Below, piece after piece: positions 1-64,000 of a stretch of 64,000 nucleotides of DNA. The stretch is taken from assembly GCA_017404665.1 (NCBI GenBank), contig JAFRBX010000043.1:34126-98125 (forward strand), in the 5' to 3' direction. How positions within the stretch are numbered: position 1 is the first letter of the stretch; each line of letters starts with the position of its first letter. A program made the position numbers and the translations under genes. Source of the DNA: Ruminococcus sp. (GTDB lineage: Bacteria > Bacillota > Clostridia > Oscillospirales > Acutalibacteraceae). The notes below the pieces were generated by a model. The model was not told the DNA's origin and did not search any database. It saw only the letters and a list, made by a program, of their open reading frames with translations.

Positions 1-469
1 CCAGCGCACGGGCGATGGCGACGCGCTGCATCTGGCCGCCTGAGAGCTGAGAAGGTTTTTTGTGGATGTGATCGGCAAGCCCTACCTTTTGCAGGGCGTC
101 GACGGCGCGTGAGGAGCGTTCGGAAGCGCTGATTCCGCCGATCGTCAGAGCCAACTCTACGTTTTTCAGGATGGTCTGATGAGGGATAAGGTTGTAGCTT
201 TGAAAGACAAAGCCGATCGTGTGGTTGCGGTAGGAGTCCCAGTCGCGGTCAGAATACCGCTTGGTGCTGATCCCGTTGATGATCAGATCGCCTTCGTCGT
301 ACCGATCCAGACCGCCGATGATGTTCAGCAGGGTCGTTTTGCCGGAGCCGCTCTGTCCCAGCACGGCGACAAACTCGCTGTCGCGCAGATTGAGAGAAAC
401 GCCCTTGAGCGCTTCCTGCACGAGCGAGCCTGTTTTATATACCTTTCGTATGCCTTTGATCTGCAGCAT
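1..469 (-). CDS. ABC transporter ATP-binding protein (MacB/LolD-like), 3' end outside window
   Basis: This is the N-terminal ~156 residues of an ABC ATPase, which would power a membrane permease (not in the window). Reading the minus strand from ATG at 469-467, preceded by AAGGAG, gives Walker A GQSGSGKTT at about residues 39-47, followed by LLNIIGGLD, then a Q-loop (FVFQSYNLIP) and the signature LSGGQMQRVAIARAL just before the left edge. The LLNIIGGLD and YRNHTIGFVFQ pattern is typical of the MacB/LolD/FtsE-type ATPases that partner FtsX-fold permeases in lipoprotein, peptide or antibiotic export. Walker B and the permease must lie left of the window, so the substrate cannot be named. Confidence in the family is high; the subfamily is inferred. 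Confidence 0.93.
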   Translation of the reverse strand, partial: MLQIKGIRKVYKTGSLVQEALKGVSLNLRDSEFVAVLGQSGSGKTTLLNIIGGLDRYDEGDLIINGISTKRYSDRDWDSYRNHTIGFVFQSYNLIPHQTILKNVELALTIGGISASERSSRAVDALQKVGLADHIHKKPSQLSGGQMQRVAIARAL

Positions 470-663
470 GGAGTTCTCCTTAAGATGTGCCGGAGTGGGT
501 GGACAATCTATTTGATAGGATAAGATACTATTATTATAGCATACATTATATAGACAAATGCTATTGAAGTAAACAGATTTTACGAAAGAGTAATCCCAAA
601 TTACAAAATCGGCATAAATATACTATTCTCAGATAAATAGTTAAAGGCTCCCGGAGGAGCCTT

Positions 664-718
664 ATTGGTAATTAGTGGCTGGTGGTCAGTGAATAGTGGA
701 TAGTGGATAGTGAAAATG
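664..718. repeat. short tandem GTGGATA-like intergenic repeat
   Basis: Between the ABC ATPase promoter region and the 3' end of the glycosyltransferase gene there is an imperfect run of GTGG(A/C)TA/AGTGAATA units (for example TAGTGGATAGTGGATAGTG). An 8-bp GC-rich hairpin (AAGGCTCC/GGAGCCTT, 644-663) lies next to it. It could be a weak terminator for the glycosyltransferase gene, but no T-run follows. No coding potential is seen in 470-720. Confidence 0.45.
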
Positions 719-720
719 GA

Positions 721-1992
721 TCAGATGTTCTTTTGATCCTGAGCCAGCTTTTTTGCCAGCTCATAGATGTTGCGGCAGGAGTTTTTATGGACAAAGCGGC
801 GGCAGCTCTCGCGCATGGCGTCCAGCTTTGCGCCGTCTGAAAGCAGCGCGCCTACCGTAGCGGCGGCTTCACTGCTGTGCTCCAAGATCACGCCGATGTT
901 GTTCTCCGCCAGCAGCGCGGCGTTTTGCTCCTCCTGACCGGGGTAGGCCTTGAACACAACCATCGGCAGCGCGCAGGCGATGCTCTCGGAGGTGGTCAGC
1001 CCGCCGGGCTTGGTGACGATCAGATCGCTCGCATGCATATAGTCGTCCACGTTGTCGATGAAGAAAAAGAGCTTGGTCGGCTTATGCTTATCGGTGGTAC
1101 GGCGGAAGGTGCGGGTCAGTTTTTCCTTGACCATTTCACTTTGGTTGTACATAAAGCGCAGGACGTTGTCTTGGCTGAAGCGCTTGAGCAGCTCAGGTTC
1201 TTCCTCGGTGACGATCTCATTGGCGTTATGCAGCAGCTCGTCAAATGCGTCATACAGCCTTTTGTTGCGGCCAGTGATGACGATGATCTGGTAGTCGATA
1301 TCGATATTCAGCAGGTTTTCATAGATCTCGAGGATATCCGTTACGCCGAAGCTGCCCGCCATAATCAGTACGGTGCGCTTGTTTCTGTCAAAGCCGAGTT
1401 CATCGAGCACCTCGTCGCGGCTTCTGCCGTTGCCCTCGTAGAATTTTTCGAAAACCGGATGGCCGTAATCGTAAATGCTGCTGCGGTCGATTTCATATTG
1501 CTCCGCCAGTATATCCTTGGCTTGCGACGAGGCGGTGATATAGGCGTCGATACCGCCCGCTATGTACGCGCGGTGGGGGAGAAAGTCGGTGACGATGGTG
1601 ATCAGCGGGACAGCATAGCCGGTTTTTTCCTTCATATAACCAACGATCGCGCCGGCAAACGGATGGCAGCTGATAATGACGTCGGGGGCGATGGTCTCGA
1701 TGACCGGCTGCAGGCGTTTGGCGCACTGCTGATAAATGATGTTGACAGTCTCCGACAGCGGAGACTCTTTGTCCGAGCTCTTGTACATCGCGCCGAAGAG
1801 AGCGGGAGTGAGCGTTACCAGCGCCTTATAGCCCTGTACGACCGCGATATTCAGCACAGGGGAACATTCCTCGATCGCGTCGATGATGGTGACGTCCGCC
1901 GAGGGATCGTGTTCGTTGATATATGTCTTCAGGGCGTTGGAGGCGCGGTTGTGACCGCCGCCGGTCGACGCTGTCAGTATCAATACTTTCAT
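721..1992 (-). CDS. Diacylglycerol glucosyltransferase / MGDG synthase-like GT28 family protein
   Basis: This is a 423-residue cytosolic, membrane-associated glycosyltransferase, predicted to move a sugar from a UDP donor to diacylglycerol to make glycolipids (membrane lipid or lipoteichoic-acid anchor pathway). The N-terminus has the MGDG-synthase signature STGGGHNRASNAL at about residues 9-21. The C-terminal half has the GT28 donor-binding motif (TKPGGLTTSESIACALPMV, about residues 328-346) followed by PGQEEQNA. Length and domain order match Bacillus UgtP-type enzymes. The ATG at 1992 is preceded by AGGTGA. It stands alone, without a lipid-biosynthesis operon. Related enzymes include MurG-like transferases, but the N-terminal motif favours the diacylglycerol acceptor. 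The acceptor itself is inferred. Confidence 0.9.
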   Translation of the reverse strand: MKVLILTASTGGGHNRASNALKTYINEHDPSADVTIIDAIEECSPVLNIAVVQGYKALVTLTPALFGAMYKSSDKESPLSETVNIIYQQCAKRLQPVIETIAPDVIISCHPFAGAIVGYMKEKTGYAVPLITIVTDFLPHRAYIAGGIDAYITASSQAKDILAEQYEIDRSSIYDYGHPVFEKFYEGNGRSRDEVLDELGFDRNKRTVLIMAGSFGVTDILEIYENLLNIDIDYQIIVITGRNKRLYDAFDELLHNANEIVTEEEPELLKRFSQDNVLRFMYNQSEMVKEKLTRTFRRTTDKHKPTKLFFFIDNVDDYMHASDLIVTKPGGLTTSESIACALPMVVFKAYPGQEEQNAALLAENNIGVILEHSSEAAATVGALLSDGAKLDAMRESCRRFVHKNSCRNIYELAKKLAQDQKNI

Positions 1993-2304
1993 GATGAGTC
2001 ACCTTTCTCAAAGAGGTACGTCCATATTATAGCTTATTCTTCTGCCCAAGGCAATATACAATCGGGGAAAATGTAACAGGTTTTTGGGAGATCCGAAACG
2101 CTTTATCCAAAATCCATAAATTAACCGACCGAGGGGGTAGTAAATATCGTCGCATTTTTATTTCATAATTCTTTTACAGATTATTAATCATTTTTAAATT
2201 CGTTATTATATACTTAATTATAATAGGAGCAGTGGAGCTGCAGATGCTTTTGACTGTTCTTTTCATGATTGATAGATTAGTTTTCCTTTAAGGAAGTGGT
2301 TGTT

Positions 2305-4032
2305 ATGGCAAATCGAAAAGGCGATACCATGGAGCTCAATTCCATTCTCGCCGAGGCGCGCAGCCGCAAGAGCGGAACTCCCGCGAAAAGCGGCGCAGGC
2401 AAGCAGAGCGCCCCTGCCCGCAAGGCGGCTCCCGCCCGTGTGAATAATTTCAATGATAATTTCGTGATTACCGACGATGATGACCGTCCCGTCAGACCGC
2501 AGGTCAAGAATTCCCGACCTGCTCCTGCTAAGCAGCAGCCTAAGAAGAAGAAAAAGACCGGTCTGATCGTTGCGATCTGCATCGTCAGCATTCTGTTGGT
2601 CGCGGCTGTAGGCGGACTGACTCTGTATCTGTTCTCAGGCTCCGGCACCGGTCCCGACAGCACCTTCTCCGATAACGTCTATGTCAACGGCAGATCGCTC
2701 AAGGATCTGACAATGGGTCAGGCGAAAACGCTGATGAAGGGCGTTGAGGACGAGCTGGCGGACGGCATCAAGATCGAGGTCAAGGCGGGCGATAAATCCT
2801 ACAGCTACACCAAGGACGATTTCAACTATTCCTTTGACACCGATCAGGTGCTCAGCGAAGCCAAGACCTACTCCGAGGAAAAGGGCATCAAGACCGAGGA
2901 CAAGAACTATGAGATCACGATGAAGGTCGAGGACACTACCTGTGCCGACATCATCTCGAAGATCGCTTCCGACGTCAAGACTGAAGCGAAGAACGCGACG
3001 GTCACCGATTTTGACCCCTCCGCCGATTCGATGTTTACCGTAGCGGACGAGGTCAAGGGTGTTGCGCTGGACGAGCAGACCAGCTTGACTGCGCTGACGA
3101 CCTTTATCAACGGCGGCAATGTCAGCGGTACCGTTGATGCGACCGTTTCCGAGGTGGATCCCGAGTATACCGCGAGCTACCTCAAGAGCAATATCAAGAA
3201 GCTGTCTTCCTTCTCGACGATCTCTACCAACAACTCCAACGGCAACGAGAACATGCGCGTCTCTCTGGCGGCGTGCAACGGCTCCATCATCGAGCCCGGC
3301 GCTACCTGGTCTTTCAACGACCATACCGGCAACTCCAACCTCGAAAGTAACGGCTACAAGCCCGCGGGCGTTATCGTCGAGGGCCGCAGCGAGACCGGCA
3401 TCGGCGGCGGCATCTGCCAGTCCTCCACCACGATCTACAACGCCTGCATCCTGTGCGGCATGGACGTCGTGGAGCGCCAGTGCCACTATTATAAGTCGGT
3501 GTATGTAGACGCCGGCCGCGACGCGACCGTCGACTACGGCAACATCGACCTCAAGGTCAATAATCCGTTCAAGTACCAGCTCTTCATGAAGTGCTGGATG
3601 GACGGCACTCAGCTCAACTGTGAGATCTACGGGCTGGAGAATCCCGAGTTTGACGATATCGAGATCTCCACGACCTCTCCGACCTACTTTGACCGCGGCT
3701 ATAAGGTCTATACCACCCGCACCTATCTGAAGGACGGCAGCGAGGTCAAGACCGACGATCTGCCCTCCTCCACCTACTATACCTCGGCTCCCTCCTCGGG
3801 ATCGTCTAGCTCCAACAGCTCCTATGACGATGATGATTCCGACAGCTCCGGCGGCGATGATTCCTCTTCCGGCGGTGAGTCCGGCGGCGAATCCGGCGGT
3901 GAATCGGGCGGTGAATCGGGCGGTGAGTCCGGCGGTGAATCGGGCGGCGAGTCCGGCGGCGAATCGGGCGGTGAATCCGGCGGCGAGTCCGGCGGCGAGT
4001 CCGGCGGCGAACCCGTTGACGGCGGCGAATAA
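2305..4032 (+). CDS. VanW-domain membrane/cell-wall protein with peptidoglycan-binding-like domain
   Basis: This is a 575-residue type II membrane protein. It has a cytosolic basic/proline-rich N-terminus (to about residue 87) ending in KKKKK, one transmembrane helix (GLIVAICIVSILLVAAVGG), an extracellular region resembling the PG_binding_4 domain, and a VanW domain at about 285-430. The VanW core is clear: GATWSFNDHTG, GIGGGICQSSTTIYNA. VanW proteins occur in glycopeptide-resistance and general wall contexts; the molecular role is not established. The C-terminus is a Ser-rich linker followed by (SGGE)n repeats. The ATG at 2305 sits 10 nt after AGGA; a GTG at 2296 in the same frame is too close to the Shine-Dalgarno. 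It is monocistronic, followed by a terminator. Confidence 0.88.
   Translation: MANRKGDTMELNSILAEARSRKSGTPAKSGAGKQSAPARKAAPARVNNFNDNFVITDDDDRPVRPQVKNSRPAPAKQQPKKKKKTGLIVAICIVSILLVAAVGGLTLYLFSGSGTGPDSTFSDNVYVNGRSLKDLTMGQAKTLMKGVEDELADGIKIEVKAGDKSYSYTKDDFNYSFDTDQVLSEAKTYSEEKGIKTEDKNYEITMKVEDTTCADIISKIASDVKTEAKNATVTDFDPSADSMFTVADEVKGVALDEQTSLTALTTFINGGNVSGTVDATVSEVDPEYTASYLKSNIKKLSSFSTISTNNSNGNENMRVSLAACNGSIIEPGATWSFNDHTGNSNLESNGYKPAGVIVEGRSETGIGGGICQSSTTIYNACILCGMDVVERQCHYYKSVYVDAGRDATVDYGNIDLKVNNPFKYQLFMKCWMDGTQLNCEIYGLENPEFDDIEISTTSPTYFDRGYKVYTTRTYLKDGSEVKTDDLPSSTYYTSAPSSGSSSSNSSYDDDDSDSSGGDDSSSGGESGGESGGESGGESGGESGGESGGESGGESGGESGGESGGESGGEPVDGGE
3871..4014 (+). repeat. 12 x 12-bp tandem repeat encoding GGES
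   Basis: Twelve consecutive 12-bp units GGCGG(T/C)GA(A/G)TC(C/G) encode GGES (the last unit GGEP) at the C-terminus of the VanW protein. Third positions differ between units (GAA/GAG, TCC/TCG), so the peptide is conserved better than the DNA. This looks like a flexible extracellular tail that can change length by slippage. Confidence 0.9.
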
Positions 4033-4045
4033 TCCGATCCTCTTT

Positions 4046-4078
4046 ATCCCCCTGTGTAAGCAGGGGGATTGTTTTTTT
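4046..4078 (+). terminator. Rho-independent terminator of the VanW gene
   Basis: Stem ATCCCCCTG/CAGGGGGAT followed by TTGTTTTTTT. The same C5-G5 stem style ends each of the next four genes. Confidence 0.9.
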
Positions 4079-4083
4079 GAATG

Positions 4084-4165
4084 GTCATTGCGAAGCACCT
4101 TGATACGCGTGCCGGTGCTGCGGCAACCTCAACCGATTAAAACAGGTTTGATCCCCTCACGCAAG
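4084..4165. repeat. MITE-like dispersed repeat (GTCATTGCGA...CAACCTCAACCGAT family)
   Basis: It begins GTCATTGCGAAGCACC and continues through GCGGCAACCTCAACCGAT into TAAAACAGGTTTGATCCCC. It shares its start and its AATCTCAACCGAT/AAACGGGT block with 9828-9945, and its CATTGCG terminus with an element inside the CRISPR array (40553-40667). It is noncoding and imperfectly palindromic, as expected for a small mobilised repeat. The remainder of 4166-4373 shows nothing I can name. Confidence 0.6.
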
Positions 4166-4373
4166 GAAATCTCTTCTATTTGCATCCTGCCATAAAATGG
4201 AAATTGGTCGAATTCACTTAAAATCAATATTTACTATTGGGCATATTGCGCCTATGTTCGTGATATTCAACAATCAATGCCGTACATTTTCGTTGAATAC
4301 AAACAACAAATTCAGCGGTTTGTTGAAATAGCATCAATGCGGGTAAAAAATCATTCAAAACAAAAATTTATTA

Positions 4374-4402
4374 TTGAATATTCATAAAGTTTGTGATATG
4401 AT
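4374..4402 (+). promoter_or_regulatory. sigma-A-type promoter of the first dockerin gene
   Basis: TTGAAT (4374-4379), 17-nt spacer, TATGAT (4397-4402), 36 nt before the ATG at 4439. The dockerin genes at 10132 and 13273 have the same TTGAA(A/T)-N17 layout. Confidence 0.75.
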
Positions 4403-4438
4403 TAAGCTACGCAATAAAATAATTATAAGGAGGAAATT

Positions 4439-7400
4439 ATGAGAAAGTTTATTAGCGTATTACTGGCTCTTATGTTGGTATTCTCTCTGACGACCGTTGT
4501 GTTTAACGCCTACAACGTGGTAGACGACGACGCGATCACGTCTGAAGAAGCATGCGAAGACGTAGGAACCACAGCAAAGGTCTATTTCCAGATGCCTAAC
4601 GGTGAGAATGGTCCTGTTGCTACCCAGGACGTCTATGTTCATCATCCCGAGGAACTGGACGAGCAGGGTGAAGTCGTAGCGGAAGCTTACGACGAGCTCG
4701 TTATCGGCGAAGGCGATCATGCCCTTTCCTGGTACAACGATTTCAACCTCGCTGCAGACGGCAATCACTATGCAGGTATTTATTGGTGGGACGCTCCCGC
4801 TTCCCCCTCTGCATGGCCGGGCTACAGAATGTCCATCGACGATTATGACAACAGCATTTTCTATGCAATCGTTCCCGGCGACGGCGATCTGACCTCCGGT
4901 ATCTTCAACAATGGTGTTGACGGCGGTACCGATTCCAGCCTGCCCATCTATTATGAGGCGGCTCAGACCATCGACAACAACATGGAAGGCGCTTACGCAG
5001 GCGACTATGACACTCTGTGGGAAGACACCTACAATGAGTTTGACTTTGACGGCTGCATCTATGTTATCGATCCCGATCAGGTCTCCATCAACGCCTTCTC
5101 CGGCAAGCAGACCTGCGGCGGTAACTGGTACTTCTACTATGGCAACGGCTGCTATGGTAACGTCAGAACCGATTCCGACGATTATGTATCCGCTGAGGAT
5201 AACTGTGTGAACCCCGATCACCATCACGGTGAAGAGCCGACCGACGCTCCTGTAGAGCCGACCGACGCTCCCGTAGAGCCGACTGATGCTCCCGCAGAGC
5301 CGACCGACGCTCCCGTAGAGCCCACTGAGGCTCCTGTTGAGCCCACCGACGCTCCTGTTGAGCCCACTGACGCTCCTGTTGAAGACGTTATCACCGTATA
5401 CTTCACCAACGGTCAGGGTTGGAGCAACGTAAATGCATATTTCTGGGGCACCGATGCTGATCCTTCATGGCCCGGCGCTTCCATCGAATTCGATCATCAG
5501 AACGATTTCGGTCAGGACGTTTACAAGGCTGTTCTGCCCGCAACTGTTCAGGGTCTGATCTTCAACAACGGCGAAGGCGACCAGACCATCGATATCACCG
5601 AGAACGCGGGCTTTAAGCTCGTAGACGGCGCTGAGTTCTACACCACCACTACCGAAGACGGTAAGGTCGTTGTAGAAGAGGTTGGCGTTGACCAGCCCAC
5701 CGAAGAGCCCATCGCTTGGGAAAAGGGTTACTACCTCACCGGTACTGTAGCTGACTGGGGCCTCAAGGAAGGCATGATGCTGACCGACGAAGGCGACGGT
5801 CTGTACAGCTATGGCCCGATCGCTCTGACCGCTAACGACATGATCAAGGTCATCGACGTTAACAAGAAGGGCACTGGCATCGGCAACTGGTATCCGGACG
5901 GCATGGACAACAACCGCACTGTACCTGTTGATGCTGAATACATGATCTACTTCCGTCCCGCAGGCGACGGCACAGCCGAGGACGGCTGGGAGTACATCCC
6001 CTATGAGGGCGACGATTCCGGCGAAGACGCTCACGGCTGCAAGAACGGCGGCTATATGTTCAAGTTCGTCGGCAACTACACAGAGCCGACTGACGCTCCT
6101 GTTGAGCCTACCGACGCTCCTGTAGAGCCGACTGACGCTCCCGTTGAGCCCACCGAAGCTCCCGCTCCTGTTTTTGAGTATGACACTGTTTACGCAGTCG
6201 GTAACGGCGAAGGCAATTGGCTAAACGGCATTACATGGGATCCCGGCGCTGCGGCAAACGAGATGACCCAGACTGCTGATGACGTTTGGGAGATCAAATT
6301 CGAAGACGTTCCCTCCGGCTATGATCGTCAGATCAAATTCGCTATCGACGGCACATGGGATCGCAACTTCGGCGGTGCCTTTGAAGCAAATGATACGGCT
6401 ACCGACGCTGTTTACAACGGCGATAACATCACTTTCGATACCGAAAAATTCTGTAATGTAACTGCAAAACTTGACCTGACCGGCTTTGATCCCGAGACCA
6501 ATACCGGTGCGGTATTCACGATCACCATCGAAGAGATCGATACTCCTGATCAGCCGACCGACGCTCCTGCTCCGACTTGGGAGAAGGGTTATTATCTGAC
6601 CGGTACTGTTGCTGACTGGGGCCTCAAGGAAGGCATGATGCTGACCGAAGAAGGCGACGGTCTGTACAGCTTCGGTCCGATCGCTCTGACCGCTGACGAC
6701 ATGATCAAGGTCATCGACGTCAACAAGAAGGGCACCGGCATCGGCAACTGGTATCCGGACGGCATGGACAACAATCAGGGCGTTGACGAATACGGCGAGT
6801 ACACCATCTACTTCCGTCCCGCAGGCGACGGTACTGAGGAAGACGGCTACACCTACATCTACTATGTAGGCGATGGCAGCGAAGACGCTCAGAATCACGG
6901 CTGCACACGCGGCGGCTACATGTTCAAGTTCGTCAAGGCTGACGAGCCCGTAGAGCCGACCGACGCTCCTGTTGAGCCGACTGACGCTCCTGTTGAGCCG
7001 ACTGACGCTCCTGTCTTCGAGTATGAAGCTGTTAACGCAGTCGGTAACGGCGACGGCGCTTGGCTGAACGGCGTTACATGGGATCCCGCTGCTGAAGCCA
7101 ATCTGATGACCGAGATCGAGGAGAACGTTTGGGAGATCACCTTCAAGGGCGTTCCCGCGGATCAGGATTGCCAGATCAAGTTTGCGATCGACGGCAACTG
7201 GAACCACAACTTCGGCGGCACCTTCGAAGAGAGCGGCAAGGTTACCAACGCTGATTACAACGGCGCAAACATCACCTTCTCTCCCGAAAAGGCAAGCGAC
7301 ATTACCGCAAAACTCGATCTGACCAACTTTGATATTGCGACTCAGACCGGTGCGACCTTCACCATCACCATCACTGAGTCTGAAGAGCCTGTTCCTACCG

Positions 7401-8035
7401 ACGAGCCTGCTCCGACATGGGAGAAGGGTTACTATCTGACCGGTACTGTAGCTGACTGGGGTCTCAAGGAAGGCATGATGCTGACCGACGAAGGCGACGG
7501 TCTGTACAGCTTCGGTCCGATCGCTCTGACTACTGACGACATGATCAAGGTCATCGACGTCAACAAGAAGGGCACCGGCATCGGCAACTGGTATCCGGAC
7601 GGCATGGATAACAACCGCACTGTTCCTGCTGATGGCGAGTACATGATTTACTTCCGTCCCGCAGGCGACGGCACTGAGGAAGACGGCTGGGAGTACATCT
7701 ACTACATCGGCGACGGCAGCGAAGACGCTCAGAACCACGGCTGCACACGCGGCGGCTACATGTTCAAGTTCGTCAGCGAAGACCAGCCTGAGCCCGCTTA
7801 CATCCTCGGCGATGCTGACGGCGACGGTGAAGTAACCGCTGCTGACGTCACGATGATCCAGCGTTACGATGCTCAGATGAGCGTTGGTGAGAGCTTCAAC
7901 GAGGCTGCGGCTGATGTTGACGGCGACGGCGAGGTCACCATCCTCGACGCTACCCTGATTCAGCGCTACCTTGCGAAGATCGGTACCAAATGGGATAAGA
8001 GAGGCATCAACGAGCCGGTTTACGCAGAGGCGTAA
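4439..8035 (+). CDS. Secreted multi-modular dockerin protein with starch-binding-like modules
   Basis: This 1198-residue exported protein probably docks onto a scaffoldin and binds alpha-glucan; no catalytic domain is seen. The order is: signal peptide (about 1-25); an N-terminal domain shared with the next two genes (about 30-260); an EPTDAPV-repeat linker; a CBM26-like module (VYFTNGQGWSNVNAYFW...WPG, about 318-410); then alternating modules A-B-A-B-A. The A modules start with KGYYLTGTVADWGLKEGMML. The B modules (NEMTQTADDVWEIKFEDVP...IKFAIDGTWDRNFGG) resemble X25/pullulanase-type starch-binding modules. The C-terminal dockerin has two calcium loops, DADGDGEVTAAD and DVDGDGEVTILD. AAGGAGG precedes the ATG. 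Sugar specificity is inferred from module resemblance. Confidence 0.88.
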   Translation: MRKFISVLLALMLVFSLTTVVFNAYNVVDDDAITSEEACEDVGTTAKVYFQMPNGENGPVATQDVYVHHPEELDEQGEVVAEAYDELVIGEGDHALSWYNDFNLAADGNHYAGIYWWDAPASPSAWPGYRMSIDDYDNSIFYAIVPGDGDLTSGIFNNGVDGGTDSSLPIYYEAAQTIDNNMEGAYAGDYDTLWEDTYNEFDFDGCIYVIDPDQVSINAFSGKQTCGGNWYFYYGNGCYGNVRTDSDDYVSAEDNCVNPDHHHGEEPTDAPVEPTDAPVEPTDAPAEPTDAPVEPTEAPVEPTDAPVEPTDAPVEDVITVYFTNGQGWSNVNAYFWGTDADPSWPGASIEFDHQNDFGQDVYKAVLPATVQGLIFNNGEGDQTIDITENAGFKLVDGAEFYTTTTEDGKVVVEEVGVDQPTEEPIAWEKGYYLTGTVADWGLKEGMMLTDEGDGLYSYGPIALTANDMIKVIDVNKKGTGIGNWYPDGMDNNRTVPVDAEYMIYFRPAGDGTAEDGWEYIPYEGDDSGEDAHGCKNGGYMFKFVGNYTEPTDAPVEPTDAPVEPTDAPVEPTEAPAPVFEYDTVYAVGNGEGNWLNGITWDPGAAANEMTQTADDVWEIKFEDVPSGYDRQIKFAIDGTWDRNFGGAFEANDTATDAVYNGDNITFDTEKFCNVTAKLDLTGFDPETNTGAVFTITIEEIDTPDQPTDAPAPTWEKGYYLTGTVADWGLKEGMMLTEEGDGLYSFGPIALTADDMIKVIDVNKKGTGIGNWYPDGMDNNQGVDEYGEYTIYFRPAGDGTEEDGYTYIYYVGDGSEDAQNHGCTRGGYMFKFVKADEPVEPTDAPVEPTDAPVEPTDAPVFEYEAVNAVGNGDGAWLNGVTWDPAAEANLMTEIEENVWEITFKGVPADQDCQIKFAIDGNWNHNFGGTFEESGKVTNADYNGANITFSPEKASDITAKLDLTNFDIATQTGATFTITITESEEPVPTDEPAPTWEKGYYLTGTVADWGLKEGMMLTDEGDGLYSFGPIALTTDDMIKVIDVNKKGTGIGNWYPDGMDNNRTVPADGEYMIYFRPAGDGTEEDGWEYIYYIGDGSEDAQNHGCTRGGYMFKFVSEDQPEPAYILGDADGDGEVTAADVTMIQRYDAQMSVGESFNEAAADVDGDGEVTILDATLIQRYLAKIGTKWDKRGINEPVYAEA

Positions 8036-8079
8036 TCATCCCGATATATATCCTATAGTTAGCTTAGTTTGAGCTGCTG

Positions 8080-8108
8080 CTCCCCCTGTTTCGGCAGGGG
8101 GAGTTTTT
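8080..8108 (+). terminator. Rho-independent terminator
   Basis: CTCCCCCTG/CAGGGGGAG stem with a TTTCGG loop and TTTTT tail, 45 nt after the stop codon of the first dockerin gene. Confidence 0.93.
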
Positions 8109-8280
8109 GCCGTTCGGTAAAGGTAAATGAAGCTGACTGAGCGTTCTGCCAAAAAAAAGTCCCAAAATTCGGTTATTTTGACGACTGAAAAAATTGTAAA
8201 TTCTGAGCGTAGAATATTGAAGCCAAAGTGATTTTGTGGTAGTATAATAGTGGAAAAAATTAAAGCTTAGGAGGCTTAAT

Positions 8281-9714
8281 ATGAAAAAAGTAATCAGTTT
8301 ATTGCTGGCTTTGATGATGCTAGCCGTGACGCTTACTGTTTCTTTCAACGCGTTATCTGTTTCTGACGTTGACGACGAGGGTAAACCTTATGTTATGTCT
8401 GCGTCCGAGGGTGTAAAGGCGTGGGAAGAAGAAAATGAAGCAGACGCAGATGCTAAGCGCATCTACTTCCAGATGCCGAACGGCTCGACCGGTCCCGTTG
8501 CGGATGAGGACGTCAATCTCCACCATCCCGAAGAGCTCGATCCCGATACCGGCAAGGTCATCAAGGAAGAGTATGACGAGGTCGTGATCCACGCGGGCGA
8601 AAAGGCTCCCAGCTGGTTCAACGAAAACAACATTCTTGACGGCAAACACTATGCCGGCGTGTACTGGTGGGGCGGCGACGCGAACAAGGACGGTCAGTGG
8701 GTCGGCTATCGCATGGAAATCGAGGATGAAGCGCAGGGCATCTACTATGCCGACATCCCCGAGAACGTTGCTGTCGCGATCTTCAACAACGGCGTTGACG
8801 GCGGCACCGATACCTCCAAGGATATTTACTATCAGGCGGCTCAGACCATCGACACCAACATCCAGGGCGCGTATGAGGGCGACTATGACACCCTGCCCTA
8901 CGGCTCTCCCGATAACGATTATTTCCAGGATTGCATCTATGTCATCGATCCCAATCAGGTTTCCATCAACGCATTCTCCCAGAAGCAGACCTGCGGCGCT
9001 AACTGGTATGTTTACTACGGCAACGGCTGCTACGGCGAAGAGTACGGTCCCGGCGGCGATAACAACGATTATCCCGACGGCACCCCCGGCTGGTCCGAGG
9101 ATATGCAGGACGTCTGCAAGAACCCCGATCACTTTGTCAATGGCGTGCACGTAGGCTATCATGAAGATGTCGATCCCACAGATCCCCCCGCACCCACTGA
9201 TCCCCCTGCTCCTACCGACCCGCCTGCAACCGAGCCCCCTGTAACCGAGGCTCCGCACACGCATACCATCAAGTTCAAGCCCGGAAAGAAGGCTACCGAG
9301 ACGACTGACGGCTGGAAGTCTTACTTCTATTGCACCGAGTGCGGCAAGTACTTCGGCGATCAGGCAGGGACCAAGGAAGTGAGCTGGGATGATATCGTCA
9401 TCCCCGCGACCGGTAATCCTACCCAGCCGCCCGCTCCCACCAATCCTCCCGCGACCGAAGCTCCGACGCAGGCTCCCACTACTGTCAGCGCCAAGGGAAT
9501 TTTGGGCGATATCGACAACACCGGCGCGGTAGATATCGTTGACGTAACCGTGATTCAGCGCGCGGTTGCCGGCATCAAGACGGCTGACAGCGGTATGAAG
9601 CTGCGCGGCGACGTCGACGGCAACGGAGTGTTGGAAATCATTGACGCGACGCTGGTACAGCGCTGGGCGCTCGGTATCCCGGTTGCTTATCAGGTCGGCA
9701 CGCAGATCAAATAA
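8281..9714 (+). CDS. Secreted dockerin protein, short paralogue
   Basis: This 477-residue exported protein has a signal peptide (MKKVISLLLALMMLAVTLTV), a roughly 240-residue N-terminal domain nearly identical to that of the 10132 gene and homologous to that of the 4439 gene, and a PTDPPAP linker. A short Cys-pair module follows (HTIKFKPGKKATET...YCTECGKYF), then a second Pro/Thr linker and a C-terminal dockerin (loops DIDNTGAVDIVD and DVDGNGVLEIID). The N-terminal domain has aromatic-rich motifs (YFQMPNG, GVYWWGG, IFNNGVDGGTDTS) like CBM26-type starch-binding modules, so glucan binding is plausible but unproven. AGGAGG lies 6 nt before the ATG. The leader and first codons are almost identical to those at 10132, indicating recent tandem duplication. 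Confidence 0.85.
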   Translation: MKKVISLLLALMMLAVTLTVSFNALSVSDVDDEGKPYVMSASEGVKAWEEENEADADAKRIYFQMPNGSTGPVADEDVNLHHPEELDPDTGKVIKEEYDEVVIHAGEKAPSWFNENNILDGKHYAGVYWWGGDANKDGQWVGYRMEIEDEAQGIYYADIPENVAVAIFNNGVDGGTDTSKDIYYQAAQTIDTNIQGAYEGDYDTLPYGSPDNDYFQDCIYVIDPNQVSINAFSQKQTCGANWYVYYGNGCYGEEYGPGGDNNDYPDGTPGWSEDMQDVCKNPDHFVNGVHVGYHEDVDPTDPPAPTDPPAPTDPPATEPPVTEAPHTHTIKFKPGKKATETTDGWKSYFYCTECGKYFGDQAGTKEVSWDDIVIPATGNPTQPPAPTNPPATEAPTQAPTTVSAKGILGDIDNTGAVDIVDVTVIQRAVAGIKTADSGMKLRGDVDGNGVLEIIDATLVQRWALGIPVAYQVGTQIK

Positions 9715-9766
9715 TCGATCTGAGATGTAACCCGTATTCCTGCATGTAAACAGAATAAGATTCGAC

Positions 9767-9798
9767 GCTCCCTCTGCTCCGACAGGGGGAGCATTTTT
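9767..9798 (+). terminator. Rho-independent terminator
   Basis: GCTCCCTCTG/CAGGGGGAGC stem, then ATTTTTA, after the 8281-9714 gene. Confidence 0.9.
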
Positions 9799-9827
9799 AT
9801 AGGGATAGTCTTGCGAATTAAAAATGT

Positions 9828-9945
9828 CATTGCGGGGGGCGCAAAGGTTAAGGCTGAGATTGCCGCGTCGGAACATTGTTCCTCCTCGCAATGAGGATCT
9901 GAATGTGCCCCGCGGTAATCTCAACCGATAAAACGGGTCTGACGC
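9828..9945. repeat. MITE-like dispersed repeat, second copy
   Basis: It starts TGTCATTGCGGGGGGCGC and includes GAGATTGCCGCGTCGGAAC, the opposing CCTCGCAATGAGG, and GGTAATCTCAACCGATAAAACGGGT. The CATTGCGGGG and CCTCGCAATG blocks face each other as inverted repeats. It is related to 4084-4165 and 40553-40667. Confidence 0.65.
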
Positions 9946-10069
9946 CTTGCAGTTTACCGCAAATGATTTCGAAAGGGCTGATTTACAAAATTCGGAACAA
10001 ATATTTGTGAATTATGACGAAAAAAAGCTTGAAAGTTTAAAATATTTGAAAATAATTATCAAATATGTA

Positions 10070-10098
10070 TTGAAACCTTTACAGTTTTGTGATAAAAT
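10070..10098 (+). promoter_or_regulatory. sigma-A-type promoter of the third dockerin gene
   Basis: TTGAAA (10070-10075), 17-nt spacer, TAAAAT (10093-10098), with AGGAGG then ATG at 10132. Confidence 0.7.
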
Positions 10099-10131
10099 TT
10101 TAATGCATAAATTTAGCTTAGGAGGCTTAAT

Positions 10132-12996
10132 ATGAAAAAGGTAATCAGTTTATTATTAGCCATGATGCTGCTTATCTCGATGCTTACTGTGTCCTTCTCC
10201 GCTTTATCCGTTTCCGACGTTGACGACGAGGGCGTTCCCTTCGTTAAGTCCGCGACCGAAGGCGTAAAGGCTTGGGAAGAAGAAAACGAAGCAGACGCAG
10301 ATGCTAAGCGCATCTACTTCCAGATGCCGAACGGCTCGACCGGTCCTGTCGCGGATGAGGATGTCAATCTCCATCATCCTGAGGAGCTCGATCCCGATAC
10401 CGGCGAGGTCATCAAGGAAGAGTACGACGAGGTCGTGATCCACGCGGGTGATAAGGCTCCCACATGGTACAACGAGAACAATATTCTCGACGGCAAGCAC
10501 TACGCTGGCGTGTACTGGTGGGGCGGCGACGCCAACGTAGACGGTCAGTGGGTCGGCTATCGCATGGAAATCGAGGATGAAGCCCAGGGCATCTACTATG
10601 CCGACATCCCCGAGAACGTTGCTGTCGCAATCTTTAACAACGGCGTTGACGGCGGCACCGATACCTCTAAGCCCATCTACTATCAGGCGGCTCAGACTAT
10701 CGACACCAACATCCAGGGCGCGTACGAGGGCGACTATGACACCCTGCCCTACGGCTCTCCCGACAACGATTATTTTGAAAATTGTATCTATGTTGTAGAT
10801 CCCAACCAGGTATCCATCAACGCGTTCTCCAACAAGCAGACCTGCGGCGCCAACTGGTATGTTTACTACGGCAACGGCTGCTATGGCTCCGAGTACGGCC
10901 CCGGCGGCGATAACAACGATTATCCCGACGGCACCGATAACTGGTCCGAGGATATGCAGGACGTCTGCCTGAACCCTGATCACTTTGTGAACGGCGTGCA
11001 CGTAGGCTATCATGAGGGCGGCGACGATCCCACCGAGGCTCCTCATGTCCATACCCCCGGCGAGGCAGTTGTAGAGAACGAAGTAGCTGCTACCTACAAA
11101 GCGGGCGGTTCCTATGACAGCGTCGTATACTGCACCGAATGCGGCGAGGAGATCTCCCGCGAGACCATCACCACAGATCCGATCGCGCTTGACCCGAGCA
11201 AGCTTTATTTCGACGCCGCTTCCACCGGTTGGGAGATGGGCTCCAAGAACAAGGTTGCGTTCCACATCTTCGGCGGCGATATCGAAAACGGTCAGGCTTG
11301 GGGCTCCAAGAAAGAGATCGGCGTCGCTACCGCGGACGCGGACGGTCTCTTTGAGATCAATCCTGTTTCAAAGCTTGGTCTGACCTTCAACGAAGGCGTC
11401 CAGTACAAGATCATCTTTGTCCGTACCGAGGGCAACAACTGGACCAACCAGACCTATGACCTGCTCTTTACCGTAGACTGCTTCGGTCATGTTGCTTACT
11501 GTGACGGCACCGAGTACGAGAACCCCGTCGACAGCTCCAAGAAGACGCTGGCGGCTTTCTGGTACGGTATGGATGCTGCCGTTGTCGGTCCTGTCAAGCA
11601 GATCTCCTCTATCGGTAATGTAGTAGGTACCTGCCTTGCGGAAGGCACTACCGATAAATCTCTGTTCGACGACTTCCTGACTGTTGTTGACGCCACTACC
11701 GGCATGACCAAGTATCAGAACGCTTATAAGTTCGTTGTTACCGCGGGCAATAAGACCGAACAGCAGATGATCGACGATATCGGCGAGGCTCTCGGCTTTG
11801 AGAAACAGGATGTCGCTGACGCGTTCGCTGCCGCCGGTATCGAGTCCGACTGGGATCCCGAACAGTCCTCTCTGCCCGGCGAGGTCACACCTCCCGTTCA
11901 TGAGCATACTCCCGGCGAGCCCGTTCGTGAGAACGAGGTTCCCGCTACCTGCAAGGCTGCCGGTTCCTATGACGAGGTCATCTACTGCACCGAGTGCGGT
12001 GAAGAGATTTCCCGCGAGACCAAGGAGATCGAAAAGCTCGCGCATACTCCCGGTGAGGCTGTTCGTGAGAACGAGGTTCCCGCTACCTGCACCGCTGCAG
12101 GCTCCTATGACGAGGTCGTCTACTGCACCGTCTGCAACGAGGAGCTCTCCCGCGAGAGCAAGACCATCGACAAGCTCGCGCATACTCCCGGCGAAGCTGT
12201 CCGTGAGAACGAGGTTCCCGCTACCTGCACCGCTGCAGGCTCCTATGACGAGGTTGTAAAGTGCTCCGTCTGCGGCGAGGAACTCTCCCGTGAGACCAAG
12301 ACCATCGAAAAGCTCGCTCACAGCCTGACTCATTTTGACGAGGTTCCCGCTACCGAGACCGCTACCGGCACCAAGGAGCATTATAAGTGCTCCGTCTGTG
12401 GCAAGCTCTTCTCTGACGCTTCCGGTGCCACCGAGGTTACCGAGGCTTCTCTGATCATCCCGATGCTCGCTCATACCCATACTCCCGGCGAGGCGGTTCG
12501 TGAGAACGAGGTTCCCGCTACCTGCACGGCTGTCGGTCACTATGATTCTGTGGTTTACTGCACCTCCTGCGGCGCAGAGCTCTCCCGCGAGACCGTAGAG
12601 ATCCCGATGACCAAGCACACCCTCAAGCGCGTGAACGGCAAGGCTGCTACCGAGACCGAGGACGGTTGGGAATCCCACTACAAGTGCTCCGTCTGCGGCA
12701 AGTACTTTGCTGATCCCGCAGGCTCCAGAGAAGTCACTTGGGAGCAGATTGTGAAGCCCAAGATCGTTCCCGAACCCACAGGCAAGCTCGGCGACGTTGA
12801 CGGCGACGGCGAGATCACCATCTGTGACGTGACCGTCATCCAGCGCGTACTTGCAGGTATGAAGCAGGCTGACGCTTCGATCAACAAGCTCGGCGACGTT
12901 GATAAGAACGGTTCTCTCGAAGTTACCGATGCGACCTTGCTCCAGCGCTGGCTGTTAGGTCTCAATCAGGATCTCGGCATTGGCGCTGACGTTTGA
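10132..12996 (+). CDS. Secreted dockerin protein with repeated Cys-pair modules
   Basis: This is a 954-residue exported protein. After the signal peptide comes the shared N-terminal domain (about 30-270), almost identical to that of the 8281 gene. About seven copies of a ~45-residue module follow (HTPGEAVRENEVPATCTAAG...CTVCNEELSRE), each with a CxxC-type pair. One ~160-residue segment of unknown fold (about 360-520: KLYFDAASTGWEMGSKNKVAFHIFGG onward) is inserted between the first and second copies. The C-terminus is a dockerin (DVDGDGEITICD and DVDKNGSLEVTD). The Cys-pair modules recur in clostridial surface proteins and are usually seen as stalks; their role is not established. No enzyme domain was recognised. 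The loop residues differ from those of the other dockerins here. Confidence 0.85.
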   Translation: MKKVISLLLAMMLLISMLTVSFSALSVSDVDDEGVPFVKSATEGVKAWEEENEADADAKRIYFQMPNGSTGPVADEDVNLHHPEELDPDTGEVIKEEYDEVVIHAGDKAPTWYNENNILDGKHYAGVYWWGGDANVDGQWVGYRMEIEDEAQGIYYADIPENVAVAIFNNGVDGGTDTSKPIYYQAAQTIDTNIQGAYEGDYDTLPYGSPDNDYFENCIYVVDPNQVSINAFSNKQTCGANWYVYYGNGCYGSEYGPGGDNNDYPDGTDNWSEDMQDVCLNPDHFVNGVHVGYHEGGDDPTEAPHVHTPGEAVVENEVAATYKAGGSYDSVVYCTECGEEISRETITTDPIALDPSKLYFDAASTGWEMGSKNKVAFHIFGGDIENGQAWGSKKEIGVATADADGLFEINPVSKLGLTFNEGVQYKIIFVRTEGNNWTNQTYDLLFTVDCFGHVAYCDGTEYENPVDSSKKTLAAFWYGMDAAVVGPVKQISSIGNVVGTCLAEGTTDKSLFDDFLTVVDATTGMTKYQNAYKFVVTAGNKTEQQMIDDIGEALGFEKQDVADAFAAAGIESDWDPEQSSLPGEVTPPVHEHTPGEPVRENEVPATCKAAGSYDEVIYCTECGEEISRETKEIEKLAHTPGEAVRENEVPATCTAAGSYDEVVYCTVCNEELSRESKTIDKLAHTPGEAVRENEVPATCTAAGSYDEVVKCSVCGEELSRETKTIEKLAHSLTHFDEVPATETATGTKEHYKCSVCGKLFSDASGATEVTEASLIIPMLAHTHTPGEAVRENEVPATCTAVGHYDSVVYCTSCGAELSRETVEIPMTKHTLKRVNGKAATETEDGWESHYKCSVCGKYFADPAGSREVTWEQIVKPKIVPEPTGKLGDVDGDGEITICDVTVIQRVLAGMKQADASINKLGDVDKNGSLEVTDATLLQRWLLGLNQDLGIGADV

Positions 12997-13045
12997 TAGA
13001 AAGTCGGTCACCGGCTTTACTGTTTGAACGATTGATATGATTTTT

Positions 13046-13076
13046 GCTCCCCTTGCTCCGGCAGGGGGAGCTTTTT
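13046..13076 (+). terminator. Rho-independent terminator
   Basis: GCTCCCCTTG/CAGGGGGAGC stem with TTTTT tail after the 10132-12996 gene, whose stop is TGA immediately followed by TAG. Confidence 0.9.
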
Positions 13077-13207
13077 CAGTTATCTGTGACTTTTATCGGC
13101 AATCTGTTTGAGCATGAAAAAAATAACTGAATCGAAAAATTGTAATTCTTTTGTCATAATACACAAAACTGAGGCAAAAATCTCTAATAAAAAAAATACA
13201 ATTATCG

Positions 13208-13236
13208 TTGAATAATCGAGAAAGATATGGTATATT
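13208..13236 (+). promoter_or_regulatory. sigma-A-type promoter of the repeat/dockerin gene
   Basis: TTGAAT (13208-13213), 17-nt spacer, TATATT (13231-13236), upstream of GAGGAGG and ATG at 13273. Confidence 0.72.
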
Positions 13237-13272
13237 TATATTGTCTGAAAATATATCCCGAGGAGGATTAAC

Positions 13273-16200
13273 ATGAAAAAGATTATCAGCATGTTGTTGG
13301 TTCTTGCCATGATGATCACAGTGCTTACTGTCGGCATCGCCACAACAAACGCCGCTGAAACGGCGACCATCACCATCTACGGCTTTGACGGCACTACCGA
13401 AGTCAAGGAAGTGAACGTAGGCGACGAATTCACGGTCTATACCACGCTGAACGTTTCTTCTGTCAACAACGGTATGGTAGGCTCTGTTCAGGGTACCCAG
13501 ACCTACACCTCATCCGTGCTTTCTCTGGTCGATGAGGTCAGCGGTCAGTACGGCGAGTTCACCGATCTTGTCAAAGTGTTCCCTGTTACCGGTGAATCTA
13601 CTGTTTCCAACGCTTCGCAGGCGGGCAGGATTGCGTACAACGCATCTTCTCCGGCTATTGACGGCGGATTCCGGTTTGACTCCGACCATTCGCTGCTGAT
13701 TGTGACCACCTATAAGGTAACCGCAGCCGGCACAGCCGAGGTCAAGAACGCCATCAAAAACCTTGCTGCATCCGACAGCGCGATCACAAAGATCGTTTTT
13801 GAAGGCGAGGTCCAGTCCGGCAAAACCGTCGAGGGCAAAGCCAGCTTCAACGATCCTACTCCTGCCATCGACCATGCCGAAGTCCGGGTTCACACTCTCG
13901 ACGGCGCTGTAGAAACCAAATCGTTCAACGTCGGCGATACCTTCAACGTATATACCTGCCTCGACGCTTCCTCTGTCAATGAAGGCAAGATGGGCTCCAT
14001 CAACGGTGTGCAGAAGTACACCTCAACCGTTCTGGAGCTGGCTGACACTGTTGACGCCGACGGTTACATCACGGACACCGCTAAGGTGTTCCCCATCATG
14101 GGCGACGGCGCGATCGGCAGCGCGAAGAGTGCCGGTTCCGTCAAGTATGCAGGCTCTTCGACCACCGGTTTCCTGTTTAATTCCGCCAGATCCCAGCTGC
14201 TGGTCACCACCTATCGCGTAACCGCTAACGGCTATGCCGATATTACCAACAAGCTGAATGTACTGGCTGCGGCTGACGAGGATATCACACGCATCGTGTT
14301 CAACGGCGAGACCCAGTCCGGTCAGAGCTATGCGCTGTACGGTTCCTTCACCACCGACGGTCCCATCCCGACCCTGCCCCCTCAGCCTCCTACACAGCCC
14401 CCGACAGAGCCGTCCACCAAGCTGAAGGTTACCATCGTTAATCCCGACAATACTACCGCTATCAGGGAATTCGTTGTTGGCGATACTTTCAGCACATACA
14501 CCGTTCTGAATGCCAGCACCACCATCGCCAGCCTTGACGGTACCCAGACATATACTGCTGCTAAACTCCAGCTGACCGATGCTGTTTCCGGCGAGTATAA
14601 TGAGATTGGCGACAAGACCGTAATGTTCCCGATCCTCGGCGACGAGGCTGTCGCGACCGCGCAGAACGGCACCATCAAGTTCAACGCAACCCGCGGTACC
14701 GTAAACGGCGGTTATGCGTTCAACACCGATGACTCCAAGCTGATCGTGACCAACTATAAGGTCCTCGCAGCGGGCGAAGCTACCATCAAAACGACCCTAA
14801 AGACCCTGATCAAGGACGACGACGCTGCGACCAAGATCGTATTCAACGGCGAGACCCAGCCCGGTCAGAGCTATGAAATGCCCAGTGACTTTGAAGGCGT
14901 CACTCCCCCTCCCACCGAGCCTCAGCCTACCCAACCCGTAACTGAGCCCCGGCCCACACAGCCTCCGACAGAACCTCAGAATAAGGCTGCCGTCACGATC
15001 TACGGTATCGACGGAACCTCCAAAGTCAAGTACTTTGACATCAACGACGAGTTCACCGTATATACCACCTTCGACGCCAGCAAACTCAACGGCATCCACG
15101 GTATCGGTTCCATCTCTGCATCCCAGACCTACACCAGCAGCATTCTGCAGTCTACCGATGAGGTAGACGAGCTCGGCGTTGTTGTTGATCCGGGCGCAAT
15201 GTTCCCGATCCTCGGCGAAAATACTGTCGCGAAGATCAGCGACGGTTTGAACAAGTACAATGCTTCTACTCCCGGCGTCAACAAGGGCTATGTATTTGAT
15301 AACGAGAACGCCCTGCTGATCGTCACCCACTATAAGGTTAAAGCGATCGGTAAAGCAGAAGTCATAAACGTTCTGACCACTGTTGCCGGCGATAACAGCG
15401 CTCTTACCAAGATCGTCATGAAGGGCATCGTACAGGATGGTATGGAGATCGGTGGTTACGCTTCCTTTACAGAGCCGGGTACGCCCGAGCCCACCGAGCC
15501 TCCCGCAACCGAACCTCCTACAGAGCCTAAGCCTACTGATCCTCCCGAGACTCAGCCTCCGACACAGCCTGTAACCGAGCCTCCTGTAACCGATAAGGCT
15601 AATGTAACGATCTACGGTATTGACGGAACAACCGAAACTAAGGAAGTTGCTGTAGGCGAGACCTTTACCGTATACACCACCTTCGACGCTTCTCAGGCGA
15701 TCGGCAACAGCATGGTAGCATCCATCAGCGCGTCCCAGACCTTCACAAGCAGCGTGCTGCAGTCCGCTGACGCTGTTGATTCGGACGGCGTAGTGGTTGA
15801 TTCCAACGCAATGTTCCCGATCATGAAGGACAAGGCAATCGCGAAGGTCGAAGCCGGATTGATTAAATACAATGCTTCTACTCCTCAGATCAATAACGGC
15901 TTTAAGTTTGACAGCGACAAGGCTGTGCTGATCGTCACCAACTACAAGGTGCTCAAGGCGGGCTATGCGGAGGTCAGAAACGCTCTGACTACCGTCGCTG
16001 CGGCTGACGAGGAGCTTACCCGTGTAGTTGACAAGGGCGTTGTAGCTGACGGCAAGACCATCGGCGGTAAAGCAACCTTTACCGATCCGTCCGAGCCTGT
16101 CGGTCCGACGGATGCTCCCGAGAGATATATGCTCGGCGACGCCGACAACAACGGCAAGGTTGATGCGATCGACGTAACAGCGATCCAGCGTAAAGCCGCA

Positions 16201-16356
16201 AGAATGAGCGTTCCCTACGATGAAGCCATCATGCTCAGAAACGGCGATGTCGACGGAAACGGCAAGCTTGAGGTTATTGATGCGACTTATATCCAGCGCA
16301 AGCTCGCTAAACTCAAGGTTGATTATCCGATCGGTGAATGGATCGACGTTCAGTGA
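13273..16356 (+). CDS. Secreted protein with five cohesin-like modules and a C-terminal dockerin (scaffoldin candidate)
   Basis: This 1027-residue exported protein has a signal peptide (about 1-27), five homologous ~165-residue modules (about 30-195, 205-365, 385-550, 575-745, 775-945) and a dockerin (DADNNGKVDAID and DVDGNGKLEVID). The later modules are separated by Pro/Thr linkers (PTQPPTEP type). Each module runs V(G/N)DEFTVYTT, then GSI.A.QTYTSSVLQ, then MFPI.G, then I.(Y/F)NAS, then FD.....LIVT.YKV.A.G.AE. This order of strands and the FNAS...LIVTYKVLAAG ending match Ruminococcus cohesins, although sequence similarity to classical cohesins is low. A dockerin-bearing protein with repeated cohesins would be an adaptor scaffoldin assembling the neighbouring dockerin proteins. 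The dockerin is certain; the cohesin assignment is inference. Confidence 0.78.
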   Translation: MKKIISMLLVLAMMITVLTVGIATTNAAETATITIYGFDGTTEVKEVNVGDEFTVYTTLNVSSVNNGMVGSVQGTQTYTSSVLSLVDEVSGQYGEFTDLVKVFPVTGESTVSNASQAGRIAYNASSPAIDGGFRFDSDHSLLIVTTYKVTAAGTAEVKNAIKNLAASDSAITKIVFEGEVQSGKTVEGKASFNDPTPAIDHAEVRVHTLDGAVETKSFNVGDTFNVYTCLDASSVNEGKMGSINGVQKYTSTVLELADTVDADGYITDTAKVFPIMGDGAIGSAKSAGSVKYAGSSTTGFLFNSARSQLLVTTYRVTANGYADITNKLNVLAAADEDITRIVFNGETQSGQSYALYGSFTTDGPIPTLPPQPPTQPPTEPSTKLKVTIVNPDNTTAIREFVVGDTFSTYTVLNASTTIASLDGTQTYTAAKLQLTDAVSGEYNEIGDKTVMFPILGDEAVATAQNGTIKFNATRGTVNGGYAFNTDDSKLIVTNYKVLAAGEATIKTTLKTLIKDDDAATKIVFNGETQPGQSYEMPSDFEGVTPPPTEPQPTQPVTEPRPTQPPTEPQNKAAVTIYGIDGTSKVKYFDINDEFTVYTTFDASKLNGIHGIGSISASQTYTSSILQSTDEVDELGVVVDPGAMFPILGENTVAKISDGLNKYNASTPGVNKGYVFDNENALLIVTHYKVKAIGKAEVINVLTTVAGDNSALTKIVMKGIVQDGMEIGGYASFTEPGTPEPTEPPATEPPTEPKPTDPPETQPPTQPVTEPPVTDKANVTIYGIDGTTETKEVAVGETFTVYTTFDASQAIGNSMVASISASQTFTSSVLQSADAVDSDGVVVDSNAMFPIMKDKAIAKVEAGLIKYNASTPQINNGFKFDSDKAVLIVTNYKVLKAGYAEVRNALTTVAAADEELTRVVDKGVVADGKTIGGKATFTDPSEPVGPTDAPERYMLGDADNNGKVDAIDVTAIQRKAARMSVPYDEAIMLRNGDVDGNGKLEVIDATYIQRKLAKLKVDYPIGEWIDVQ

Positions 16357-16420
16357 TTCCACTGAAAGAGATTAAGTCACAGATCGCGGATCAGATAACC
16401 ATTTGAATATGACAGATCGA

Positions 16421-16448
16421 CTCCCCCTTCGGATGAAGGGGGAGTTTT
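16421..16448 (+). terminator. Rho-independent terminator
   Basis: CTCCCCCTTC/GAAGGGGGAG stem with a GGAT loop and TTTT tail after the scaffoldin candidate. Confidence 0.9.
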
Positions 16449-16517
16449 CGTATTGGATGTATGATGGCGCCGGTTGTGCGGATAATACTACTATATTATG
16501 ATATGAGGAGCATCTAC

Positions 16518-17267
16518 ATGAAAAACTATAATGGGAATATCGTCTTTGAGCACAGCCCGCGTATCGCAGGCTATGCGTCGGTTGTCGGCAAGAAGGAGGG
16601 GGAGGGACCTCTGCGCGATTATTTTGATCGGATCATCCATGACAGCTATGCCGGAAAGGACACCTTTGAACAGGCAGAAAGCAGGATGATGAGTGTAGCG
16701 GTGCAATCAGCACTGGATAAGGGACATTTTTCGCCTGCGGATATCGATCTCGCGTGCTGCGGCGATCTGCTGAACCAGTGTGTCGCGTCCAGCTTTGCGA
16801 TGCGGCGGTTCGGCATCCCGTATGCCGGGATCTACGGCGCTTGCTCAACGATGGCGCTGAGTATGATCGTCGCGGCTGTCGCGGCAGACAGCGGCGCAGC
16901 GCGGCGGGCGGTCTGCGCGTCGTCGTCGCATTACTGTACAGCGGAGCGGCAGTATCGCTTTCCGCTCGAATACGGCTCCCAGCGTCCCCCGACAGCCCAG
17001 TGGACCGTTACCGGCGCCGGAGCCTGCGTGATCGAAAGCGAAGGCGGCTCAGATACTGAACGAAATTCCGGGGAGATCGGAGCTTATACGAATACGGCTT
17101 CAAAAGACGGCGCGGCAACAGCATCCGGCAATTTGCCGACTTTACAAAACAGCGCTATGCCCGTCATTCGCGCCGCGCGGCTCGGCAGGATAGTCGATTA
17201 CAGCATCACCGATCAAAACAATATGGGCGCCGCCATGGCACCTGCTGTTGTCAAGATGGGAACATAA
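16518..17267 (+). pseudogene. SpoVAD-like thiolase-fold protein, C-terminal half missing
   Basis: SpoVAD (about 335 residues) is an inner-membrane-associated spore protein involved in dipicolinic-acid uptake. This 249-residue reading frame matches its N-terminal half: VFEHSPRIAGYASVVGKKEGEGPL, DIDLACCGDLLNQCV, YAGIYGACSTMALSM, SSSHYCTAERQYRFPLEYG and QWTVTGAGACVI. It then contains an extra ~45 residues (ESEGGSDTERNSGE onward) before SITDQNNMGAAMAPAV, where it stops. The whole second thiolase domain is absent and a terminator follows directly. The start at ATG 16518 has GAGGAG 7 nt upstream. It is probably a decayed copy, since no spoVAC or spoVAE is adjacent. A retained half-protein function cannot be excluded. 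Confidence 0.8.
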
Positions 17268-17278
17268 ATGAATCCTGC

Positions 17279-17304
17279 AAAAACGGCTTGAATAAGCCGT
17301 TTTT
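17279..17304 (+). terminator. Rho-independent terminator (bidirectional)
   Basis: AAAAACGGCTT/AAGCCGTTTTT, perfect 11-bp stem with a GAAT loop, 11 nt after the truncated spoVAD stop codon. Confidence 0.92.
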
Positions 17305-17336
17305 CGACTGAAAAATAATTTTCAATCAGAGAAATA

Positions 17337-17366
17337 TTGACAATAATAGTCAAAAAATCTTATGAT
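17337..17366 (+). promoter_or_regulatory. Promoter of the DUF6088 gene
   Basis: TTGACA (17337-17342), 18-nt spacer, TATGAT (17361-17366); AAGGAAG at 17373 precedes ATG 17387. Confidence 0.7.
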
Positions 17367-17386
17367 ATCTTTAAGGAAGTGCTGAT

Positions 17387-17809
17387 ATGGATGAAATGCA
17401 GTTGATTTTTGATTATTATAGAGTTAATGAACCAATCTTCATAGAAGATATTATCAAGATGTGTTCAACCCATTCTCGTCAGTGGGTCGATCACGAGTTG
17501 AGTGTGTTAACTGCGTCCGGTCGATTAAGGAGATTCGCGGCAGGGATATATTATATACCGAGCAAAGAGAAAACCGGTACTTCGAAGATCGACGTTAATA
17601 AGGTCATTATAAATAAGTACATAGAGCGAGCTGATAAGGTGTTTGGATACGTTTCAGGTGACAGCTTACTTAAGGATTTGAAGTTAATCATTGCCGAACC
17701 TGATGAAATTACAATTGTCACTAACAAAGAAAAAACCAGAGGCAGAAATGTGATGATTGGCAATAAGAGAATTCGCTTGATCAACAAAATGGAAATACTT
17801 CAAAAATAA
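17387..17809 (+). pseudogene. AbiEi/DUF6088-type antitoxin-like protein, C-terminally truncated
   Basis: This 140-residue product has an N-terminal winged helix (HSRQWVDHELSVLTASGRLRRFAAGIYYIP) and then YVSGDSLLKDL...TNKEKTRGRNVMIGNKRIRL, the arrangement of AbiEi-type antitoxins of type IV toxin-antitoxin systems (DUF6088). Family members normally continue for another ~60 residues; here the frame ends at MEILQK. The next bases open a different reading frame with no start codon that belongs to a surface protein. No AbiEii-type nucleotidyltransferase toxin follows. Promoter and ribosome-binding site are intact, so a truncated product could be made. The junction near 17790-17811 looks like a deletion or recombination scar. 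Confidence 0.72.
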
Positions 17810-17864
17810 TTTCAGCGAAGTATATGAGAACTTCTTTGTTTCCGGCACTCCGACAGCGACCGAT

Positions 17865-18308
17865 TTGTATGGCTACATCAAGGACAGGGGTTCTCATATC
17901 TTGATCACGCTCGGCAGTAATTCGGGCGATTGGTACTGTGTCGATCAGGCGGCGACGCTGGCGTTCGGTGAGGTCTATGTAAAGTATCGCAACGGCGACA
18001 GCGATTATAACATCATTTCGCTCGACGAGCTTCTCAGAATAACCGACTCAAGCCTGTATAAGGCATGCCGCTTTGACAAAGCCGCTTCGGGAGCGAACTG
18101 GATCAGCTCCCAGACCTCCTATTATCCCGTTACTTACTCGACCGATACCGCAAAGGCTTTGATCAAGGGCGATTTTATCTATGAGGACAGCGTGAGGAAC
18201 AGCACCATCGGCGGCGACTTTGCCGGCGGCGGCTATCTCCCCGCAGGAGCATTTGTCAAGATCACCGGCACGCCGAAGCACGGCTATGAGCCTGCCTCCA
18301 CCAAGTGA
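17865..18308 (+). pseudogene. N-terminal remnant of giant surface protein, ended by an in-frame TGA
   Basis: This is an open frame of 147 codons from TTG 17865, extending without a start back to about 17781. It has no signal peptide and no ribosome-binding site, so it is a 5'-truncated gene. The frame stops at TGA 18306-18308, yet the same frame continues without another stop through 18309-18401 into the 18402-22862 segment. The residues before the stop (LPAGAFVKITGTPKHGYEPASTK) and after it (TDVTTNAASGSAGEYTYAF) read as one extracellular beta-rich domain. I treat this and the next feature as one gene broken by a nonsense codon. Confidence 0.7.
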
Positions 18309-18401
18309 ACCGATGTTACCACGAACGCTGCAAGCGGCTCTGCGGGCGAATATACCTATGCTTTCCGCAGTATCAGCGGCGCGTGCGCGGCGACCTATAA
18401 T

Positions 18402-21400
18402 GTGTCGCCCGTCAGCTACAGCATCATCTATCCGTCCGATGCGCCGACGGCAGAGTATCCCGCTCAGGGCGAGGGTTTTTACTATGTCGGTAAGCCTGCC
18501 TCCGCCGATTATACCTCCGCGGTCACTTTCAAGATCGCCTTGTTCGACGGCTATTCGATCGGCGACGTTACCGCGCGTTACGGCGACGCGATGACCGATC
18601 TCAGCGTTACCAAGAGCGATACGACCGAATCTGGCTCTTATGCAGGCTATCACACCACGATCTACACCTACACCATGACGATGCCCGCCGACGATGTGAC
18701 CGTCAGCTTCACCGTCACCGACAACAATGCCCGCAAGACCATCCATCTGGAGACGGACAGCACAAGCTATGAGGGCGGTGTCGATAATTATGAAGACGGC
18801 AGCCCCGTGTGGTATATCCTGACCTTCGACGATCCGACAGCGGCAGACGGAGCTGAAACCTACGGCAGATGGATCAAGGGCGTTGCGGATGAAAGCGGCG
18901 CCGCCGACTGGGCGTTTGAGAATGTAGGCAAGTATTTCAGAATATACAGATATTCATCCGGCTCCGATCTGGACGCAAACGGCGTCCCGGCCGGAACGCT
19001 CTGGAACTATACGCATACCACGATCGCCTCCTCGGGCGGTGACGTGTATCGCTTTACAGCCTTTAACAGAAATGTTGATAACGATATCTTCGGCGAGTGG
19101 ATCGGCAACAATATCTACCTCTATCCCAAGGCGTGGGAGATCAGCAACGAGACGACCGCCTGCCCCGGTTACCGCGCGTGGACTTGGGGCAACGGTATCA
19201 CCGATAAATGGGTGACGGGCGTGCTCGATGAAGAGACCGGCTGCTATCATTTTGTCGGCATCGGTCAGTATGCGATCTTCTGCCGCACGGGAAGAGACGC
19301 GTGGGACGGCTGGCAGACCCATAACCTGACGGTTGACGTCGAAAACAGTGGCGAGCTCTATGTGCTTAACGACTGCTACAGCGACGACAGCGGCAATAAG
19401 ATCGACGGCTACTGGGCGCATTATGAGGATTTCGCCGATAACGCGGATTTCACCACATGGACGAAGGACAACGCTCGCTGGAGCGGCGTCCGGCTGGGCT
19501 CCAGCGGTACCGCTAGCGATACCGCCGAGAACTGGCCGCTCGCGTCTGCGCTTGCGAAGCTTGTCGTACAGGCGGGCAATCAGGACGCTCCCGACTGGGA
19601 CGTGACCAACGCAGCGTATAAGCTGTTCAATTCAAGCGGCGTATTCCTTTTCAGCAACCAATCGATCAGGGAAGAGACCGGCTTCACGTATTACAGGTAT
19701 AACGACAGCTCCAAATCGGGCGCCGACTGGAGCGCCTACGGAGTAGGCACCTCCACCGCCATCACCATCAACTACGGCAGCGGTACCGACAGCTCCGGCA
19801 CTTACAGCATGACGCTGAACAACAGCGTATCGAAGGCCAGCTTCCCGAAATATAACTATGCCATGCTGATCAACGGCTACCACTTCATCTTCCGCATCGA
19901 TCATCCGTCGGCTCTCTCCGGCGTGACCAACGACAACAAGGAAGAATATGTGACGGTCGACGAGGCGACCTCGCTCGTCAGCGGTGAGTTCTATGTTTGG
20001 CGTTCTGTGGACGACGCATACGACGATGACCTGACCCCGAGCGCGAACGGCAGCTACAATCTGCTCGATCTGATGAAGGCAATCAACGGCGGCGACGCGG
20101 ATACGACGGTCGACGAAACCAAGATGTTCGGCATGACTGAAAAAACAGGTAATATTGCTGAGTATGACTACCGCTACTGGAGCCGCTATGACAACCGCTG
20201 GCGCTCCATCAAAATGGGCGACTATGACCATGAGTCCTCCGGCAGAATGTCCTTCTGGGGTGCGCTGGTCGCATCATACACCAAGATGATGAAGCAGTGC
20301 GGCGTCAAGGGCTGGAAATATATCGGCACAGGCACCGCTCAGGCTGACTTTTTGAATACGGATAACTGGACGGAGTCCTATGACTATACCATCTACGATG
20401 TGCTGATGTACATCAAGTATATCACGAAGGGCTTTAACGACAGTGACCAGAACTCGATCGTTTGGACAGAGATCAACGGCGCGTTCGGCAAGGAGGGCAG
20501 CTTCGAATGGGCGACCTCGTACTATAGCGACGGCGAGCAAACAGCCGATAACAGCGTCAACTATTTCTACTTGAAGGATGAAAACGGCAGTTATGTCCAA
20601 TATGCCGGCAAGGACGTCAACTTCCCCGACAAATTTGATACGTCCCATGACTATACGCAGGGCTATTCTTATACAGCGTATAAGGATACCCTGATGGCAC
20701 TGATCAAGGACGGCTACCATCTGCTCATCAGAGCAAATACGCATGAGAGCAACGATGAGAACACGAATCTCGACACATGGGTGCCTGTGGAAGAAAAGCT
20801 GACCATCAATTCCGGCACCATCTATATCATGGATTCGGACAGAGAGATATCGGATAATCTGAAGACCCTCGAGAGCTTCCTCAACGAATCCGGTACCGGA
20901 CGCAACGGCAAATTCATCCGCATCGCAGCGTATAAGGGCGGATCGACCTATATCCAGACCGACGGTGAGGAGGATAAGCCTCAGGACGAGGTGGTCGAGA
21001 TCGAGCCTGAGGTCAACGACGACGTTGACGCCGTGATCAACACAGCGCTCGTTCCGTATGCCAAGGATCCCGCTTACTGCGGCGCGAACACCGCGTCGGG
21101 CTACTACAACTATGTTTACGGAACCGAGAACGGCGACGTCACCCTCAAGTTCAGCGGCGCGATCCTCGGCAAGACCTACCGCTACGCGCTCTTTGACAGC
21201 AAGGACGCGATGCTTACGGCGATCGACGTATTCAACGCGGGTCTGGACTACTCGACCGTCAATTATACCGATACCATCGCTTCTGCCGCGAATACCGCAA
21301 ACGGGCTGATGTCGGTCAATATCTATGACGCGGTCGGCACGAACAACCCCGACTTCCGCAGCAGCACGCAGACGAAGTATATCATCGTGCAGCTGGTGGA

Positions 21401-22862
21401 GCCGAGCACGGATACGACCGAAGCGAATTATCAGCACAAGGTCAACTCGAAGTCCAACGTCATCTGGACGACCATGAACTACCAGACCCGGCAGCTCACC
21501 ACAGGCTTTGACCGCGACAGGACGATCGAGGTCACCCAGCGCGGGCTCAGGGACGTGACCGCGGGCGGCGTGACACAGAAGGGGATCGACCTTTCCGATT
21601 ATCTGAATACCGGTATCGGCGGCACGGCGTATGCGAGCACCTCCTCCGCTGATACCACATACGTCAGCGGTTATTCCCTCAGCTATACCTATTATGAGAC
21701 CGACGCCTACACCGGACGCGGGGCTGAAACAACGGTGATCGATCAAGCGTACTTCATCCCCTCTGCACCGGGCACCTATACAATCACGCTCACCGCCGTC
21801 GGCGACAAGCTGACGAACGAGAGCTACAGCTACGCCGGAGCCAACACCTCCGTGCGAACTGCCGCCGGTCTCAGCGAGAAGGATAAGCTCGCGCCGCGCG
21901 GGGAGATCGCCTATGTCAATCTCGGAACCTACAGAACGATCACCGTCAAGGTGCTGGGCGAGGTCGATTACACCTATGTGGATAACAACGATGCTGTACA
22001 GACCTTCCGCACCGTAGACGTCGACAAGCACGGCAGCGTATCCTCCGATTGGGCGATTCCTGAAAAGGAAGGCTATATCTTCACCGGCTGGTATGACAGT
22101 GAGAATGTTGCATTGGATTACGATGCGCAGATCGCCGACGAGGATCGCGGCGTCAACAGCATCAATAATATCGTCGCTCCCGTGACCGTCGTACACGTCG
22201 GCTGGGTCAAGGTCGACGACGTCGACAAGGACGGGACCGACACCAACGTGCTTCCCGCTGAGTATAACGGAAAATACAAGGGCTTCGATCTGCCGGGCGT
22301 TCAGCTGCGCGCGGACAATATGCTCAACCCGAACGTCAGCCCGACCGAGAAGCAGCCCGGCGGACTGCGGTTCATCACTTCGCTGAACAACACGATGTGG
22401 ACGCAGCTCAACGAGGCGTGCACCAACGCCGAATACGGTTACGTCGTGGCGAAGAATACGCCGGGCTCCAACACGGAAAAATGGATCGAATATCACAGCG
22501 GCGCCGGCAACAAGCTGCTCTATAAGAGCGCGACCGCTAACGGTATCAATACCACAAAAACGACGACCGTCAAGGATCAGTACTTCAACTTCGTCACAAA
22601 TGTGGACTGTACCGCGAACGCGAACCGGATCGACCATAAAACATTCACGGATTATCGCCTCTACTCTATGGTGATCACCTACCAGAAGTCCGACGAAAGC
22701 GCAAAGACCATTCCCGTTATCGCGCGTCCGTATATCCGCTATACCGACGCTAACGGCTTTGAGCGCGTGACGTATAACGACTACGGCGGAACCGCTGTTT
22801 GCGGAGGATGCTCCGCAAGCTATACGATGGTAGCGTCACTATCCGAAACGGCGATCAATTGA
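18402..22862 (+). CDS. Giant surface protein, main segment, with InlB-type repeat and shared C-terminal domain
   Basis: This 1486-residue Tyr/Asp/Ser-rich beta protein has composition typical of clostridial cell-surface proteins. It begins within a domain that continues from the previous feature across TGA 18306. Repeated short motifs around W..V..(E/D) and YHLLIR/YHFIFRI (for example NGYHFIFRIDHPS, DGYHLLIRANTHES) suggest several copies of a ~150-residue module. Near the C-terminus an InlB/Listeria-Bacteroides-type repeat occurs (EKEGYIFTGWYDSENVALDYDAQ). The last ~215 residues form a domain also found at the end of the 32807-34474 product, finishing in CGGCSASYTMVASL. No sortase motif or dockerin is visible. 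Function is unknown; adhesion is a guess. It could start at GTG 18402 only if reinitiated. Confidence 0.75.
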   Translation: MSPVSYSIIYPSDAPTAEYPAQGEGFYYVGKPASADYTSAVTFKIALFDGYSIGDVTARYGDAMTDLSVTKSDTTESGSYAGYHTTIYTYTMTMPADDVTVSFTVTDNNARKTIHLETDSTSYEGGVDNYEDGSPVWYILTFDDPTAADGAETYGRWIKGVADESGAADWAFENVGKYFRIYRYSSGSDLDANGVPAGTLWNYTHTTIASSGGDVYRFTAFNRNVDNDIFGEWIGNNIYLYPKAWEISNETTACPGYRAWTWGNGITDKWVTGVLDEETGCYHFVGIGQYAIFCRTGRDAWDGWQTHNLTVDVENSGELYVLNDCYSDDSGNKIDGYWAHYEDFADNADFTTWTKDNARWSGVRLGSSGTASDTAENWPLASALAKLVVQAGNQDAPDWDVTNAAYKLFNSSGVFLFSNQSIREETGFTYYRYNDSSKSGADWSAYGVGTSTAITINYGSGTDSSGTYSMTLNNSVSKASFPKYNYAMLINGYHFIFRIDHPSALSGVTNDNKEEYVTVDEATSLVSGEFYVWRSVDDAYDDDLTPSANGSYNLLDLMKAINGGDADTTVDETKMFGMTEKTGNIAEYDYRYWSRYDNRWRSIKMGDYDHESSGRMSFWGALVASYTKMMKQCGVKGWKYIGTGTAQADFLNTDNWTESYDYTIYDVLMYIKYITKGFNDSDQNSIVWTEINGAFGKEGSFEWATSYYSDGEQTADNSVNYFYLKDENGSYVQYAGKDVNFPDKFDTSHDYTQGYSYTAYKDTLMALIKDGYHLLIRANTHESNDENTNLDTWVPVEEKLTINSGTIYIMDSDREISDNLKTLESFLNESGTGRNGKFIRIAAYKGGSTYIQTDGEEDKPQDEVVEIEPEVNDDVDAVINTALVPYAKDPAYCGANTASGYYNYVYGTENGDVTLKFSGAILGKTYRYALFDSKDAMLTAIDVFNAGLDYSTVNYTDTIASAANTANGLMSVNIYDAVGTNNPDFRSSTQTKYIIVQLVEPSTDTTEANYQHKVNSKSNVIWTTMNYQTRQLTTGFDRDRTIEVTQRGLRDVTAGGVTQKGIDLSDYLNTGIGGTAYASTSSADTTYVSGYSLSYTYYETDAYTGRGAETTVIDQAYFIPSAPGTYTITLTAVGDKLTNESYSYAGANTSVRTAAGLSEKDKLAPRGEIAYVNLGTYRTITVKVLGEVDYTYVDNNDAVQTFRTVDVDKHGSVSSDWAIPEKEGYIFTGWYDSENVALDYDAQIADEDRGVNSINNIVAPVTVVHVGWVKVDDVDKDGTDTNVLPAEYNGKYKGFDLPGVQLRADNMLNPNVSPTEKQPGGLRFITSLNNTMWTQLNEACTNAEYGYVVAKNTPGSNTEKWIEYHSGAGNKLLYKSATANGINTTKTTTVKDQYFNFVTNVDCTANANRIDHKTFTDYRLYSMVITYQKSDESAKTIPVIARPYIRYTDANGFERVTYNDYGGTAVCGGCSASYTMVASLSETAIN

Positions 22863-22878
22863 ACGGGGGTGCTTGAAT

Positions 22879-23031
22879 ATGAAAAAGACATATACATCCC
22901 CGGAGCTGGAATGGCGCAGACTCTACCTGTATGACGTTATCCTGGCCTCGTCGCAGTACGAAAACCGGCAGATCGAGATCGGCGATCTTGATCCCGATGA
23001 CGATGATATTGAGCCGGGCGGATTCGGATAA
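22879..23031 (+). CDS. Small acidic 50-residue protein downstream of the giant surface gene
   Basis: ATG 22879 follows GGGGGT and lies 16 nt after the surface-protein stop, so it is probably cotranscribed. The product starts MKKTYTSPELEWRRLYLYDV and ends with an acidic, Gly-rich tail (DLDPDDDDIEPGGFG). Short proteins opening MKK.Y.SPE(L/I)E are common in gut Clostridia, sometimes near secreted or peptide-modification loci, but no function is assigned. A strong terminator follows. It could be a RiPP-like precursor or a small accessory of the surface protein; nothing here decides. Confidence 0.6.
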   Translation: MKKTYTSPELEWRRLYLYDVILASSQYENRQIEIGDLDPDDDDIEPGGFG

Positions 23032-23099
23032 CAATGAAAATCGACAGAGATCATGCTTAGGCGGGTCGATCATCGTCCTTAATACTGTACATAAAATTA

Positions 23100-23132
23100 C
23101 CGCTGCGGAGCATCTGATTTGCTCCGCAGCGG
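23100..23132 (+). terminator. Terminator hairpin between convergent genes
   Basis: CCGCTGCGGAGCA/TGCTCCGCAGCGG, perfect 13-bp stem with a TCTGATT loop, between the small gene and the convergent FN3/transglutaminase gene. Confidence 0.85.
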
Positions 23133-23230
23133 CTGTTTGTTGGATATGAGTTTCGTTGATAAGGCAAGAATCGATGTCTGCCTATATGATGAATTGTGTT
23201 GGATGATATGTCCGGCGGTCGGAATGAATC

Positions 23231-26200
23231 CTACAGCTTGATGTGCATCCACGCCGCGCCCGCCGAGATCGCGCCCCAGTAGTTAACGTCACAATCGTCG
23301 GTGCGGGCAACTGCGTAGTAGTCGTAATTAAAGTGGTGCATGCTCCATTCGGGGTCATAGACCAGACCGTCTACCTCCGCCCAGCCGTGACCGCCGCTGT
23401 TGCAGGCGTAAACATTGCTGTAGCCGATGCCCTTTGCCATGTAAGCGAACGCCGCGCCGAAGCTCATGCAGTTGCCCACCTTATTGACAAAGATGTCGTT
23501 TGCGTAGATGATCGGCCAGTCCATCCCCGTGTAATGCGGGATGCGGGGATTCTTTTCGGTGATGTCGGCGGTTTTCAGATAATTGAAGCAGGCTTTCAGC
23601 TTCTGAGCTTTGGTCATGCTGCTGTCGGTCACCCGATATACCAGCTTCAAAGCGCGGAACAGCGTGCGGTCGGAATCGGAGCTGACCTTTGTCGCCTTGC
23701 CCTCGATGACGTTCCAGTCGCTGCCGCCGTCAGTCACCCCGTTGCAGTAGCCGAAGTCGATCACGCCGTTTTTGTCGGCGTAGCAGTAGCCGTCGGAGGC
23801 GGAGCCGACGATGCCGTTCTTCTGGATCAGACCGTTCGAGCCGTAATAATAGGTCTTGCCGCTGATCTTCTGGTAGCCCATGCGGATCTTGCCGTTCTCA
23901 AAGTTCAGCTTGTTGCCGTTAACGGTGATGCTGCCGCTCGCCAATTTACCGTTATAATAATAGGTATCGGAGCCGAAGTAGTCGCTGACGGTATCGCCGT
24001 TTTCATCCAGACAGCGCACGGTATAGGCGTACACTGTATCTTCGGCGGCGGTTGTATCCGCGTAGGAGGTGCCGGCCACGCTGTCAACGATGCGTCCCCA
24101 TGCGGCGTTGAAGCCCTTGCGGTAGACGCGATAAGCTGTGACGCCGCCGACGGCGTTCCACTGCACGAGGTTCGCGTCGCCGGATCGGCTGACGCCGCTG
24201 ATTCTCGGCGGGGCGATAAAGGTGTTGTTGAAGCCGTCTGCGTCAAAATCGCTCACAAAATTGCCCTTAGCGTCTACACAGCGGACAGTGTAGGTATAGC
24301 GCTGTCCATTCGTCAGCTTGTCGTGTACATAGCTTGACGCGTCGGTTTCGACCAGACGGTTCCAACCGTTTGCGGTCTTGCTGTAAACGCGGAAGCGTAT
24401 CGCGCCGGCAGGCTTTTTCCATGTGATGCGCGCGCCGGTCTCGGTATTCTCGATCGACGAGATCGCGGGCGTCGCGATATACTGTGTCTTTTTGCCGCTG
24501 TTATGATTGCTTGTAAAGCGCGAGCCGTCGGCGCTGATACAGCGCACGGTGTAGGTATAATGATAGCCGGAGCGGACGTCGGTATCGAGATAGGAGGTCC
24601 CGGTCGTTTCTGCCATCTTTGTCCAGCCCTTGCTGCCGTAGTAATAGACGCGGTAGTTTTCGGCGCCCTTGCAGGCGTTCCATTTGATCAGCACACCCTG
24701 ATCGGTATTGGTCAGAGAAGCGATCACCGGAGGAGCAATGAAGGTGTTTTCCCAGCCGTCACGGTTGAAATCGGTGACGAAATCACCCTTGTCGTCCACA
24801 CCGCGAATCGTATAGACATAGCGCTGACCCGCATTGAGCTTGTCATGTACATAGCTGTTTGAGTCGGTTTCTGTCAGGCGCGTCCAGCCGTCGCTGCCCT
24901 TATAATAGACACGGCACTTCGCGGCGCCCTTGGGCATTTGCCAGCTGATTTTTGCGCCGGTCGCGGTATTTTCGATGGAGGAGATGGTCGGCAAGCCGAC
25001 ATACTGTGTCCTTTTACCGCTGTTGTGAGAGCTTGTAAAGCGCGAGCCGTCGGCGCTGATACAGCGCACGGTATAGGTATAGTGATTGCCGGAGCGGACG
25101 TCGGTATCGAGATAGGAGGTTCCGGTTGTTTCTGCCATCTTTGTCCAGCCCTTGCTGCCGTAGTAATAGACGCGGTAGTTTTCGGCGCCCTTGCAGGGGC
25201 TCCACTCAATCAGCACGCCCTGATTGATGTTGGTCAGCGATGAGATCACCGGCGGCGCGATAAAGGTATTCTCCCAGCCGTCGCGGTTAAAATCGGTGAC
25301 GAAATCGCCCTTGTCGTCCACACCGCGAATCGTATAGACATAGCGCTGACCCGCATTCAGCTTGTCATGTACATAGCTGTTTGAGTCGGTTTCTGTCAGG
25401 CGCGTCCAGCCGTCTCCGCTTTTATAATAGACCCTGCACTTTGCGGCGCCCTTTGGCGTTTGCCAGCTGATCTTCGCGCCGGTCGCGGTATTGTCGATAG
25501 AAGTGATCATCGGCATGGCGACGTAATCGATCGCTTCGCCCTGCGTATGATAGCTCAAAAAGCGCTCACTGTCATCGCTGACGACGCGTACAGTGTAGGT
25601 ATAGCGCGTGCCGGAAACGGCAGTTGTGTCGATATAGGCGCTCTCTTCGACCTCGCCGAGACGTTCCCAGCCGGAGGAGCCGGTCTTGCGGTAAACGCGG
25701 TAGCGCGGCGCACCGTCAAGCGCGTTCCATGCGATTCGGACGCCGCCGGGGACGCCGGACAGAGCACTGATCGCAGGCGGCGCAAAAAAGACGTTTTCCG
25801 CTTCGGCGGTGAACCCGCCGATCTCCCGTTCCTTTTCGTCGAACGCCTTGATCTGATAGCGATACGCCGCTTCATTATCTAAGGGGGTATGCGTAAACCT
25901 CAGATCCTCCGTCTGTGTCAGAAGCACCCACGCGTCGTTCTCAGATAGATACAGCGCATAGGCTTTTGCACCGTCACAGGCGTTCCAGCTGACAGCGGTA
26001 CCGTCGGCGGTGTTGTCAAAGCGCAATTGAGCGGCGGTTACCTCCGGCTGATTTTCCACAGGGACGATAACGGGCGTTTCGTTATCGCCTGCGGCAGGCT
26101 CTGCTCCGGCGGTCACCGCGCCGACAGAAAAGACCATCGTTACCGCCAACAGAGCGGATAACAGTTTTCTTACAGATTGATTCATTCTCTTCACCATTTT

Positions 26201-26239
26201 CTTTCTCATTTTATTATTATTCTTTTCGTTGCATTTCAT
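23231..26239 (-). CDS. Secreted protein with eight FN3-like modules, wall-binding-like repeats and a transglutaminase-like domain
   Basis: This is a 1002-residue exported protein. After the signal sequence (LLSALLAVTMVFSVGAVTAGA) come about eight FN3-like modules of ~90 residues, each with a WN..(D/K)GA..YRVY core. Two consecutive pairs are almost identical in DNA. A short segment resembling glucan/choline-binding repeats follows (GKTYYYGSNGLIQKNGIV, about 790-830). The C-terminus is a transglutaminase-like domain with a probable Cys-His-Asp triad: C924 in VGNCMSFGAAF, H951 in GGHGWAEV, D962 in LVYDPEW. It is likely a cell-surface protease, amidase or cross-linking enzyme of the transglutaminase-like superfamily; the substrate is unknown. 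Besides the start at 26239, ATG 26185 has a better ribosome-binding site (GGTGAAGAG). Confidence 0.85.
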   Translation of the reverse strand: MKCNEKNNNKMRKKMVKRMNQSVRKLLSALLAVTMVFSVGAVTAGAEPAAGDNETPVIVPVENQPEVTAAQLRFDNTADGTAVSWNACDGAKAYALYLSENDAWVLLTQTEDLRFTHTPLDNEAAYRYQIKAFDEKEREIGGFTAEAENVFFAPPAISALSGVPGGVRIAWNALDGAPRYRVYRKTGSSGWERLGEVEESAYIDTTAVSGTRYTYTVRVVSDDSERFLSYHTQGEAIDYVAMPMITSIDNTATGAKISWQTPKGAAKCRVYYKSGDGWTRLTETDSNSYVHDKLNAGQRYVYTIRGVDDKGDFVTDFNRDGWENTFIAPPVISSLTNINQGVLIEWSPCKGAENYRVYYYGSKGWTKMAETTGTSYLDTDVRSGNHYTYTVRCISADGSRFTSSHNSGKRTQYVGLPTISSIENTATGAKISWQMPKGAAKCRVYYKGSDGWTRLTETDSNSYVHDKLNAGQRYVYTIRGVDDKGDFVTDFNRDGWENTFIAPPVIASLTNTDQGVLIKWNACKGAENYRVYYYGSKGWTKMAETTGTSYLDTDVRSGYHYTYTVRCISADGSRFTSNHNSGKKTQYIATPAISSIENTETGARITWKKPAGAIRFRVYSKTANGWNRLVETDASSYVHDKLTNGQRYTYTVRCVDAKGNFVSDFDADGFNNTFIAPPRISGVSRSGDANLVQWNAVGGVTAYRVYRKGFNAAWGRIVDSVAGTSYADTTAAEDTVYAYTVRCLDENGDTVSDYFGSDTYYYNGKLASGSITVNGNKLNFENGKIRMGYQKISGKTYYYGSNGLIQKNGIVGSASDGYCYADKNGVIDFGYCNGVTDGGSDWNVIEGKATKVSSDSDRTLFRALKLVYRVTDSSMTKAQKLKACFNYLKTADITEKNPRIPHYTGMDWPIIYANDIFVNKVGNCMSFGAAFAYMAKGIGYSNVYACNSGGHGWAEVDGLVYDPEWSMHHFNYDYYAVARTDDCDVNYWGAISAGAAWMHIKL

Positions 26240-26441
26240 TGTAGAAGTTTAAACATCTTTTGTCAATAGCAATTCTGACAAAGTATGCAGCATAAATCTC
26301 CGCGTTTTCTGTGACAGACCTTATCCGGTCAATCGGGTGAAACGCCTGACGCCCAGGACCGGTCCCCGTGAAGGGTGTTTGATCAGCGCTGATTCGGCAA
26401 ATCCGATAAAATATCGCCGGAACTATTAGACGAAATACGAA

Positions 26442-26470
26442 TTGAATACGGACGAGCTTTGTAATATAAT
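26442..26470 (+). promoter_or_regulatory. Promoter of the LRR/InlB-repeat surface gene
   Basis: TTGAAT (26442-26447), 17-nt spacer, perfect TATAAT (26465-26470), 46 nt before ATG 26516. The rest of 26240-26441 shows nothing distinctive. Confidence 0.82.
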
Positions 26471-26515
26471 AACTATGTATAACACTTTTTTGTCGGATGG
26501 ATATAGGGTGATGTT

Positions 26516-29500
26516 ATGAACATAAGATCCATGAGGAAATATTTCAGAAATTTAGTCTCGCTGTTACTGATCGCTTCGGTGATGGCAGGTTTGTCTGCGC
26601 CGTTTGATCTGACGGTATTTGCGCAGGAGGAAGCGGCAACAGGCAGCGATATCTACGCCATGATCTATAAAATCGATCCCAACAAAAATAATACCCGTAA
26701 TCTCGAGCTTGTTTTTCAGAGAGGAGACGCCGTAGATCCCGACAGAGTGCTGGTCAAAAAATGTGAAAACTTTGCCGATTCTGACGGCAGCACCAACCCG
26801 CCGTGGTACGACGGCTACGCGAGCAACAGAAATATCGTAGCGGTTGACGTCAAGGACAGGATCGCGCCGACAAATATGGCGAGATGGTTCACGCTCTTCA
26901 CCTACATGACCGATGAGAATTTTAAGAATATCGATAAAATCGATACGTCCAACTGCACTTCTTTCAGGGGGATGTTCAACTATGCCTGTTATCTGGAGCA
27001 TCTGGATCTTACCTGCTGGGACGTCAGTAATGTCACCACGGTTTTGCAGATGTTCACGCATCTGGATGACAGGGGCGCGAACTACGGACTCAAATCGCTG
27101 AATGTTTCCAACTGGGTGCTGCCCAAGTGCACTGATTTCAGCCAGTTTATCATGGGCTCCAGAATCGAGAATCTTGATCTCTCCTCTTTCAACTGCAGCA
27201 ACGTCAACAATATGGCGAATATGCTCAGCAGCAATACGCAGCTGAAAACAGTCAAGTTAGGTAATATCAACGGCGGCACGCGGGAATCAAACCTCGGCTA
27301 TATCTTTACGAATGATATTAATCTCGAGTCGGTGTATTCTTCGGGAGAGCCCATCCCGGGCCACGCTGACCTGAGTTCGATTTCGAATACGACGGTTTTT
27401 TCGTTTGCACACCTTTTTGAAAACTGCGCCAAAATAGAATCCATCGATTTCGGCGATAATCTGATGTCAAAGCCCGGAACCCGCGACTACGCGTATGACG
27501 GCGCCTTTGCGGGCTGCGAATCCCTGAAAAAGGTCGATCTCAAATGCTGTCCGGGAGGACTCAGAGCACAGGTTTCGATCTTCAAGGGATGCAGTAATTT
27601 AGAGGAGATCAATTTCTCGACGCTGGAAAACAAGAAGCCCGACAAAGGGTATGAGTCGAATTTCAATATCAAGAATGTTCCGATCAATATCTACGAGGAC
27701 TGCAGCGAGCTCAAAGAGGTTACCTTTAATGAAAAGTACCCTAAGAGCGACAAAGCCGGTAACAGCGTCCCGCCGAAATCAACCTGGGCTAGGATCAAAA
27801 ACGCCGACGGCAGCAAGTTCACGGGCAAGGAGGTCCTCCCGGCTTCACAGCTGTTCTTGAATTTCCAACAATCCTACGCCGGAACATGGGTCGCCGTGGA
27901 TAAAATCGTTCTTGACGCGAACGGCGGAAAGCCGCAGTTCCAGTCGATAGACGGCGCAAAAGGCATGGAGGCGGTATACGACGATTCGGCGACCGCCTCC
28001 AGAACAGGCTACGCTTTTGACGGCTGGTGGTCAGATAAGACAGGCGGTTCCAAACTGGAGAACGGTGCAGAGCTGGAATCATGGACCTACTATGCCCATT
28101 GGATAGAGAATCAGTACAGCCTCGTCCTGCATGGAAACGGCGGCAAGGTCCCCGACGGTTTGCAGATAGACGGCGCGGTGATCTCCGAGGACAGAGAGTC
28201 GATCACCTTCAGCAATATCAATTACACGCAGTTTGTCGATCTGAGCTCAAGGATGTTTGAGAACGAAGACGGGTCTGTTCTCGCAAGCTGGAACATCCGT
28301 AAAAACGGCACAAGTACCCAGTTTGCCGCCAACGACGCCGTAAACAAGCTCGCGATCAATCAGGGAGATACCGCCGATCTCTACGCGCAATGGCACACAC
28401 CCTCCGCCGTGATCACCTTTGACTCGCAGGGCGGAAGCGCGGTGGAGAAGAGAGATTATGAGATAGGCGACAGATACGGCACCCTCAGCACCCCGGTGAA
28501 GGATCGCGACGCCGAATCTCCCGCGGGCTACACCTTTGTCGGCTGGTTCACACAGCCGGACGGAAAAGGCTATGAGATCGTTGATAAAGCAGACGAGGAG
28601 CTGGACAATACAATAGAGCAGAACAAGGTGACCGAAACGCGGACGCTCTACGCTTACTGGATGTCCAGCTGCGCTGTGACCTTCGGCGCGAACGGCGGCA
28701 CGATCGACGGCGAGAGCGAATCCGGCAAGGTCGTGATGTACAACCAAAAGGTTGGCAAGCTGCCTGTTCCCGAAAAAGGCTCCGCCGCATTTGACGGCTG
28801 GTACGGCGACGAGGGCAGGATCTCCTCCGATACGGTGATCACCGATAAGAGTATCACGTTTACCGCCCGCTGGGGCTATCAGCCTGTATTTGAGACGGAC
28901 GGCGGTTCCTTTGCGCCCGGTACGGTTCTCGACTATGAGCTGATAGACGATCCGGATTATTCGATAGAAGCCCTTCCCGAGGTTGATAAGTACCGCTGCG
29001 CGTTCCTCGGCTGGTATGCCGACGAGGATAACGACGGAGTGTTTGAGAGAAAGGTTACCGAACACAGCCGCGTTGATCTTTCGCAAAGCGCTGTTATCAA
29101 AGCAAAATGGAAAGAGGACGTCAAATACACGGTGACGCTGAACGCCGACGGAGGCGTCATTGCTGCCGGTGAGAGCGAATACAGCTTCTATAAGGACGAC
29201 GTGATCTCAGGCTTGCCCGTACCCGTCAAAACAGGGTACGAATTCGGCGGCTGGTACAGCGGCGATACCGAGATCATCGAAAATGTTACCGCTGTTACCT
29301 CCGATTTAACGCTGAAAGCCAAGTGGATCGAAAAGGACTGTACCGTCACCTTCAACCCCAACGGCGGCGCTTTGTATGACCCCTCTGACGCCGCGATCAA
29401 GGTTGTCGGCGGCAAGACGCTCCCCGCGATCCCCGGAGCGAACAAGAAGGAGGCGGACGGCTCCGTCCAGTATTTCTTCGGCGGCTGGTATCCCAACGCC

Positions 29501-32500
29501 GACGGAACCGGCGAAAGACTCGAACCCGATACGGTGATCGACGCGAACAGAACCTATTACGCAAAGTGGATCGATCCCAAAAACTATGTGCTGATCGACG
29601 ATAACGGCACGACCGATATGTCTAATCAGCTCTATATGTACTCGGTCACATGGGGAAGCCCCTCCGACGGCAACGTTACCAACGATACGGGCGACAACCT
29701 TTCGTTCCACCCTATCAGCAGCGGCAATATCTCCGCTTTGCTGAGAATACAGTTCTACAGCTATGATAACAACACCTCCACGGATATCACGCTTCCTCCC
29801 GGTTCGGTAAAGATCAAGATCCCGAAATATATATTCAAGGATAGGGAAGGAAACAATATCGGCACCGATAACCTTAGCGTCGGACTCCCTGACCATCCCG
29901 TCACCGATTCCGACAGAGTACACTTCTATTACGAAGAGGTCGAGGAAAACGGAGAAAAGTTCTACGTCATTACCAACAGCGTCGAGATGACGGGAAGGCA
30001 CGATGATTTCGAGATTTTCTATCAGGCGGACCCCAATAAGATCGCAGGCGGTTATATTGACGAAAACGGATATTACCGTTATATGGGCGACGATACCGAA
30101 GATACCTCTGACGACCGCAAGAATTACACCAATCAATTTGACGTCAAGATCAATGTTGATATTGACGGCGACGGCGATTACACAGGTGATAAGGAGCTTG
30201 ACTTTACCCAGGAGCTCACGCTTGACGTTCACACCAGGGTCAATACTGAGGTAAGAAAGATCCAGACCGACGTTTCCATGCGCTGGAACACCGAGTGGGG
30301 AGCGGAACCCGACGACTCCGCCGAGTATTATTTTGTCACGTGGAACCTTGTTTCCTATCATTCCTCAAGCACCCAGCCGTTCGCGATCAGCTGGAGCGAG
30401 GACACGGTGAGGGACGGCGCGATCGTTGTTCCCCCTTCGAACGAGCCGAACAAGTTCAGGAATAACGGCACCTATTTGACCACGGTTGTGACAAAGCACC
30501 TGAAGAATACCGTATACAAGACCGAGAACGGCTGGGCGAACGCGCACAACGAGGCGGAGCTCGAGGTAGAGTGGAAGTCCGGTTACAAGCAGCGATTCCG
30601 CGCCAGCGCCGATGCCTACGCTTATATCGAGGACGAGAGCGCAAGCGGCGGCGGTTCAACCACGTTTACAAAGCGTATCAACGGTTCTCCCGAAGTGAAC
30701 GATGAACATTATATCCAGGGCGGACAGGAGAAAACACTCGTTAACGAAGAGATCCCGCTCGTATATGTTATTTCTTACAAGGAAACCAAAAGGGACGTCG
30801 CCCCGACATGGAACGCGAGAACGGGCACATATACTACGCCCGAGCGCACGATGACGATCGAGGACGGCGCTGCAGGCGATCTGGTGCTTTCACAGTATTC
30901 CAAGAATCCTCTGCCGTATGAATCCGACTGGAACGCCTCCCGCGACACCAATCTCAATGAGAGCGACTATTATTTTGACAAGCTCGACATCAGCATCACC
31001 GAATTCGACGCGATCAAGATGAACGATATCTGGTCGAATCCCTTTGCACACGAAAATGTCAGCGATTACAGCGATTCGGGAATCACCGTCAGCATCAGAC
31101 GCGTCGGGAAAAATGAGATCGAAACGCTCAAGCCGCTGATCCACACCGCGGCGGCGACCGTCGATTTGCCCGATGATACAGTCTGGTTCAGGGTCAGCTA
31201 CAGCTCTGCGTTCTATACGACCGATATCAGTGTCAAGCCGACGGTTGTCCTCAAGCCTACCAACCATATCAAATCTATGGTGCAGGATCATATTGAGGCG
31301 GGCAAAGATACGATCATCAAGAACAGGTGCAGACTTTCCTTTAAAGAGGGAAACAGCCAAGCAGTCGTCACCGAAACAGGTCCGCAGGGGACAAGCGGCT
31401 GGTACAGCGCTTATGTGCTCAATATAGGCGAGAGCAAGCTCTACGCCTCGAAAAGCTGCTGTTCACAGGGCAATGTCATCCGTGATAACGATACCGCCTC
31501 CGAGAGCCTGCCTGCCGTGATCTCGGGCTGGGGCTATAATACGACGGGCAACAAAAAGCCGATGACCTCGGCGGCCTTTTACGATCTTCTTCCCGAGGGC
31601 TACACGGTCGACAGAAGCACCGTGTTTGTCAAGCCCCGATCGGAAAATACCGTGAGCGGAGGCGTTTCCGCGGATAATTATTACAGCGTCAAAAACGGAG
31701 GCGGACTCCTTGCTTCCGCCTACTATTCCGTCAGCTTTGAAGATAACTGGAACAACTGCGGCAGAACGCTGATGACGGTAGAGGTCAATATCCCCGACGG
31801 CACGATCGCGACAGGCGTGGATGTTTATTATATGATGAATACCAGCTACGCCAATGTGATCTCCAACGGCGCCACGCCGAACAACATCTTCGCCTATAAG
31901 GACACTACCCCCGGACAGAGCATACCGGTAGAAAGATCCAAGTCTATCAGCGAGATCGAGGCTAAATTCAGACCGAGTCTCGCGTTTGCCGACAGCAATC
32001 AGACTGCGTTCAACTCGGCTAATCTCAACGCGATTTCTCCGTCAAATATCAGTTCGGGTATTTCGTCGACCGTAAGGACCGAGGGCGCCGCTGTTTCCAA
32101 CCACCAGATCATCGGCAGAAACACCGATTACTCCTATTCGATTTCCTACACAAGCGACGCGAACTACGCGGGTGAGAATCTCGTTCTTTATGATTTGATC
32201 GAGAAACAGGTCGGCAAGGATATCTCCGAGTGGAGAGGAGAATTCAAGTCCATAGATGTCTCGGGTATCAAAACCGTCAAGAACAAAAATGATAACAGCT
32301 ACTGTGAGCCGGTGGTTTATTATTCTACCAAGGAGAGCTTCACCGAGGATGACCTGGATATCACCAAGGAGGACGTCTGGACTACCGCGATGCCCGCCAA
32401 GGAAAGTATCACTGCGGTTGCCGTAGACTGCCGAAAAAGCTCCGGCGGAAGCAACTTTGTTCTGGATGTGAAAAAGGGTCTGTCGTTTGATGTTAATATG

Positions 32501-32782
32501 CATTCGCCCTCCGACACGGACAATAACATCAAAGCCTATAACGAGGGATATGTGACGGGCAATCTGGTGAATGTATCTCTGCCGGTCGACAATGTGACGC
32601 AAACCAGCGTGACCATCCGCTTCACCGTTCCTCAGTTCGTGAAGGACGCTTTCCCGGCAAGCGGCACCGTCGATCAGCCTGAGAGCGTTGTAAAAAACAG
32701 CGTGCTCGAATATGTACTGCGCATCACCAATCCCGATGATGAGGTCCCGATGGAAAACGTCACGGTGGAGGATATCCTGTGA
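26516..32782 (+). CDS. Giant LRR (DUF285) and InlB-repeat surface protein, ended by in-frame TGA
   Basis: This 2088-residue exported protein has a signal peptide (about 1-38, ending VFAQE). BspA-like/DUF285 leucine-rich repeats follow (about 100-330: NCTSFRGMF, WDVSNVTTVLQMF), then about seven InlB B/Listeria-Bacteroides repeats (about 460-1020), each with GYxFxGW(Y/F) and ending YAKW or YAYW. A long beta-rich region (about 1020-2088) has LP.GY-type domains related to SpaA/DUF11 repeats. The frame halts at TGA 32780-32782 within VTVEDIL and continues in the same frame as the next feature (DKVKINNALTVQWNDDTPV), so the full gene would run to 34474. The LRR and InlB domains suggest attachment to host or dietary surfaces; this is inference. 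Confidence 0.82.
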   Translation: MNIRSMRKYFRNLVSLLLIASVMAGLSAPFDLTVFAQEEAATGSDIYAMIYKIDPNKNNTRNLELVFQRGDAVDPDRVLVKKCENFADSDGSTNPPWYDGYASNRNIVAVDVKDRIAPTNMARWFTLFTYMTDENFKNIDKIDTSNCTSFRGMFNYACYLEHLDLTCWDVSNVTTVLQMFTHLDDRGANYGLKSLNVSNWVLPKCTDFSQFIMGSRIENLDLSSFNCSNVNNMANMLSSNTQLKTVKLGNINGGTRESNLGYIFTNDINLESVYSSGEPIPGHADLSSISNTTVFSFAHLFENCAKIESIDFGDNLMSKPGTRDYAYDGAFAGCESLKKVDLKCCPGGLRAQVSIFKGCSNLEEINFSTLENKKPDKGYESNFNIKNVPINIYEDCSELKEVTFNEKYPKSDKAGNSVPPKSTWARIKNADGSKFTGKEVLPASQLFLNFQQSYAGTWVAVDKIVLDANGGKPQFQSIDGAKGMEAVYDDSATASRTGYAFDGWWSDKTGGSKLENGAELESWTYYAHWIENQYSLVLHGNGGKVPDGLQIDGAVISEDRESITFSNINYTQFVDLSSRMFENEDGSVLASWNIRKNGTSTQFAANDAVNKLAINQGDTADLYAQWHTPSAVITFDSQGGSAVEKRDYEIGDRYGTLSTPVKDRDAESPAGYTFVGWFTQPDGKGYEIVDKADEELDNTIEQNKVTETRTLYAYWMSSCAVTFGANGGTIDGESESGKVVMYNQKVGKLPVPEKGSAAFDGWYGDEGRISSDTVITDKSITFTARWGYQPVFETDGGSFAPGTVLDYELIDDPDYSIEALPEVDKYRCAFLGWYADEDNDGVFERKVTEHSRVDLSQSAVIKAKWKEDVKYTVTLNADGGVIAAGESEYSFYKDDVISGLPVPVKTGYEFGGWYSGDTEIIENVTAVTSDLTLKAKWIEKDCTVTFNPNGGALYDPSDAAIKVVGGKTLPAIPGANKKEADGSVQYFFGGWYPNADGTGERLEPDTVIDANRTYYAKWIDPKNYVLIDDNGTTDMSNQLYMYSVTWGSPSDGNVTNDTGDNLSFHPISSGNISALLRIQFYSYDNNTSTDITLPPGSVKIKIPKYIFKDREGNNIGTDNLSVGLPDHPVTDSDRVHFYYEEVEENGEKFYVITNSVEMTGRHDDFEIFYQADPNKIAGGYIDENGYYRYMGDDTEDTSDDRKNYTNQFDVKINVDIDGDGDYTGDKELDFTQELTLDVHTRVNTEVRKIQTDVSMRWNTEWGAEPDDSAEYYFVTWNLVSYHSSSTQPFAISWSEDTVRDGAIVVPPSNEPNKFRNNGTYLTTVVTKHLKNTVYKTENGWANAHNEAELEVEWKSGYKQRFRASADAYAYIEDESASGGGSTTFTKRINGSPEVNDEHYIQGGQEKTLVNEEIPLVYVISYKETKRDVAPTWNARTGTYTTPERTMTIEDGAAGDLVLSQYSKNPLPYESDWNASRDTNLNESDYYFDKLDISITEFDAIKMNDIWSNPFAHENVSDYSDSGITVSIRRVGKNEIETLKPLIHTAAATVDLPDDTVWFRVSYSSAFYTTDISVKPTVVLKPTNHIKSMVQDHIEAGKDTIIKNRCRLSFKEGNSQAVVTETGPQGTSGWYSAYVLNIGESKLYASKSCCSQGNVIRDNDTASESLPAVISGWGYNTTGNKKPMTSAAFYDLLPEGYTVDRSTVFVKPRSENTVSGGVSADNYYSVKNGGGLLASAYYSVSFEDNWNNCGRTLMTVEVNIPDGTIATGVDVYYMMNTSYANVISNGATPNNIFAYKDTTPGQSIPVERSKSISEIEAKFRPSLAFADSNQTAFNSANLNAISPSNISSGISSTVRTEGAAVSNHQIIGRNTDYSYSISYTSDANYAGENLVLYDLIEKQVGKDISEWRGEFKSIDVSGIKTVKNKNDNSYCEPVVYYSTKESFTEDDLDITKEDVWTTAMPAKESITAVAVDCRKSSGGSNFVLDVKKGLSFDVNMHSPSDTDNNIKAYNEGYVTGNLVNVSLPVDNVTQTSVTIRFTVPQFVKDAFPASGTVDQPESVVKNSVLEYVLRITNPDDEVPMENVTVEDIL

Positions 32783-32806
32783 GATAAGGTCAAGATCAAC
32801 AACGCT

Positions 32807-34474
32807 TTGACGGTACAGTGGAACGACGACACGCCCGTATCGATCGACAAGGCGGCGGGAATCACCTATGAAGTTGCCGCAGTCCAAGGCGGTACAAGAT
32901 TTACCGCTGTGATTGATTCGATCGCTTCCCGAAAAACGGTGGCTATCACAATCCCTGTCACCGTGATCGGAGAAACGGGTGATCCGATCACGAACACGGC
33001 GGATATTCTCTCCGTCAACGGCGTTGCGTATGATAAGCCTGTCGAGAGCAATCCGACCTACCATGAGATCAGCGATATCCAAGTCAAGGTCCTCAAGACC
33101 AACAGCAAGGGCGTTCCCCTCGAGGGCGCTGAGCTGCAGATTCTGGATAAGGATAAAAATATCGTTACGCTGACGGATGCCGAGGGCGAATCGATCACGA
33201 GCTTTATTTCAACAAAAGAGATCATTCGTTTTAACCTGAATCCGGGCAGCTACTATCTGCGTGAGCTCAACGGACCCGACGATTTTAAGAAGTTCGATAC
33301 GGACATCGGATTCAGGATCGATTCCGAGGGTATCATTTTTGTGGATGATCAGCCTGTCACCTATGTTGAAATGCGGGATGAGCCTGATTATAAGGTCATC
33401 TTCCATGAGAACAATCCGGAGCTCGACGATAAGAATGTTGTGTTCAGGACCTATGAGCCCAACGAGCTTGAGAAGGATAAGTCGATCAAGCATTTCTATG
33501 CCATTCCGGAGTGGGCAGGGGACGAGTATGTGTTCGCCGGCTGGTATTTCAACTCCACTTATACGGCGATGGATATTCCCGACGGCGTTACATTGTCTCC
33601 GTCTGATTTTGAGAATGATAAGTACCCCGTACCGAATCCGGACGGCGGGGACGACCCCGACTATCACTTGTATGCAAAGTGGATCCGGGTCGGTATCGTA
33701 TCAAAGGATGAAAAGGATACGAATATCATCGGCAGTTACCGGGGCTTTGGTTTAGCCGGCGTTCAGATTCGTCCGAAGTCGGTCAAGGTACTGGATCCCA
33801 AAACGGGAGAGTATCTGGATGCGTCGATGTATGACCCGAATATCCGTGACGACGGTATCCCGGGCGAGCAGTATAACGATGCTGTCATCAAGACCCTCGA
33901 GGGCATGCGCTTTGTCACTTCCATGAGCGAAAGACTGCTGCAGGAGGTCAACGATATCGGAAAAATCGATAACACTCCCGACGTCGGTAAGGCATTCGGC
34001 GTTGAGTACGGCTATGTGGTCGGCACAGAGGATAATATCAATACGTTTGTTGATCATTATGAGGTTGTCGATAAGTCGGCGTACACCCTGCAGTACAACG
34101 GCGATAATGTCAACGGCGTGGATACGACCGGCGCTGAGAGAACGGCGGAAACCGACTACCGTTATATCACCAATGTCAACTGTACCTCAAAGGAAGGCTA
34201 CGGCACAAAGAACAATAACAAGGGTGTTGTCAAGTGGGATCACAGAAATTATGATGATTACAGACTTTTCACTCTTGTTGTGACCTATGACACGGAGGAT
34301 TCTAAGGATAAGCTCGGAGATAAGGTCGACGCAAGAGCCTACATTCGTTACTATGACGCGAACGGTAAGCTGAGGGTGTTCTATAATACCTACAGAGCGG
34401 ACACTTATAACGGAGGCTGTATGTGCAGCTTTAACCAAATCAGCGCCATGGCTTTATCATCAAGGGCGGAATAA
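32807..34474 (+). pseudogene. C-terminal part of the LRR/InlB surface protein downstream of TGA
   Basis: This segment is in frame with the 26516 gene, separated only by one TGA and 24 more open bases; TTG 32807 has no ribosome-binding site. It encodes the end of a DUF11-like domain, a CnaB/SpaA-type prealbumin-fold domain (VLKTNSKGVPLEGAELQI...LNPGSYYLREL, about 90-165), an InlB-like repeat (YVFAGWYFNSTYTAMDIPDG), and the terminal domain shared with the 18402-22862 protein (AGVQIRP, GMRFVTSMS, YGYVVG, YRYITNVNCT, DYRLFTLVVTY, ARAYIRYYDANGKLRVFYN, ending YNGGCMCSF). Without readthrough this half is not made. It may carry the attachment function of the protein. Confidence 0.75.
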
Positions 34475-34524
34475 GCGCTGTAAAACTGCCCTCGTACGAT
34501 GGGTGACCTTAAATAGCAAGAAGG

Positions 34525-34559
34525 CACATAACCGAAATCGATAGCGGTTATGTGTCTTT
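34525..34559 (+). terminator. Rho-independent terminator
   Basis: CACATAACCG/CGGTTATGTG stem followed by TCTTTTT, downstream of the second giant surface gene. Confidence 0.88.
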
Positions 34560-34577
34560 TTGTGGTATATTATACTA

Positions 34578-34606
34578 TTGACAAAGTGTGCTGATAATAG
34601 TATTAT
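34578..34606 (+). promoter_or_regulatory. Consensus promoter that fixes the start of the ATPase gene
   Basis: TTGACA (34578-34583), exactly 17 nt, TATTAT (34601-34606). The expected transcript start (about 34613) excludes the ATG at 34588 as a translation start. Confidence 0.8.
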
Positions 34607-34653
34607 TTATATTGAAAAGTGTAGTTTTATACTTAAAAATACCATTGAAAAGT

Positions 34654-36018
34654 GTGATTGCTTTGCTGTTCAGAAAAATCGAAGCTTTTATCGAAAACCA
34701 ACTGCGCTCTGACTCCGATAAGATACTAGTGATCGACGGCGCTCGTCAGATCGGAAAAACCTATATCATCCGCCATGTCGGTACAAAGCTGTTCGAGAAC
34801 TATATCGAATTGAATTTTGTTGAAGACTATGAGGGAGACCGTCTGTTTGAGACTGTCCGTACGGTAGATGACTTCTATCTTCGTGTCAGCATGATCGCCG
34901 GTGAAAGAATGAAAGAGAAGGATAATACTCTGATCTTCCTCGATGAGATCCAGCAATATCCGCAGCTCCTGACGCTTTTAAAATTCCTGCGTGAGGATAA
35001 CCGTTTCACATATATTGCGAGCGGCTCCATGCTGGGCGTGTCGCTGAAAAAGACAACGTCCGTTCCGATCGGCAGCATTTTGCGTAAGCGAATGTATCCG
35101 CTGGATTTTGAAGAATTTCTGATCGCTAACGGTTTTAACGAGATGGCGGTCGGCGTCCTGCGCAAAAAGTATCTGGCAAACGAGAGCTTGGATGAATACA
35201 CACACAACCGTGTGCTTGATTTGTTCAAGAAATACCTGTTGGTAGGCGGCTTACCCGACGCTGTCAACAGCTATCTTGACAGCAAGAACATTGCTAATGT
35301 CCGTGCAATCCAGAGCGACATCCATGACTTTTATGCCGCCGACGCCGCAAAGTACGAATCCGAGAATCAGCGCAAGCTGAAGATTCAGCGCATTTACGAG
35401 ATGATTCCCTCCAATCTGGAGAATAAGAAAAAACGTGTGGTGTTCAAAGATATTGAGGATAAGAAGGGGAAGCGTTATACGGATTATCAGGATGAGTTTG
35501 AATATCTGATCTCTGCCGGTATTGCGCTGGATGTGAAGGCGATCTCCAATCCCGCATTTCCCCTGATCGAATCCGAGAATAAAAACTTGCTGAAGCTCTA
35601 CTTGAATGACGTTGGGCTGCTGACAAACATCCTGTACCGCCATAATATCCGAGCAGTGCTGGATCAGGAAAAGAGCATCAATCTCGGCACAGTATATGAA
35701 TCTGCTGTCGCGCAGGAGCTGAGAGCGCACGGTTTTGATCTCTGCTATTATGACAACCGCAAAAAGGGCGAGGTCGACTATATCGTTGAAGATTACGATA
35801 CGCTGTCGCTGCTCCCGATTGAGGTGAAATCCGGGAAGGATTATCAGATCCACAGCGCTTTGAACGCTTTAGTATCGAACGAAGAATACAATGTCCAAAA
35901 GGCGATCGTTTTTTCCAACACCAGAGAGATATCCGAAAAAGGAAAGATATATTATCTGCCGATTTACTATGTGATGTTTCTGGAACCGAACGCCGGAGCA
36001 GGATTGCTGTCAGACTGA
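34654..36018 (+). CDS. AAA (AAA_14)/DUF4143 family ATPase
   Basis: This is a ~454-residue cytosolic protein with an N-terminal P-loop ATPase (Walker A DGARQIGKTYI; Walker B LIFLDEIQQYPQ) and a C-terminal DUF4143 domain containing a PD-(D/E)xK-like core (GEVDYIVEDYD...LPIEVKSGKDY). These proteins are common in gut anaerobes and their targets are unknown; a nuclease-like or DNA-related role is proposed from the fold. I choose GTG 34654 (or TTG 34663, giving LLFRKIEAF) because the promoter lies over earlier candidates and homologues usually begin (M)xxRKIE. Only a weak ribosome-binding site (TTGAAAAG) is present. A paralogue lies at 38368-39681. Confidence 0.85.
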   Translation: MIALLFRKIEAFIENQLRSDSDKILVIDGARQIGKTYIIRHVGTKLFENYIELNFVEDYEGDRLFETVRTVDDFYLRVSMIAGERMKEKDNTLIFLDEIQQYPQLLTLLKFLREDNRFTYIASGSMLGVSLKKTTSVPIGSILRKRMYPLDFEEFLIANGFNEMAVGVLRKKYLANESLDEYTHNRVLDLFKKYLLVGGLPDAVNSYLDSKNIANVRAIQSDIHDFYAADAAKYESENQRKLKIQRIYEMIPSNLENKKKRVVFKDIEDKKGKRYTDYQDEFEYLISAGIALDVKAISNPAFPLIESENKNLLKLYLNDVGLLTNILYRHNIRAVLDQEKSINLGTVYESAVAQELRAHGFDLCYYDNRKKGEVDYIVEDYDTLSLLPIEVKSGKDYQIHSALNALVSNEEYNVQKAIVFSNTREISEKGKIYYLPIYYVMFLEPNAGAGLLSD

Positions 36019-36111
36019 ACAAAAGAAAGAAGAAATATGGTATACTGATTTCCGTATTTGCGATCATCGCCCGATTGCGAAAACTTTTTCAACGACAAAC
36101 TGAGGAGCATT

Positions 36112-38262
36112 ATGAATTATTCAAGCACATTATCACAGTTATTTAACATCAAAGAGGAATACGCGCAGAACATCATCACCCTGCTCGATGACGGCAATAC
36201 GATCCCATTCATCGCCCGCTACCGCAAGGAGATGCACGGCTCGATGGACGACCAGCTGATCCGCGCGTTCAGCGAGAAGCTTGATTATCTGCGCGGGCTG
36301 GACAAGCGGAGGGAGGAGATCCGCGAGCTGATCACCGGTCAGGAGAAGATGACCGATGCAATCGGCGCGGCGCTTGACAAGGCGCAGACCTTAAGCGAGC
36401 TGGAGGATATCTACCGTCCGTTTCGACCGAAGCGCAAAACAAGGGCGTCGATCGCAAAGGAGCGAGGGCTGGAGCCGCTCGCGCTGGAAATCGTCAAGCA
36501 GGAAAAGGGATTTGTTCCCTTGGAATACGCGGCGCAATTTGTCAGCGAGGAAAAAGAAGTGCCCGCCGCACAGGACGCGATCAACGGCGCGATGGATATC
36601 ATCGCCGAGATGCTTTCCGACAGTGCTGAGCTCCGCAAAAAGCTGCGCGCCATCTTCCATATCAGCGGCGTGCTGAAATCCGCCGCAGCGGATAAGGAGC
36701 AGGACAGCGTCTACACGAACTATTACGACTTTTCGGAGCCGGTCAAAAAGATCGCCGGTCACCGCATCCTCGCCATCAACAGGGGAGAGAAAGAGGGCTT
36801 CCTGAAGGTCGGGATCGCGCTCGACAGCGAATACCCGCTGAGCGTGATCAACCGCTCCGTCGACAGAGATACCAATCCCCTGTGCTCGGATATTCTCAAA
36901 GCAGCCGGCGAGGACGCTTATACGCGGCTGATCTTCCCGTCGATCGAACGCGAGATCAGGGCTGAGCTGACCGATACCGCCGCTGAAAACGCGATGAAGG
37001 TTTTTGCAACGAACCTCAAACAGCTTTTGATGCAGCCACCGGTCAAGGGGAAGACCGTGCTCGGGCTCGACCCCGGCTACCGCACGGGCTGCAAGGTCGC
37101 GGTCGTGGACGATACCAGCAAGGTGCTCGATACGGCGGTCATCTACCCAACCCATTCCGAGCAGATGATCGCACAGTCAAAAAGAAAGCTTCTTGATTTG
37201 ATCAGGAAGCACAACGTAGATATCATCTCTATCGGCAACGGCACCGCAAGCAAGGAAACCGAGATGTTCGCAGCCGACGCGATCAAGGAAGCCGATCACA
37301 AGGTTTATTATATGGTCGTCAGCGAGGCAGGCGCCTCGGTATATTCCGCGTCGAAGCTCGCCGCAGCCGAGCTGCCCGATCTCGATCTGACGCTCAGGAG
37401 CGCCGTATCGATCGCCAGACGTCTGCAGGACCCGCTCGCGGAGCTGGTCAAAATCGAGCCCAAGGCGATCGGCGTAGGTCAGTACCAGCACGATATGCCG
37501 CAGAAACGGCTGGGAGAGACCCTCGACGGCGTCGTAGAGGACTGCGTCAACTCCGTCGGCGCCGATCTGAACACCGCATCACCGGCGCTGCTGCTGCGGG
37601 TATCGGGACTCAACGCGACCGTGTGCAAAAACATCGTGGCGTACCGCGAGGATAACGGAGCCTTCGGCTCCCGCGCAGAATTGAAAAAGGTGCCCAAGCT
37701 CGGACCGAAAGCCTTTGAGCAGTGCGCGGGCTTTCTGCGTGTGCCCGAAAGCCGCAATCCGCTGGACAACACCGGAGTTCACCCCGAGAGCTATGCTGTC
37801 GCAAGGGAGCTGCTGAAGCTCGCAGGCTTCACGGATACCGAGATCAAATCCGCTAAATTCAACGATCTTCCCGCAAGGGCAAAACAGCTCGGTACGAAGA
37901 GCCTAGCCGAAAAGCTCGGGATCGGTCTGCCGACGCTCCATGATATTATCAAGGAGCTGGCAAAGCCCGGACGCGACCCGCGCGACGAGATGCCCCAGCC
38001 GATGCTGCGCTCGGATGTGCTGGACATCAGCGACCTCAAGGAGGGTATGGAGCTGACCGGCACGGTGCGCAACGTGATCGACTTCGGCGCGTTCGTGGAT
38101 ATCGGCGTCCATCAGGACGGACTTGTCCATATTTCTCAGATATGTGACAAATTTATCAAGCATCCCTCTGAGGTGCTCAAGGTCGGCGATATCGTCAAGG
38201 TCAGGATCCTTTCGGTTGACGTCAAAAAGAAACGTATCTCGCTGACCATGCGTATGAAGTGA
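36112..38262 (+). CDS. tex: Tex family RNA-binding protein (transcription accessory factor)
   Basis: Tex binds nucleic acids and influences transcription; this 716-residue protein has the full family architecture. The helical N-terminal region is followed by a YqgF/RuvX-like RNase-H fold (VLGLDPGYRTGCKVAVVD, about 321-338), helix-hairpin-helix repeats (NTASPALLLRVSGLNATVCKN and KVPKLGPKAFEQCAGFLRV), and a C-terminal S1 domain (TGTVRNVIDFGAFVDIGVHQDGLVHIS). The start at ATG 36112 is set by GAGGAG at 36102-36107 and the conserved beginning (LSQLFNIKEEYAQNII). The gene appears monocistronic, ending at a hairpin terminator. Confidence 0.96.
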   Translation: MNYSSTLSQLFNIKEEYAQNIITLLDDGNTIPFIARYRKEMHGSMDDQLIRAFSEKLDYLRGLDKRREEIRELITGQEKMTDAIGAALDKAQTLSELEDIYRPFRPKRKTRASIAKERGLEPLALEIVKQEKGFVPLEYAAQFVSEEKEVPAAQDAINGAMDIIAEMLSDSAELRKKLRAIFHISGVLKSAAADKEQDSVYTNYYDFSEPVKKIAGHRILAINRGEKEGFLKVGIALDSEYPLSVINRSVDRDTNPLCSDILKAAGEDAYTRLIFPSIEREIRAELTDTAAENAMKVFATNLKQLLMQPPVKGKTVLGLDPGYRTGCKVAVVDDTSKVLDTAVIYPTHSEQMIAQSKRKLLDLIRKHNVDIISIGNGTASKETEMFAADAIKEADHKVYYMVVSEAGASVYSASKLAAAELPDLDLTLRSAVSIARRLQDPLAELVKIEPKAIGVGQYQHDMPQKRLGETLDGVVEDCVNSVGADLNTASPALLLRVSGLNATVCKNIVAYREDNGAFGSRAELKKVPKLGPKAFEQCAGFLRVPESRNPLDNTGVHPESYAVARELLKLAGFTDTEIKSAKFNDLPARAKQLGTKSLAEKLGIGLPTLHDIIKELAKPGRDPRDEMPQPMLRSDVLDISDLKEGMELTGTVRNVIDFGAFVDIGVHQDGLVHISQICDKFIKHPSEVLKVGDIVKVRILSVDVKKKRISLTMRMK

Positions 38263-38312
38263 TCGGAGTGCCGCATCGCAGATAAAAACAGAAATAACGA
38301 GTTTACAAAGAA

Positions 38313-38356
38313 AACCGTCATGGAGTGCTGTGAATACGCCATGGCGGTTGTTTTTT
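38313..38356 (+). terminator. Terminator between tex and the convergent ATPase gene
   Basis: AACCGTCATGG/CCATGGCGGTT stem (one G-U pair) with a 15-nt loop and TTTTTT tail. Confidence 0.75.
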
Positions 38357-38367
38357 GCGGAATTGTA

Positions 38368-39681
38368 TTACCAATCAATTTCACTTTCATTGAGAAGAAA
38401 ATCTTCTATTCCTATGTATAGGATACCGGTCTCGTCATGCCACGGGGTGATATTGTCCCTTACAACGACGATCTTACGGAAGGAGTCTCCGATTCCGTTC
38501 AGTGAGGCGGTCTTCTGCTTCCTCTTTTCGTCATCGGGGATGGCAAACGCAGACTGGATATAATAGCGCTGGCTCCCTTTGTTAGCGACAAAGTCCACTT
38601 CGTGATAGACGCGTTTGCTCTTTCCGGTCTCGTCGCGGGTATTCAGCGTCACGATACCGACGTCCACGTCAAAATCGCGGACTCTCAGCTCGTTGTACAG
38701 GATGTTTTCCATGATATGATTTTCTTCCTGCTGGCGGAAATTGAGCCGGGCGTTTCTCAGACCTACATCAGAGTAATAGTACTTCATCGGGGAACCGATG
38801 TGTTTTCTGCCTTTCACATCATACCGCATTGATTTATACAGCAGAAACGCGTCAATAAAATAGTCAAGATAAAGACTGATGGTATCGTCAGAGATCGCTG
38901 TTCCCTTCACCGAAGCAAAGGTTTTTTGAATTTTAGAGGGATTCGTCAATGAACCGACAGATGACGCAACGATATCTAAAAAATCATCCAGCACAGTCTT
39001 TTCGTTCAGAATGCTGTGACGGGACATGATATCATCCAGATAGATCTTATCAAAGAGCGAGTGCAGATATCGGCTTTTGTTCTCGGGTGTTCTTTGCGAC
39101 ATCACCAGCGGCATACCGCCGAAGGTGAAATAATCGCGCCATGCGTTGCGTTTATCTTCGCCGTAGGCGGAATAAAATTCGCTGTAGCTCAGGGGATTGA
39201 TTCGTACCTCGTCGCCTCTGCCGCGGAATTCTGTCAAAATATCGGTAGAGAGCATTTTGGAATTACTGCCGGTAACATACAGGTCGACGTTTTTTATTTT
39301 CATCAGACCGAGAAGGACGTCGACAAATCCGATCTTTTCACCCGTTCCCGGAAGATACGGATTTGGGATATCAGCGACCTTCTGTATTTCGTCCAGAAAG
39401 ACATAGTACATCTTGCTTTTGTCTGTCAGCAGGCTTCGGATATATTGTCCCAGCTCCAGCGGATTGCGATAACGTGCGTTTTCATCCTCGTCCAGCGCGA
39501 GCTCAATGATATTTTCATCTGCTACTCCCGTTGAATTCAGATATTGATGGTAAAGCTCAAACAGCAGATAGGATTTTCCGCAGCGTCGGATACCTGTGAT
39601 CACCTTGACCATTCCGTTCTCTCTGCGATCTATCAGCTTTTGAAGATAGCGGTCTCGTTGTATTTGCATGTTATACCTCAC
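38368..39681 (-). CDS. AAA (AAA_14)/DUF4143 family ATPase, second copy
   Basis: This 437-residue protein is of the same family as 34654-36018 but clearly divergent. Walker A is ITGIRRCGKSYLLFEL (about residues 25-40) and Walker B is YYVFLDEIQKV. The C-terminal DUF4143 part has VYHEVDFVANKGSQRYYIQSAF, keeping the acidic residue of the PD-(D/E)xK-like core. It is convergent with tex and transcribed away from the CRISPR arrays, with a strong terminator hairpin (39750-39790) insulating it. These ATPases are often variable accessory genes. No function can be given beyond nucleotide hydrolysis. Confidence 0.87.
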   Translation of the reverse strand: MRYNMQIQRDRYLQKLIDRRENGMVKVITGIRRCGKSYLLFELYHQYLNSTGVADENIIELALDEDENARYRNPLELGQYIRSLLTDKSKMYYVFLDEIQKVADIPNPYLPGTGEKIGFVDVLLGLMKIKNVDLYVTGSNSKMLSTDILTEFRGRGDEVRINPLSYSEFYSAYGEDKRNAWRDYFTFGGMPLVMSQRTPENKSRYLHSLFDKIYLDDIMSRHSILNEKTVLDDFLDIVASSVGSLTNPSKIQKTFASVKGTAISDDTISLYLDYFIDAFLLYKSMRYDVKGRKHIGSPMKYYYSDVGLRNARLNFRQQEENHIMENILYNELRVRDFDVDVGIVTLNTRDETGKSKRVYHEVDFVANKGSQRYYIQSAFAIPDDEKRKQKTASLNGIGDSFRKIVVVRDNITPWHDETGILYIGIEDFLLNESEIDW

Positions 39682-39749
39682 GAATTTTTTGCGTCAATAC
39701 GCATTTTTTCTTTTTCAAGGTGTTTTTTCGGATGACTCGACCGGGCAGC

Positions 39750-39790
39750 AAAAAGACCTGATACAGCCGGATGCTGTGTCAGGTCTTTTT
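39750..39790. terminator. Strong terminator at the distal end of the leftward CRISPR array
   Basis: AAAAAGACCTGATACAGC/GCTGTGTCAGGTCTTTTT (18-bp stem with G-U pairs). On the minus strand it ends the leftward array transcript before it enters the ATPase gene. Confidence 0.85.
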
Positions 39791-39860
39791 GCTCCATTAG
39801 GTATGGCTGCCGCGGCGTAGCGCGCGTCAAACGCGGATCATTTTTCAGTATCCGCTTCGC

Positions 39861-40016
39861 GGACTGTTCCCTATGGGTACGGTGAAGAAAAAATGATATC
39901 GAGTAAGAAAATCCAAAAACTGATGTTTCAATTCCCGATGGGAACAGTAAAGCCCATGGGGATGGGGAATTTGTCCCGGATGATTAATAGTATCAATTCC
40001 CTATGGGAAAGGTAAA
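39861..40016 (-). CRISPR. Leftward CRISPR array: 3 repeats, 2 spacers
   Basis: In minus orientation the repeats end at positions 39990, 39925 and about 39861. Repeat 1 (promoter-proximal) reads TTTACCTTTCCCATAGGGAA then TTGATAC. Repeat 2 has CCCATCGGGAATTGAAAC, with the canonical type III 8-nt handle ATTGAAAC. The distal repeat is decayed (CCCATAGGGAACAGTCC). The period is 65 bp, giving spacers of about 38-39 bp. The central CCC-ATA-GGG forms a small hairpin suitable for Cas6. The array diverges from the second array across a shared leader, 40017-40262. Confidence 0.85.
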
Positions 40017-40041
40017 GAACAGCATTTTGTGCTGCATTTTT

Positions 40042-40070
40042 ATTATATCCGTTACCTATCGATTTGTCAA
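40042..40070 (-). promoter_or_regulatory. Consensus promoter of the leftward CRISPR array
   Basis: On the minus strand: TTGACA (40070-40065), 17-nt spacer, TATAAT (40047-40042). Transcription would start about 20 nt before the first repeat. Both hexamers are perfect. Confidence 0.85.
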
Positions 40071-40213
40071 ACGTTTTTGACATGTCTCTATTGATCCTGC
40101 GGACGGCGGAACGTGATTCTTGTCCGGCGCAAAGAGCTTTTCCGCCGGATTCAGCGGCATAGCCCGCAGCTCGGTATTCCGCGAATCGGACGCGATTTCA
40201 TACGGGTCGAATA

Positions 40214-40242
40214 TTGACATATGCGGGCGGACGCATTATAAT
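40214..40242 (+). promoter_or_regulatory. Consensus promoter of the rightward CRISPR array
   Basis: TTGACA (40214-40219), 17-nt spacer, TATAAT (40237-40242), about 20 nt before the first repeat. Both hexamers are perfect. Together with the leftward promoter it defines 40017-40262 as a divergent leader. Confidence 0.87.
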
Positions 40243-40262
40243 TATCTCAGCGAGAGGGATAT

Positions 40263-40767
40263 ATTTCCGTACCCATAGGGAATTGATACGCCATATAGGC
40301 AAACAGCAAGCTACGCGGGATCAGCTCCTTTACCTCTCCCATAGGGAATTGATACTCCTTGTCGGCTTTCTTGCGGGCATCCTCGGCTTTCTTGTCTTTA
40401 CCGTACCCGTAGGGAATTGATACTTTTGGTCGTTGGCTACAGTTACCTTAATTTGCATAGTTTTTACTGTATCCATAGGGAATTGATGCGTTTTTGCCAT
40501 TCTAATCATCCTTTCTTGTCTTTTTTATTTAACCATACCCATAGGGTGCATCGTCATTCCGAGGAGGGATTTTTCCCGACGTGGAATCCCCTTCCTCTTG
40601 ATGACGGCGGAAATGACAAGGGGATTGCCGCGGACTGAAAACGCGTTTCCGCCCCCGCAATGACGCGAATCACCTTACCTTTCCCATAGGGAATTGATAC
40701 ATGCCCTGTGGAACATCAAGCCTAAAGCCATCCACCTTGCGTTACCTTTCCCATAGGGAATACAACA
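40263..40767 (+). CRISPR. Rightward CRISPR array: 7 repeats, interrupted by a MITE-like element
   Basis: Repeat 3' ends fall at 40289, 40355, 40423, 40489, about 40556, 40700 and about 40767, a period of 66-68 bp. The best-conserved part is CCCATAGGGAATTGATAC, preceded by a variable TTTACC(G/T)(T)(A/T). Almost every repeat differs in its 5' half. Spacers are about 39-41 bp. The fifth repeat loses its 3' end (CCCATAGGGTGCATCG) where a palindromic element is inserted. The last repeat decays to CCCATAGGGAATACAAC and runs into the terminator, as expected for the trailer end. The 8-nt handle would be ATTGATAC. The neighbouring cas6 and cmr genes make this a type III-B array. Confidence 0.9.
40553..40667. 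mobile_element. MITE-like palindromic element inside the CRISPR array
   Basis: The element runs from CGTCATTCCGAGGAGGGA to CCCCCGCAATGACG, its ends being imperfect inverted repeats, with internal GACGTGGAATCCCC and GGGGATTGCCGCGG also facing each other. It is noncoding and related at its ends to the repeats at 4084 and 9828. It replaces the 3' end of repeat five and the following spacer. Confidence 0.65.
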
Positions 40768-40803
40768 AATCCCCCGTTCGCCTTGAACGGGGGATTTGTT
40801 GTA
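40761..40803 (+). terminator. Strong terminator ending the rightward CRISPR array
   Basis: Perfect 19-bp stem TACAACAAATCCCCCGTTC/GAACGGGGGATTTGTTGTA with a 5-nt loop, directly fused to the last degenerate repeat. It separates array transcription from the cas promoter. Confidence 0.88.
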
Positions 40804-40839
40804 TCATCAGCATGATTCAGCAATATTCGGGAAACTTTA

Positions 40840-40868
40840 TTGACATCGATATCTGCTTGTTATAAAAT
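40840..40868 (+). promoter_or_regulatory. Promoter of the cas6-cmr operon
   Basis: TTGACA (40840-40845), 17-nt spacer, TAAAAT (40863-40868), 48 nt before the cas6 ATG. Confidence 0.78.
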
Positions 40869-40916
40869 ATTTATATTATAGGCATAAATCATCAAGAATA
40901 ATTGAGCAAAATCACT

Positions 40917-41648
40917 ATGAAATCGATAAAACTAACTTTACTGCCGCTTCAACCGCTGCGATTATCATACGCGCATTTTAAAACACTTCAAGGACTGGCA
41001 TACAGCCTGATCGGACACGATCAAGCTTTGGCGTCGGAAATACATGATCGCAGTTATCCCGATCAAAAAGCGTTCAAGTTTTTCTGCTTCACCGATATCA
41101 TAGGCAGGTATCAAAACAACGGTGAGAAGTTGATCTATAAAAACACAATCACATGGGAATTACGCTCCGTTGATGACAGGGTAATTAATGCTGTCGAACA
41201 GTATGTATTAGAAAACCCCACTGTTAAAATCGGAAAGCAGCTTTGCAAAATCATCTCATATGAGATGCGAGAAAAACACTTTTGTACGGATACTCTCACT
41301 GCTGGGATGAATACCCCTATCGTTGTATATCACACTGAAGTATCAGGCTTTGTACGGTATTACCATCCCTTCGAGCAAGCTTTTTTTGATGCAGTTATCA
41401 AGAATATTAAAAATAAATACGAAATGTTTTACGAAAAACCGCTTCCCGGTGATGTTATATTTATTAGCAAAAATCCGTCAGACAGAGATAAATGCATCAC
41501 ACATTATGAAAAGACTATTATCACAGCATGGTACGGCGAGTATCAAATCACCGCGTCTCCTGAGGTATTGGACTTTATCTGGTACACCGGTCTCGGCGGT
41601 AAAAACTCGATGGGCTTTGGCACTATTCTCGAAAACAATATAAGATAG
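40917..41648 (+). CDS. cas6: CRISPR-associated endoribonuclease Cas6
   Basis: Cas6 cuts the CRISPR transcript within each repeat to release crRNAs carrying the 8-nt handle. This 243-residue protein starts MKSIKLTLLPLQPLRL and ends with the RAMP Gly-rich loop (YTGLGGKNSMGFGTIL) that contacts RNA. The length suits the family. The ATG at 40917 gives the normal Cas6 start; an upstream in-frame TTG at 40902 is possible. A single-His active site cannot be fixed by eye (H23 in LSYAHFKTLQG lies in the usual N-terminal region). It is the first gene of the operon, 35 nt before cmr1. Confidence 0.9.
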   Translation: MKSIKLTLLPLQPLRLSYAHFKTLQGLAYSLIGHDQALASEIHDRSYPDQKAFKFFCFTDIIGRYQNNGEKLIYKNTITWELRSVDDRVINAVEQYVLENPTVKIGKQLCKIISYEMREKHFCTDTLTAGMNTPIVVYHTEVSGFVRYYHPFEQAFFDAVIKNIKNKYEMFYEKPLPGDVIFISKNPSDRDKCITHYEKTIITAWYGEYQITASPEVLDFIWYTGLGGKNSMGFGTILENNIR

Positions 41649-41683
41649 TAATACAATACAAAGGTAAAAAAGGAGGAGTCAAT

Positions 41684-43015
41684 TTGGGCTACAGCTTTCA
41701 AAAGACATACACGCTGCTGCCGCAGTCGCCGCTGATACATTTTCAGCACGACCAGTCTGGAGCGACGCTGCGCGCGACGGAGGTCAAGCCGAAGCTCGAC
41801 CGCTATATCATCCGACGCTGGCGGCGCGAGCATGGCGGCGCGGATATCCCGGGCAGCTGGAAAATACCGAACACGCCCGAGGGCAAGACCGCGCTGAAAT
41901 ATCAGCTGAGGATCACGGCGGCGGAGCCGATAAAACAAGTCAGGCTTGATTATTATGAAGAGAAGCTGTCTGACGGAACTACTGTTAAGCACCGTGAGTA
42001 TGATATTTACTACGGCAACATGGGCAGTGGAGCTAAAAAGCAGGGGATCATAGCTGAATGTAATTTAACCGTTACCTGCGTATTAACTGAACTGTTGAAT
42101 TATATGGATGATGTTCTGTTTGATTTCTTTATAGTAACTAATTTCGGTACTATGCAGAATAAAGGTTTCGGTTCTTTCAGGGTAAAGGTTGAGGGAAAAC
42201 CCATTAGAATCTCTGATATGTGCGAAATACTGAAAAGGGAGTACGGCGTTGAGCACATCTATTATTTCAAAGCCGATAAAGAATTCCGCGAGCGTTCATC
42301 AAGGAAAAACAAATACACCGGAAGAAGAGAAAACACAGAAATAGTCAAGGGTGTTTTCAATCAGATAAAAATAGTCTATTCCCTCATCAAATCCGGTGTC
42401 AATTTGAGCTCTATGCCGCAGTATAGAAGGCTACCCGCAGGTGACGATCGCATTCCTTACCGCCGTTCGATGCTTTTTACATATATGCACGATAATGGGA
42501 TCGGCAATGAGAAGGCATGGATGAAGCAGAACCGTATATCTCCGGTGATAGGGGAACATAAATATCGCCCGAACGCTCCCGACAGCGTTGCGCGGTATGT
42601 CAGAGCGCTGCTGGGCGTTGGAGAAGCAATTGAGTATAAGAATTCTTCAGACAATCCGCGCGACAAGGTGACGGTTAAAATCGCCGAAACCGGTAAAGAA
42701 ATCGAACGATTATCTTCACCGATTATGTTTAAGATAATCGGCGCCGGAGAGCATCCCTTTGTACTGTTTTTCGGAAGAAAAATAGATGAGGCTATTTACG
42801 GTAAAACCTTTGAGTTCAGCTCTGCTTTGGGCAGCGACAAACTGACTGTGCCAAGCAAGGAAGAATTGCCTGTAAACTTTATGGATAGTTTTATGCATTA
42901 TGTGTATCTGGAACTGAAAAAATGTCAGAAAAAGTTTGCCGAGATAGCGATTCGTTACGAATTAGGCGATGATAAAAAACAGCATCCGGTAGGTTGTGTT
43001 TTCAAGGAGGTGTAA
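41684..43015 (+). CDS. cmr1: Type III-B RAMP protein, Cmr1-like
   Basis: This 443-residue Cas7-fold RAMP protein occupies the Cmr1 position. Cmr1 binds the 3' end of the crRNA/target duplex in the Cmr complex. The N-terminus reads LLPQSPLIHFQHDQSGATLRATEVKPKLDRYI, a conserved opening of a divergent group that lacks the classic short Cmr1 motif. A Gly-rich loop, NKGFGSFRV, lies at about 161-169. The C-terminal ~250 residues show no recognised motif and make the protein larger than many Cmr1. TTG 41684 is chosen as start because AGGAGGAG (41671-41678) sits 5 nt upstream. It ends within the ribosome-binding region of cas10. Assignment as Cmr1 rests on position plus RAMP features. Confidence 0.78.
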   Translation: MGYSFQKTYTLLPQSPLIHFQHDQSGATLRATEVKPKLDRYIIRRWRREHGGADIPGSWKIPNTPEGKTALKYQLRITAAEPIKQVRLDYYEEKLSDGTTVKHREYDIYYGNMGSGAKKQGIIAECNLTVTCVLTELLNYMDDVLFDFFIVTNFGTMQNKGFGSFRVKVEGKPIRISDMCEILKREYGVEHIYYFKADKEFRERSSRKNKYTGRRENTEIVKGVFNQIKIVYSLIKSGVNLSSMPQYRRLPAGDDRIPYRRSMLFTYMHDNGIGNEKAWMKQNRISPVIGEHKYRPNAPDSVARYVRALLGVGEAIEYKNSSDNPRDKVTVKIAETGKEIERLSSPIMFKIIGAGEHPFVLFFGRKIDEAIYGKTFEFSSALGSDKLTVPSKEELPVNFMDSFMHYVYLELKKCQKKFAEIAIRYELGDDKKQHPVGCVFKEV

Positions 43016-43017
43016 TG

Positions 43018-44529
43018 ATGGAAAAATACATTGCTGTGACCATCGGTCCGATCTTTGACACCATCAACCTCGCTTCCTCGCCCTCCGCGCTGTGGGCGGC
43101 AAGCTATCTATTCTCGCTGCTTTCGAAAAACATTTGTAAAAAGCTGGTCGAAAACGGCATAGCGCAGGAGGATATCATCTCTCCCTATTATGATTCGCAG
43201 GATCCGCTGCTGAACAAAAAAGACGGCGTAGGTCTGTTTCATGACCGCGTGATCTTCAAGGCGGGCAGCTTCGCTATCGGCGATTTTGATGAAAAGATCA
43301 GGATCCCTGCCATCGAAAAGACCGTGCAGTCATTTGGTTATCGCAGCGAGTCCGATCTGCTGTATTTCAGGGAGTATTTTATGGTATCGGCTGTCGAGTT
43401 CGGATCCGAAAAACCGATCGAAGACAGCTCGGTCATGCTCGACTGTCTGGAGCTTTCCAAGCAGTTTGTCGGCAGCGAGACTGCTAATCCGATCCTGTCG
43501 AAGTTCAATTCCGAGGACGAGGGCGCTGAGAACGGCAAGGCTGACGAGAAAGCGAAGAGCAGAAACGCCGCCATCATCGGCGCCATCAAAGAAATGGGAT
43601 TAACAGACTGGCAGCTGTTCAAGAGCGGCGGCAAGGGAGTGCGTTCGCTGGGCGATATCGCCGCGCGCGGCATTCAGCCGGCTGACAGGCTGAAAAAGCA
43701 TGACTATTTTGCGGTCGTGCGTTCCGACGGCGATCATATGGGCGATATCATCGCGGGGCTCCGGAGCGGTGAAGAGATCAGAGCGTTTTCGCAGACCTGT
43801 CTGCGGTATTGTTCCGACGTCGCCGAGCTGGTAAAGGAATATAAGGGCGTCAGTATCTATTCGGGCGGCGACGATCTGCTGGCGATCCTCCCTGTTGAGA
43901 ACGCGGAGCAAAAGACAGTTTTCGATTTTGTCGCGCAGGCAAACGAGCTTTTTCAAAAGAGCTTTAATAAATATAACACCGGTACTTCCTCGCTGTCATT
44001 CGGCGTATTTGTGTGCTATCATAAATTTCCGCTTTACGAGGCGCTTTCCGTCAGCGCCGACCTTCTCTTTGACGTGGCTAAGCGTCGGCGAAACGCGCTG
44101 GCGGTGCGTTTCCAAAAGCATGCCGGTCAGTCGGAGGGTCTGCTGATCGATAATGACAGTCTGGGACGCTTTCGGAAGCTTTTCGATAAGATTATCGCCT
44201 CTGCCGATAAAACCACCGACAAAGCGCTGCTGTCGTCCATGCATAAGCTGGAGCTCTTCAAAACCATGTTCAATAATGTCAAGGACAGGGATGAGATCGA
44301 GAATCTTTTCAAAAACACCTTTGACGCCGATTTTCACAAGGACAACGCTTTCCTGGAAGCGGTATTGCCCGACTTCTACTTTGACCTTGTCAACAGCCTG
44401 CATATCAAAGCGCTGACAAACGATGGGATCGGCGATCCCGAAGACGATGCTGACGATCATGTAAAAGCGATGAATTATATCCTGAGGATCATCAAGTTCT
44501 TTACGGAGAAAGCGGGTGAAAGGAAATGA
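43018..44529 (+). CDS. cas10: Cas10/Cmr2 with intact GGDD cyclase motif, no HD nuclease domain
   Basis: Cas10 is the large subunit of the Cmr complex and makes a nucleotide second messenger when target RNA is bound. This 503-residue form is short. It starts directly with MEKYIAVTIGPIFDTINLASSPSALWAASYLF and lacks the N-terminal HD DNase domain. The first palm has VVRSDGDHMGDIIAGL, and the second has the catalytic YSGGDDLLAILP (about residues 280-291). A helical C-terminal domain follows. AAGGAGG (43004-43010) sets ATG 43018. It overlaps cmr3 by ATGA. With no HD domain, immunity should depend mainly on the signalling product and on Cmr4 RNA cleavage. Confidence 0.92.
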   Translation: MEKYIAVTIGPIFDTINLASSPSALWAASYLFSLLSKNICKKLVENGIAQEDIISPYYDSQDPLLNKKDGVGLFHDRVIFKAGSFAIGDFDEKIRIPAIEKTVQSFGYRSESDLLYFREYFMVSAVEFGSEKPIEDSSVMLDCLELSKQFVGSETANPILSKFNSEDEGAENGKADEKAKSRNAAIIGAIKEMGLTDWQLFKSGGKGVRSLGDIAARGIQPADRLKKHDYFAVVRSDGDHMGDIIAGLRSGEEIRAFSQTCLRYCSDVAELVKEYKGVSIYSGGDDLLAILPVENAEQKTVFDFVAQANELFQKSFNKYNTGTSSLSFGVFVCYHKFPLYEALSVSADLLFDVAKRRRNALAVRFQKHAGQSEGLLIDNDSLGRFRKLFDKIIASADKTTDKALLSSMHKLELFKTMFNNVKDRDEIENLFKNTFDADFHKDNAFLEAVLPDFYFDLVNSLHIKALTNDGIGDPEDDADDHVKAMNYILRIIKFFTEKAGERK

Positions 44530-45569
44530 AAAGCTATCTGGTAAAGCTTAAGCCCATGGAGCCGTACTTCTTCGGGAACGAAAAGACCTTTCGGTTCTCC
44601 GGCGAGAAGAACCAGGGGCAAATGCGCAACAGCTATTATATCAAGAGCGAGCGCACGCCGCTGCAGACGACGCTGCTCGGCGCGATGCGCTACCTGTTCC
44701 TGCTGACAAAATCCTATCGGCTTGACGATGCCGACAGGGCGAGAGTCGGAGACAGGAGCTTTGATATCGATGCGGAGGATCAAACCTTCGGCAAGATCGC
44801 GTGCATCTCTCCTCTCTTCCTCCTCAAGGGCAGTGAGAAGCTGGTCGTCGCGCCGTTTGACTGCGATAACCGCAAGAATGAGAAAACTCAAAAATTCATC
44901 TGCAGCTCTTATGTCCCCTTCGGCTTATACGCGGGAATTGATACGTCTAAAGGCAGAAAGCTGTACACGCCGGAGTACGTTGCCAAGAACGGTATCCGCG
45001 ACTGCTTTATGAACGTGGACAGCGGCGCGCTGACGCCTGCGAAGGATATCTTTATATATGAGGATCGCGTGGGCAATAAAAAACAGCTGCAGGACAAGAC
45101 GGAGGATAAGAGCTTTTTCAAAAAGCAGTACTGTAACCTGAAAAAGGATTACGCGTTCGGCTTCTATCTAACGCTCGACGATACGATGGCGCCTCCCGAC
45201 GGCACGTCGTCTTTGTTCCTCGGACAGGGAAAATCCCTGTTCAGTGTGACCTTCCGCGAGGAAGCGGACGATATCGACGCAAAGCTGTCGCGCCGTTTGG
45301 GAGAGAACGCCGTATACCTTCGTTCGGATACCTTTGTCGACAGCGATATATACGCTCATTCTGCTTTTGCGGTCACACAGCTCAGGGATTACCGTGCGTA
45401 TAAGACCGCTGCCGGCGGCAGGGTCGAAAAGGGCGATAAGCTCCATAAGCTGATCAAAGCCGGCAGCGTGTTCATCGTGAATGACAAGGATGCTTTTGAA
45501 AAAATGATATCACGAAAGAATTGTCAGATCATCGGCTTCAACAGAATCGTGAAAAGCGATAAAGCCTAA
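44526..45569 (+). CDS. cmr3: Type III-B RAMP protein Cmr3 (Cas5 group)
   Basis: Cmr3 caps the 5' end of the complex by binding the crRNA handle and Cas10. This 347-residue protein has the family opening MKSYLVKLKPMEPYFFGNEKTFRFSG, then IKSERTPLQTTLLGAMRYLFL (the usual LPPQ/TTLLGALR region), and a late segment YAHSAFAVTQLRDYRAYKTAAGG. It overlaps cas10 by 4 nt, implying translational coupling. Its coding sequence contains a 12-nt match to the CRISPR repeat 3' end (44935-44946), probably chance. The family call is supported by order and the N-terminal motif. Confidence 0.87.
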   Translation: MKSYLVKLKPMEPYFFGNEKTFRFSGEKNQGQMRNSYYIKSERTPLQTTLLGAMRYLFLLTKSYRLDDADRARVGDRSFDIDAEDQTFGKIACISPLFLLKGSEKLVVAPFDCDNRKNEKTQKFICSSYVPFGLYAGIDTSKGRKLYTPEYVAKNGIRDCFMNVDSGALTPAKDIFIYEDRVGNKKQLQDKTEDKSFFKKQYCNLKKDYAFGFYLTLDDTMAPPDGTSSLFLGQGKSLFSVTFREEADDIDAKLSRRLGENAVYLRSDTFVDSDIYAHSAFAVTQLRDYRAYKTAAGGRVEKGDKLHKLIKAGSVFIVNDKDAFEKMISRKNCQIIGFNRIVKSDKA

Positions 45570-45581
45570 GGAGGAATCATT

Positions 45582-46352
45582 ATGTCTGTATTTGTATATA
45601 AAGCAAGGTGCCTGACCAATCTGCATGTTGGCTCGGGCGACGTCAACTATAATATCGTAGACAACGAGGTCGAAAAGGACGCTGTCACCGGTTACCCCAT
45701 GGTGCACTCCTCGGGCTTCAAGGGCGCGTTACGGGAGCACTTTGTCAAGAGCGGCATGTCTTCCGAAAGGATCAAGGAGATCTTCGGCAATGAGCCCGGC
45801 AAAGCGGAGATCGTTCCGGGCTCGTACAAATTCCTTGATATGGATCTGATCGCGCGTCCGATGCGCGTGATCGGCGCGGGTATCGCATCAGTACCCGTCG
45901 TGTCCGTCGATTCCGTCAACGGCTTTCTCGAAAAGCTGAACGATTTCGGCTGCAATCCGTTCGGGATCGCTCGGATCAGCCCCATCGATTTCGGCGATAA
46001 ACAATTCCTGACCAATATCAAATCGGACGGTATCCGCGTTGAAGGCGATACTACCGGAAAACTTCCCGAAGCTTCCGCAAAAGAGCTCGAAAAGCTCAGC
46101 GGCGTGATCGGAGAAAAATTCGCTGTTGTAAAGGATTTCAACGATTATGACCTGCCCGTCATTGCGAGAAATTATCTGGATGACGGCGTCAGCAAAAACC
46201 TCTGGTATGAGGAGGTTGTGCCGCACGGCAGCGTTTTCTGTGCCGTGATCATCACGCCCGACGACAAGATGGAGCTGAACCTCTCCGATTATATCCAGAT
46301 CGGCGGTCACGCTTCGATCGGCTGCGGCTTCATGAAGTTTGAGCGGCTGTAA
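45582..46352 (+). CDS. cmr4: Type III-B backbone RNase Cmr4
   Basis: Cmr4 (Cas7 group) forms the repeated backbone that cleaves target RNA every 6 nt. In this 256-residue protein the N-terminus is CLTNLHVGSGDVNYNIVDNEVEKD, and D27 (in NIVDNEV) aligns with the catalytic aspartate of the family. SGFKGALREHF is the conserved helix after the loop, RNYLDDGVSKNLWYEEVVPHGSVF is the characteristic Cmr4 motif, and the C-terminal Gly-rich loop is QIGGHASIGCGFMKF. AAGGAGG precedes the ATG, 12 nt after cmr3. Confidence 0.94.
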   Translation: MSVFVYKARCLTNLHVGSGDVNYNIVDNEVEKDAVTGYPMVHSSGFKGALREHFVKSGMSSERIKEIFGNEPGKAEIVPGSYKFLDMDLIARPMRVIGAGIASVPVVSVDSVNGFLEKLNDFGCNPFGIARISPIDFGDKQFLTNIKSDGIRVEGDTTGKLPEASAKELEKLSGVIGEKFAVVKDFNDYDLPVIARNYLDDGVSKNLWYEEVVPHGSVFCAVIITPDDKMELNLSDYIQIGGHASIGCGFMKFERL

Positions 46353-46367
46353 AAGGGAGGGCTATCC

Positions 46368-46823
46368 ATGAACAAAAAGAGAGTCAACGAATGGATCCTC
46401 CCCGCCAGAGAAGCGATCATCCGGTGCAAAATCACCGAGGACGGCAAAAGTGTGATCAAAACCTTCCGCGGTCAGATATCCTCCTTCGGCGCGGCGGTCG
46501 TGATGGGCAGTCTCAAATCCGCCGTGGCGTTCTTCACCGAGCAGGGAGGCGCGTCTGTTTCCCGTGAAAAGCTGATTGTCGCAATGTACTATATCATCAA
46601 CGGCAAGGCGTATGAGATTCCCGAAAAAACGGATGAACAGATCAAGGCGAAGGAAGTTTTCGAATGGGTCTGCAAAAGCAAGGATCCCGATATGAAAGAA
46701 AAATTCATCGACGCGTCGATCGCGCTGAAGCTCGCGTTGAACTTCTTTGACCTGAAGGAAGAAAAAACGAAGAAGAATGATAAAAAGGAAGAAACTCAAA
46801 ACGCGGGAAAGGGTGAAGCTTAG
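46368..46823 (+). CDS. cmr5: Type III-B small subunit Cmr5 (Cas11)
   Basis: This 151-residue helical protein carries the Cmr5 signature FRGQISSFGAAVVMGSLKSAVAFF followed by REKLIVAMYYII. Cmr5 subunits line the Cmr4 backbone and help hold the target strand. The C-terminus is a highly charged Lys/Glu tail (KEEKTKKNDKKEETQN) not needed for the fold. AAAGGGAGG lies before the ATG. The TAG stop overlaps the GTG of cmr6 by one base. Confidence 0.93.
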   Translation: MNKKRVNEWILPAREAIIRCKITEDGKSVIKTFRGQISSFGAAVVMGSLKSAVAFFTEQGGASVSREKLIVAMYYIINGKAYEIPEKTDEQIKAKEVFEWVCKSKDPDMKEKFIDASIALKLALNFFDLKEEKTKKNDKKEETQNAGKGEA

Positions 46824-47611
46824 TGGATAATCTGAATCTGCTGTTCAACAAGGAATACTACCGCTTTCTGGGAGTGAACCGCAACAGCGAAAACCCGAAG
46901 GACACCTGCTTTCAGACACGCGAGTTAAAGATCAACGGAAGGAAAGAAACGATCGACGGCACAGCCGACATTATCAACCGCGAAATCGAGCAAACGGTTT
47001 TCACCGGCGGCGATTTCAGAGAATGTCCGATTCCCGGCGCCGTGACCTTCCGCCTGAAAACCGTATATCCCGGCCTGCTGATCGGCACCGGCGCTCCTCA
47101 CGGCGTGACGAAGGACGTCAGCGGCAGCAGTTCCGATTTCAGCTGCGGCTTCTACTTCGATTATGTGACGGGTCAGCCCTATATCCCCGGCAGCTCGGTC
47201 AAGGGAGTGCTCAGAAGTCACTTCAAGCATCGCGGCAAGGCGGTCGCCGAGATTGCGCAAGGGCTCGGCGTCACGTTTTCAAAAAGCCTGAAGGAGATCG
47301 AGACAGCCGTCTTTGACAACGGCGTCATCTTCTTCGACGCGGTCGTGTGCAGGGGAGACCGGCACAATCATATCGTCGGCTCGGATTACATCACGCCTCA
47401 TGAATCTCCGACCAAAAATCCAAAACCGATCCATATCATTAAGGTGATGCCCGACGTACAGTTCGAGTTCCGCTTTAAGCTGAATCCGGGCTTTGACGAG
47501 AGCGTCATCGGCGCTGAGGACCTCAAAAGGCTGTTCACAGAATTGCTGACGCTGTTCGGTGCGGGAGCAAAAACCAACGTCGGCTACGGCAGCTTTACGA
47601 GCCCCGATTGA
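46823..47611 (+). CDS. cmr6: Type III-B RAMP protein Cmr6
   Basis: Cmr6 (Cas7 group) sits near the 3' end of the crRNA in the Cmr complex. This 262-residue protein has FRLKTVYPGLLIGTGAPHG, the helix PYIPGSSVKGVLRSHF, the family motif FDAVVC...HNHIVGSDYITPHE...PIHIIKVMPDVQFEF, and the Gly-rich end GAGAKTNVGYGSF. It starts at GTG 46823, overlapping the cmr5 stop, with GGGTGAAG upstream. It completes a full Cmr1-6 set in one operon with cas6. Confidence 0.94.
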   Translation: MDNLNLLFNKEYYRFLGVNRNSENPKDTCFQTRELKINGRKETIDGTADIINREIEQTVFTGGDFRECPIPGAVTFRLKTVYPGLLIGTGAPHGVTKDVSGSSSDFSCGFYFDYVTGQPYIPGSSVKGVLRSHFKHRGKAVAEIAQGLGVTFSKSLKEIETAVFDNGVIFFDAVVCRGDRHNHIVGSDYITPHESPTKNPKPIHIIKVMPDVQFEFRFKLNPGFDESVIGAEDLKRLFTELLTLFGAGAKTNVGYGSFTSPD

Positions 47612-47634
47612 ATCTGAGTAAGGAGGTCGCGATT

Positions 47635-49326
47635 ATGCCTCAAACCGAACGTTTAAAACAATCAACAAAACTACCGTATAGCTACCATACCTTTCTGCTC
47701 GCGTTTTACATCGACGGCGGCTTTTCCTTCAAAGACGCCGATACAGGCAGATGGAGATCGGATTCTATCCGAAGTGGAAAAGATAATACTGAAAAGCGTC
47801 TGAATTATCAGAATTTTCAGTACTATACTCCCGAAGCCCGAAGACTGATGTTCGACGTCAACGAAAGCCCGGTACACAGATTTATCTACGATATCGATGA
47901 AAACGCCGACCGCAGCTATATCATACGCAAAACGTTTGAAGACGACAAGACCAAGGTCCGGACGCCGGTGGAATATCGCTTAACGATCGACAACATCCGG
48001 GCGATCGTTTTCCGCAACAACATTGTGATCCTCCAATTCGATCTGGAGAATCATGATCCGAATCATATGGATATCGAGTCGGTCAAGCAGATCAACGAGT
48101 ACGGCAGACGGATCAATATGCCCTATATCGTTGATGAGGGTGTGGTTCATAGTCTGGTTGCAGATTCGATTTCGATCATGGGGAATTCCATAGAATACTC
48201 ATGCTTCGGCAATACGGCGCTGAACCGATTTTTGGACGGAAACGATAACATGAATATCGTACCGCCTATCCTTGCTCTGATTCATGAGCTGCTTCCCGTT
48301 GATGAAAAATCAAGCGTAAAAATCAATCCCGTGATCGACGACAGGATGTTCGTTTGCTGCCTTGTCAGAGATGAAGCCTTCAGCCGGGAGCTTAAGAGCT
48401 TGATCAAGAAGGACGACAACTCCGCTCCGATTATCGGCAGTGATATCTATACAGACCGCGATATATCCAACAAGCTGTATTCCTTCGCCTTTGTCGACGC
48501 GAAGTCTTCCAGCTGTCAGTCTCCCGAAATGCGCGAGACGATCTTAAAGCGCTGTATCTACAGCAGATGGCGGGACTGGGGGACCGTTCACATCGTCACC
48601 CATCACTCTCTGATGTGCATTACGGGCGCAAGCGAGGACATCGCAGCCTCCGTGATCAACCCCTTCCTGACCGAATACGTTACCATGGCGTCGGGAGTGC
48701 TGCTGCAGCGGGCTACGCTCATGCGGCTTTCCGACCGATGCTCCCGTATTTCGGAGAGGTATTTCAGCGATAAGCTGGATAAAAAGGAGCGGAAAACGAT
48801 CATCGAAGAAATCAGGAACCTGAAAAAGGATTATGTCTACTCTCAGAACAATATTTTTCTGACGCAGTTCACCGCGCAGGAGCAGGGTATCGAGGTGTTC
48901 GATATGATGCGCAATGAGATGTATATCAAAGATTCACTGAAAAACCTCAACTATAAGGTGAACGGGATCTATGATTTCATCACCGAGAACGCCGAAAGCG
49001 AAGAGAACGACCTGCTCAGCACGCTGACGAAGATCGGTCTGCCGCTGGCATTCATGCAGGTCTTAACGGTCGTTCTGTCGTTCAATTTCTTCAGCGGCAA
49101 GTCGTCATGGGGACAGGCGGGAGCATTGGGAGCGATCGTCGGTCTGTGCTCTGTGTCAGCGGGGCTCGTGTTCCTGATGCTCAGCTCATATCATAAAAGC
49201 TCCAAAACACAATACAAGAAAAGCTCCAAATTTGTACTTTGGCTCCTGCGCGCCCTAGCAATCATCGGATTGATCGCCGTTTTGGTTGTATCGGCAGCGC
49301 TGTTGGCAGCTTATGTATTCAAGTGA
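47635..49326 (+). CDS. CorA-like membrane protein, probable effector of the type III-B system
   Basis: This 563-residue protein has a large soluble N-terminal part, a long helical stalk (about 370-465) and three predicted C-terminal membrane helices (about 469-488, 495-517, 534-562). The segment TKIGLPLAFMQVLTVVLSFNFFSG matches CorA TM1 and its loop, but the channel GMN motif is replaced by SFNFF. In Bacteroides fragilis type III-B systems, Cas10 makes SAM-AMP, which acts on a CorA-family membrane protein; position directly after cmr6 makes this the equivalent effector. ATG 47635 has AAGGAGGT 7 nt upstream, 24 nt after cmr6. SAM-AMP use is inferred, not shown. A generic cation transporter is less likely given operon position and lost GMN. 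Confidence 0.78.
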   Translation: MPQTERLKQSTKLPYSYHTFLLAFYIDGGFSFKDADTGRWRSDSIRSGKDNTEKRLNYQNFQYYTPEARRLMFDVNESPVHRFIYDIDENADRSYIIRKTFEDDKTKVRTPVEYRLTIDNIRAIVFRNNIVILQFDLENHDPNHMDIESVKQINEYGRRINMPYIVDEGVVHSLVADSISIMGNSIEYSCFGNTALNRFLDGNDNMNIVPPILALIHELLPVDEKSSVKINPVIDDRMFVCCLVRDEAFSRELKSLIKKDDNSAPIIGSDIYTDRDISNKLYSFAFVDAKSSSCQSPEMRETILKRCIYSRWRDWGTVHIVTHHSLMCITGASEDIAASVINPFLTEYVTMASGVLLQRATLMRLSDRCSRISERYFSDKLDKKERKTIIEEIRNLKKDYVYSQNNIFLTQFTAQEQGIEVFDMMRNEMYIKDSLKNLNYKVNGIYDFITENAESEENDLLSTLTKIGLPLAFMQVLTVVLSFNFFSGKSSWGQAGALGAIVGLCSVSAGLVFLMLSSYHKSSKTQYKKSSKFVLWLLRALAIIGLIAVLVVSAALLAAYVFK

Positions 49327-49421
49327 ACGCTGTCCGGCATGCCTTGACGCTGTACAGCGGCTTCGCTTTTCTCTAAACAGCAGAAGAACATCGTCTTTAA
49401 GATCAATGGGGAGGTAGCAGA

Positions 49422-50138
49422 ATGCCTGATATCGTAGTGCATACCGCTTTCGGCGCAGAGGTTTCGGAGCGCATGGGTTTAGCAGTCGACAGCGATATAT
49501 TCCGCTTTGGCTGCTTGGGTCCCGATCCGTACCTGTTCTATCATTTTTATGTGCCGCCGTTCCATAACCGCGTCAACCGCTATTCTTCCGTCATGCGCCG
49601 TGCCGCGGACAGCTGCGAGGTGTTCTCGTATCTCGCGGGCTTTTTGTGCCATTACGCGCTGGACTCCGATACCCATCCGTATATCAACCGCAAGGCTAAG
49701 AACCGTTTTTCAATGCACATGGCGATCGAGCACAAGCTGGATCGCCTCAACGGCGGCGCGATCCGGATTCCGCCGTTTCTGCCCGCTTCGATGAAGGATG
49801 CGGTCGGCGGCGCGATCGCCGCCGTTTACGGCTGGGACGACGCATGGGACAAGCTCAAAGCCGGTCACCGCGATATGACGCCGTTCTACCGGATCGTCGA
49901 GGATAAAAGCGGCAGACTGGATCGCTTCGCGCGCTTAACGCACACCAAGCTTAAGCTGATCTCTTACCGTAGCAAGGCGCTCGACGGGTTGGATCTGCGC
50001 GGTTTTGAACCGCTGTACCGCCGCGCGCTGGACGATGCGATCCGATTCATCGGAGCGGCGCACGCCTTTGTCGGCGGCGAGATCGATGAAGCTGCGTTCA
50101 GAGCGGTTATCGGCAGCCGGTCCTATATCGAGGGATAG
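49422..50138 (+). CDS. Zinc-dependent phospholipase C family protein
   Basis: This 238-residue protein of the zinc-dependent phospholipase C fold has MPDIVVHTAFGAEV, RFGCLGPDPYLFYHF and the metal-binding helix LCHYALDSDTHPYINRKAK (H, D and H spaced as in the family). No signal peptide is seen, so it would act inside the cell. Such genes are widespread in Clostridia without CRISPR, and their natural substrate is unknown. Here it lies between the CorA-like gene (95 nt) and a CRISPR mini-array, and has its own ribosome-binding site (GGGAGG). It could be a second membrane-acting effector or just a neighbour. Confidence 0.82.
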   Translation: MPDIVVHTAFGAEVSERMGLAVDSDIFRFGCLGPDPYLFYHFYVPPFHNRVNRYSSVMRRAADSCEVFSYLAGFLCHYALDSDTHPYINRKAKNRFSMHMAIEHKLDRLNGGAIRIPPFLPASMKDAVGGAIAAVYGWDDAWDKLKAGHRDMTPFYRIVEDKSGRLDRFARLTHTKLKLISYRSKALDGLDLRGFEPLYRRALDDAIRFIGAAHAFVGGEIDEAAFRAVIGSRSYIEG

Positions 50139-50255
50139 AGAAGGATTCATCGTACAAAAGTCTCTCATGATACGCCGAAAAAGGTCGGGATGCCGTTCTC
50201 AGTCCTGCGAAAACAGGCTTTTGTATCCGGAATATCTCTGAGGTCAGGGCAAATG

Positions 50256-50287
50256 TTGACATTACCGGACAGATGCGGCATTGTTAT
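50256..50287 (+). promoter_or_regulatory. Leader-like promoter of the third CRISPR array, weak -10
   Basis: TTGACAT (50256-50262), then a GGACAGATGCGGCATTG stretch and TGTTAT. The layout echoes the rightward-array leader (TTGACATATGCGGGCGG...TATAAT), but the -10 is degraded, so transcription may be weak. Confidence 0.45.
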
Positions 50288-50303
50288 CGTAAGAAACGGC
50301 TGC

Positions 50304-50394
50304 TTCATCGTACCCATAGGGAATTGATACTGGAACCCACATTCGATGCGGAAAGGCACTTCCACTACTTACTATGCCCATAGGGAATTGATAC
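50304..50394 (+). CRISPR. Third CRISPR mini-array: 2 repeats, 1 spacer
   Basis: Two copies of CCCATAGGGAATTGATAC end at 50330 and 50394, a period of 64 bp. The 5' parts (TTCATCGTA and CTTACTATG) vary as in the main array. It lies downstream of the cmr/CorA operon and has the same orientation. No cas gene separates it from a terminator at 50446. Confidence 0.85.
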
Positions 50395-50445
50395 AAAAGG
50401 GAAATGAACAGAAGTATGTTAAGTAAAACCTTTACCGTAAAAAGC

Positions 50446-50480
50446 AGGCTCGGTGCTGCGAAAACAGCACCGAGCCTGTC
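50446..50480. terminator. Hairpin after the mini-array
   Basis: AGGCTCGGTGCTG/CAGCACCGAGCCT, perfect 13-bp stem with a CGAAAA loop; the T-run is poor. It lies between the mini-array and the convergent DUF262 gene, and 50481-50653 shows nothing else. Confidence 0.65.
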
Positions 50481-50653
50481 GGTTCAGATTGTATCATACT
50501 TTTAATCTTGCAGCAGAATGGTTTGCCGTATTTCTTGCTCCTTTCAGCCGCCCTTTCGTCGATCTTAACCTGTCGTGACCTGTCGTGATTTATCGCTTTA
50601 TACCGTAGAACCAAGGAAAGAGGCGGTCGACACAACGCGTATGAGCATTCGTT

Positions 50654-52471
50654 CTACAGCTTCTTATAGTATTCCTCGATATACCTTGCCATCATCCTTC
50701 TGCGTTCGACCAGGAAAGCGTCATAATCGGTATGATCCATGCCGGTGATCCCGGGCGTCAGACAGTTATCCGCAAGGTTTGCCGCGAGATCCTCCGCCGA
50801 TTGAAGGTTTCCTAACTGTATCTCCTTCGTATCGCATTGGGCAGCGATGATGGAAAAATATTCGCACGGAGGACGGTCGCCGATCGCCTTGTTGACCTGC
50901 GTGTCGAGGTAAATATAGTTGGCGACCTGATTGTATTTGATCGGCTTATTGATGCCGTGCTTTTTCAGGTATTCCTTGGGAAAGATGTGGTGGACGTCGG
51001 CAGCGCCGTTCGTTTGGATCAGATCATAAACCTTGGTTCCGCTCATCAGCATCGAATCCGCGCCGCGGTTGATCTGAGCCGCGGTGAATACGTTGAACGC
51101 GGGGGTGGAGGAGGACGAGGACTCCAAATTCTGAGGCAGGGTAACGCTCCAGAAATTATCGGACAGATCGGACGCCTCGACCTCTTCAAAGAATCTCATA
51201 AAGCCCTTTTCCTCGATGCTGTTGATATCCCGACTCATTACCGTTTCGGGAGAGCCGATATAGCGCGAGGTGAGGGTCGTCAGCACAAACCATTTCTGCA
51301 CCAGCCGCTTGATCTGCTCGTTGGGGATGCTCTTGTCCTCCTTGAGCATGAGATAGAGCGCATAGGCAAAGTCGAGCGTCATCTTGGAGTTGAGCAGCTT
51401 TCGCTTGATGAAGCCCGCGCCCTTGATCGCCATCAGGAACTGGGTGAAGTTGTATTGGTTGATGAAGCTGTTGACGCTGTCGGCGAGGGTGCGGTAGGAT
51501 TCCTCGGCGATGGATTCCTTGTATTCCTTCGTTACGAAATCTCTGCCGGACAGCAGGCTGACGAGGTCGGCGAGCCTGCCGCGCTTGAAGCGATGCATGA
51601 ACGATACCCTGAGCATATCGTTGTAGTCGGGGTCATAGATATCTTCATAATCATTAGCCAGCCATTTGATCCGGTCAGCATAGGGAGACTCCCTGAAAGC
51701 TTCGTCGTTGAGCATGGAGGAATAAAACTCCGGCTTGACTGCAAGGTGGCAGAAGTAATCCACCGTCTTGCGCAGCATATTGCCGCCGAAGCGTTCGTCG
51801 GACGCCATTTTGGACATGACAAAGTCCGATTGGCTGAGCACGGTGCCTTTCGAGTTGATGCGAATGAATATCTCGGTGACCTCGTCCATATCGAGATCGT
51901 GATCCAGCTCGATCACGCCGATCTGGCGGTGTTCGATTTCCTTGAGACCGAGGATCGCCGCGTTGACGTCACGGGGGTCCGTGCCCGGGTTATCCTCGCA
52001 GTACTGCAGCGTGAAGCTGAAGGCGTCAAAGCTCGGGTCGAAAAGCACGGAGATATCGGGGATCCAGCGCTTGTCCTTCAGATGAGAGGCATCCTGAACA
52101 GCGAACCTTTTTGTCTTGTCCGCTTCCAGCGGATGATAGGCAACCTTGATCCGGACCTTGGTGAAGTCCTGATCCAGCACCTCCCTGCCGAGCAGTGCCG
52201 CCATCAAGGCGGTGACGCGCTGCTGACCGTCGATCAGCACCTCGTTTCCGTTGGCGGTTCTGCCGTCTTTGGTTTTGATATCCGGATTCTTCCATGTGAT
52301 GATGTAGCCGGTGGGATAGCCGTTGAACAGCGAGTCGATCAGATCCTTGACCTGCACCCTTTTCCAGACAAAGGGCCGCTGGATCTCGGGGATGACGAAT
52401 TTTCCCGCATCGATCATGCCTAAGATGGATTTGATCGAAAGCTGCTTGAGCTCAAATTGCTGTCCTTTCAT
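50654..52471 (-). CDS. DUF262 (GmrSD-like) protein with C-terminal HNH nuclease motif
   Basis: This 605-residue cytosolic protein has an N-terminal DUF262 ParB-like domain with IPEIQRPFVWKRVQVKDLIDSLFNGYPTG and the nucleotide-binding motif LIDGQQRVTALMAAL (about 80-94). FIRINSKGTVLSQSDFVMSKM follows at about 212-232. The C-terminal domain has ADVHHIFPKEYLKKHG, the HH core of an HNH nuclease. This is the architecture of type IV-like modification-dependent restriction systems of the GmrS/GmrD group, in which an NTPase and an HNH nuclease act on modified phage DNA. It is a single gene next to the CRISPR locus, so part of a defence region. The target modification is unknown. Confidence 0.87.
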   Translation of the reverse strand: MKGQQFELKQLSIKSILGMIDAGKFVIPEIQRPFVWKRVQVKDLIDSLFNGYPTGYIITWKNPDIKTKDGRTANGNEVLIDGQQRVTALMAALLGREVLDQDFTKVRIKVAYHPLEADKTKRFAVQDASHLKDKRWIPDISVLFDPSFDAFSFTLQYCEDNPGTDPRDVNAAILGLKEIEHRQIGVIELDHDLDMDEVTEIFIRINSKGTVLSQSDFVMSKMASDERFGGNMLRKTVDYFCHLAVKPEFYSSMLNDEAFRESPYADRIKWLANDYEDIYDPDYNDMLRVSFMHRFKRGRLADLVSLLSGRDFVTKEYKESIAEESYRTLADSVNSFINQYNFTQFLMAIKGAGFIKRKLLNSKMTLDFAYALYLMLKEDKSIPNEQIKRLVQKWFVLTTLTSRYIGSPETVMSRDINSIEEKGFMRFFEEVEASDLSDNFWSVTLPQNLESSSSSTPAFNVFTAAQINRGADSMLMSGTKVYDLIQTNGAADVHHIFPKEYLKKHGINKPIKYNQVANYIYLDTQVNKAIGDRPPCEYFSIIAAQCDTKEIQLGNLQSAEDLAANLADNCLTPGITGMDHTDYDAFLVERRRMMARYIEEYYKKL

Positions 52472-52730
52472 GCCGACCTCCTTTTTGTACCTTTATGCAG
52501 AATTGCTTTGCGTCAATTATAATACGCGAGACAACAAAAATCAATCGCTCTCTCAAAATCCGTCACGCCGTTTTCAGCTCCTATGAAGACAACGGGATTA
52601 TTGCAATTATGATAGAGCGTAGAAAGCGCAAACTATTGGGGTATTTTGAGTACCGCCCTTCTCAATTGGAAGGTTCGGGGACAAACCATTTAGTTACACC
52701 GTAAAGATTGCGAATAATCTTCGAAAGGAA

Positions 52731-52760
52731 TTGACAAATGCGATAATGATGTGGTAAAAT
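52731..52760 (+). promoter_or_regulatory. Promoter of the 52819 gene
   Basis: TTGACA (52731-52736), 18-nt spacer, TAAAAT (52755-52760). No other signal was found in 52472-52730. Confidence 0.68.
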
Positions 52761-52818
52761 AGCATCATATCATTAGAACATATAAGCGAATGATTGTTTT
52801 GAAAAAGAGGTGTTTTTA

Positions 52819-53376
52819 ATGACAGAATTGGAGATTATCGCCAGAGCGCAGATGTACTTAGAAAAGCTTGCTAACGGGGTGAATCCCCTGACCGGTGAAG
52901 AGGTGGGGGAGACCGACGTCGTCAACAACGTGAGGATATCGCGCTGTCTGTTTTACTCTGCGGGGATACTGAAGCAGATCGTGGATAACAAAGGGAGGTT
53001 CAAGGTTCAGATGCCCGAGAGAAAGCCTTTTGCAATCACCTCCGAACAGCTCGCGCGGTTCGAGTACGCCGAATACGGCATTTCGATCACGGAGATTGTC
53101 AAGCGCATCAACGCGCTGATTGATACTGTTCACATAAATGAGCTGAAATCAAAAGCTGTTTTAGAATGGTTGGTCGAGGCGGGGCTGCTCACTAATATCG
53201 TAGTAAATAACAAAACGCGCCGCAGACCGACTGCGCAGGGTGATTCGATGGGCATCTTCACCGAGGAGAGAAGCGGTCAGTACGGGATGTACGAGGGTGT
53301 GTTCTACAGTAATAAGGCGCAGCGTTTTATCATCGATAACATTGGTGCAATCATTGCATTTGAAAACAGAGAATAA
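52819..53376 (+). CDS. Conserved protein of unknown function, winged-helix-like centre
   Basis: This 185-residue protein is not one I can assign to a named family. It begins MTELEIIARAQMYLEKLANGVNPLTGEEV with VVNNVRISRCLFYSAGIL soon after. The middle (ITEIVKRINALI...LKSKAVLEWLVEAGLLTNI) looks like a winged-helix or helical DNA-binding element. The C-terminus is basic then aromatic (RRRPTAQGDSMGIFTEER). ATG 52819 lies 8 nt after AGAGG; GTG 52810 in the same frame overlaps that site. It has its own promoter and sits in the defence-like region. Confidence 0.7.
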   Translation: MTELEIIARAQMYLEKLANGVNPLTGEEVGETDVVNNVRISRCLFYSAGILKQIVDNKGRFKVQMPERKPFAITSEQLARFEYAEYGISITEIVKRINALIDTVHINELKSKAVLEWLVEAGLLTNIVVNNKTRRRPTAQGDSMGIFTEERSGQYGMYEGVFYSNKAQRFIIDNIGAIIAFENRE

Positions 53377-53414
53377 CCGGATTATGGTGTTTTGATGTAA
53401 ACGGTTTGTCTGCG

Positions 53415-53927
53415 TTATGTCAGCAATCTGAATCTCCACGAGATATCTCCGCCTGTATATTGGTGCAGCGGAGCATGCATCACAGACCTTGATTCCTTTA
53501 ACTTTCCCGTGTTTGTATCGTATATCCTTAATCTGTTGTTATACACAAAGGTCAGAACGGTATCATCAAGGAAAACCTTTTTCAGTCCGGGGTTAATCAG
53601 GTTTAGATTTTCAAAAGGCTGAAGTTCTCCCAAGAATTTCCAGTTATCGTTGATGAGCTTGAATAGGATTATTCCCGACAGATATCCTTTTGTAACAGCA
53701 AAAAGATATCTGTCGTTTTCATTGAAGAACGCGTAGCTGACGTCGGAGGTTACGCGTTGTATAAGTGAAACTCGGTCGTCACAATATTTGATGATGATCC
53801 GCTTGCTTTGGCGCAAGGCTGCCCATTTGCCGTCGGAGGAAAGACAGAGAGTGGATATCTTCACAGATTTCTTTTCCTTTGGCGGCTTTGGCGGAGCAGG
53901 CGGTGTTATCGCTTTGGCGACGTTACA
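53415..53927 (-). pseudogene. WD40-like repeat protein fragment, 5' truncated
   Basis: The frame on the minus strand opens after a stop near 53930 and has no good start before ATG 53864. It encodes a Pro-rich stretch (ITPPAPPKPPKEKKS) and then beta-propeller-like blades (LCLSSDGKWAALRQ, NENDRYLFAVTKGY, FVYNNRLRIYDTNTGKL). The lack of ribosome-binding site and short length (149 codons from the first ATG) suggest the C-terminal remnant of a WD40-like protein. Confidence 0.55.
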
Positions 53928-54075
53928 ATGAATACTGTTTCAAAAAAAGGCAGGATAGTATGAAAAACAGATGACATCTTCCGAAATATATGATATAATC
54001 ACTATATAAACAGAGTGATAGAGTATGGATTAGACTCTTTCAAAGAATACGATGAAAAAGCTGAAAGTAATACAG

Positions 54076-54426
54076 ATGAATATTGCAGTAGCGGTACCGG
54101 TTACGTCGGTTTGTCAATCGCAGTGCTTCTCTCACAGCACAACGCCGTCAAGGCGGCGGATATCATTCCGGGAAAGGTGGAGTGATCAGCAGCAGACGAT
54201 CGCCCATTTAGGATGATGATATCGAACAGTACCCGCCTCACAAGGAACTGGATCCGGAGGCGACGCTTGACGCCGAATGCGCCTACAGGGATGCTGACTT
54301 CGTCGGATCGCCGCGCCGACTCATTATGACAGTTGTTTGGATGACGTTAAGGATAAGGTGTACACCGGAGATTTATTCAGAAGAGATCAGATAAAAGCAG
54401 CGAACACATACGGAGGGACGGCATGA
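54076..54426 (+). pseudogene. ugd: Decayed UDP-glucose 6-dehydrogenase (ugd) remnant
   Basis: In shifting frames the DNA spells the start of a UDP-glucose dehydrogenase: MNIAVA, then after one lost base GTGYVGLSIAVLLSQHN and ADIIPGKVE. After another lost base come SSRRSPI, an in-frame TAG, and DDDIEQYPPHKELDPEATL and DAECAYRDADFV. The catalytic middle is deleted, and the frame then gives the enzyme's C-terminus, CLDDVKDKVYTGDLFRRD. At least two frameshifts, one nonsense codon and a large deletion make it nonfunctional. It probably came from a polysaccharide locus, like the fragment at 55224. Confidence 0.8.
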
Positions 54427-55223
54427 AAGGATGGATGAGAATAATCGCTTGCCTTGCGGCGATATTCCTGCTGCTTGCGGGCTTTCCGTGCGCGGCGTCA
54501 GACGGCTTTTATTGCACATACACGCCGAAAACCGAAAACAGCTCCGTATTCTATATCGATGTCTACAGCTCCGCTCAGGTGAGTGCGGCGGTGCTGGAAT
54601 TGTACTTTGACGACAGCTTTGCGGAGTATCGCGAGACGAGCGCTGTCGTGAGCACCTCTGTCGTGCGCGATACCTGTGAAAACGGCTGTGTGAAGCTCGC
54701 CTTTGCCGACAGCGGCGTCGTGACGGGTCAGCTGTTTCGCGCGGCTTTCAAGGCGCTACAGGCGGGAACCGTTACCTTCACGCTGCGCGTTACACAGGCG
54801 GCTGACGCACAGCCGATGCTGCTCAGCGGCTTTGCCGATTATTCTTTGGAAGTGAAGCTCGGGAAGAATGACGTAATATCCGGCTCTTCAGCAAAGGTAT
54901 CTTCAAAAGTGTCAACCGCGTCCTCCAAGTCAGAGAAAAGCGCGTCCGGTTCGCGCTCGTATCTCAGAGAGGTATCGGGCTCAGACGAGGAAGGCTCGCC
55001 GATAGAAGGCGGCGTCATCGACGTGCGCCGCAATTACGCGTGGACCTATGTGCTGATTGGGATCGGGGCAGTTCTGCTGGTGGCTGCTTTGATATTCGCG
55101 GGCGTTTTGATCGGGAGAAAGAATACCGGCAAGGATATTAATCAGGCATCAAAAGATACGGAATCAGCGGATGACTATTCCGCTGAAGGAGCCGCTGATA
55201 CCGACAGCGACGAAGGAACGTAA
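54423..55223 (+). CDS. Membrane-anchored protein with a cohesin-like domain
   Basis: This 266-residue exported protein has a signal peptide (MIRIIACLAAIFLLLAGFPCAA-like, about 1-25) and a ~120-residue beta domain with AAVLELYFDDSFAEYRE, CVKLAFADSG, GQLFRAAFKALQAGTVTFTLRV. This strand order is typical of cohesins (LxYDxxx..., FAxxxG, LFxxxFKxxxxGxxxI). A Ser/Lys linker, one membrane helix (VLIGIGAVLLVAALIFAGVLIG) and a short acidic cytosolic tail follow. It could display one cohesin at the cell surface to hold dockerin proteins such as those at 4-16 kb. The cohesin call is inferred from pattern, not proven. It begins at the last codon of the ugd remnant (ATGA). Confidence 0.68.
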   Translation: MKGWMRIIACLAAIFLLLAGFPCAASDGFYCTYTPKTENSSVFYIDVYSSAQVSAAVLELYFDDSFAEYRETSAVVSTSVVRDTCENGCVKLAFADSGVVTGQLFRAAFKALQAGTVTFTLRVTQAADAQPMLLSGFADYSLEVKLGKNDVISGSSAKVSSKVSTASSKSEKSASGSRSYLREVSGSDEEGSPIEGGVIDVRRNYAWTYVLIGIGAVLLVAALIFAGVLIGRKNTGKDINQASKDTESADDYSAEGAADTDSDEGT

Positions 55224-55619
55224 TTGAAAACAATCGCCGCGGAGCAGACTCCCTCGGTCACGGTGACTTATGATAACGCCGATGAGGAAACGGCAGAGCA
55301 ATTACTGGATCTGGTTTTCGGCTTCGGTAATTTCGGGCGTAAAAAACCGGATGACACCAGCCCGATGAGCAGTATTTCGATGGAAATCTCCCGATACGGG
55401 ATGTTCCGCTATTTGCAGACGATGGGCGAGAGCACGTGGAAAGCGTATCATAAGCATCGTTTTCTGAAGCCGTTCGCGTGGCTGTATCAAATCTTTCGCT
55501 TTGCGAAAAGAGGGATTGTTGCTCTGTTGATCGGCGACAAAAAGCAGGTGGGTACAGCGCAGGCAAAGGAAAGATTCAATTTATATAAGAAGCTGGATAT
55601 CAACTATTATCAAAAGTAA
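55224..55619 (+). pseudogene. C-terminal fragment of a nucleotidyltransferase-family protein
   Basis: These 131 codons from TTG 55224, directly after the cohesin-like gene, have no signal or catalytic motif. The sequence LLDLVFGFGNFGRK...YGMFRYLQTMGESTWKAYHKHRFLKPFAWLYQIFRFAKRG matches the ends of polysaccharide-locus nucleotidyltransferase proteins (NTP_transf_5 type), whose N-terminal catalytic domain is missing here. With the ugd remnant it marks a dismantled capsule or exopolysaccharide cluster. Confidence 0.6.
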
Positions 55620-55725
55620 ACGTGCTGGTATAACAGGTCGTTGACCTATTTGCTTTCTATCACGCAAATGGTATTTGTTCCTTGCGGACAGTGTAACGAC
55701 GGAGTCTGGAAAGCGCAAGCTGTGG

Positions 55726-55752
55726 GAGCGGTATTTCAGGTACCGCTCTTTT
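55726..55752 (+). terminator. Rho-independent terminator
   Basis: GAGCGGTA/TACCGCTC stem with TTTT, after the nucleotidyltransferase fragment. A lone TGTCGAA (55839-55845) precedes TATAAT (55854-55859), but no rightward gene follows. Confidence 0.75.
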
Positions 55753-55872
55753 CGATTTATATTTTTGCTGTGGATCATCACGTGAACGCCTTTTGTTCAA
55801 TATATACGAAAAGGCGTTCACATGTTTGTTAACATAGCTGTCGAATAATCTGGTATAATATGGAAAAACAGG

Positions 55873-56238
55873 TTAATAGTATTTGTTATATATATAATTG
55901 GTGAAAAAATCCCAGTCTTCATCGGTGATCCGGCATTCCTTGGCGACTCTCAACGCGTTTTTCGCGTAATCGTTGCTGCAGACATAACCGATGATGTCAT
56001 CCGGGGTATCCTCATGGTATTTTTGCTGAGCGGCAAGATACAGCATTGTGTCGGTATCTCTGCTGTCCAGATGCAGTACCTCGGAGATTTTCAGCAGCAA
56101 TTCCCGCTTCGGCGGGTTACGCTTCCCGGATTCAAAGTAGGAGACATATACCGGAGAGAGCCCGAGCAGAGCGGCGAAGCTTCTTTGCGACATCATTTTT
56201 TCTTCCCTTTTCGCTTTGATGAAGTCTCCGAATGTCAT
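55873..56238 (-). CDS. XRE-family helix-turn-helix regulator
   Basis: This 121-residue DNA-binding protein has an N-terminal HTH (MTFGDFIKAKREEKMMSQRSFAALLGLSPVYVSYFESGKRNPPKRELLLKI), with Q, S and Y/E residues at the usual recognition positions. A short C-terminal helical region (DTDTMLYLAAQQ...CRITDEDWDFFTNYI) follows. The start at 56238 is chosen because GGGGTGAG precedes it; further upstream codons in frame lack a ribosome-binding site. It diverges from the response-regulator gene and may act on the shared 56239-56441 region. No ligand domain is seen. Confidence 0.88.
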   Translation of the reverse strand: MTFGDFIKAKREEKMMSQRSFAALLGLSPVYVSYFESGKRNPPKRELLLKISEVLHLDSRDTDTMLYLAAQQKYHEDTPDDIIGYVCSNDYAKNALRVAKECRITDEDWDFFTNYIYNKYY

Positions 56239-56367
56239 ATTTCTCACCCCATTTTTCCAATATATACCTATTATATTGGTTAACTTTTGGGGCGAATAAA
56301 CCATTTTTGTCTTGTATCTGACAGGGATTAGCTGACGGATTGGCTGAAAATTTTAGTTTTTTATCTG

Positions 56368-56423
56368 TTTTTGTCGGTTTTTGTCTGCTTCCGGGTTGAA
56401 TTTGTCGGGAATATCTTTATAAT
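56368..56423 (+). promoter_or_regulatory. Promoter of the response-regulator gene with TTTGTCGG repeats
   Basis: TTGAAT (56396-56401), 16-nt spacer, TATAAT (56418-56423). Just upstream are direct repeats TTTTTGTCGG and TTTTTGTCTG, with TTTGTCGG again at 56401. These resemble half of a Spo0A box (TTTGTCGAA) and could be autoregulatory sites; this is inference. Confidence 0.6.
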
Positions 56424-56441
56424 GACAAGTGGGTGATAAAA

Positions 56442-57221
56442 ATGGAAATGAAAAAGAGCTTTATCGTTGTCGAGGATGAAGAATATATTTGCAAGCAATA
56501 TCGCTCTCAGGTCAAGGAACACGAGAATCTTTACTTGATCGATACCACCAACAACGCTCCGGACGCCGTCAAGCTGGTACGGGAGTTTTCACCGGACGCC
56601 GTCGTATTGGATATCGAGCTGAACCAAGGCAACGGCGACGGGTTTTCGTTCTTGGACGCTGTCAGGGAGACCTGCGTCGAAAATAAGCCGCTGATCATTG
56701 TGGTTACCAATCTCATTTCATCGTATATACATAAGCGCATCCATGAAAAGGGCGGCGATTATATCATCACCAAATCTAAGCCCGATTACAGCGTAAAACT
56801 GGTGCTGAATACGATCGACACGTTGGTTGCGGCTTCATCACTTGACAAAAGCCGCCAAGCCGAGCTGGCAAAAGTCATGGCGAAGCAGGAGTATGCCATG
56901 CGGCTGAAGAAAAAGATCGCAGCTGAAATGAATTTGATCGGCATGAAGCCGAGTCTGAAGGGTACGGGCTACATCAAGGACGCGATCGAAATGAATGTGG
57001 AAAAACGCAGGAACAATACCAAAGAGCTGTTGGCTGAAAAATACTCCGTCACCGCGGACAGTGTTGAAAAAGCCATGCGTCACGCGATTGAAGTGACATG
57101 GAAAAACGATCCTGATATCCTGTTTTTATACTATAAGGCGCCCATCGACCTTCGCCGCGGCGCACCGTCGCCAACCGAGTTTGTATTCTATTACGTCGAC
57201 AAAATCAAAAGAGAATTGTGA
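56442..57221 (+). CDS. Response regulator with Spo0A-type DNA-binding domain
   Basis: This 259-residue two-component regulator has an N-terminal receiver with the acidic pair E11-D12, probable phosphoacceptor D57 (AVVLDIEL), a conserved Thr (VVTNL) and Lys (TKSKPD). The C-terminal domain is of the Spo0A family: MNLIGMKPSLKGTGYIKDAI...LLAEKYSVTADSVEKAMRHAIEVTW, matching the Spo0A recognition region, although the usual Ser-Arg before Val-Glu is Asp-Ser here. The divergent receiver, the local kinase and the peptide gene suggest a dedicated regulator, not the master sporulation Spo0A. Likely partner: the GHKL kinase at 57634. ATG 56442 follows GGGTGA; ATG 56448 is an alternative. Confidence 0.87.
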   Translation: MEMKKSFIVVEDEEYICKQYRSQVKEHENLYLIDTTNNAPDAVKLVREFSPDAVVLDIELNQGNGDGFSFLDAVRETCVENKPLIIVVTNLISSYIHKRIHEKGGDYIITKSKPDYSVKLVLNTIDTLVAASSLDKSRQAELAKVMAKQEYAMRLKKKIAAEMNLIGMKPSLKGTGYIKDAIEMNVEKRRNNTKELLAEKYSVTADSVEKAMRHAIEVTWKNDPDILFLYYKAPIDLRRGAPSPTEFVFYYVDKIKREL

Positions 57222-57252
57222 TTAAACCGGAATCATTCCCTCACATACAACA

Positions 57253-57289
57253 AGGAGCTGTCGCTGTCCGATGCGATAGCTCCGTTTTT
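57253..57289 (+). terminator. Rho-independent terminator of the response-regulator gene
   Basis: GGAGCT-GTCGC / GCGAT-AGCTCC stem, then GTTTTTTATTTT. It separates the regulator from the peptide gene. A short GATCTCAACCCGATCGATAAAA (57357-57378) recalls the MITE-like repeats. Confidence 0.85.
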
Positions 57290-57441
57290 TATTTTAGTGA
57301 CCGGCTTTTTTAGGGGAGGGGCTAGCTCCTCCTGCCGTAAGGCTTTTGTGATACGCGATCTCAACCCGATCGATAAAAACAGACATTAGCCGAGAAAAAA
57401 CGCTCCCATAATTCACTCAGAAATTTTCCCGTTTTCATGTA

Positions 57442-57471
57442 CCTTTGTGTTAAAGAAATATAACACAAAGG
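57442..57471 (+). promoter_or_regulatory. Perfect inverted repeat covering the peptide gene's ribosome-binding site
   Basis: CCTTTGTGTTA (57442-57452), 8-nt spacer, TAACACAAAGG (57461-57471). The right arm includes the first part of the AAAGGAGGG Shine-Dalgarno (57467-57475). It could be an RNA hairpin that hides the start region or a DNA operator bound by a dimer. Confidence 0.75.
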
Positions 57472-57481
57472 AGGGAAGATC

Positions 57482-57529
57482 GTGAGCTTGTGGGATTATA
57501 TCTGGTGGTTCTTTTCACATGGTTATTAA
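57482..57529 (+). CDS. Candidate signal peptide gene, 15 residues, Trp-rich
   Basis: GTG 57482 lies 6 nt after the near-perfect Shine-Dalgarno AAAGGAGGG. The product reads MSLWDYIWWFFSHGY, hydrophobic with three Trp, and is directly followed by its own strong terminator, so a whole transcription unit serves 15 codons. It lies just upstream of an AgrC-like sensor kinase and downstream of a Spo0A-type regulator. No processing enzyme (AgrB-like or RiPP enzyme) is adjacent. It may be an extracellular pheromone, a small membrane peptide acting on the kinase, or a leader peptide. The ribosome-binding site and terminator are seen directly; the signalling role is inference. Confidence 0.6.
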   Translation: MSLWDYIWWFFSHGY

Positions 57530-57540
57530 TCTTTTAGAAG

Positions 57541-57582
57541 AAAGAGATTGGCTCATATTTAGTCAATCTCTTTATTTTTTTT
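57541..57582 (+). terminator. Rho-independent terminator of the peptide gene
   Basis: AAAGAGATTGGCT/AGTCAATCTCTTT stem (13 bp with one G-U) with a CATATTT loop, then ATTTTTTTT. Confidence 0.92.
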
Positions 57583-57633
57583 GTTTTTATGATATAATAT
57601 ATCTAAAAACAAAGGAGATAAGAGAAATGCCTT

Positions 57634-59103
57634 ATGGAAGACTATTTATCTAATTCTTGGCTTTATTTTTTGGATAGAGTTATTGTTCTGTTCACGACTT
57701 ATTTGTGTTCCATTCTGATATTTGTCAGATGTATGGACGTAAAGCTGAATGTGCGTAATAGCGTATTCTTTGTTCTAGCTAATCTGATTATTCCAATTGT
57801 ATGTCAGTTATTGGGAGGAGTAAATAATGCTTATATCAAGCTAGGGTTTCTCCTTTTGATGATTTGTTCTTTAGTTATTGTTGTCAGAAAGAAAAAGTAT
57901 TCCGCGATTCCGGGAGCTATTATTTCTGTTGCTGTTTCACTGTGTACAGTATATATAAGTTTATTTCTTACTTGCGTTGTATTGTATTATTTTAATAATA
58001 CGCAAGGCAAAATAATAACTACAGTTATTTCTTGTCTTTTACAGTTGATTATATGTGTTGTAGTTTCGAGTATAAAAACAATAAAAAGAGGGTTTGGTTA
58101 TTTCTCTCAAGTTAATAATTTTGGATTAGGATTACTAGTATCGAGCTATATTTTTACCTTTTGTTTTTTGCTGACTAGAGCTGGCGAATTGGGAACATTA
58201 AGAGGCTTACTGCTATTTGCAATATGTCCATTAGCGTTTACCGGTCTTATCCTCTGGATCCGCAGTATCGTACAGCGTTATTATAAAAACAAACTGCAGG
58301 ATCGCGCCAATGAATACACCAAACAGGAGATAGAGGACAAGGACAAGCGTATCGAGCGGCTGGAGGCTGAGGTATCGACGCTGGCGAAGCAGCTTCACCG
58401 GGACAATCATCTGATGGCGTCCTTAGATCGTTCCGTGCAGGCGATTGCCGAATGCGATTCTGAAGAACAGCGGAGTCAGATCATCACAGAGGTACATACG
58501 CTGTGCCGCGAGCGCAGCGAGCTGCTCGCTAAGGAACAGCAGCAGAACAAAATACTTCCTTCGACCGGAATCGCGCTGATCGACAGTTCTCTGAGCGAAT
58601 TGTATGTGAAAGCCGCGGCGCGCGGGATCAGCTTCGATCTGACGGTGACTGAAGAGCTGTATTATCTGGTCAACAACATTATCAGTCAAACCGATTTGCA
58701 GACGCTGCTGTGCGATCATATCAAGGACGCGATTATCGCCGTTGAATCTGCGGGCGTTAACGATGGCAGGATCCTAGTATCCATCGAAAAGAACGACGGT
58801 ATCTTTGAGATCGCCGTCCGCGATAACGGCGTGGATTATGCAGCCGGCACGCTCTCGAAGCTCGGGAGGGAACAGGTGACCACGCACGCCGATGACGGCG
58901 GCTCCGGCATCGGCTTTATGACGACGTTCGAAACGCTTCGCAAAACGAAGGGCAGCCTGATCATCACGGAGTATGAGCAAAAGACGCCGTTCTCCAAGTC
59001 TGTGGCATTCGTGTTTGACGGCTTGAACCGATTCATCATTTCAACCTACCGCAGGGATGAACTCGAAAAGATCATCGATCGGGATGATGTATCGATCATG
59101 TAA
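57634..59103 (+). CDS. AgrC-like GHKL sensor histidine kinase
   Basis: This 489-residue membrane kinase has about six N-terminal membrane helices (about 10-215), a coiled-coil linker (about 220-255: EIEDKDKRIERLEAEVSTLAKQL), a phosphoacceptor region LHRDNHLMASL resembling the RHD.NNH box of the HPK10/AgrC group, and a GHKL ATPase. The ATPase has an N-box LLCDHIKDAIIAVE (an unusual C-D-H where L.DNAI is typical), G1 VRDNGVDYAAG and G2 GGSGIGFMTTFE. The membrane half is AT-rich and the catalytic half GC-richer. AAAGGAGA (57611-57618) is nearer a tiny overlapping frame (ATG 57627, MPYGRLFI) than ATG 57634. Probable partners are the peptide at 57482 and the regulator at 56442. Confidence 0.86.
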   Translation: MEDYLSNSWLYFLDRVIVLFTTYLCSILIFVRCMDVKLNVRNSVFFVLANLIIPIVCQLLGGVNNAYIKLGFLLLMICSLVIVVRKKKYSAIPGAIISVAVSLCTVYISLFLTCVVLYYFNNTQGKIITTVISCLLQLIICVVVSSIKTIKRGFGYFSQVNNFGLGLLVSSYIFTFCFLLTRAGELGTLRGLLLFAICPLAFTGLILWIRSIVQRYYKNKLQDRANEYTKQEIEDKDKRIERLEAEVSTLAKQLHRDNHLMASLDRSVQAIAECDSEEQRSQIITEVHTLCRERSELLAKEQQQNKILPSTGIALIDSSLSELYVKAAARGISFDLTVTEELYYLVNNIISQTDLQTLLCDHIKDAIIAVESAGVNDGRILVSIEKNDGIFEIAVRDNGVDYAAGTLSKLGREQVTTHADDGGSGIGFMTTFETLRKTKGSLIITEYEQKTPFSKSVAFVFDGLNRFIISTYRRDELEKIIDRDDVSIM

Positions 59104-59180
59104 TGAAACGTATTCGGTAAAGTCGAGCATTACGATCCGCATCGACGCATGATGTGACCAAATCAAAATAGCGATGTTGA

Positions 59181-59230
59181 AACGCACAGTCTTGTCGGAT
59201 GAAACCGGCGGTGAGGCTGTGCGTTTTTCT
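59181..59230 (+). terminator. Rho-independent terminator of the kinase gene
   Basis: AACGCACAG/CTGTGCGTT stem with a ~27-nt loop and TTTTCTTT tail. Confidence 0.75.
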
Positions 59231-59297
59231 TTGACTGCGCTGCAAAAGTATGTAAACAGGTTTGTTTATGATTTACGGTGCGTTGTTTACAAAATGG

Positions 59298-59353
59298 TTC
59301 GACAATATTCTACATAAGAGCATATTTATCTGTATTATCATACAAGGTATAAT
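59298..59353 (+). promoter_or_regulatory. Promoter with paired Spo0A-box-like sites
   Basis: TTCGACA (59298-59304) and TTCTACA (59308-59314) are spaced one helical turn apart. TTCGACA is the complement of TGTCGAA, the Spo0A box core. TATAAT lies at 59348-59353, 40 nt from the second site. The same arrangement occurs at 62604-62659. Confidence 0.72.
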
Positions 59354-59379
59354 ACCGGAATGACAGTTCATGACAGAAA

Positions 59380-59438
59380 AAATCCTTCGCTACGCTACAA
59401 TCATCCTGAGGTGATGATGTATTGCGCACGAAGGATTT
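59380..59438 (+). promoter_or_regulatory. Nested inverted repeats over the start of the 59422 gene
   Basis: Outer arms AAATCCTTCG (59380-59389) and CGAAGGATTT (59429-59438) are perfect. Inner arms ATCATC and GATGAT enclose CTGAGGT, part of the Shine-Dalgarno. An RNA fold here would hide the ribosome-binding site and the TTG start. Confidence 0.55.
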
Positions 59439-59616
59439 ACTGTTATTGATGGACTCAGACAAATGGTCAAACGCCGCCTGTAAGGGATATGCCATCAAAG
59501 CGAGTCAGGCGCTGGGGTATTCCGATGAACAGACAGCGGAGCTTCTTTCGGTGATGGATATCATGTTTTCGACGTACACCGTGGAGGAGGCTGAGAGTTT
59601 TTATCGGGAGTACTGA
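59422..59616 (+). CDS. Small conserved protein, 64 residues
   Basis: TTG 59422 follows GAGGTGATG. The product reads MRTKDLLLLMDSDKWSNAAC, then KGYAIKASQALGYSDEQTAELLSVM and ends STYTVEEAESFYREY. Short proteins with MDSDKWSNAACxGYA and EEAExxY recur in Clostridia, but their role is unknown to me; they are soluble and helical. The gene has a promoter with Spo0A-box-like sites and a structured leader, so it looks regulated. It is convergent with the TIR gene. Confidence 0.65.
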   Translation: MRTKDLLLLMDSDKWSNAACKGYAIKASQALGYSDEQTAELLSVMDIMFSTYTVEEAESFYREY

Positions 59617-59703
59617 GGCGCCGGATATGCTTTTTATTGGAAGGGACACGGTGAGAACCCGCTGGTCAAGCCATATGGTGTATTGATAGTTACGGCTTGC
59701 CGG

Positions 59704-62181
59704 TTACGGAAGATCGTTCAGCAGGCTTTTGATGTGATTGTACATTTCCGCAATGGCGCTGTTATCGGGATACCTCAGAGTAAGACCTGTGTAGATCTGA
59801 AGGGAGCCCTCCAAATAATTCCTGTCGATGCAGTCAGGCTTTGCAGTAGCCCTGTTGTACAGCGCGTTGCCGAATCTCTGATATCCCGCTGTATCCTCAG
59901 GGTCGATCATCTCCGACAGCTCAAACAGCAGCTCCGTATTCTCTTTTTCCGCCCTTTCTTCCGCAACCGTGTTTCCTATCAGGCTGCTGAGCATGATCAG
60001 CTCCGTCAGAGCGTCGACAAGCATAAAGCAGACGTCCTGCAGGATCTCTTTTTCGTCATCTGTCGTGGCGTTTTTATTTGCGTCGAGCGCGTTTTTGAGC
60101 TTTTTCAGGGATTCTATATAATCCTGAACACACATGATCTGTTTGGTGCAGTTCATGAAGTATTCGCTGTCATCGAGGCTTTCGACTTGTGCTTTCAGGC
60201 AGGAAAGCTCTGCACGGTACGCAAGGGCGAGCTTGTACATATCATTGTATGAGCCGGTGATATCGGTGACTTCCTGAAGTGTTTCCTCTGATCTTTTGAA
60301 ATAGCGGAGAGCTGCATCGACGTTCTTTTGAGCCAGCTCAAATTCCCCCAAGTATCGACAGCATACGCCCACATCACGCAGATCATCGGCGCGCTTCAAT
60401 TCCGTGTACAGATCTTCACGCAGCTGCAGGCTTTCCAGATAATACCTTTGAATGAGCTGAATGGTTTCAGGCTCCTGCGAACAATATGTGAGCAGTAATT
60501 CCGCATATTTTACCAGGATTACCGCCAGATCTCTGCGCGCCTCAAATTCAAAGACGTCGCCTTTCTTCAAGTCAAGGTATGCCTGTCGGCGGAGCTCCAG
60601 ACATTTTTGATAGGCTCCGTTTGCATAGCGGAAGAATTCATAAAACTTTTGTTCATTTTGATCTGCTTGTGCCAGCGGGATCACCTTTCTCATCACATCG
60701 CCCAACTGGAGGTACGCGGCGGCGAGAGCGCGCCGGTATATGATAAAGTCGTCAGAACCCTTATCCGCGTTTTCATAAAGTCGATCGCGTATGTCGATCA
60801 CCTTGCCGAGATGATCGATAGAAGCCTGATATTGTCCGAGATTCATCTCTGCCTGAGCCATGCCCATCAGCCCGGCGGAATAGACCTTTTGCTCCTCATC
60901 GCTTTCGGGCGTCGGAAAAAGTTCGGTGAACTTTTTGAAATAGGTCAATGCACGGGAGTAATGACCGTTCATCAGCAGCTCGTTTCCCAGAGTCAGGGTC
61001 GTTTCTAAATACAGATTAAGGTAACGGTCGATTGTAGAATCGGTGTTCTGAGATGGATCGCTGAGCTTCTTTTCCAGCAGTTCGACCGCGACCATTTGCA
61101 TATCCATCGATTTTTCGTGATCGCGTTCGATCCCTTGTCCTTCTCTGAACATGACGGAGAGTCGCATAGCTGCTTCCGGCAAACCCATCTTTGCAGCCTG
61201 CATGATCGCGACAAAAGCAAATTGAGGATCGTATTCCACGTATCTCATATACAGATAGGCAAGCCCGGTATAATAGCAATGCTCGGCAGTTTTGCTCTGG
61301 TTCGGTGTGATGTGCTTTTTCAGTTCTTCCGTCAGCCTTTCTTTGTCTGAGAAAGGAATGATGTTGTTGAGACCTTCAAACTGCTTTTGTACCTCACAAA
61401 GATCGCAATCCTCCATCGCCGCGGCGATCACGGGCAGATTCTTCTTTACCGCATAAGGATACTCATGGTCTTTCACATAGTTATCTTCACACAGCAGCTT
61501 GTCGGTAATGCAGAGCAAAAAGACGCTGCTTCTGTCGATCGCGGAAAAAATATCGGCTTCAAAATCATCGCCGCCTGCGATATATTCGTCGTACCAGATG
61601 CCGACGTCCATCAGAACGGGGTCATTATGGATCGCGCGAAACAGCTTATTGACATATGCGCGGTTCGCCTTGCGATAGCTCAGGAAGACCCTTTCGCTTA
61701 ATTCTTCATCGATCCTATGGAGGGTATCGTCATCGGACATGATGCTGTCAAGATAATCGCCGAGCTTTTTGTCGAAAGGGATCTCTGTCGAATCCGCGCT
61801 TTGCGGATTCAGGAACTGTCTGTTTTCAAAGAGGGTGTTGTACAGCAAAAAATCATGAAGATTTTCCCAAAGGATCGGCAGCACAGGCAACTGATGACGA
61901 TTTGCTTTCTCCAGCATCTCAGCCGCTTCTGCGGCGTTCTCCGTCAGCCTGTTCGTAACGATGAAAACCATCAGAACAAAGCCCTGATCAAGCGTTTCTT
62001 CGAGAGAGGAAGACCGGCTGACGTTGGCAAGCTCGATGTAGGAGATGACGGCGCAGTTTTTCTTATTGAGGAGAAGCTCGGCTGTTTGCCTGTAATACAG
62101 CTCATAGTCTTTTTCCGCCGCGGCGACGACGATCTTCTGCTTGTTGTCGGGATTTCCGTTTTTTACTCGGGTCAAATACAT
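59704..62181 (-). CDS. TIR-domain protein with Sel1/TPR repeats
   Basis: This is an 825-residue cytosolic protein. The N-terminal ~150 residues form an alpha/beta domain (KIVVAAAEKDYELYYRQTAELL, FIVTNRLTENAAEAAEML) of uncertain identity, perhaps a degenerate TIR. A clear TIR domain follows at about 163-260: SERVFLSYRKANRAYV, VGIWYDEYIAGGDDFEADIFSAIDRSSVFLLCIT, NYVKDHEYPYAVK, with E240 a candidate catalytic Glu of NADase-type TIRs. A Sel1-like repeat (AAKMGLPEAAMRLSVMFREGQGIERDHEKS) and many TPRs fill the rest. TIR-TPR proteins act in bacterial immunity or signalling; which applies here is unknown. ATG 62181 is preferred because GGAGG lies 7 nt upstream. Confidence 0.85.
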   Translation of the reverse strand: MYLTRVKNGNPDNKQKIVVAAAEKDYELYYRQTAELLLNKKNCAVISYIELANVSRSSSLEETLDQGFVLMVFIVTNRLTENAAEAAEMLEKANRHQLPVLPILWENLHDFLLYNTLFENRQFLNPQSADSTEIPFDKKLGDYLDSIMSDDDTLHRIDEELSERVFLSYRKANRAYVNKLFRAIHNDPVLMDVGIWYDEYIAGGDDFEADIFSAIDRSSVFLLCITDKLLCEDNYVKDHEYPYAVKKNLPVIAAAMEDCDLCEVQKQFEGLNNIIPFSDKERLTEELKKHITPNQSKTAEHCYYTGLAYLYMRYVEYDPQFAFVAIMQAAKMGLPEAAMRLSVMFREGQGIERDHEKSMDMQMVAVELLEKKLSDPSQNTDSTIDRYLNLYLETTLTLGNELLMNGHYSRALTYFKKFTELFPTPESDEEQKVYSAGLMGMAQAEMNLGQYQASIDHLGKVIDIRDRLYENADKGSDDFIIYRRALAAAYLQLGDVMRKVIPLAQADQNEQKFYEFFRYANGAYQKCLELRRQAYLDLKKGDVFEFEARRDLAVILVKYAELLLTYCSQEPETIQLIQRYYLESLQLREDLYTELKRADDLRDVGVCCRYLGEFELAQKNVDAALRYFKRSEETLQEVTDITGSYNDMYKLALAYRAELSCLKAQVESLDDSEYFMNCTKQIMCVQDYIESLKKLKNALDANKNATTDDEKEILQDVCFMLVDALTELIMLSSLIGNTVAEERAEKENTELLFELSEMIDPEDTAGYQRFGNALYNRATAKPDCIDRNYLEGSLQIYTGLTLRYPDNSAIAEMYNHIKSLLNDLP

Positions 62182-62296
62182 TTCTTTGCCTCCGTTTACC
62201 CTGTAATGAATACAATATATCACAGGTAAAAGGATTTATCAACGATAGCTTGCGGGTTGTCATCATACATGTTTTCAAGCGGCTTATATGAAAAAT

Positions 62297-62319
62297 GCCG
62301 ACTTCCTTCTGAGGTCGGC
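62297..62319. terminator. Hairpin upstream of the TIR gene
   Basis: GCCGAC/GTCGGC stem with T-rich sequence after it; another AAAACCC/GGGGTTTT hairpin lies at 62405-62437. Either could end a transcript. Nothing else is seen in 62224-62600. Confidence 0.4.
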
Positions 62320-62603
62320 TTTCTGCCTATTTTTAAATAGTATATATGCAGCATTTATCCTTATACATTTGTTTTTCTGCATATGAGAAAATTTGATTAA
62401 ACTCCAAAACCCTTTTATGACCAACGCGAGGGGTTTTCGCATTTTATTTGAAAGTATTCATTTTTGCTTATAATCGGAAATCTGAATGAAACATGATCTC
62501 CTTGCGTATTATCACAAATATCATTTTCGGAAATCGATCAGGCTGCTGAAATAATGTGCTAACAGTTTTGTTTAAGAATATTTGTGTATCCGCAACAAAT
62601 CGG

Positions 62604-62659
62604 TTCGACAAAATTCTACAGATGCATGCATTTATTCAGTGAAAGAAAAGGGGTATAAT
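62604..62659 (+). promoter_or_regulatory. Promoter of the DisA_N-like gene with paired Spo0A-box-like sites
   Basis: GG + TTCGACA (62604-62610) + AAA + TTCTACA (62614-62620), then TATAAT at 62654-62659, 40 nt from the second site. The two sites and the spacing copy those at 59298-59353. Confidence 0.72.
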
Positions 62660-62748
62660 AATTGATACGGGAGGAACAAAACGGATTCTGCATTAATTGA
62701 CAAAACAACGCGGGATATTTATAATATGACAAGAGGCAGGTGATAAAT

Positions 62749-63747
62749 ATGAGCGCTTGTTTGCTGGAGAAGGAAATCAGAAAACGCGGCGTTGTTGACA
62801 TGAAGGATATTCCGAAAGACGAATTAGTGAAGGCAACGCAGAGAGTTCTGCATATTTGTCGCCATTTTCCCGATTTTCCGGACATCGACCTGATCATAAA
62901 CCTCTCCGGTCAGTTATATGAGGGAAAGGAATGTTATGCAAACATCATTTTTCTTCCCGTTCAATATGAAAATTACGGTCTTGACTATATCGTCCGGTAT
63001 GCTGAACAAATCGTATTTGAGCCAAGGAATATTCGCTTCATTAGAAAACTGCTCGAATCGGCGGGGCGGGAAAATTATCTGGTGATGAAAGCGATCCGCG
63101 ACGATTATCGTGTGTTCGGCGTGATCTCACAGGAAGCGGCTGAAAGCCTGTTGGCGCTGCGCGTAATGTTTAGCGGGCATATGAGCTGGAAAGCCGCGAT
63201 AAAGGATCAGTATCTTTTTAAATATGAAAACGGCAGCTATCAGCCTGTCAGCGTCGGAGAATTTTCTCAAAAGGACTTTTTGAATAAGCTGCATCAGGCG
63301 TTCGGCGATGAGGTGAAGGAATCGGACGTCGAAACATTATTAAAGATAACAAGAGTCATTACTGGGCTTGGGCACGGGACTTCAATAGTCATCTATTCCG
63401 GAGAAAAGTTTGATTCTGAAATTGAGCGACTGACCCATACCGGCGCCGGACACGGCATCAAGCTGGAGCGTGAGATCGACTTCTCGCTGTGCAATGAGGA
63501 AGAGACAGAACGGCTCCTCAGACCGATCACAAAGATAGACGGAGGTCTTATTCTGGATATCCACGGAAATTGCGGAGCGATAAGCTGTGTGTTTGACGGG
63601 ACCATTCCCGAGGGATATGAGCAGGGCACCGGCAGCAGGGGATCTCGCTATAACAGCTTGGTTCTGTACATAACAACGCTGCATGCAAAAGCGCTCGGCG
63701 TTGTGGTGTCAGATGACGGATCGGTCGACTATATTACCAATACATAG
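62749..63747 (+). CDS. DisA_N/DAC-like nucleotide-binding domain protein
   Basis: This 332-residue soluble protein has an N-terminal ~190 residues I cannot assign, followed by a DAC-like (diadenylate cyclase fold) domain. HGTSIVIYSGEKFDSEIERL fits the first DAC strand and helix. DGGLILDIHGNCGAISCVFDG (from about 264) aligns with the DGA motif, and GTGSRGSRYNSLVLYI (about 293-308) aligns with the GTRHR region, followed by VVVSDDGSVDYI. DGG for DGA and SRGSRYN for RHR mean cyclase activity is uncertain. Families of DAC-like sensors (DACNV type) in conflict systems are an alternative. ATG 62749 follows GAGGCAGG. Confidence 0.75.
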   Translation: MSACLLEKEIRKRGVVDMKDIPKDELVKATQRVLHICRHFPDFPDIDLIINLSGQLYEGKECYANIIFLPVQYENYGLDYIVRYAEQIVFEPRNIRFIRKLLESAGRENYLVMKAIRDDYRVFGVISQEAAESLLALRVMFSGHMSWKAAIKDQYLFKYENGSYQPVSVGEFSQKDFLNKLHQAFGDEVKESDVETLLKITRVITGLGHGTSIVIYSGEKFDSEIERLTHTGAGHGIKLEREIDFSLCNEEETERLLRPITKIDGGLILDIHGNCGAISCVFDGTIPEGYEQGTGSRGSRYNSLVLYITTLHAKALGVVVSDDGSVDYITNT

Positions 63748-63938
63748 TATGGCTAAACGGCGTTCAGACGGTAATAATATTGATGTGGCGCAGATGATGT
63801 GGCGCATATGTGCAGCAGTTTGTTGCTCAGTTTGTTGATCTATAAAAAACGTTAAATCCACACGTCAATCTAATTCTGTCATAAAGATGTAACCACCATT
63901 ACAGCCCATATATGGTATAACATAGATGGGTGGTCAAA

Positions 63939-64000
63939 ATGGATGGATTAGAAAGATTACAAGAACATTTGGCGACATTGGAACAAGAAACGGAACACAA
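63939..64000 (+). CDS. Start of an unidentified gene, cut by the window edge
   Basis: ATG 63939 follows GATGGGTGG and opens MDGLERLQEHLATLEQETEH, still open at the right edge. It is helical and charged; too little is present to identify it. TATAAC at about 63914 is a possible -10. The stretch 63748-63938 holds an imperfect ACCACCAT/ATGGGTGGT inverted repeat and nothing else seen. Confidence 0.45.
   Translation, partial: MDGLERLQEHLATLEQETEH

Follow-up and report, generated by a model that had tools for sequence, protein, structure and literature searches.

A response regulator gene, a 15-codon peptide gene and a membrane histidine kinase gene that lie side by side in a 64,000-nucleotide stretch of Ruminococcus sp. 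DNA (hereafter the window) form, by sequence comparison, a conserved unit. This unit is probably a self-contained peptide signalling circuit, in which a leaderless Trp-rich pheromone would act through the membrane kinase on a Spo0A-type output. In such a circuit, an own regulated promoter would drive the synthesis of a Trp-rich, amphipathic peptide of 15 residues, which would leave the cell without a leader or a known exporter. The peptide may then be the ligand of the adjoining kinase, whose variable multi-helix half would recognise it, and the kinase would set the phosphorylation state of the Spo0A-type regulator, allowing the peptide to switch it. The regulator, in turn, may bind 10-bp-spaced, Spo0A-box-like repeats at its own promoter and at that of the peptide gene, providing feedback, and also bind at a few target promoters. 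The most likely use of the circuit would be communication between cells of one pherotype. A compact peptide-sensing module had been proposed here by a first-pass annotation, and the proposal is borne out at the sequence level by the conservation of the peptide frame and by the co-variation of peptide and sensor.

The three genes and their conservation

The regulator (56442-57221, plus strand) consists of a receiver and a Spo0A_C domain, both matched above the Pfam cut-off (Response_reg, E 1.8e-11; Spo0A_C, E 1.5e-17), in agreement with the Spo0A-type output initially ascribed to it, and its D57 is invariant among the 13 sequences compared. Downstream lies the peptide gene VSLWDYIWWFFSHGY (57482-57529, plus strand; 15 codons), which on the grounds of its frame, Shine-Dalgarno sequence (SD) and conservation would encode a putative leaderless pheromone. 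It starts with GTG at 57482, is preceded by the SD AAAGGAGG at 57467-57474 and is followed by an intrinsic terminator read from the sequence (57541-57583, plus strand), with a AAAGAGATTG ... CAATCTCTTT hairpin and then a T-run; the ribosome-binding site and terminator with which the peptide gene had been credited can thus both be recognised.

The third gene (57634-59103, plus strand) encodes the membrane histidine kinase, with a variable sensor spanning approximately residues 1-215 and a conserved catalytic part, and is likely to have its own -10 element (putative TATAAT at 57593-57598, plus strand, read by eye). An alignment of 16 sequences shows no variation at H255, D397 and G399 and hardly any in the GGSGIG region. 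The HATPase_c match reaches 20.9 bits, under the curated cut-off of 26.4, and the GHKL match (HATPase_c_5) 19 bits versus a curated cut-off of 22, while a PDB search with the kinase profile matched KinB and ZraS chains and no AgrC. The kinase had been labelled AgrC-like and six-helix, and neither label was confirmed: with these matches and no AgrB over the cut-off in the genome, membership of the AgrC group is unsupported, and a hydropathy scan suggests seven hydrophobic segments, compared with five to seven in the seven relatives shown.

For the study of conservation the best 80 of 214 kinase relatives were used. Where regulator and kinase lie 100 bp or more apart in the named relatives, the gap encodes a similar Trp-rich peptide in 61 of 65 cases, versus 4 of 294 other intergenic regions that served as a control, and 50 dinucleotide shuffles of the 65 gaps gave a mean of 1.56 and a maximum of 4 peptide-like frames. 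Under the unchanged rule, 10 of 12 loci added later also matched; in L207 and L216, from this later set, the gap is present and the frame absent. Furthermore, in 6 of 71 relatives the regulator abuts the kinase with no peptide frame between them. A pattern of homologous loci that never have a short frame, which would have spoken against the proposal, is the opposite of what we found, the frame being nearly always present where a gap exists.

The 67 listed peptides have 11-18 residues, with starts picked by eye and alternative starts available in L096, L106 and L113. Cys is absent from 62 of them and from the window peptide, and the net charge lies between -1 and +1 in 51. The peptides are amphipathic (helical moment at 100 degrees 0.449 vs 0.230 +/- 0.013 in shuffles), conservation extends to their helical periodicity and to positions other than Trp, and in 10 of the 67 loci the gene is antisense to the kinase. 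No signal peptide, exporter or protease was identified for the peptide, and the neighbour genes scanned include no recognised dedicated exporter, immunity gene or processing enzyme, as the first-pass annotation had noted for the last of these. The single AgrB match (PF04647) in the whole genome scores 13 bits, under the cut-off of 23.

Counted with the kinase profile and with the own genome included, matches occur in 30 of 161 genomes of the genus, 11 of 295 of the order, 10 of 391 of the class and 1 of 398 in a phylum sample; these counts refer to the kinase, the regulator and peptide having been checked in the named loci. By these comparisons, the compact peptide-kinase-regulator set is present in Ruminococcus and some other Clostridia. 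A tblastn search of the window kinase against plasmid and phage collections, bearing on a mobile origin, gave no match. Divergent from the regulator lies a gene for an XRE-type helix-turn-helix protein (55873-56238, minus strand; HTH_3, E 1.9e-12), 121 residues long with an HTH match only, which we regard as accessory and lineage-limited; we rejected it as a core part, as a homologue is divergent from the regulator in only 14 of 66 loci. There was no Rfam match within 52000-64000 and no tRNA within 40000-64000.

Promoter repeats and candidate target sites

Two 10-bp repeat arrays, at the regulator and peptide promoters, are candidate sites for the regulator that resemble Spo0A boxes. The direct-repeat array before the regulator gene (56356-56395, minus strand; GACAAAAACN units, putatively 0A-box-like) is the top-scoring place in the window at 25/27, a circular score given that the unit was derived from this array, and has a counterpart in L044 and L045. 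The array 5' of the peptide promoter (57372-57401, plus strand) scores 21/27 and ranks third, one above the best unrelated place at 20; its counterparts score 24 in L044 (joint top) and 23 in L045.

The peptide promoter has an extended -10, TG-TACCTT, read from the sequence (57438-57445, plus strand), and stem comparison revealed an inverted repeat (57442-57471, plus strand), perfect over 11 bp, which overlaps it and extends into the SD. Stem scores of at least 9 were obtained in 12 of 16 loci, compared with 14 of 3200 shuffles. As the repeat overlaps the extended -10, it may equally well be an RNA switch or an operator in the DNA. The hairpin over the SD was found in Ruminococcus-type loci and in L061, the loci examined for it, and we did not accept it as a core feature of the unit.

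A tandem box, TTCGACA-N3-TTCTACA, marks two putative target promoters, both already named in the first-pass annotation, one at 59298-59314 (plus strand) ahead of a 64-residue frame (59422-59616) and one at 62604-62620 (plus strand) ahead of a gene (62740-63747) whose product matches the DACNH domain above the cut-off. Each box begins 50 bp 5' of a TATAAT (59348-59353 and 62654-62659, respectively). GGTTCGACAANATTCTACA occurs at 59296 and 62602, with 0.04 occurrences expected in the window, and for TTCGACAANATTCTACA the 2.47-Mb genome holds no further exact match and three matches with two mismatches. Sites of the form TTCGACANNNTTCKACA number two in G000 and two in G082, and none was found in the other 8 of the 10 genus genomes searched, indicating that either the box sequence drifts or the targets differ. 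In G082 the tandem box precedes three uncharacterised genes and then a complete Wadjet set. A possible link to defence has its basis in these placements, before the DACNH gene in the window and before Wadjet-linked genes in G082.

The peptide promoter of the window itself yielded no TTCGACA tandem box (8/12). Across loci, box-like sites are enriched 5' of the peptides (9.04 vs 8.09 +/- 0.09); the strict tandem form is confined, over 80 loci, to five peptide promoters, and of eight whole genomes five contain a single site of a clade form of the box, each time at the peptide promoter, and three contain none.

Peptide-sensor co-variation and alternative explanations

Six close pairs of loci show a pherotype-swap pattern in their sequences, peptide and sensor having diverged between near-identical flanks: DNA identity is 90-99% for the regulator and 87-98% for the catalytic half of the kinase, and 51-64% for the kinase sensor and 56-80% for the peptide. 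In a nine-member clade, chosen after the pair list had been seen, peptide and sensor correlate with r 0.78 (equalled in 3 of 5000 permutations), versus -0.09 for peptide and catalytic half and -0.16 for peptide and regulator. A 26-member clade gave a peptide-sensor partial r of 0.30, reached by 0 of 1000 permutations. Over the 62 of 67 peptide loci retained (kinase above 440 and regulator above 200 residues) the sensor is not favoured, the partial correlation of the peptide being 0.232 with the catalytic half and 0.147 with the sensor, and in 13 Ruminococcus-type loci the sensor partial of 0.08 is not significant (1444 of 5000 permutations).

Small-protein partners tune some other kinases, and it is conceivable, albeit unlikely, that the peptide stays inside the cell, binding at the membrane surface as a regulator and tuning the membrane half of the kinase from within. 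The lack of a recognised leader, exporter or processing enzyme nearby and of an AgrB over the cut-off in the genome would agree with this, Trp-rich amphipathic helices fit a membrane surface, and co-variation requires contact only, not export. An internal partner, however, offers no obvious reason for the repeated exchange of peptide plus sensor between near-identical backgrounds, which is typical of intercellular signals. The short, amphipathic and Trp-rich composition would also suit a mainly membrane-active, bacteriocin-like peptide with the kinase-regulator pair as sensor or immunity switch, but typical antimicrobial peptides are cationic whereas most of these are near neutral, and the scanned neighbours lack a recognised exporter or immunity gene, making this explanation improbable.

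We consider it very improbable that the frame is a leader peptide whose Trp codons tie kinase expression to tryptophan supply by attenuation. A short frame with Trp codons, followed by a terminator, does lie 5' of the kinase, but the kinase seems to own a -10 3' of that terminator, and the conserved non-Trp positions and helical periodicity also argue against it; because the peptide genes antisense to the kinase mean that attenuation cannot be general, we rejected it as a general explanation. A 15-codon frame by itself proves nothing, yet a chance open reading frame is hardly credible given the contrast between the gaps and both the controls and the shuffles, together with the later loci, and was rejected on this conservation.

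We believe that intercellular peptide signalling through the kinase remains the better explanation. More tentatively, these loci may represent an undescribed quorum-sensing family of Clostridia, in which each leaderless Trp-rich helical pheromone has its own membrane kinase acting with a Spo0A-type regulator; its pherotypes would be swapped between species, and in the lineage of the window it would control anti-phage and anti-plasmid genes. If true, a circuit in which a membrane kinase reads a pheromone that has no leader and apparently no processing would be exceptionally simple, and its occurrence in several clostridial groups would offer a large natural set of signals and matching receptors on which to study specificity. 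Should the link to defence also be true, density-controlled immunity would be directly testable in Ruminococcus.

Relation to known systems

With Spo0A the regulator shares the output domain, the recognition-helix region (SVEKAMRHAIEVTW, near SRVERAIRHAIEVAW of the genome's own Spo0A) and box-like sites, which are candidates by sequence. It differs in being a separate gene with an adjoining kinase, distinct from the genome's other, better-scoring Spo0A_C protein, and in scoring 112.3 bits against the Spo0A equivalog model TIGR02875, below the 200-bit cut-off.

As in agr, a response regulator and a polytopic membrane kinase are encoded next to the peptide, and signal and sensor half co-vary in a constant background. 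In contrast to agr, the window genome has no AgrB over the cut-off, the mostly Cys-free peptides do not match a Cys-containing precursor of the AgrD type, the regulator output is Spo0A_C rather than LytTR as in AgrA, and the kinase falls under the GHKL cut-off. The comQXPA system also has a Trp-containing peptide, a membrane kinase and pherotype blocks, all shared with the present loci; here, a prenyl transferase of the ComQ type is absent among the seven neighbour proteins scanned, and the regulator is not of the ComA type.

A cytosolic receptor of the Rgg type was not encountered, the adjoining XRE protein being short and matched in its HTH only. Leaderless communication peptides, 8-10 residues in length, are ligands of cytosolic Rgg regulators, as described in PMC13361665. 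They share with the present system, in the case of Rgg/RopB, a very short leaderless hydrophobic peptide encoded beside the gene of its presumed receptor, but the peptides described here are longer, at 11-18 residues, and their presumed receptor is a membrane kinase.

Layout of the cassette and its conservation

The cassette runs from a divergent XRE-type gene at its left edge (55873-56238, minus strand) through a response regulator (56442-57221) and a 15-codon peptide gene (57482-57529) to a polytopic membrane histidine kinase (57634-59103). The Spo0A-type output ascribed to the regulator in the first-pass annotation holds, as a Spo0A_C domain is present instead of LytTR. Since a second Spo0A_C protein of the genome, on another contig, scores higher (155.9 versus 64.6 bits) and the regulator stays below the cut-off of the Spo0A equivalog model (112; cut-off 200), it is a paralogue. 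An 8-codon frame with a Shine-Dalgarno (SD) sequence (MPYGRLFI, 57628-57654) begins 6 bp ahead of the kinase start and overlaps the kinase, possibly a case of translational coupling. Upstream of the cassette lies a gene for a secreted-looking protein (54423-55223); locus L025 has a match to it (49% identical) close to its own cassette.

Kinase matches occurred in 20 of 100 genomes of the genus in a first sample, own genome included, and in 30 of 161 in a larger set. Peptide frames upstream of the relatives' kinases, e.g. MSWWEYLLWFLNRNH, MSWWEYLKWLLGLGY and MSWWEYILWILGGGRG, each have a strong SD; the relatives are mostly metagenome-assembled genomes, with inferred peptide starts. Among the best 80 of 214 relatives from named genomes, the regulator lies immediately 5' of the kinase in 71, and in 65 of these the gap between the two genes is 100 bp or more. 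A frame of 11-20 residues that had an SD, one Trp or more and no fewer than three aromatic residues was found in 61 of the 65 gaps; the corresponding counts were 4 for 294 further intergenic regions at these loci and a mean of 1.56 for 65 shuffled gaps (maximum 4; 50 rounds). The gaps of L088, L093, L095 and L112 held no conforming frame; a looser rule gave candidates in L088, L095 and L112. Because the rule was fixed after part of the data had been seen, it was reapplied unaltered to a later batch of 18 loci. Two of these are duplicates of loci in the first set. Twelve others have a regulator separated from the kinase by 100 bp or more; this gap contains a match in 10 of the 12 (one, L204, doubtful) and none in L207 and L216. 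The rest are L202, without a gap, L208 and L209, without a regulator, and L210, where the regulator is absent and a peptide present (MSFWEWILYILR); matches outside gaps numbered three in L202, one in L208 and one in L211. The gene order that the first-pass annotation had proposed seeking in relatives is kept, together with the short frame, at most loci of both sets.

Ten of the 67 listed loci carry the peptide gene in antisense orientation, as do L040 and L042. At six of the 71 loci (L058, L059, L060, L065, L108 and L123) the regulator abuts the kinase with no peptide frame between them, and these are perhaps receivers without a signal. Other arrangements are one peptide followed by two kinases (L046, 3269-6440), two different peptide genes ahead of a single kinase (L117, 238-591), and three consecutive related kinase genes behind one regulator (L200, G802:C1, 4124-10953). 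In L200 in-frame stops are flagged in two of the three kinases, and the gap holds a single antisense candidate for the peptide.

Peptide-sensor co-variation and the proposed circuit

Compared in 60-bp windows, loci L052 and L056 are 92-100% identical over the XRE gene and regulator and 88-97% as far as the peptide promoter, leaving aside some 300 bp inserted in L052; identity falls to 47-77% between the peptide gene and about kinase codon 230 and returns to 83-100% across the remainder of the kinase. DNA identities for regulator, peptide, sensor (the variable membrane half of the kinase) and catalytic half are 97, 71, 51 and 92% in this pair, 99, 80, 62 and 98% in L085/L097 (97% over the following 300 bp), 93, 77, 58 and 90% in L086/L090, 92, 56, 59 and 87% in L099/L114, 93, 64, 54 and 92% in L049/L057, 90, 67, 64 and 88% in L087/L115, and 79, 77, 56 and 83% between the window and L044. 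In L094/L080 the sensor falls to 59% although the peptides are similar (84%), and L070/L121 are similar all along (sensor 76%, peptide 83%). A variable signal and sensor block within a constant background is characteristic of the pherotypes of agr, comQXPA and ComCDE.

In a clade of nine loci chosen after the pair list was seen (L078, L085, L086, L090, L092, L097, L099, L110 and L114), peptide correlated with sensor (r 0.78, equalled by 3/5000 permutations; partial r 0.81, 2/5000), with r -0.09 for the catalytic half and -0.16 for the regulator. Two peptide types correspond there to two sensor groups, regardless of regulator or catalytic half, with sensor identities of 0.56-0.63 and 0.40-0.48 inside the groups and 0.30-0.39 across. 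A 26-member clade picked by catalytic identity to L070 gave a sensor partial r of 0.30 (0/1000) and a weaker catalytic one of 0.15 (42/1000). For 13 Ruminococcus-type loci the sensor partial was only 0.08 (1444/5000 permutations), and across all 62 loci it was 0.147 (9/2000), lower than the catalytic partial (0.232, 0/2000).

The 67 peptides analysed (11-18 residues) are rich in Trp (19.6% of residues after the first), carry a net charge of -1 to +1 in 51 cases and contain Cys in five. Because their hydrophobic moment is maximal at 100 degrees per residue (0.449 versus 0.230 +/- 0.013 in shuffles, maximum 0.269), the family has the design of short amphipathic helices. From sequence, we take the peptide to be, most likely, a leaderless pheromone of the neighbouring kinase, which would pass the signal to the Spo0A-type regulator; the latter would reinforce transcription of its own gene and of the peptide gene. 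The main rival explanation, an intracellular peptide that partners the kinase at the membrane, appears to us improbable.

Candidate regulator sites and target promoters

The recognition-helix region of the regulator is similar to that in the genome's own Spo0A. Direct repeats with the 10-bp spacing of tandem 0A boxes form two arrays. One precedes the regulator (56356-56395) and scores 25 of 27, the highest in the window, the repeat unit having been read from this array; the other is upstream of the peptide promoter (57372-57401) and scores 21 of 27, where the best unrelated place reaches 20. L044 and L045 have both. TTCGACA-type tandem boxes are enriched in the 67 regions upstream of peptides (9.04 versus 8.09 +/- 0.09), with no such enrichment in the window's own peptide upstream region. 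A strict tandem box was found at five peptide promoters and nowhere else in 80 loci, and of eight whole genomes five have a clade-form box as their sole site of this kind, each time at the peptide promoter, and three have none. Ruminococcus-type loci have an inverted repeat across the extended -10, reaching into the SD (score at least 9 in 12/16 loci versus 14/3200 shuffles), which could act either as a hairpin in the RNA or as an operator.

Tandem boxes at 59298 and 62604 each begin 50 bp upstream of TATAAT, and genome G082 has an identical layout at one of its two sites, about 6.5 kb 3' of its kinase. This G082 site, in locus L159 (G082:C3:8000-27500; box at 11199-11215, minus strand), is followed by three genes that lack a Pfam match, one of them with weak resemblance to an RT-nitrilase defence model, and then, roughly 540 bp farther on, by a complete Wadjet set, JetABCD. 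The 62604 box precedes the gene of a DACNH protein, whose anti-phage family match is below cut-off (128 of 630 bits). That such boxes may regulate defence genes is a lead from two genomes, short of a result. JetD is followed by a homologue (67%) of the 64-aa frame found in the window at 59422-59616. A second common element upstream of the box, AACAGNTTTGTTTANGANT, is exact at 59255-59273 and 62561-62579 and, judged by eye, occurs in L159 as well; it is possibly a site for a second regulator. Between both box promoters, a TIR and TPR domain protein (59704-62223, minus strand) with a weak ThsB-like match is possibly encoded by a defence gene.

Relation to known systems

Passages of a review of two-component quorum sensing give six families, Spo0A not among them. 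Leaderless communication peptides are described as acting through Rgg regulators (PMC13361665), and a term search of that paper for 'histidine kinase', 'two-component', 'Ruminococcus' and 'Spo0A' found none of them. Titles and abstracts, in a search with preprints and most subscription journals outside its range, contained no description of this arrangement. In its proposed working the cassette is agr- or comQXPA-like, yet it does not qualify as a member of either. Whereas agr has AgrB, a Cys in its peptide and LytTR output, the window genome has no AgrB over cut-off, 62 of 67 peptides are without Cys and the regulator has Spo0A_C; unlike comQXPA, the cassette has no prenyl transferase among its seven scanned neighbours, which agrees with the earlier remark that no processing enzyme lies beside the peptide. 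Given these differences and the literature search, we take the cassette as a variant, rather than a member, of the known systems.
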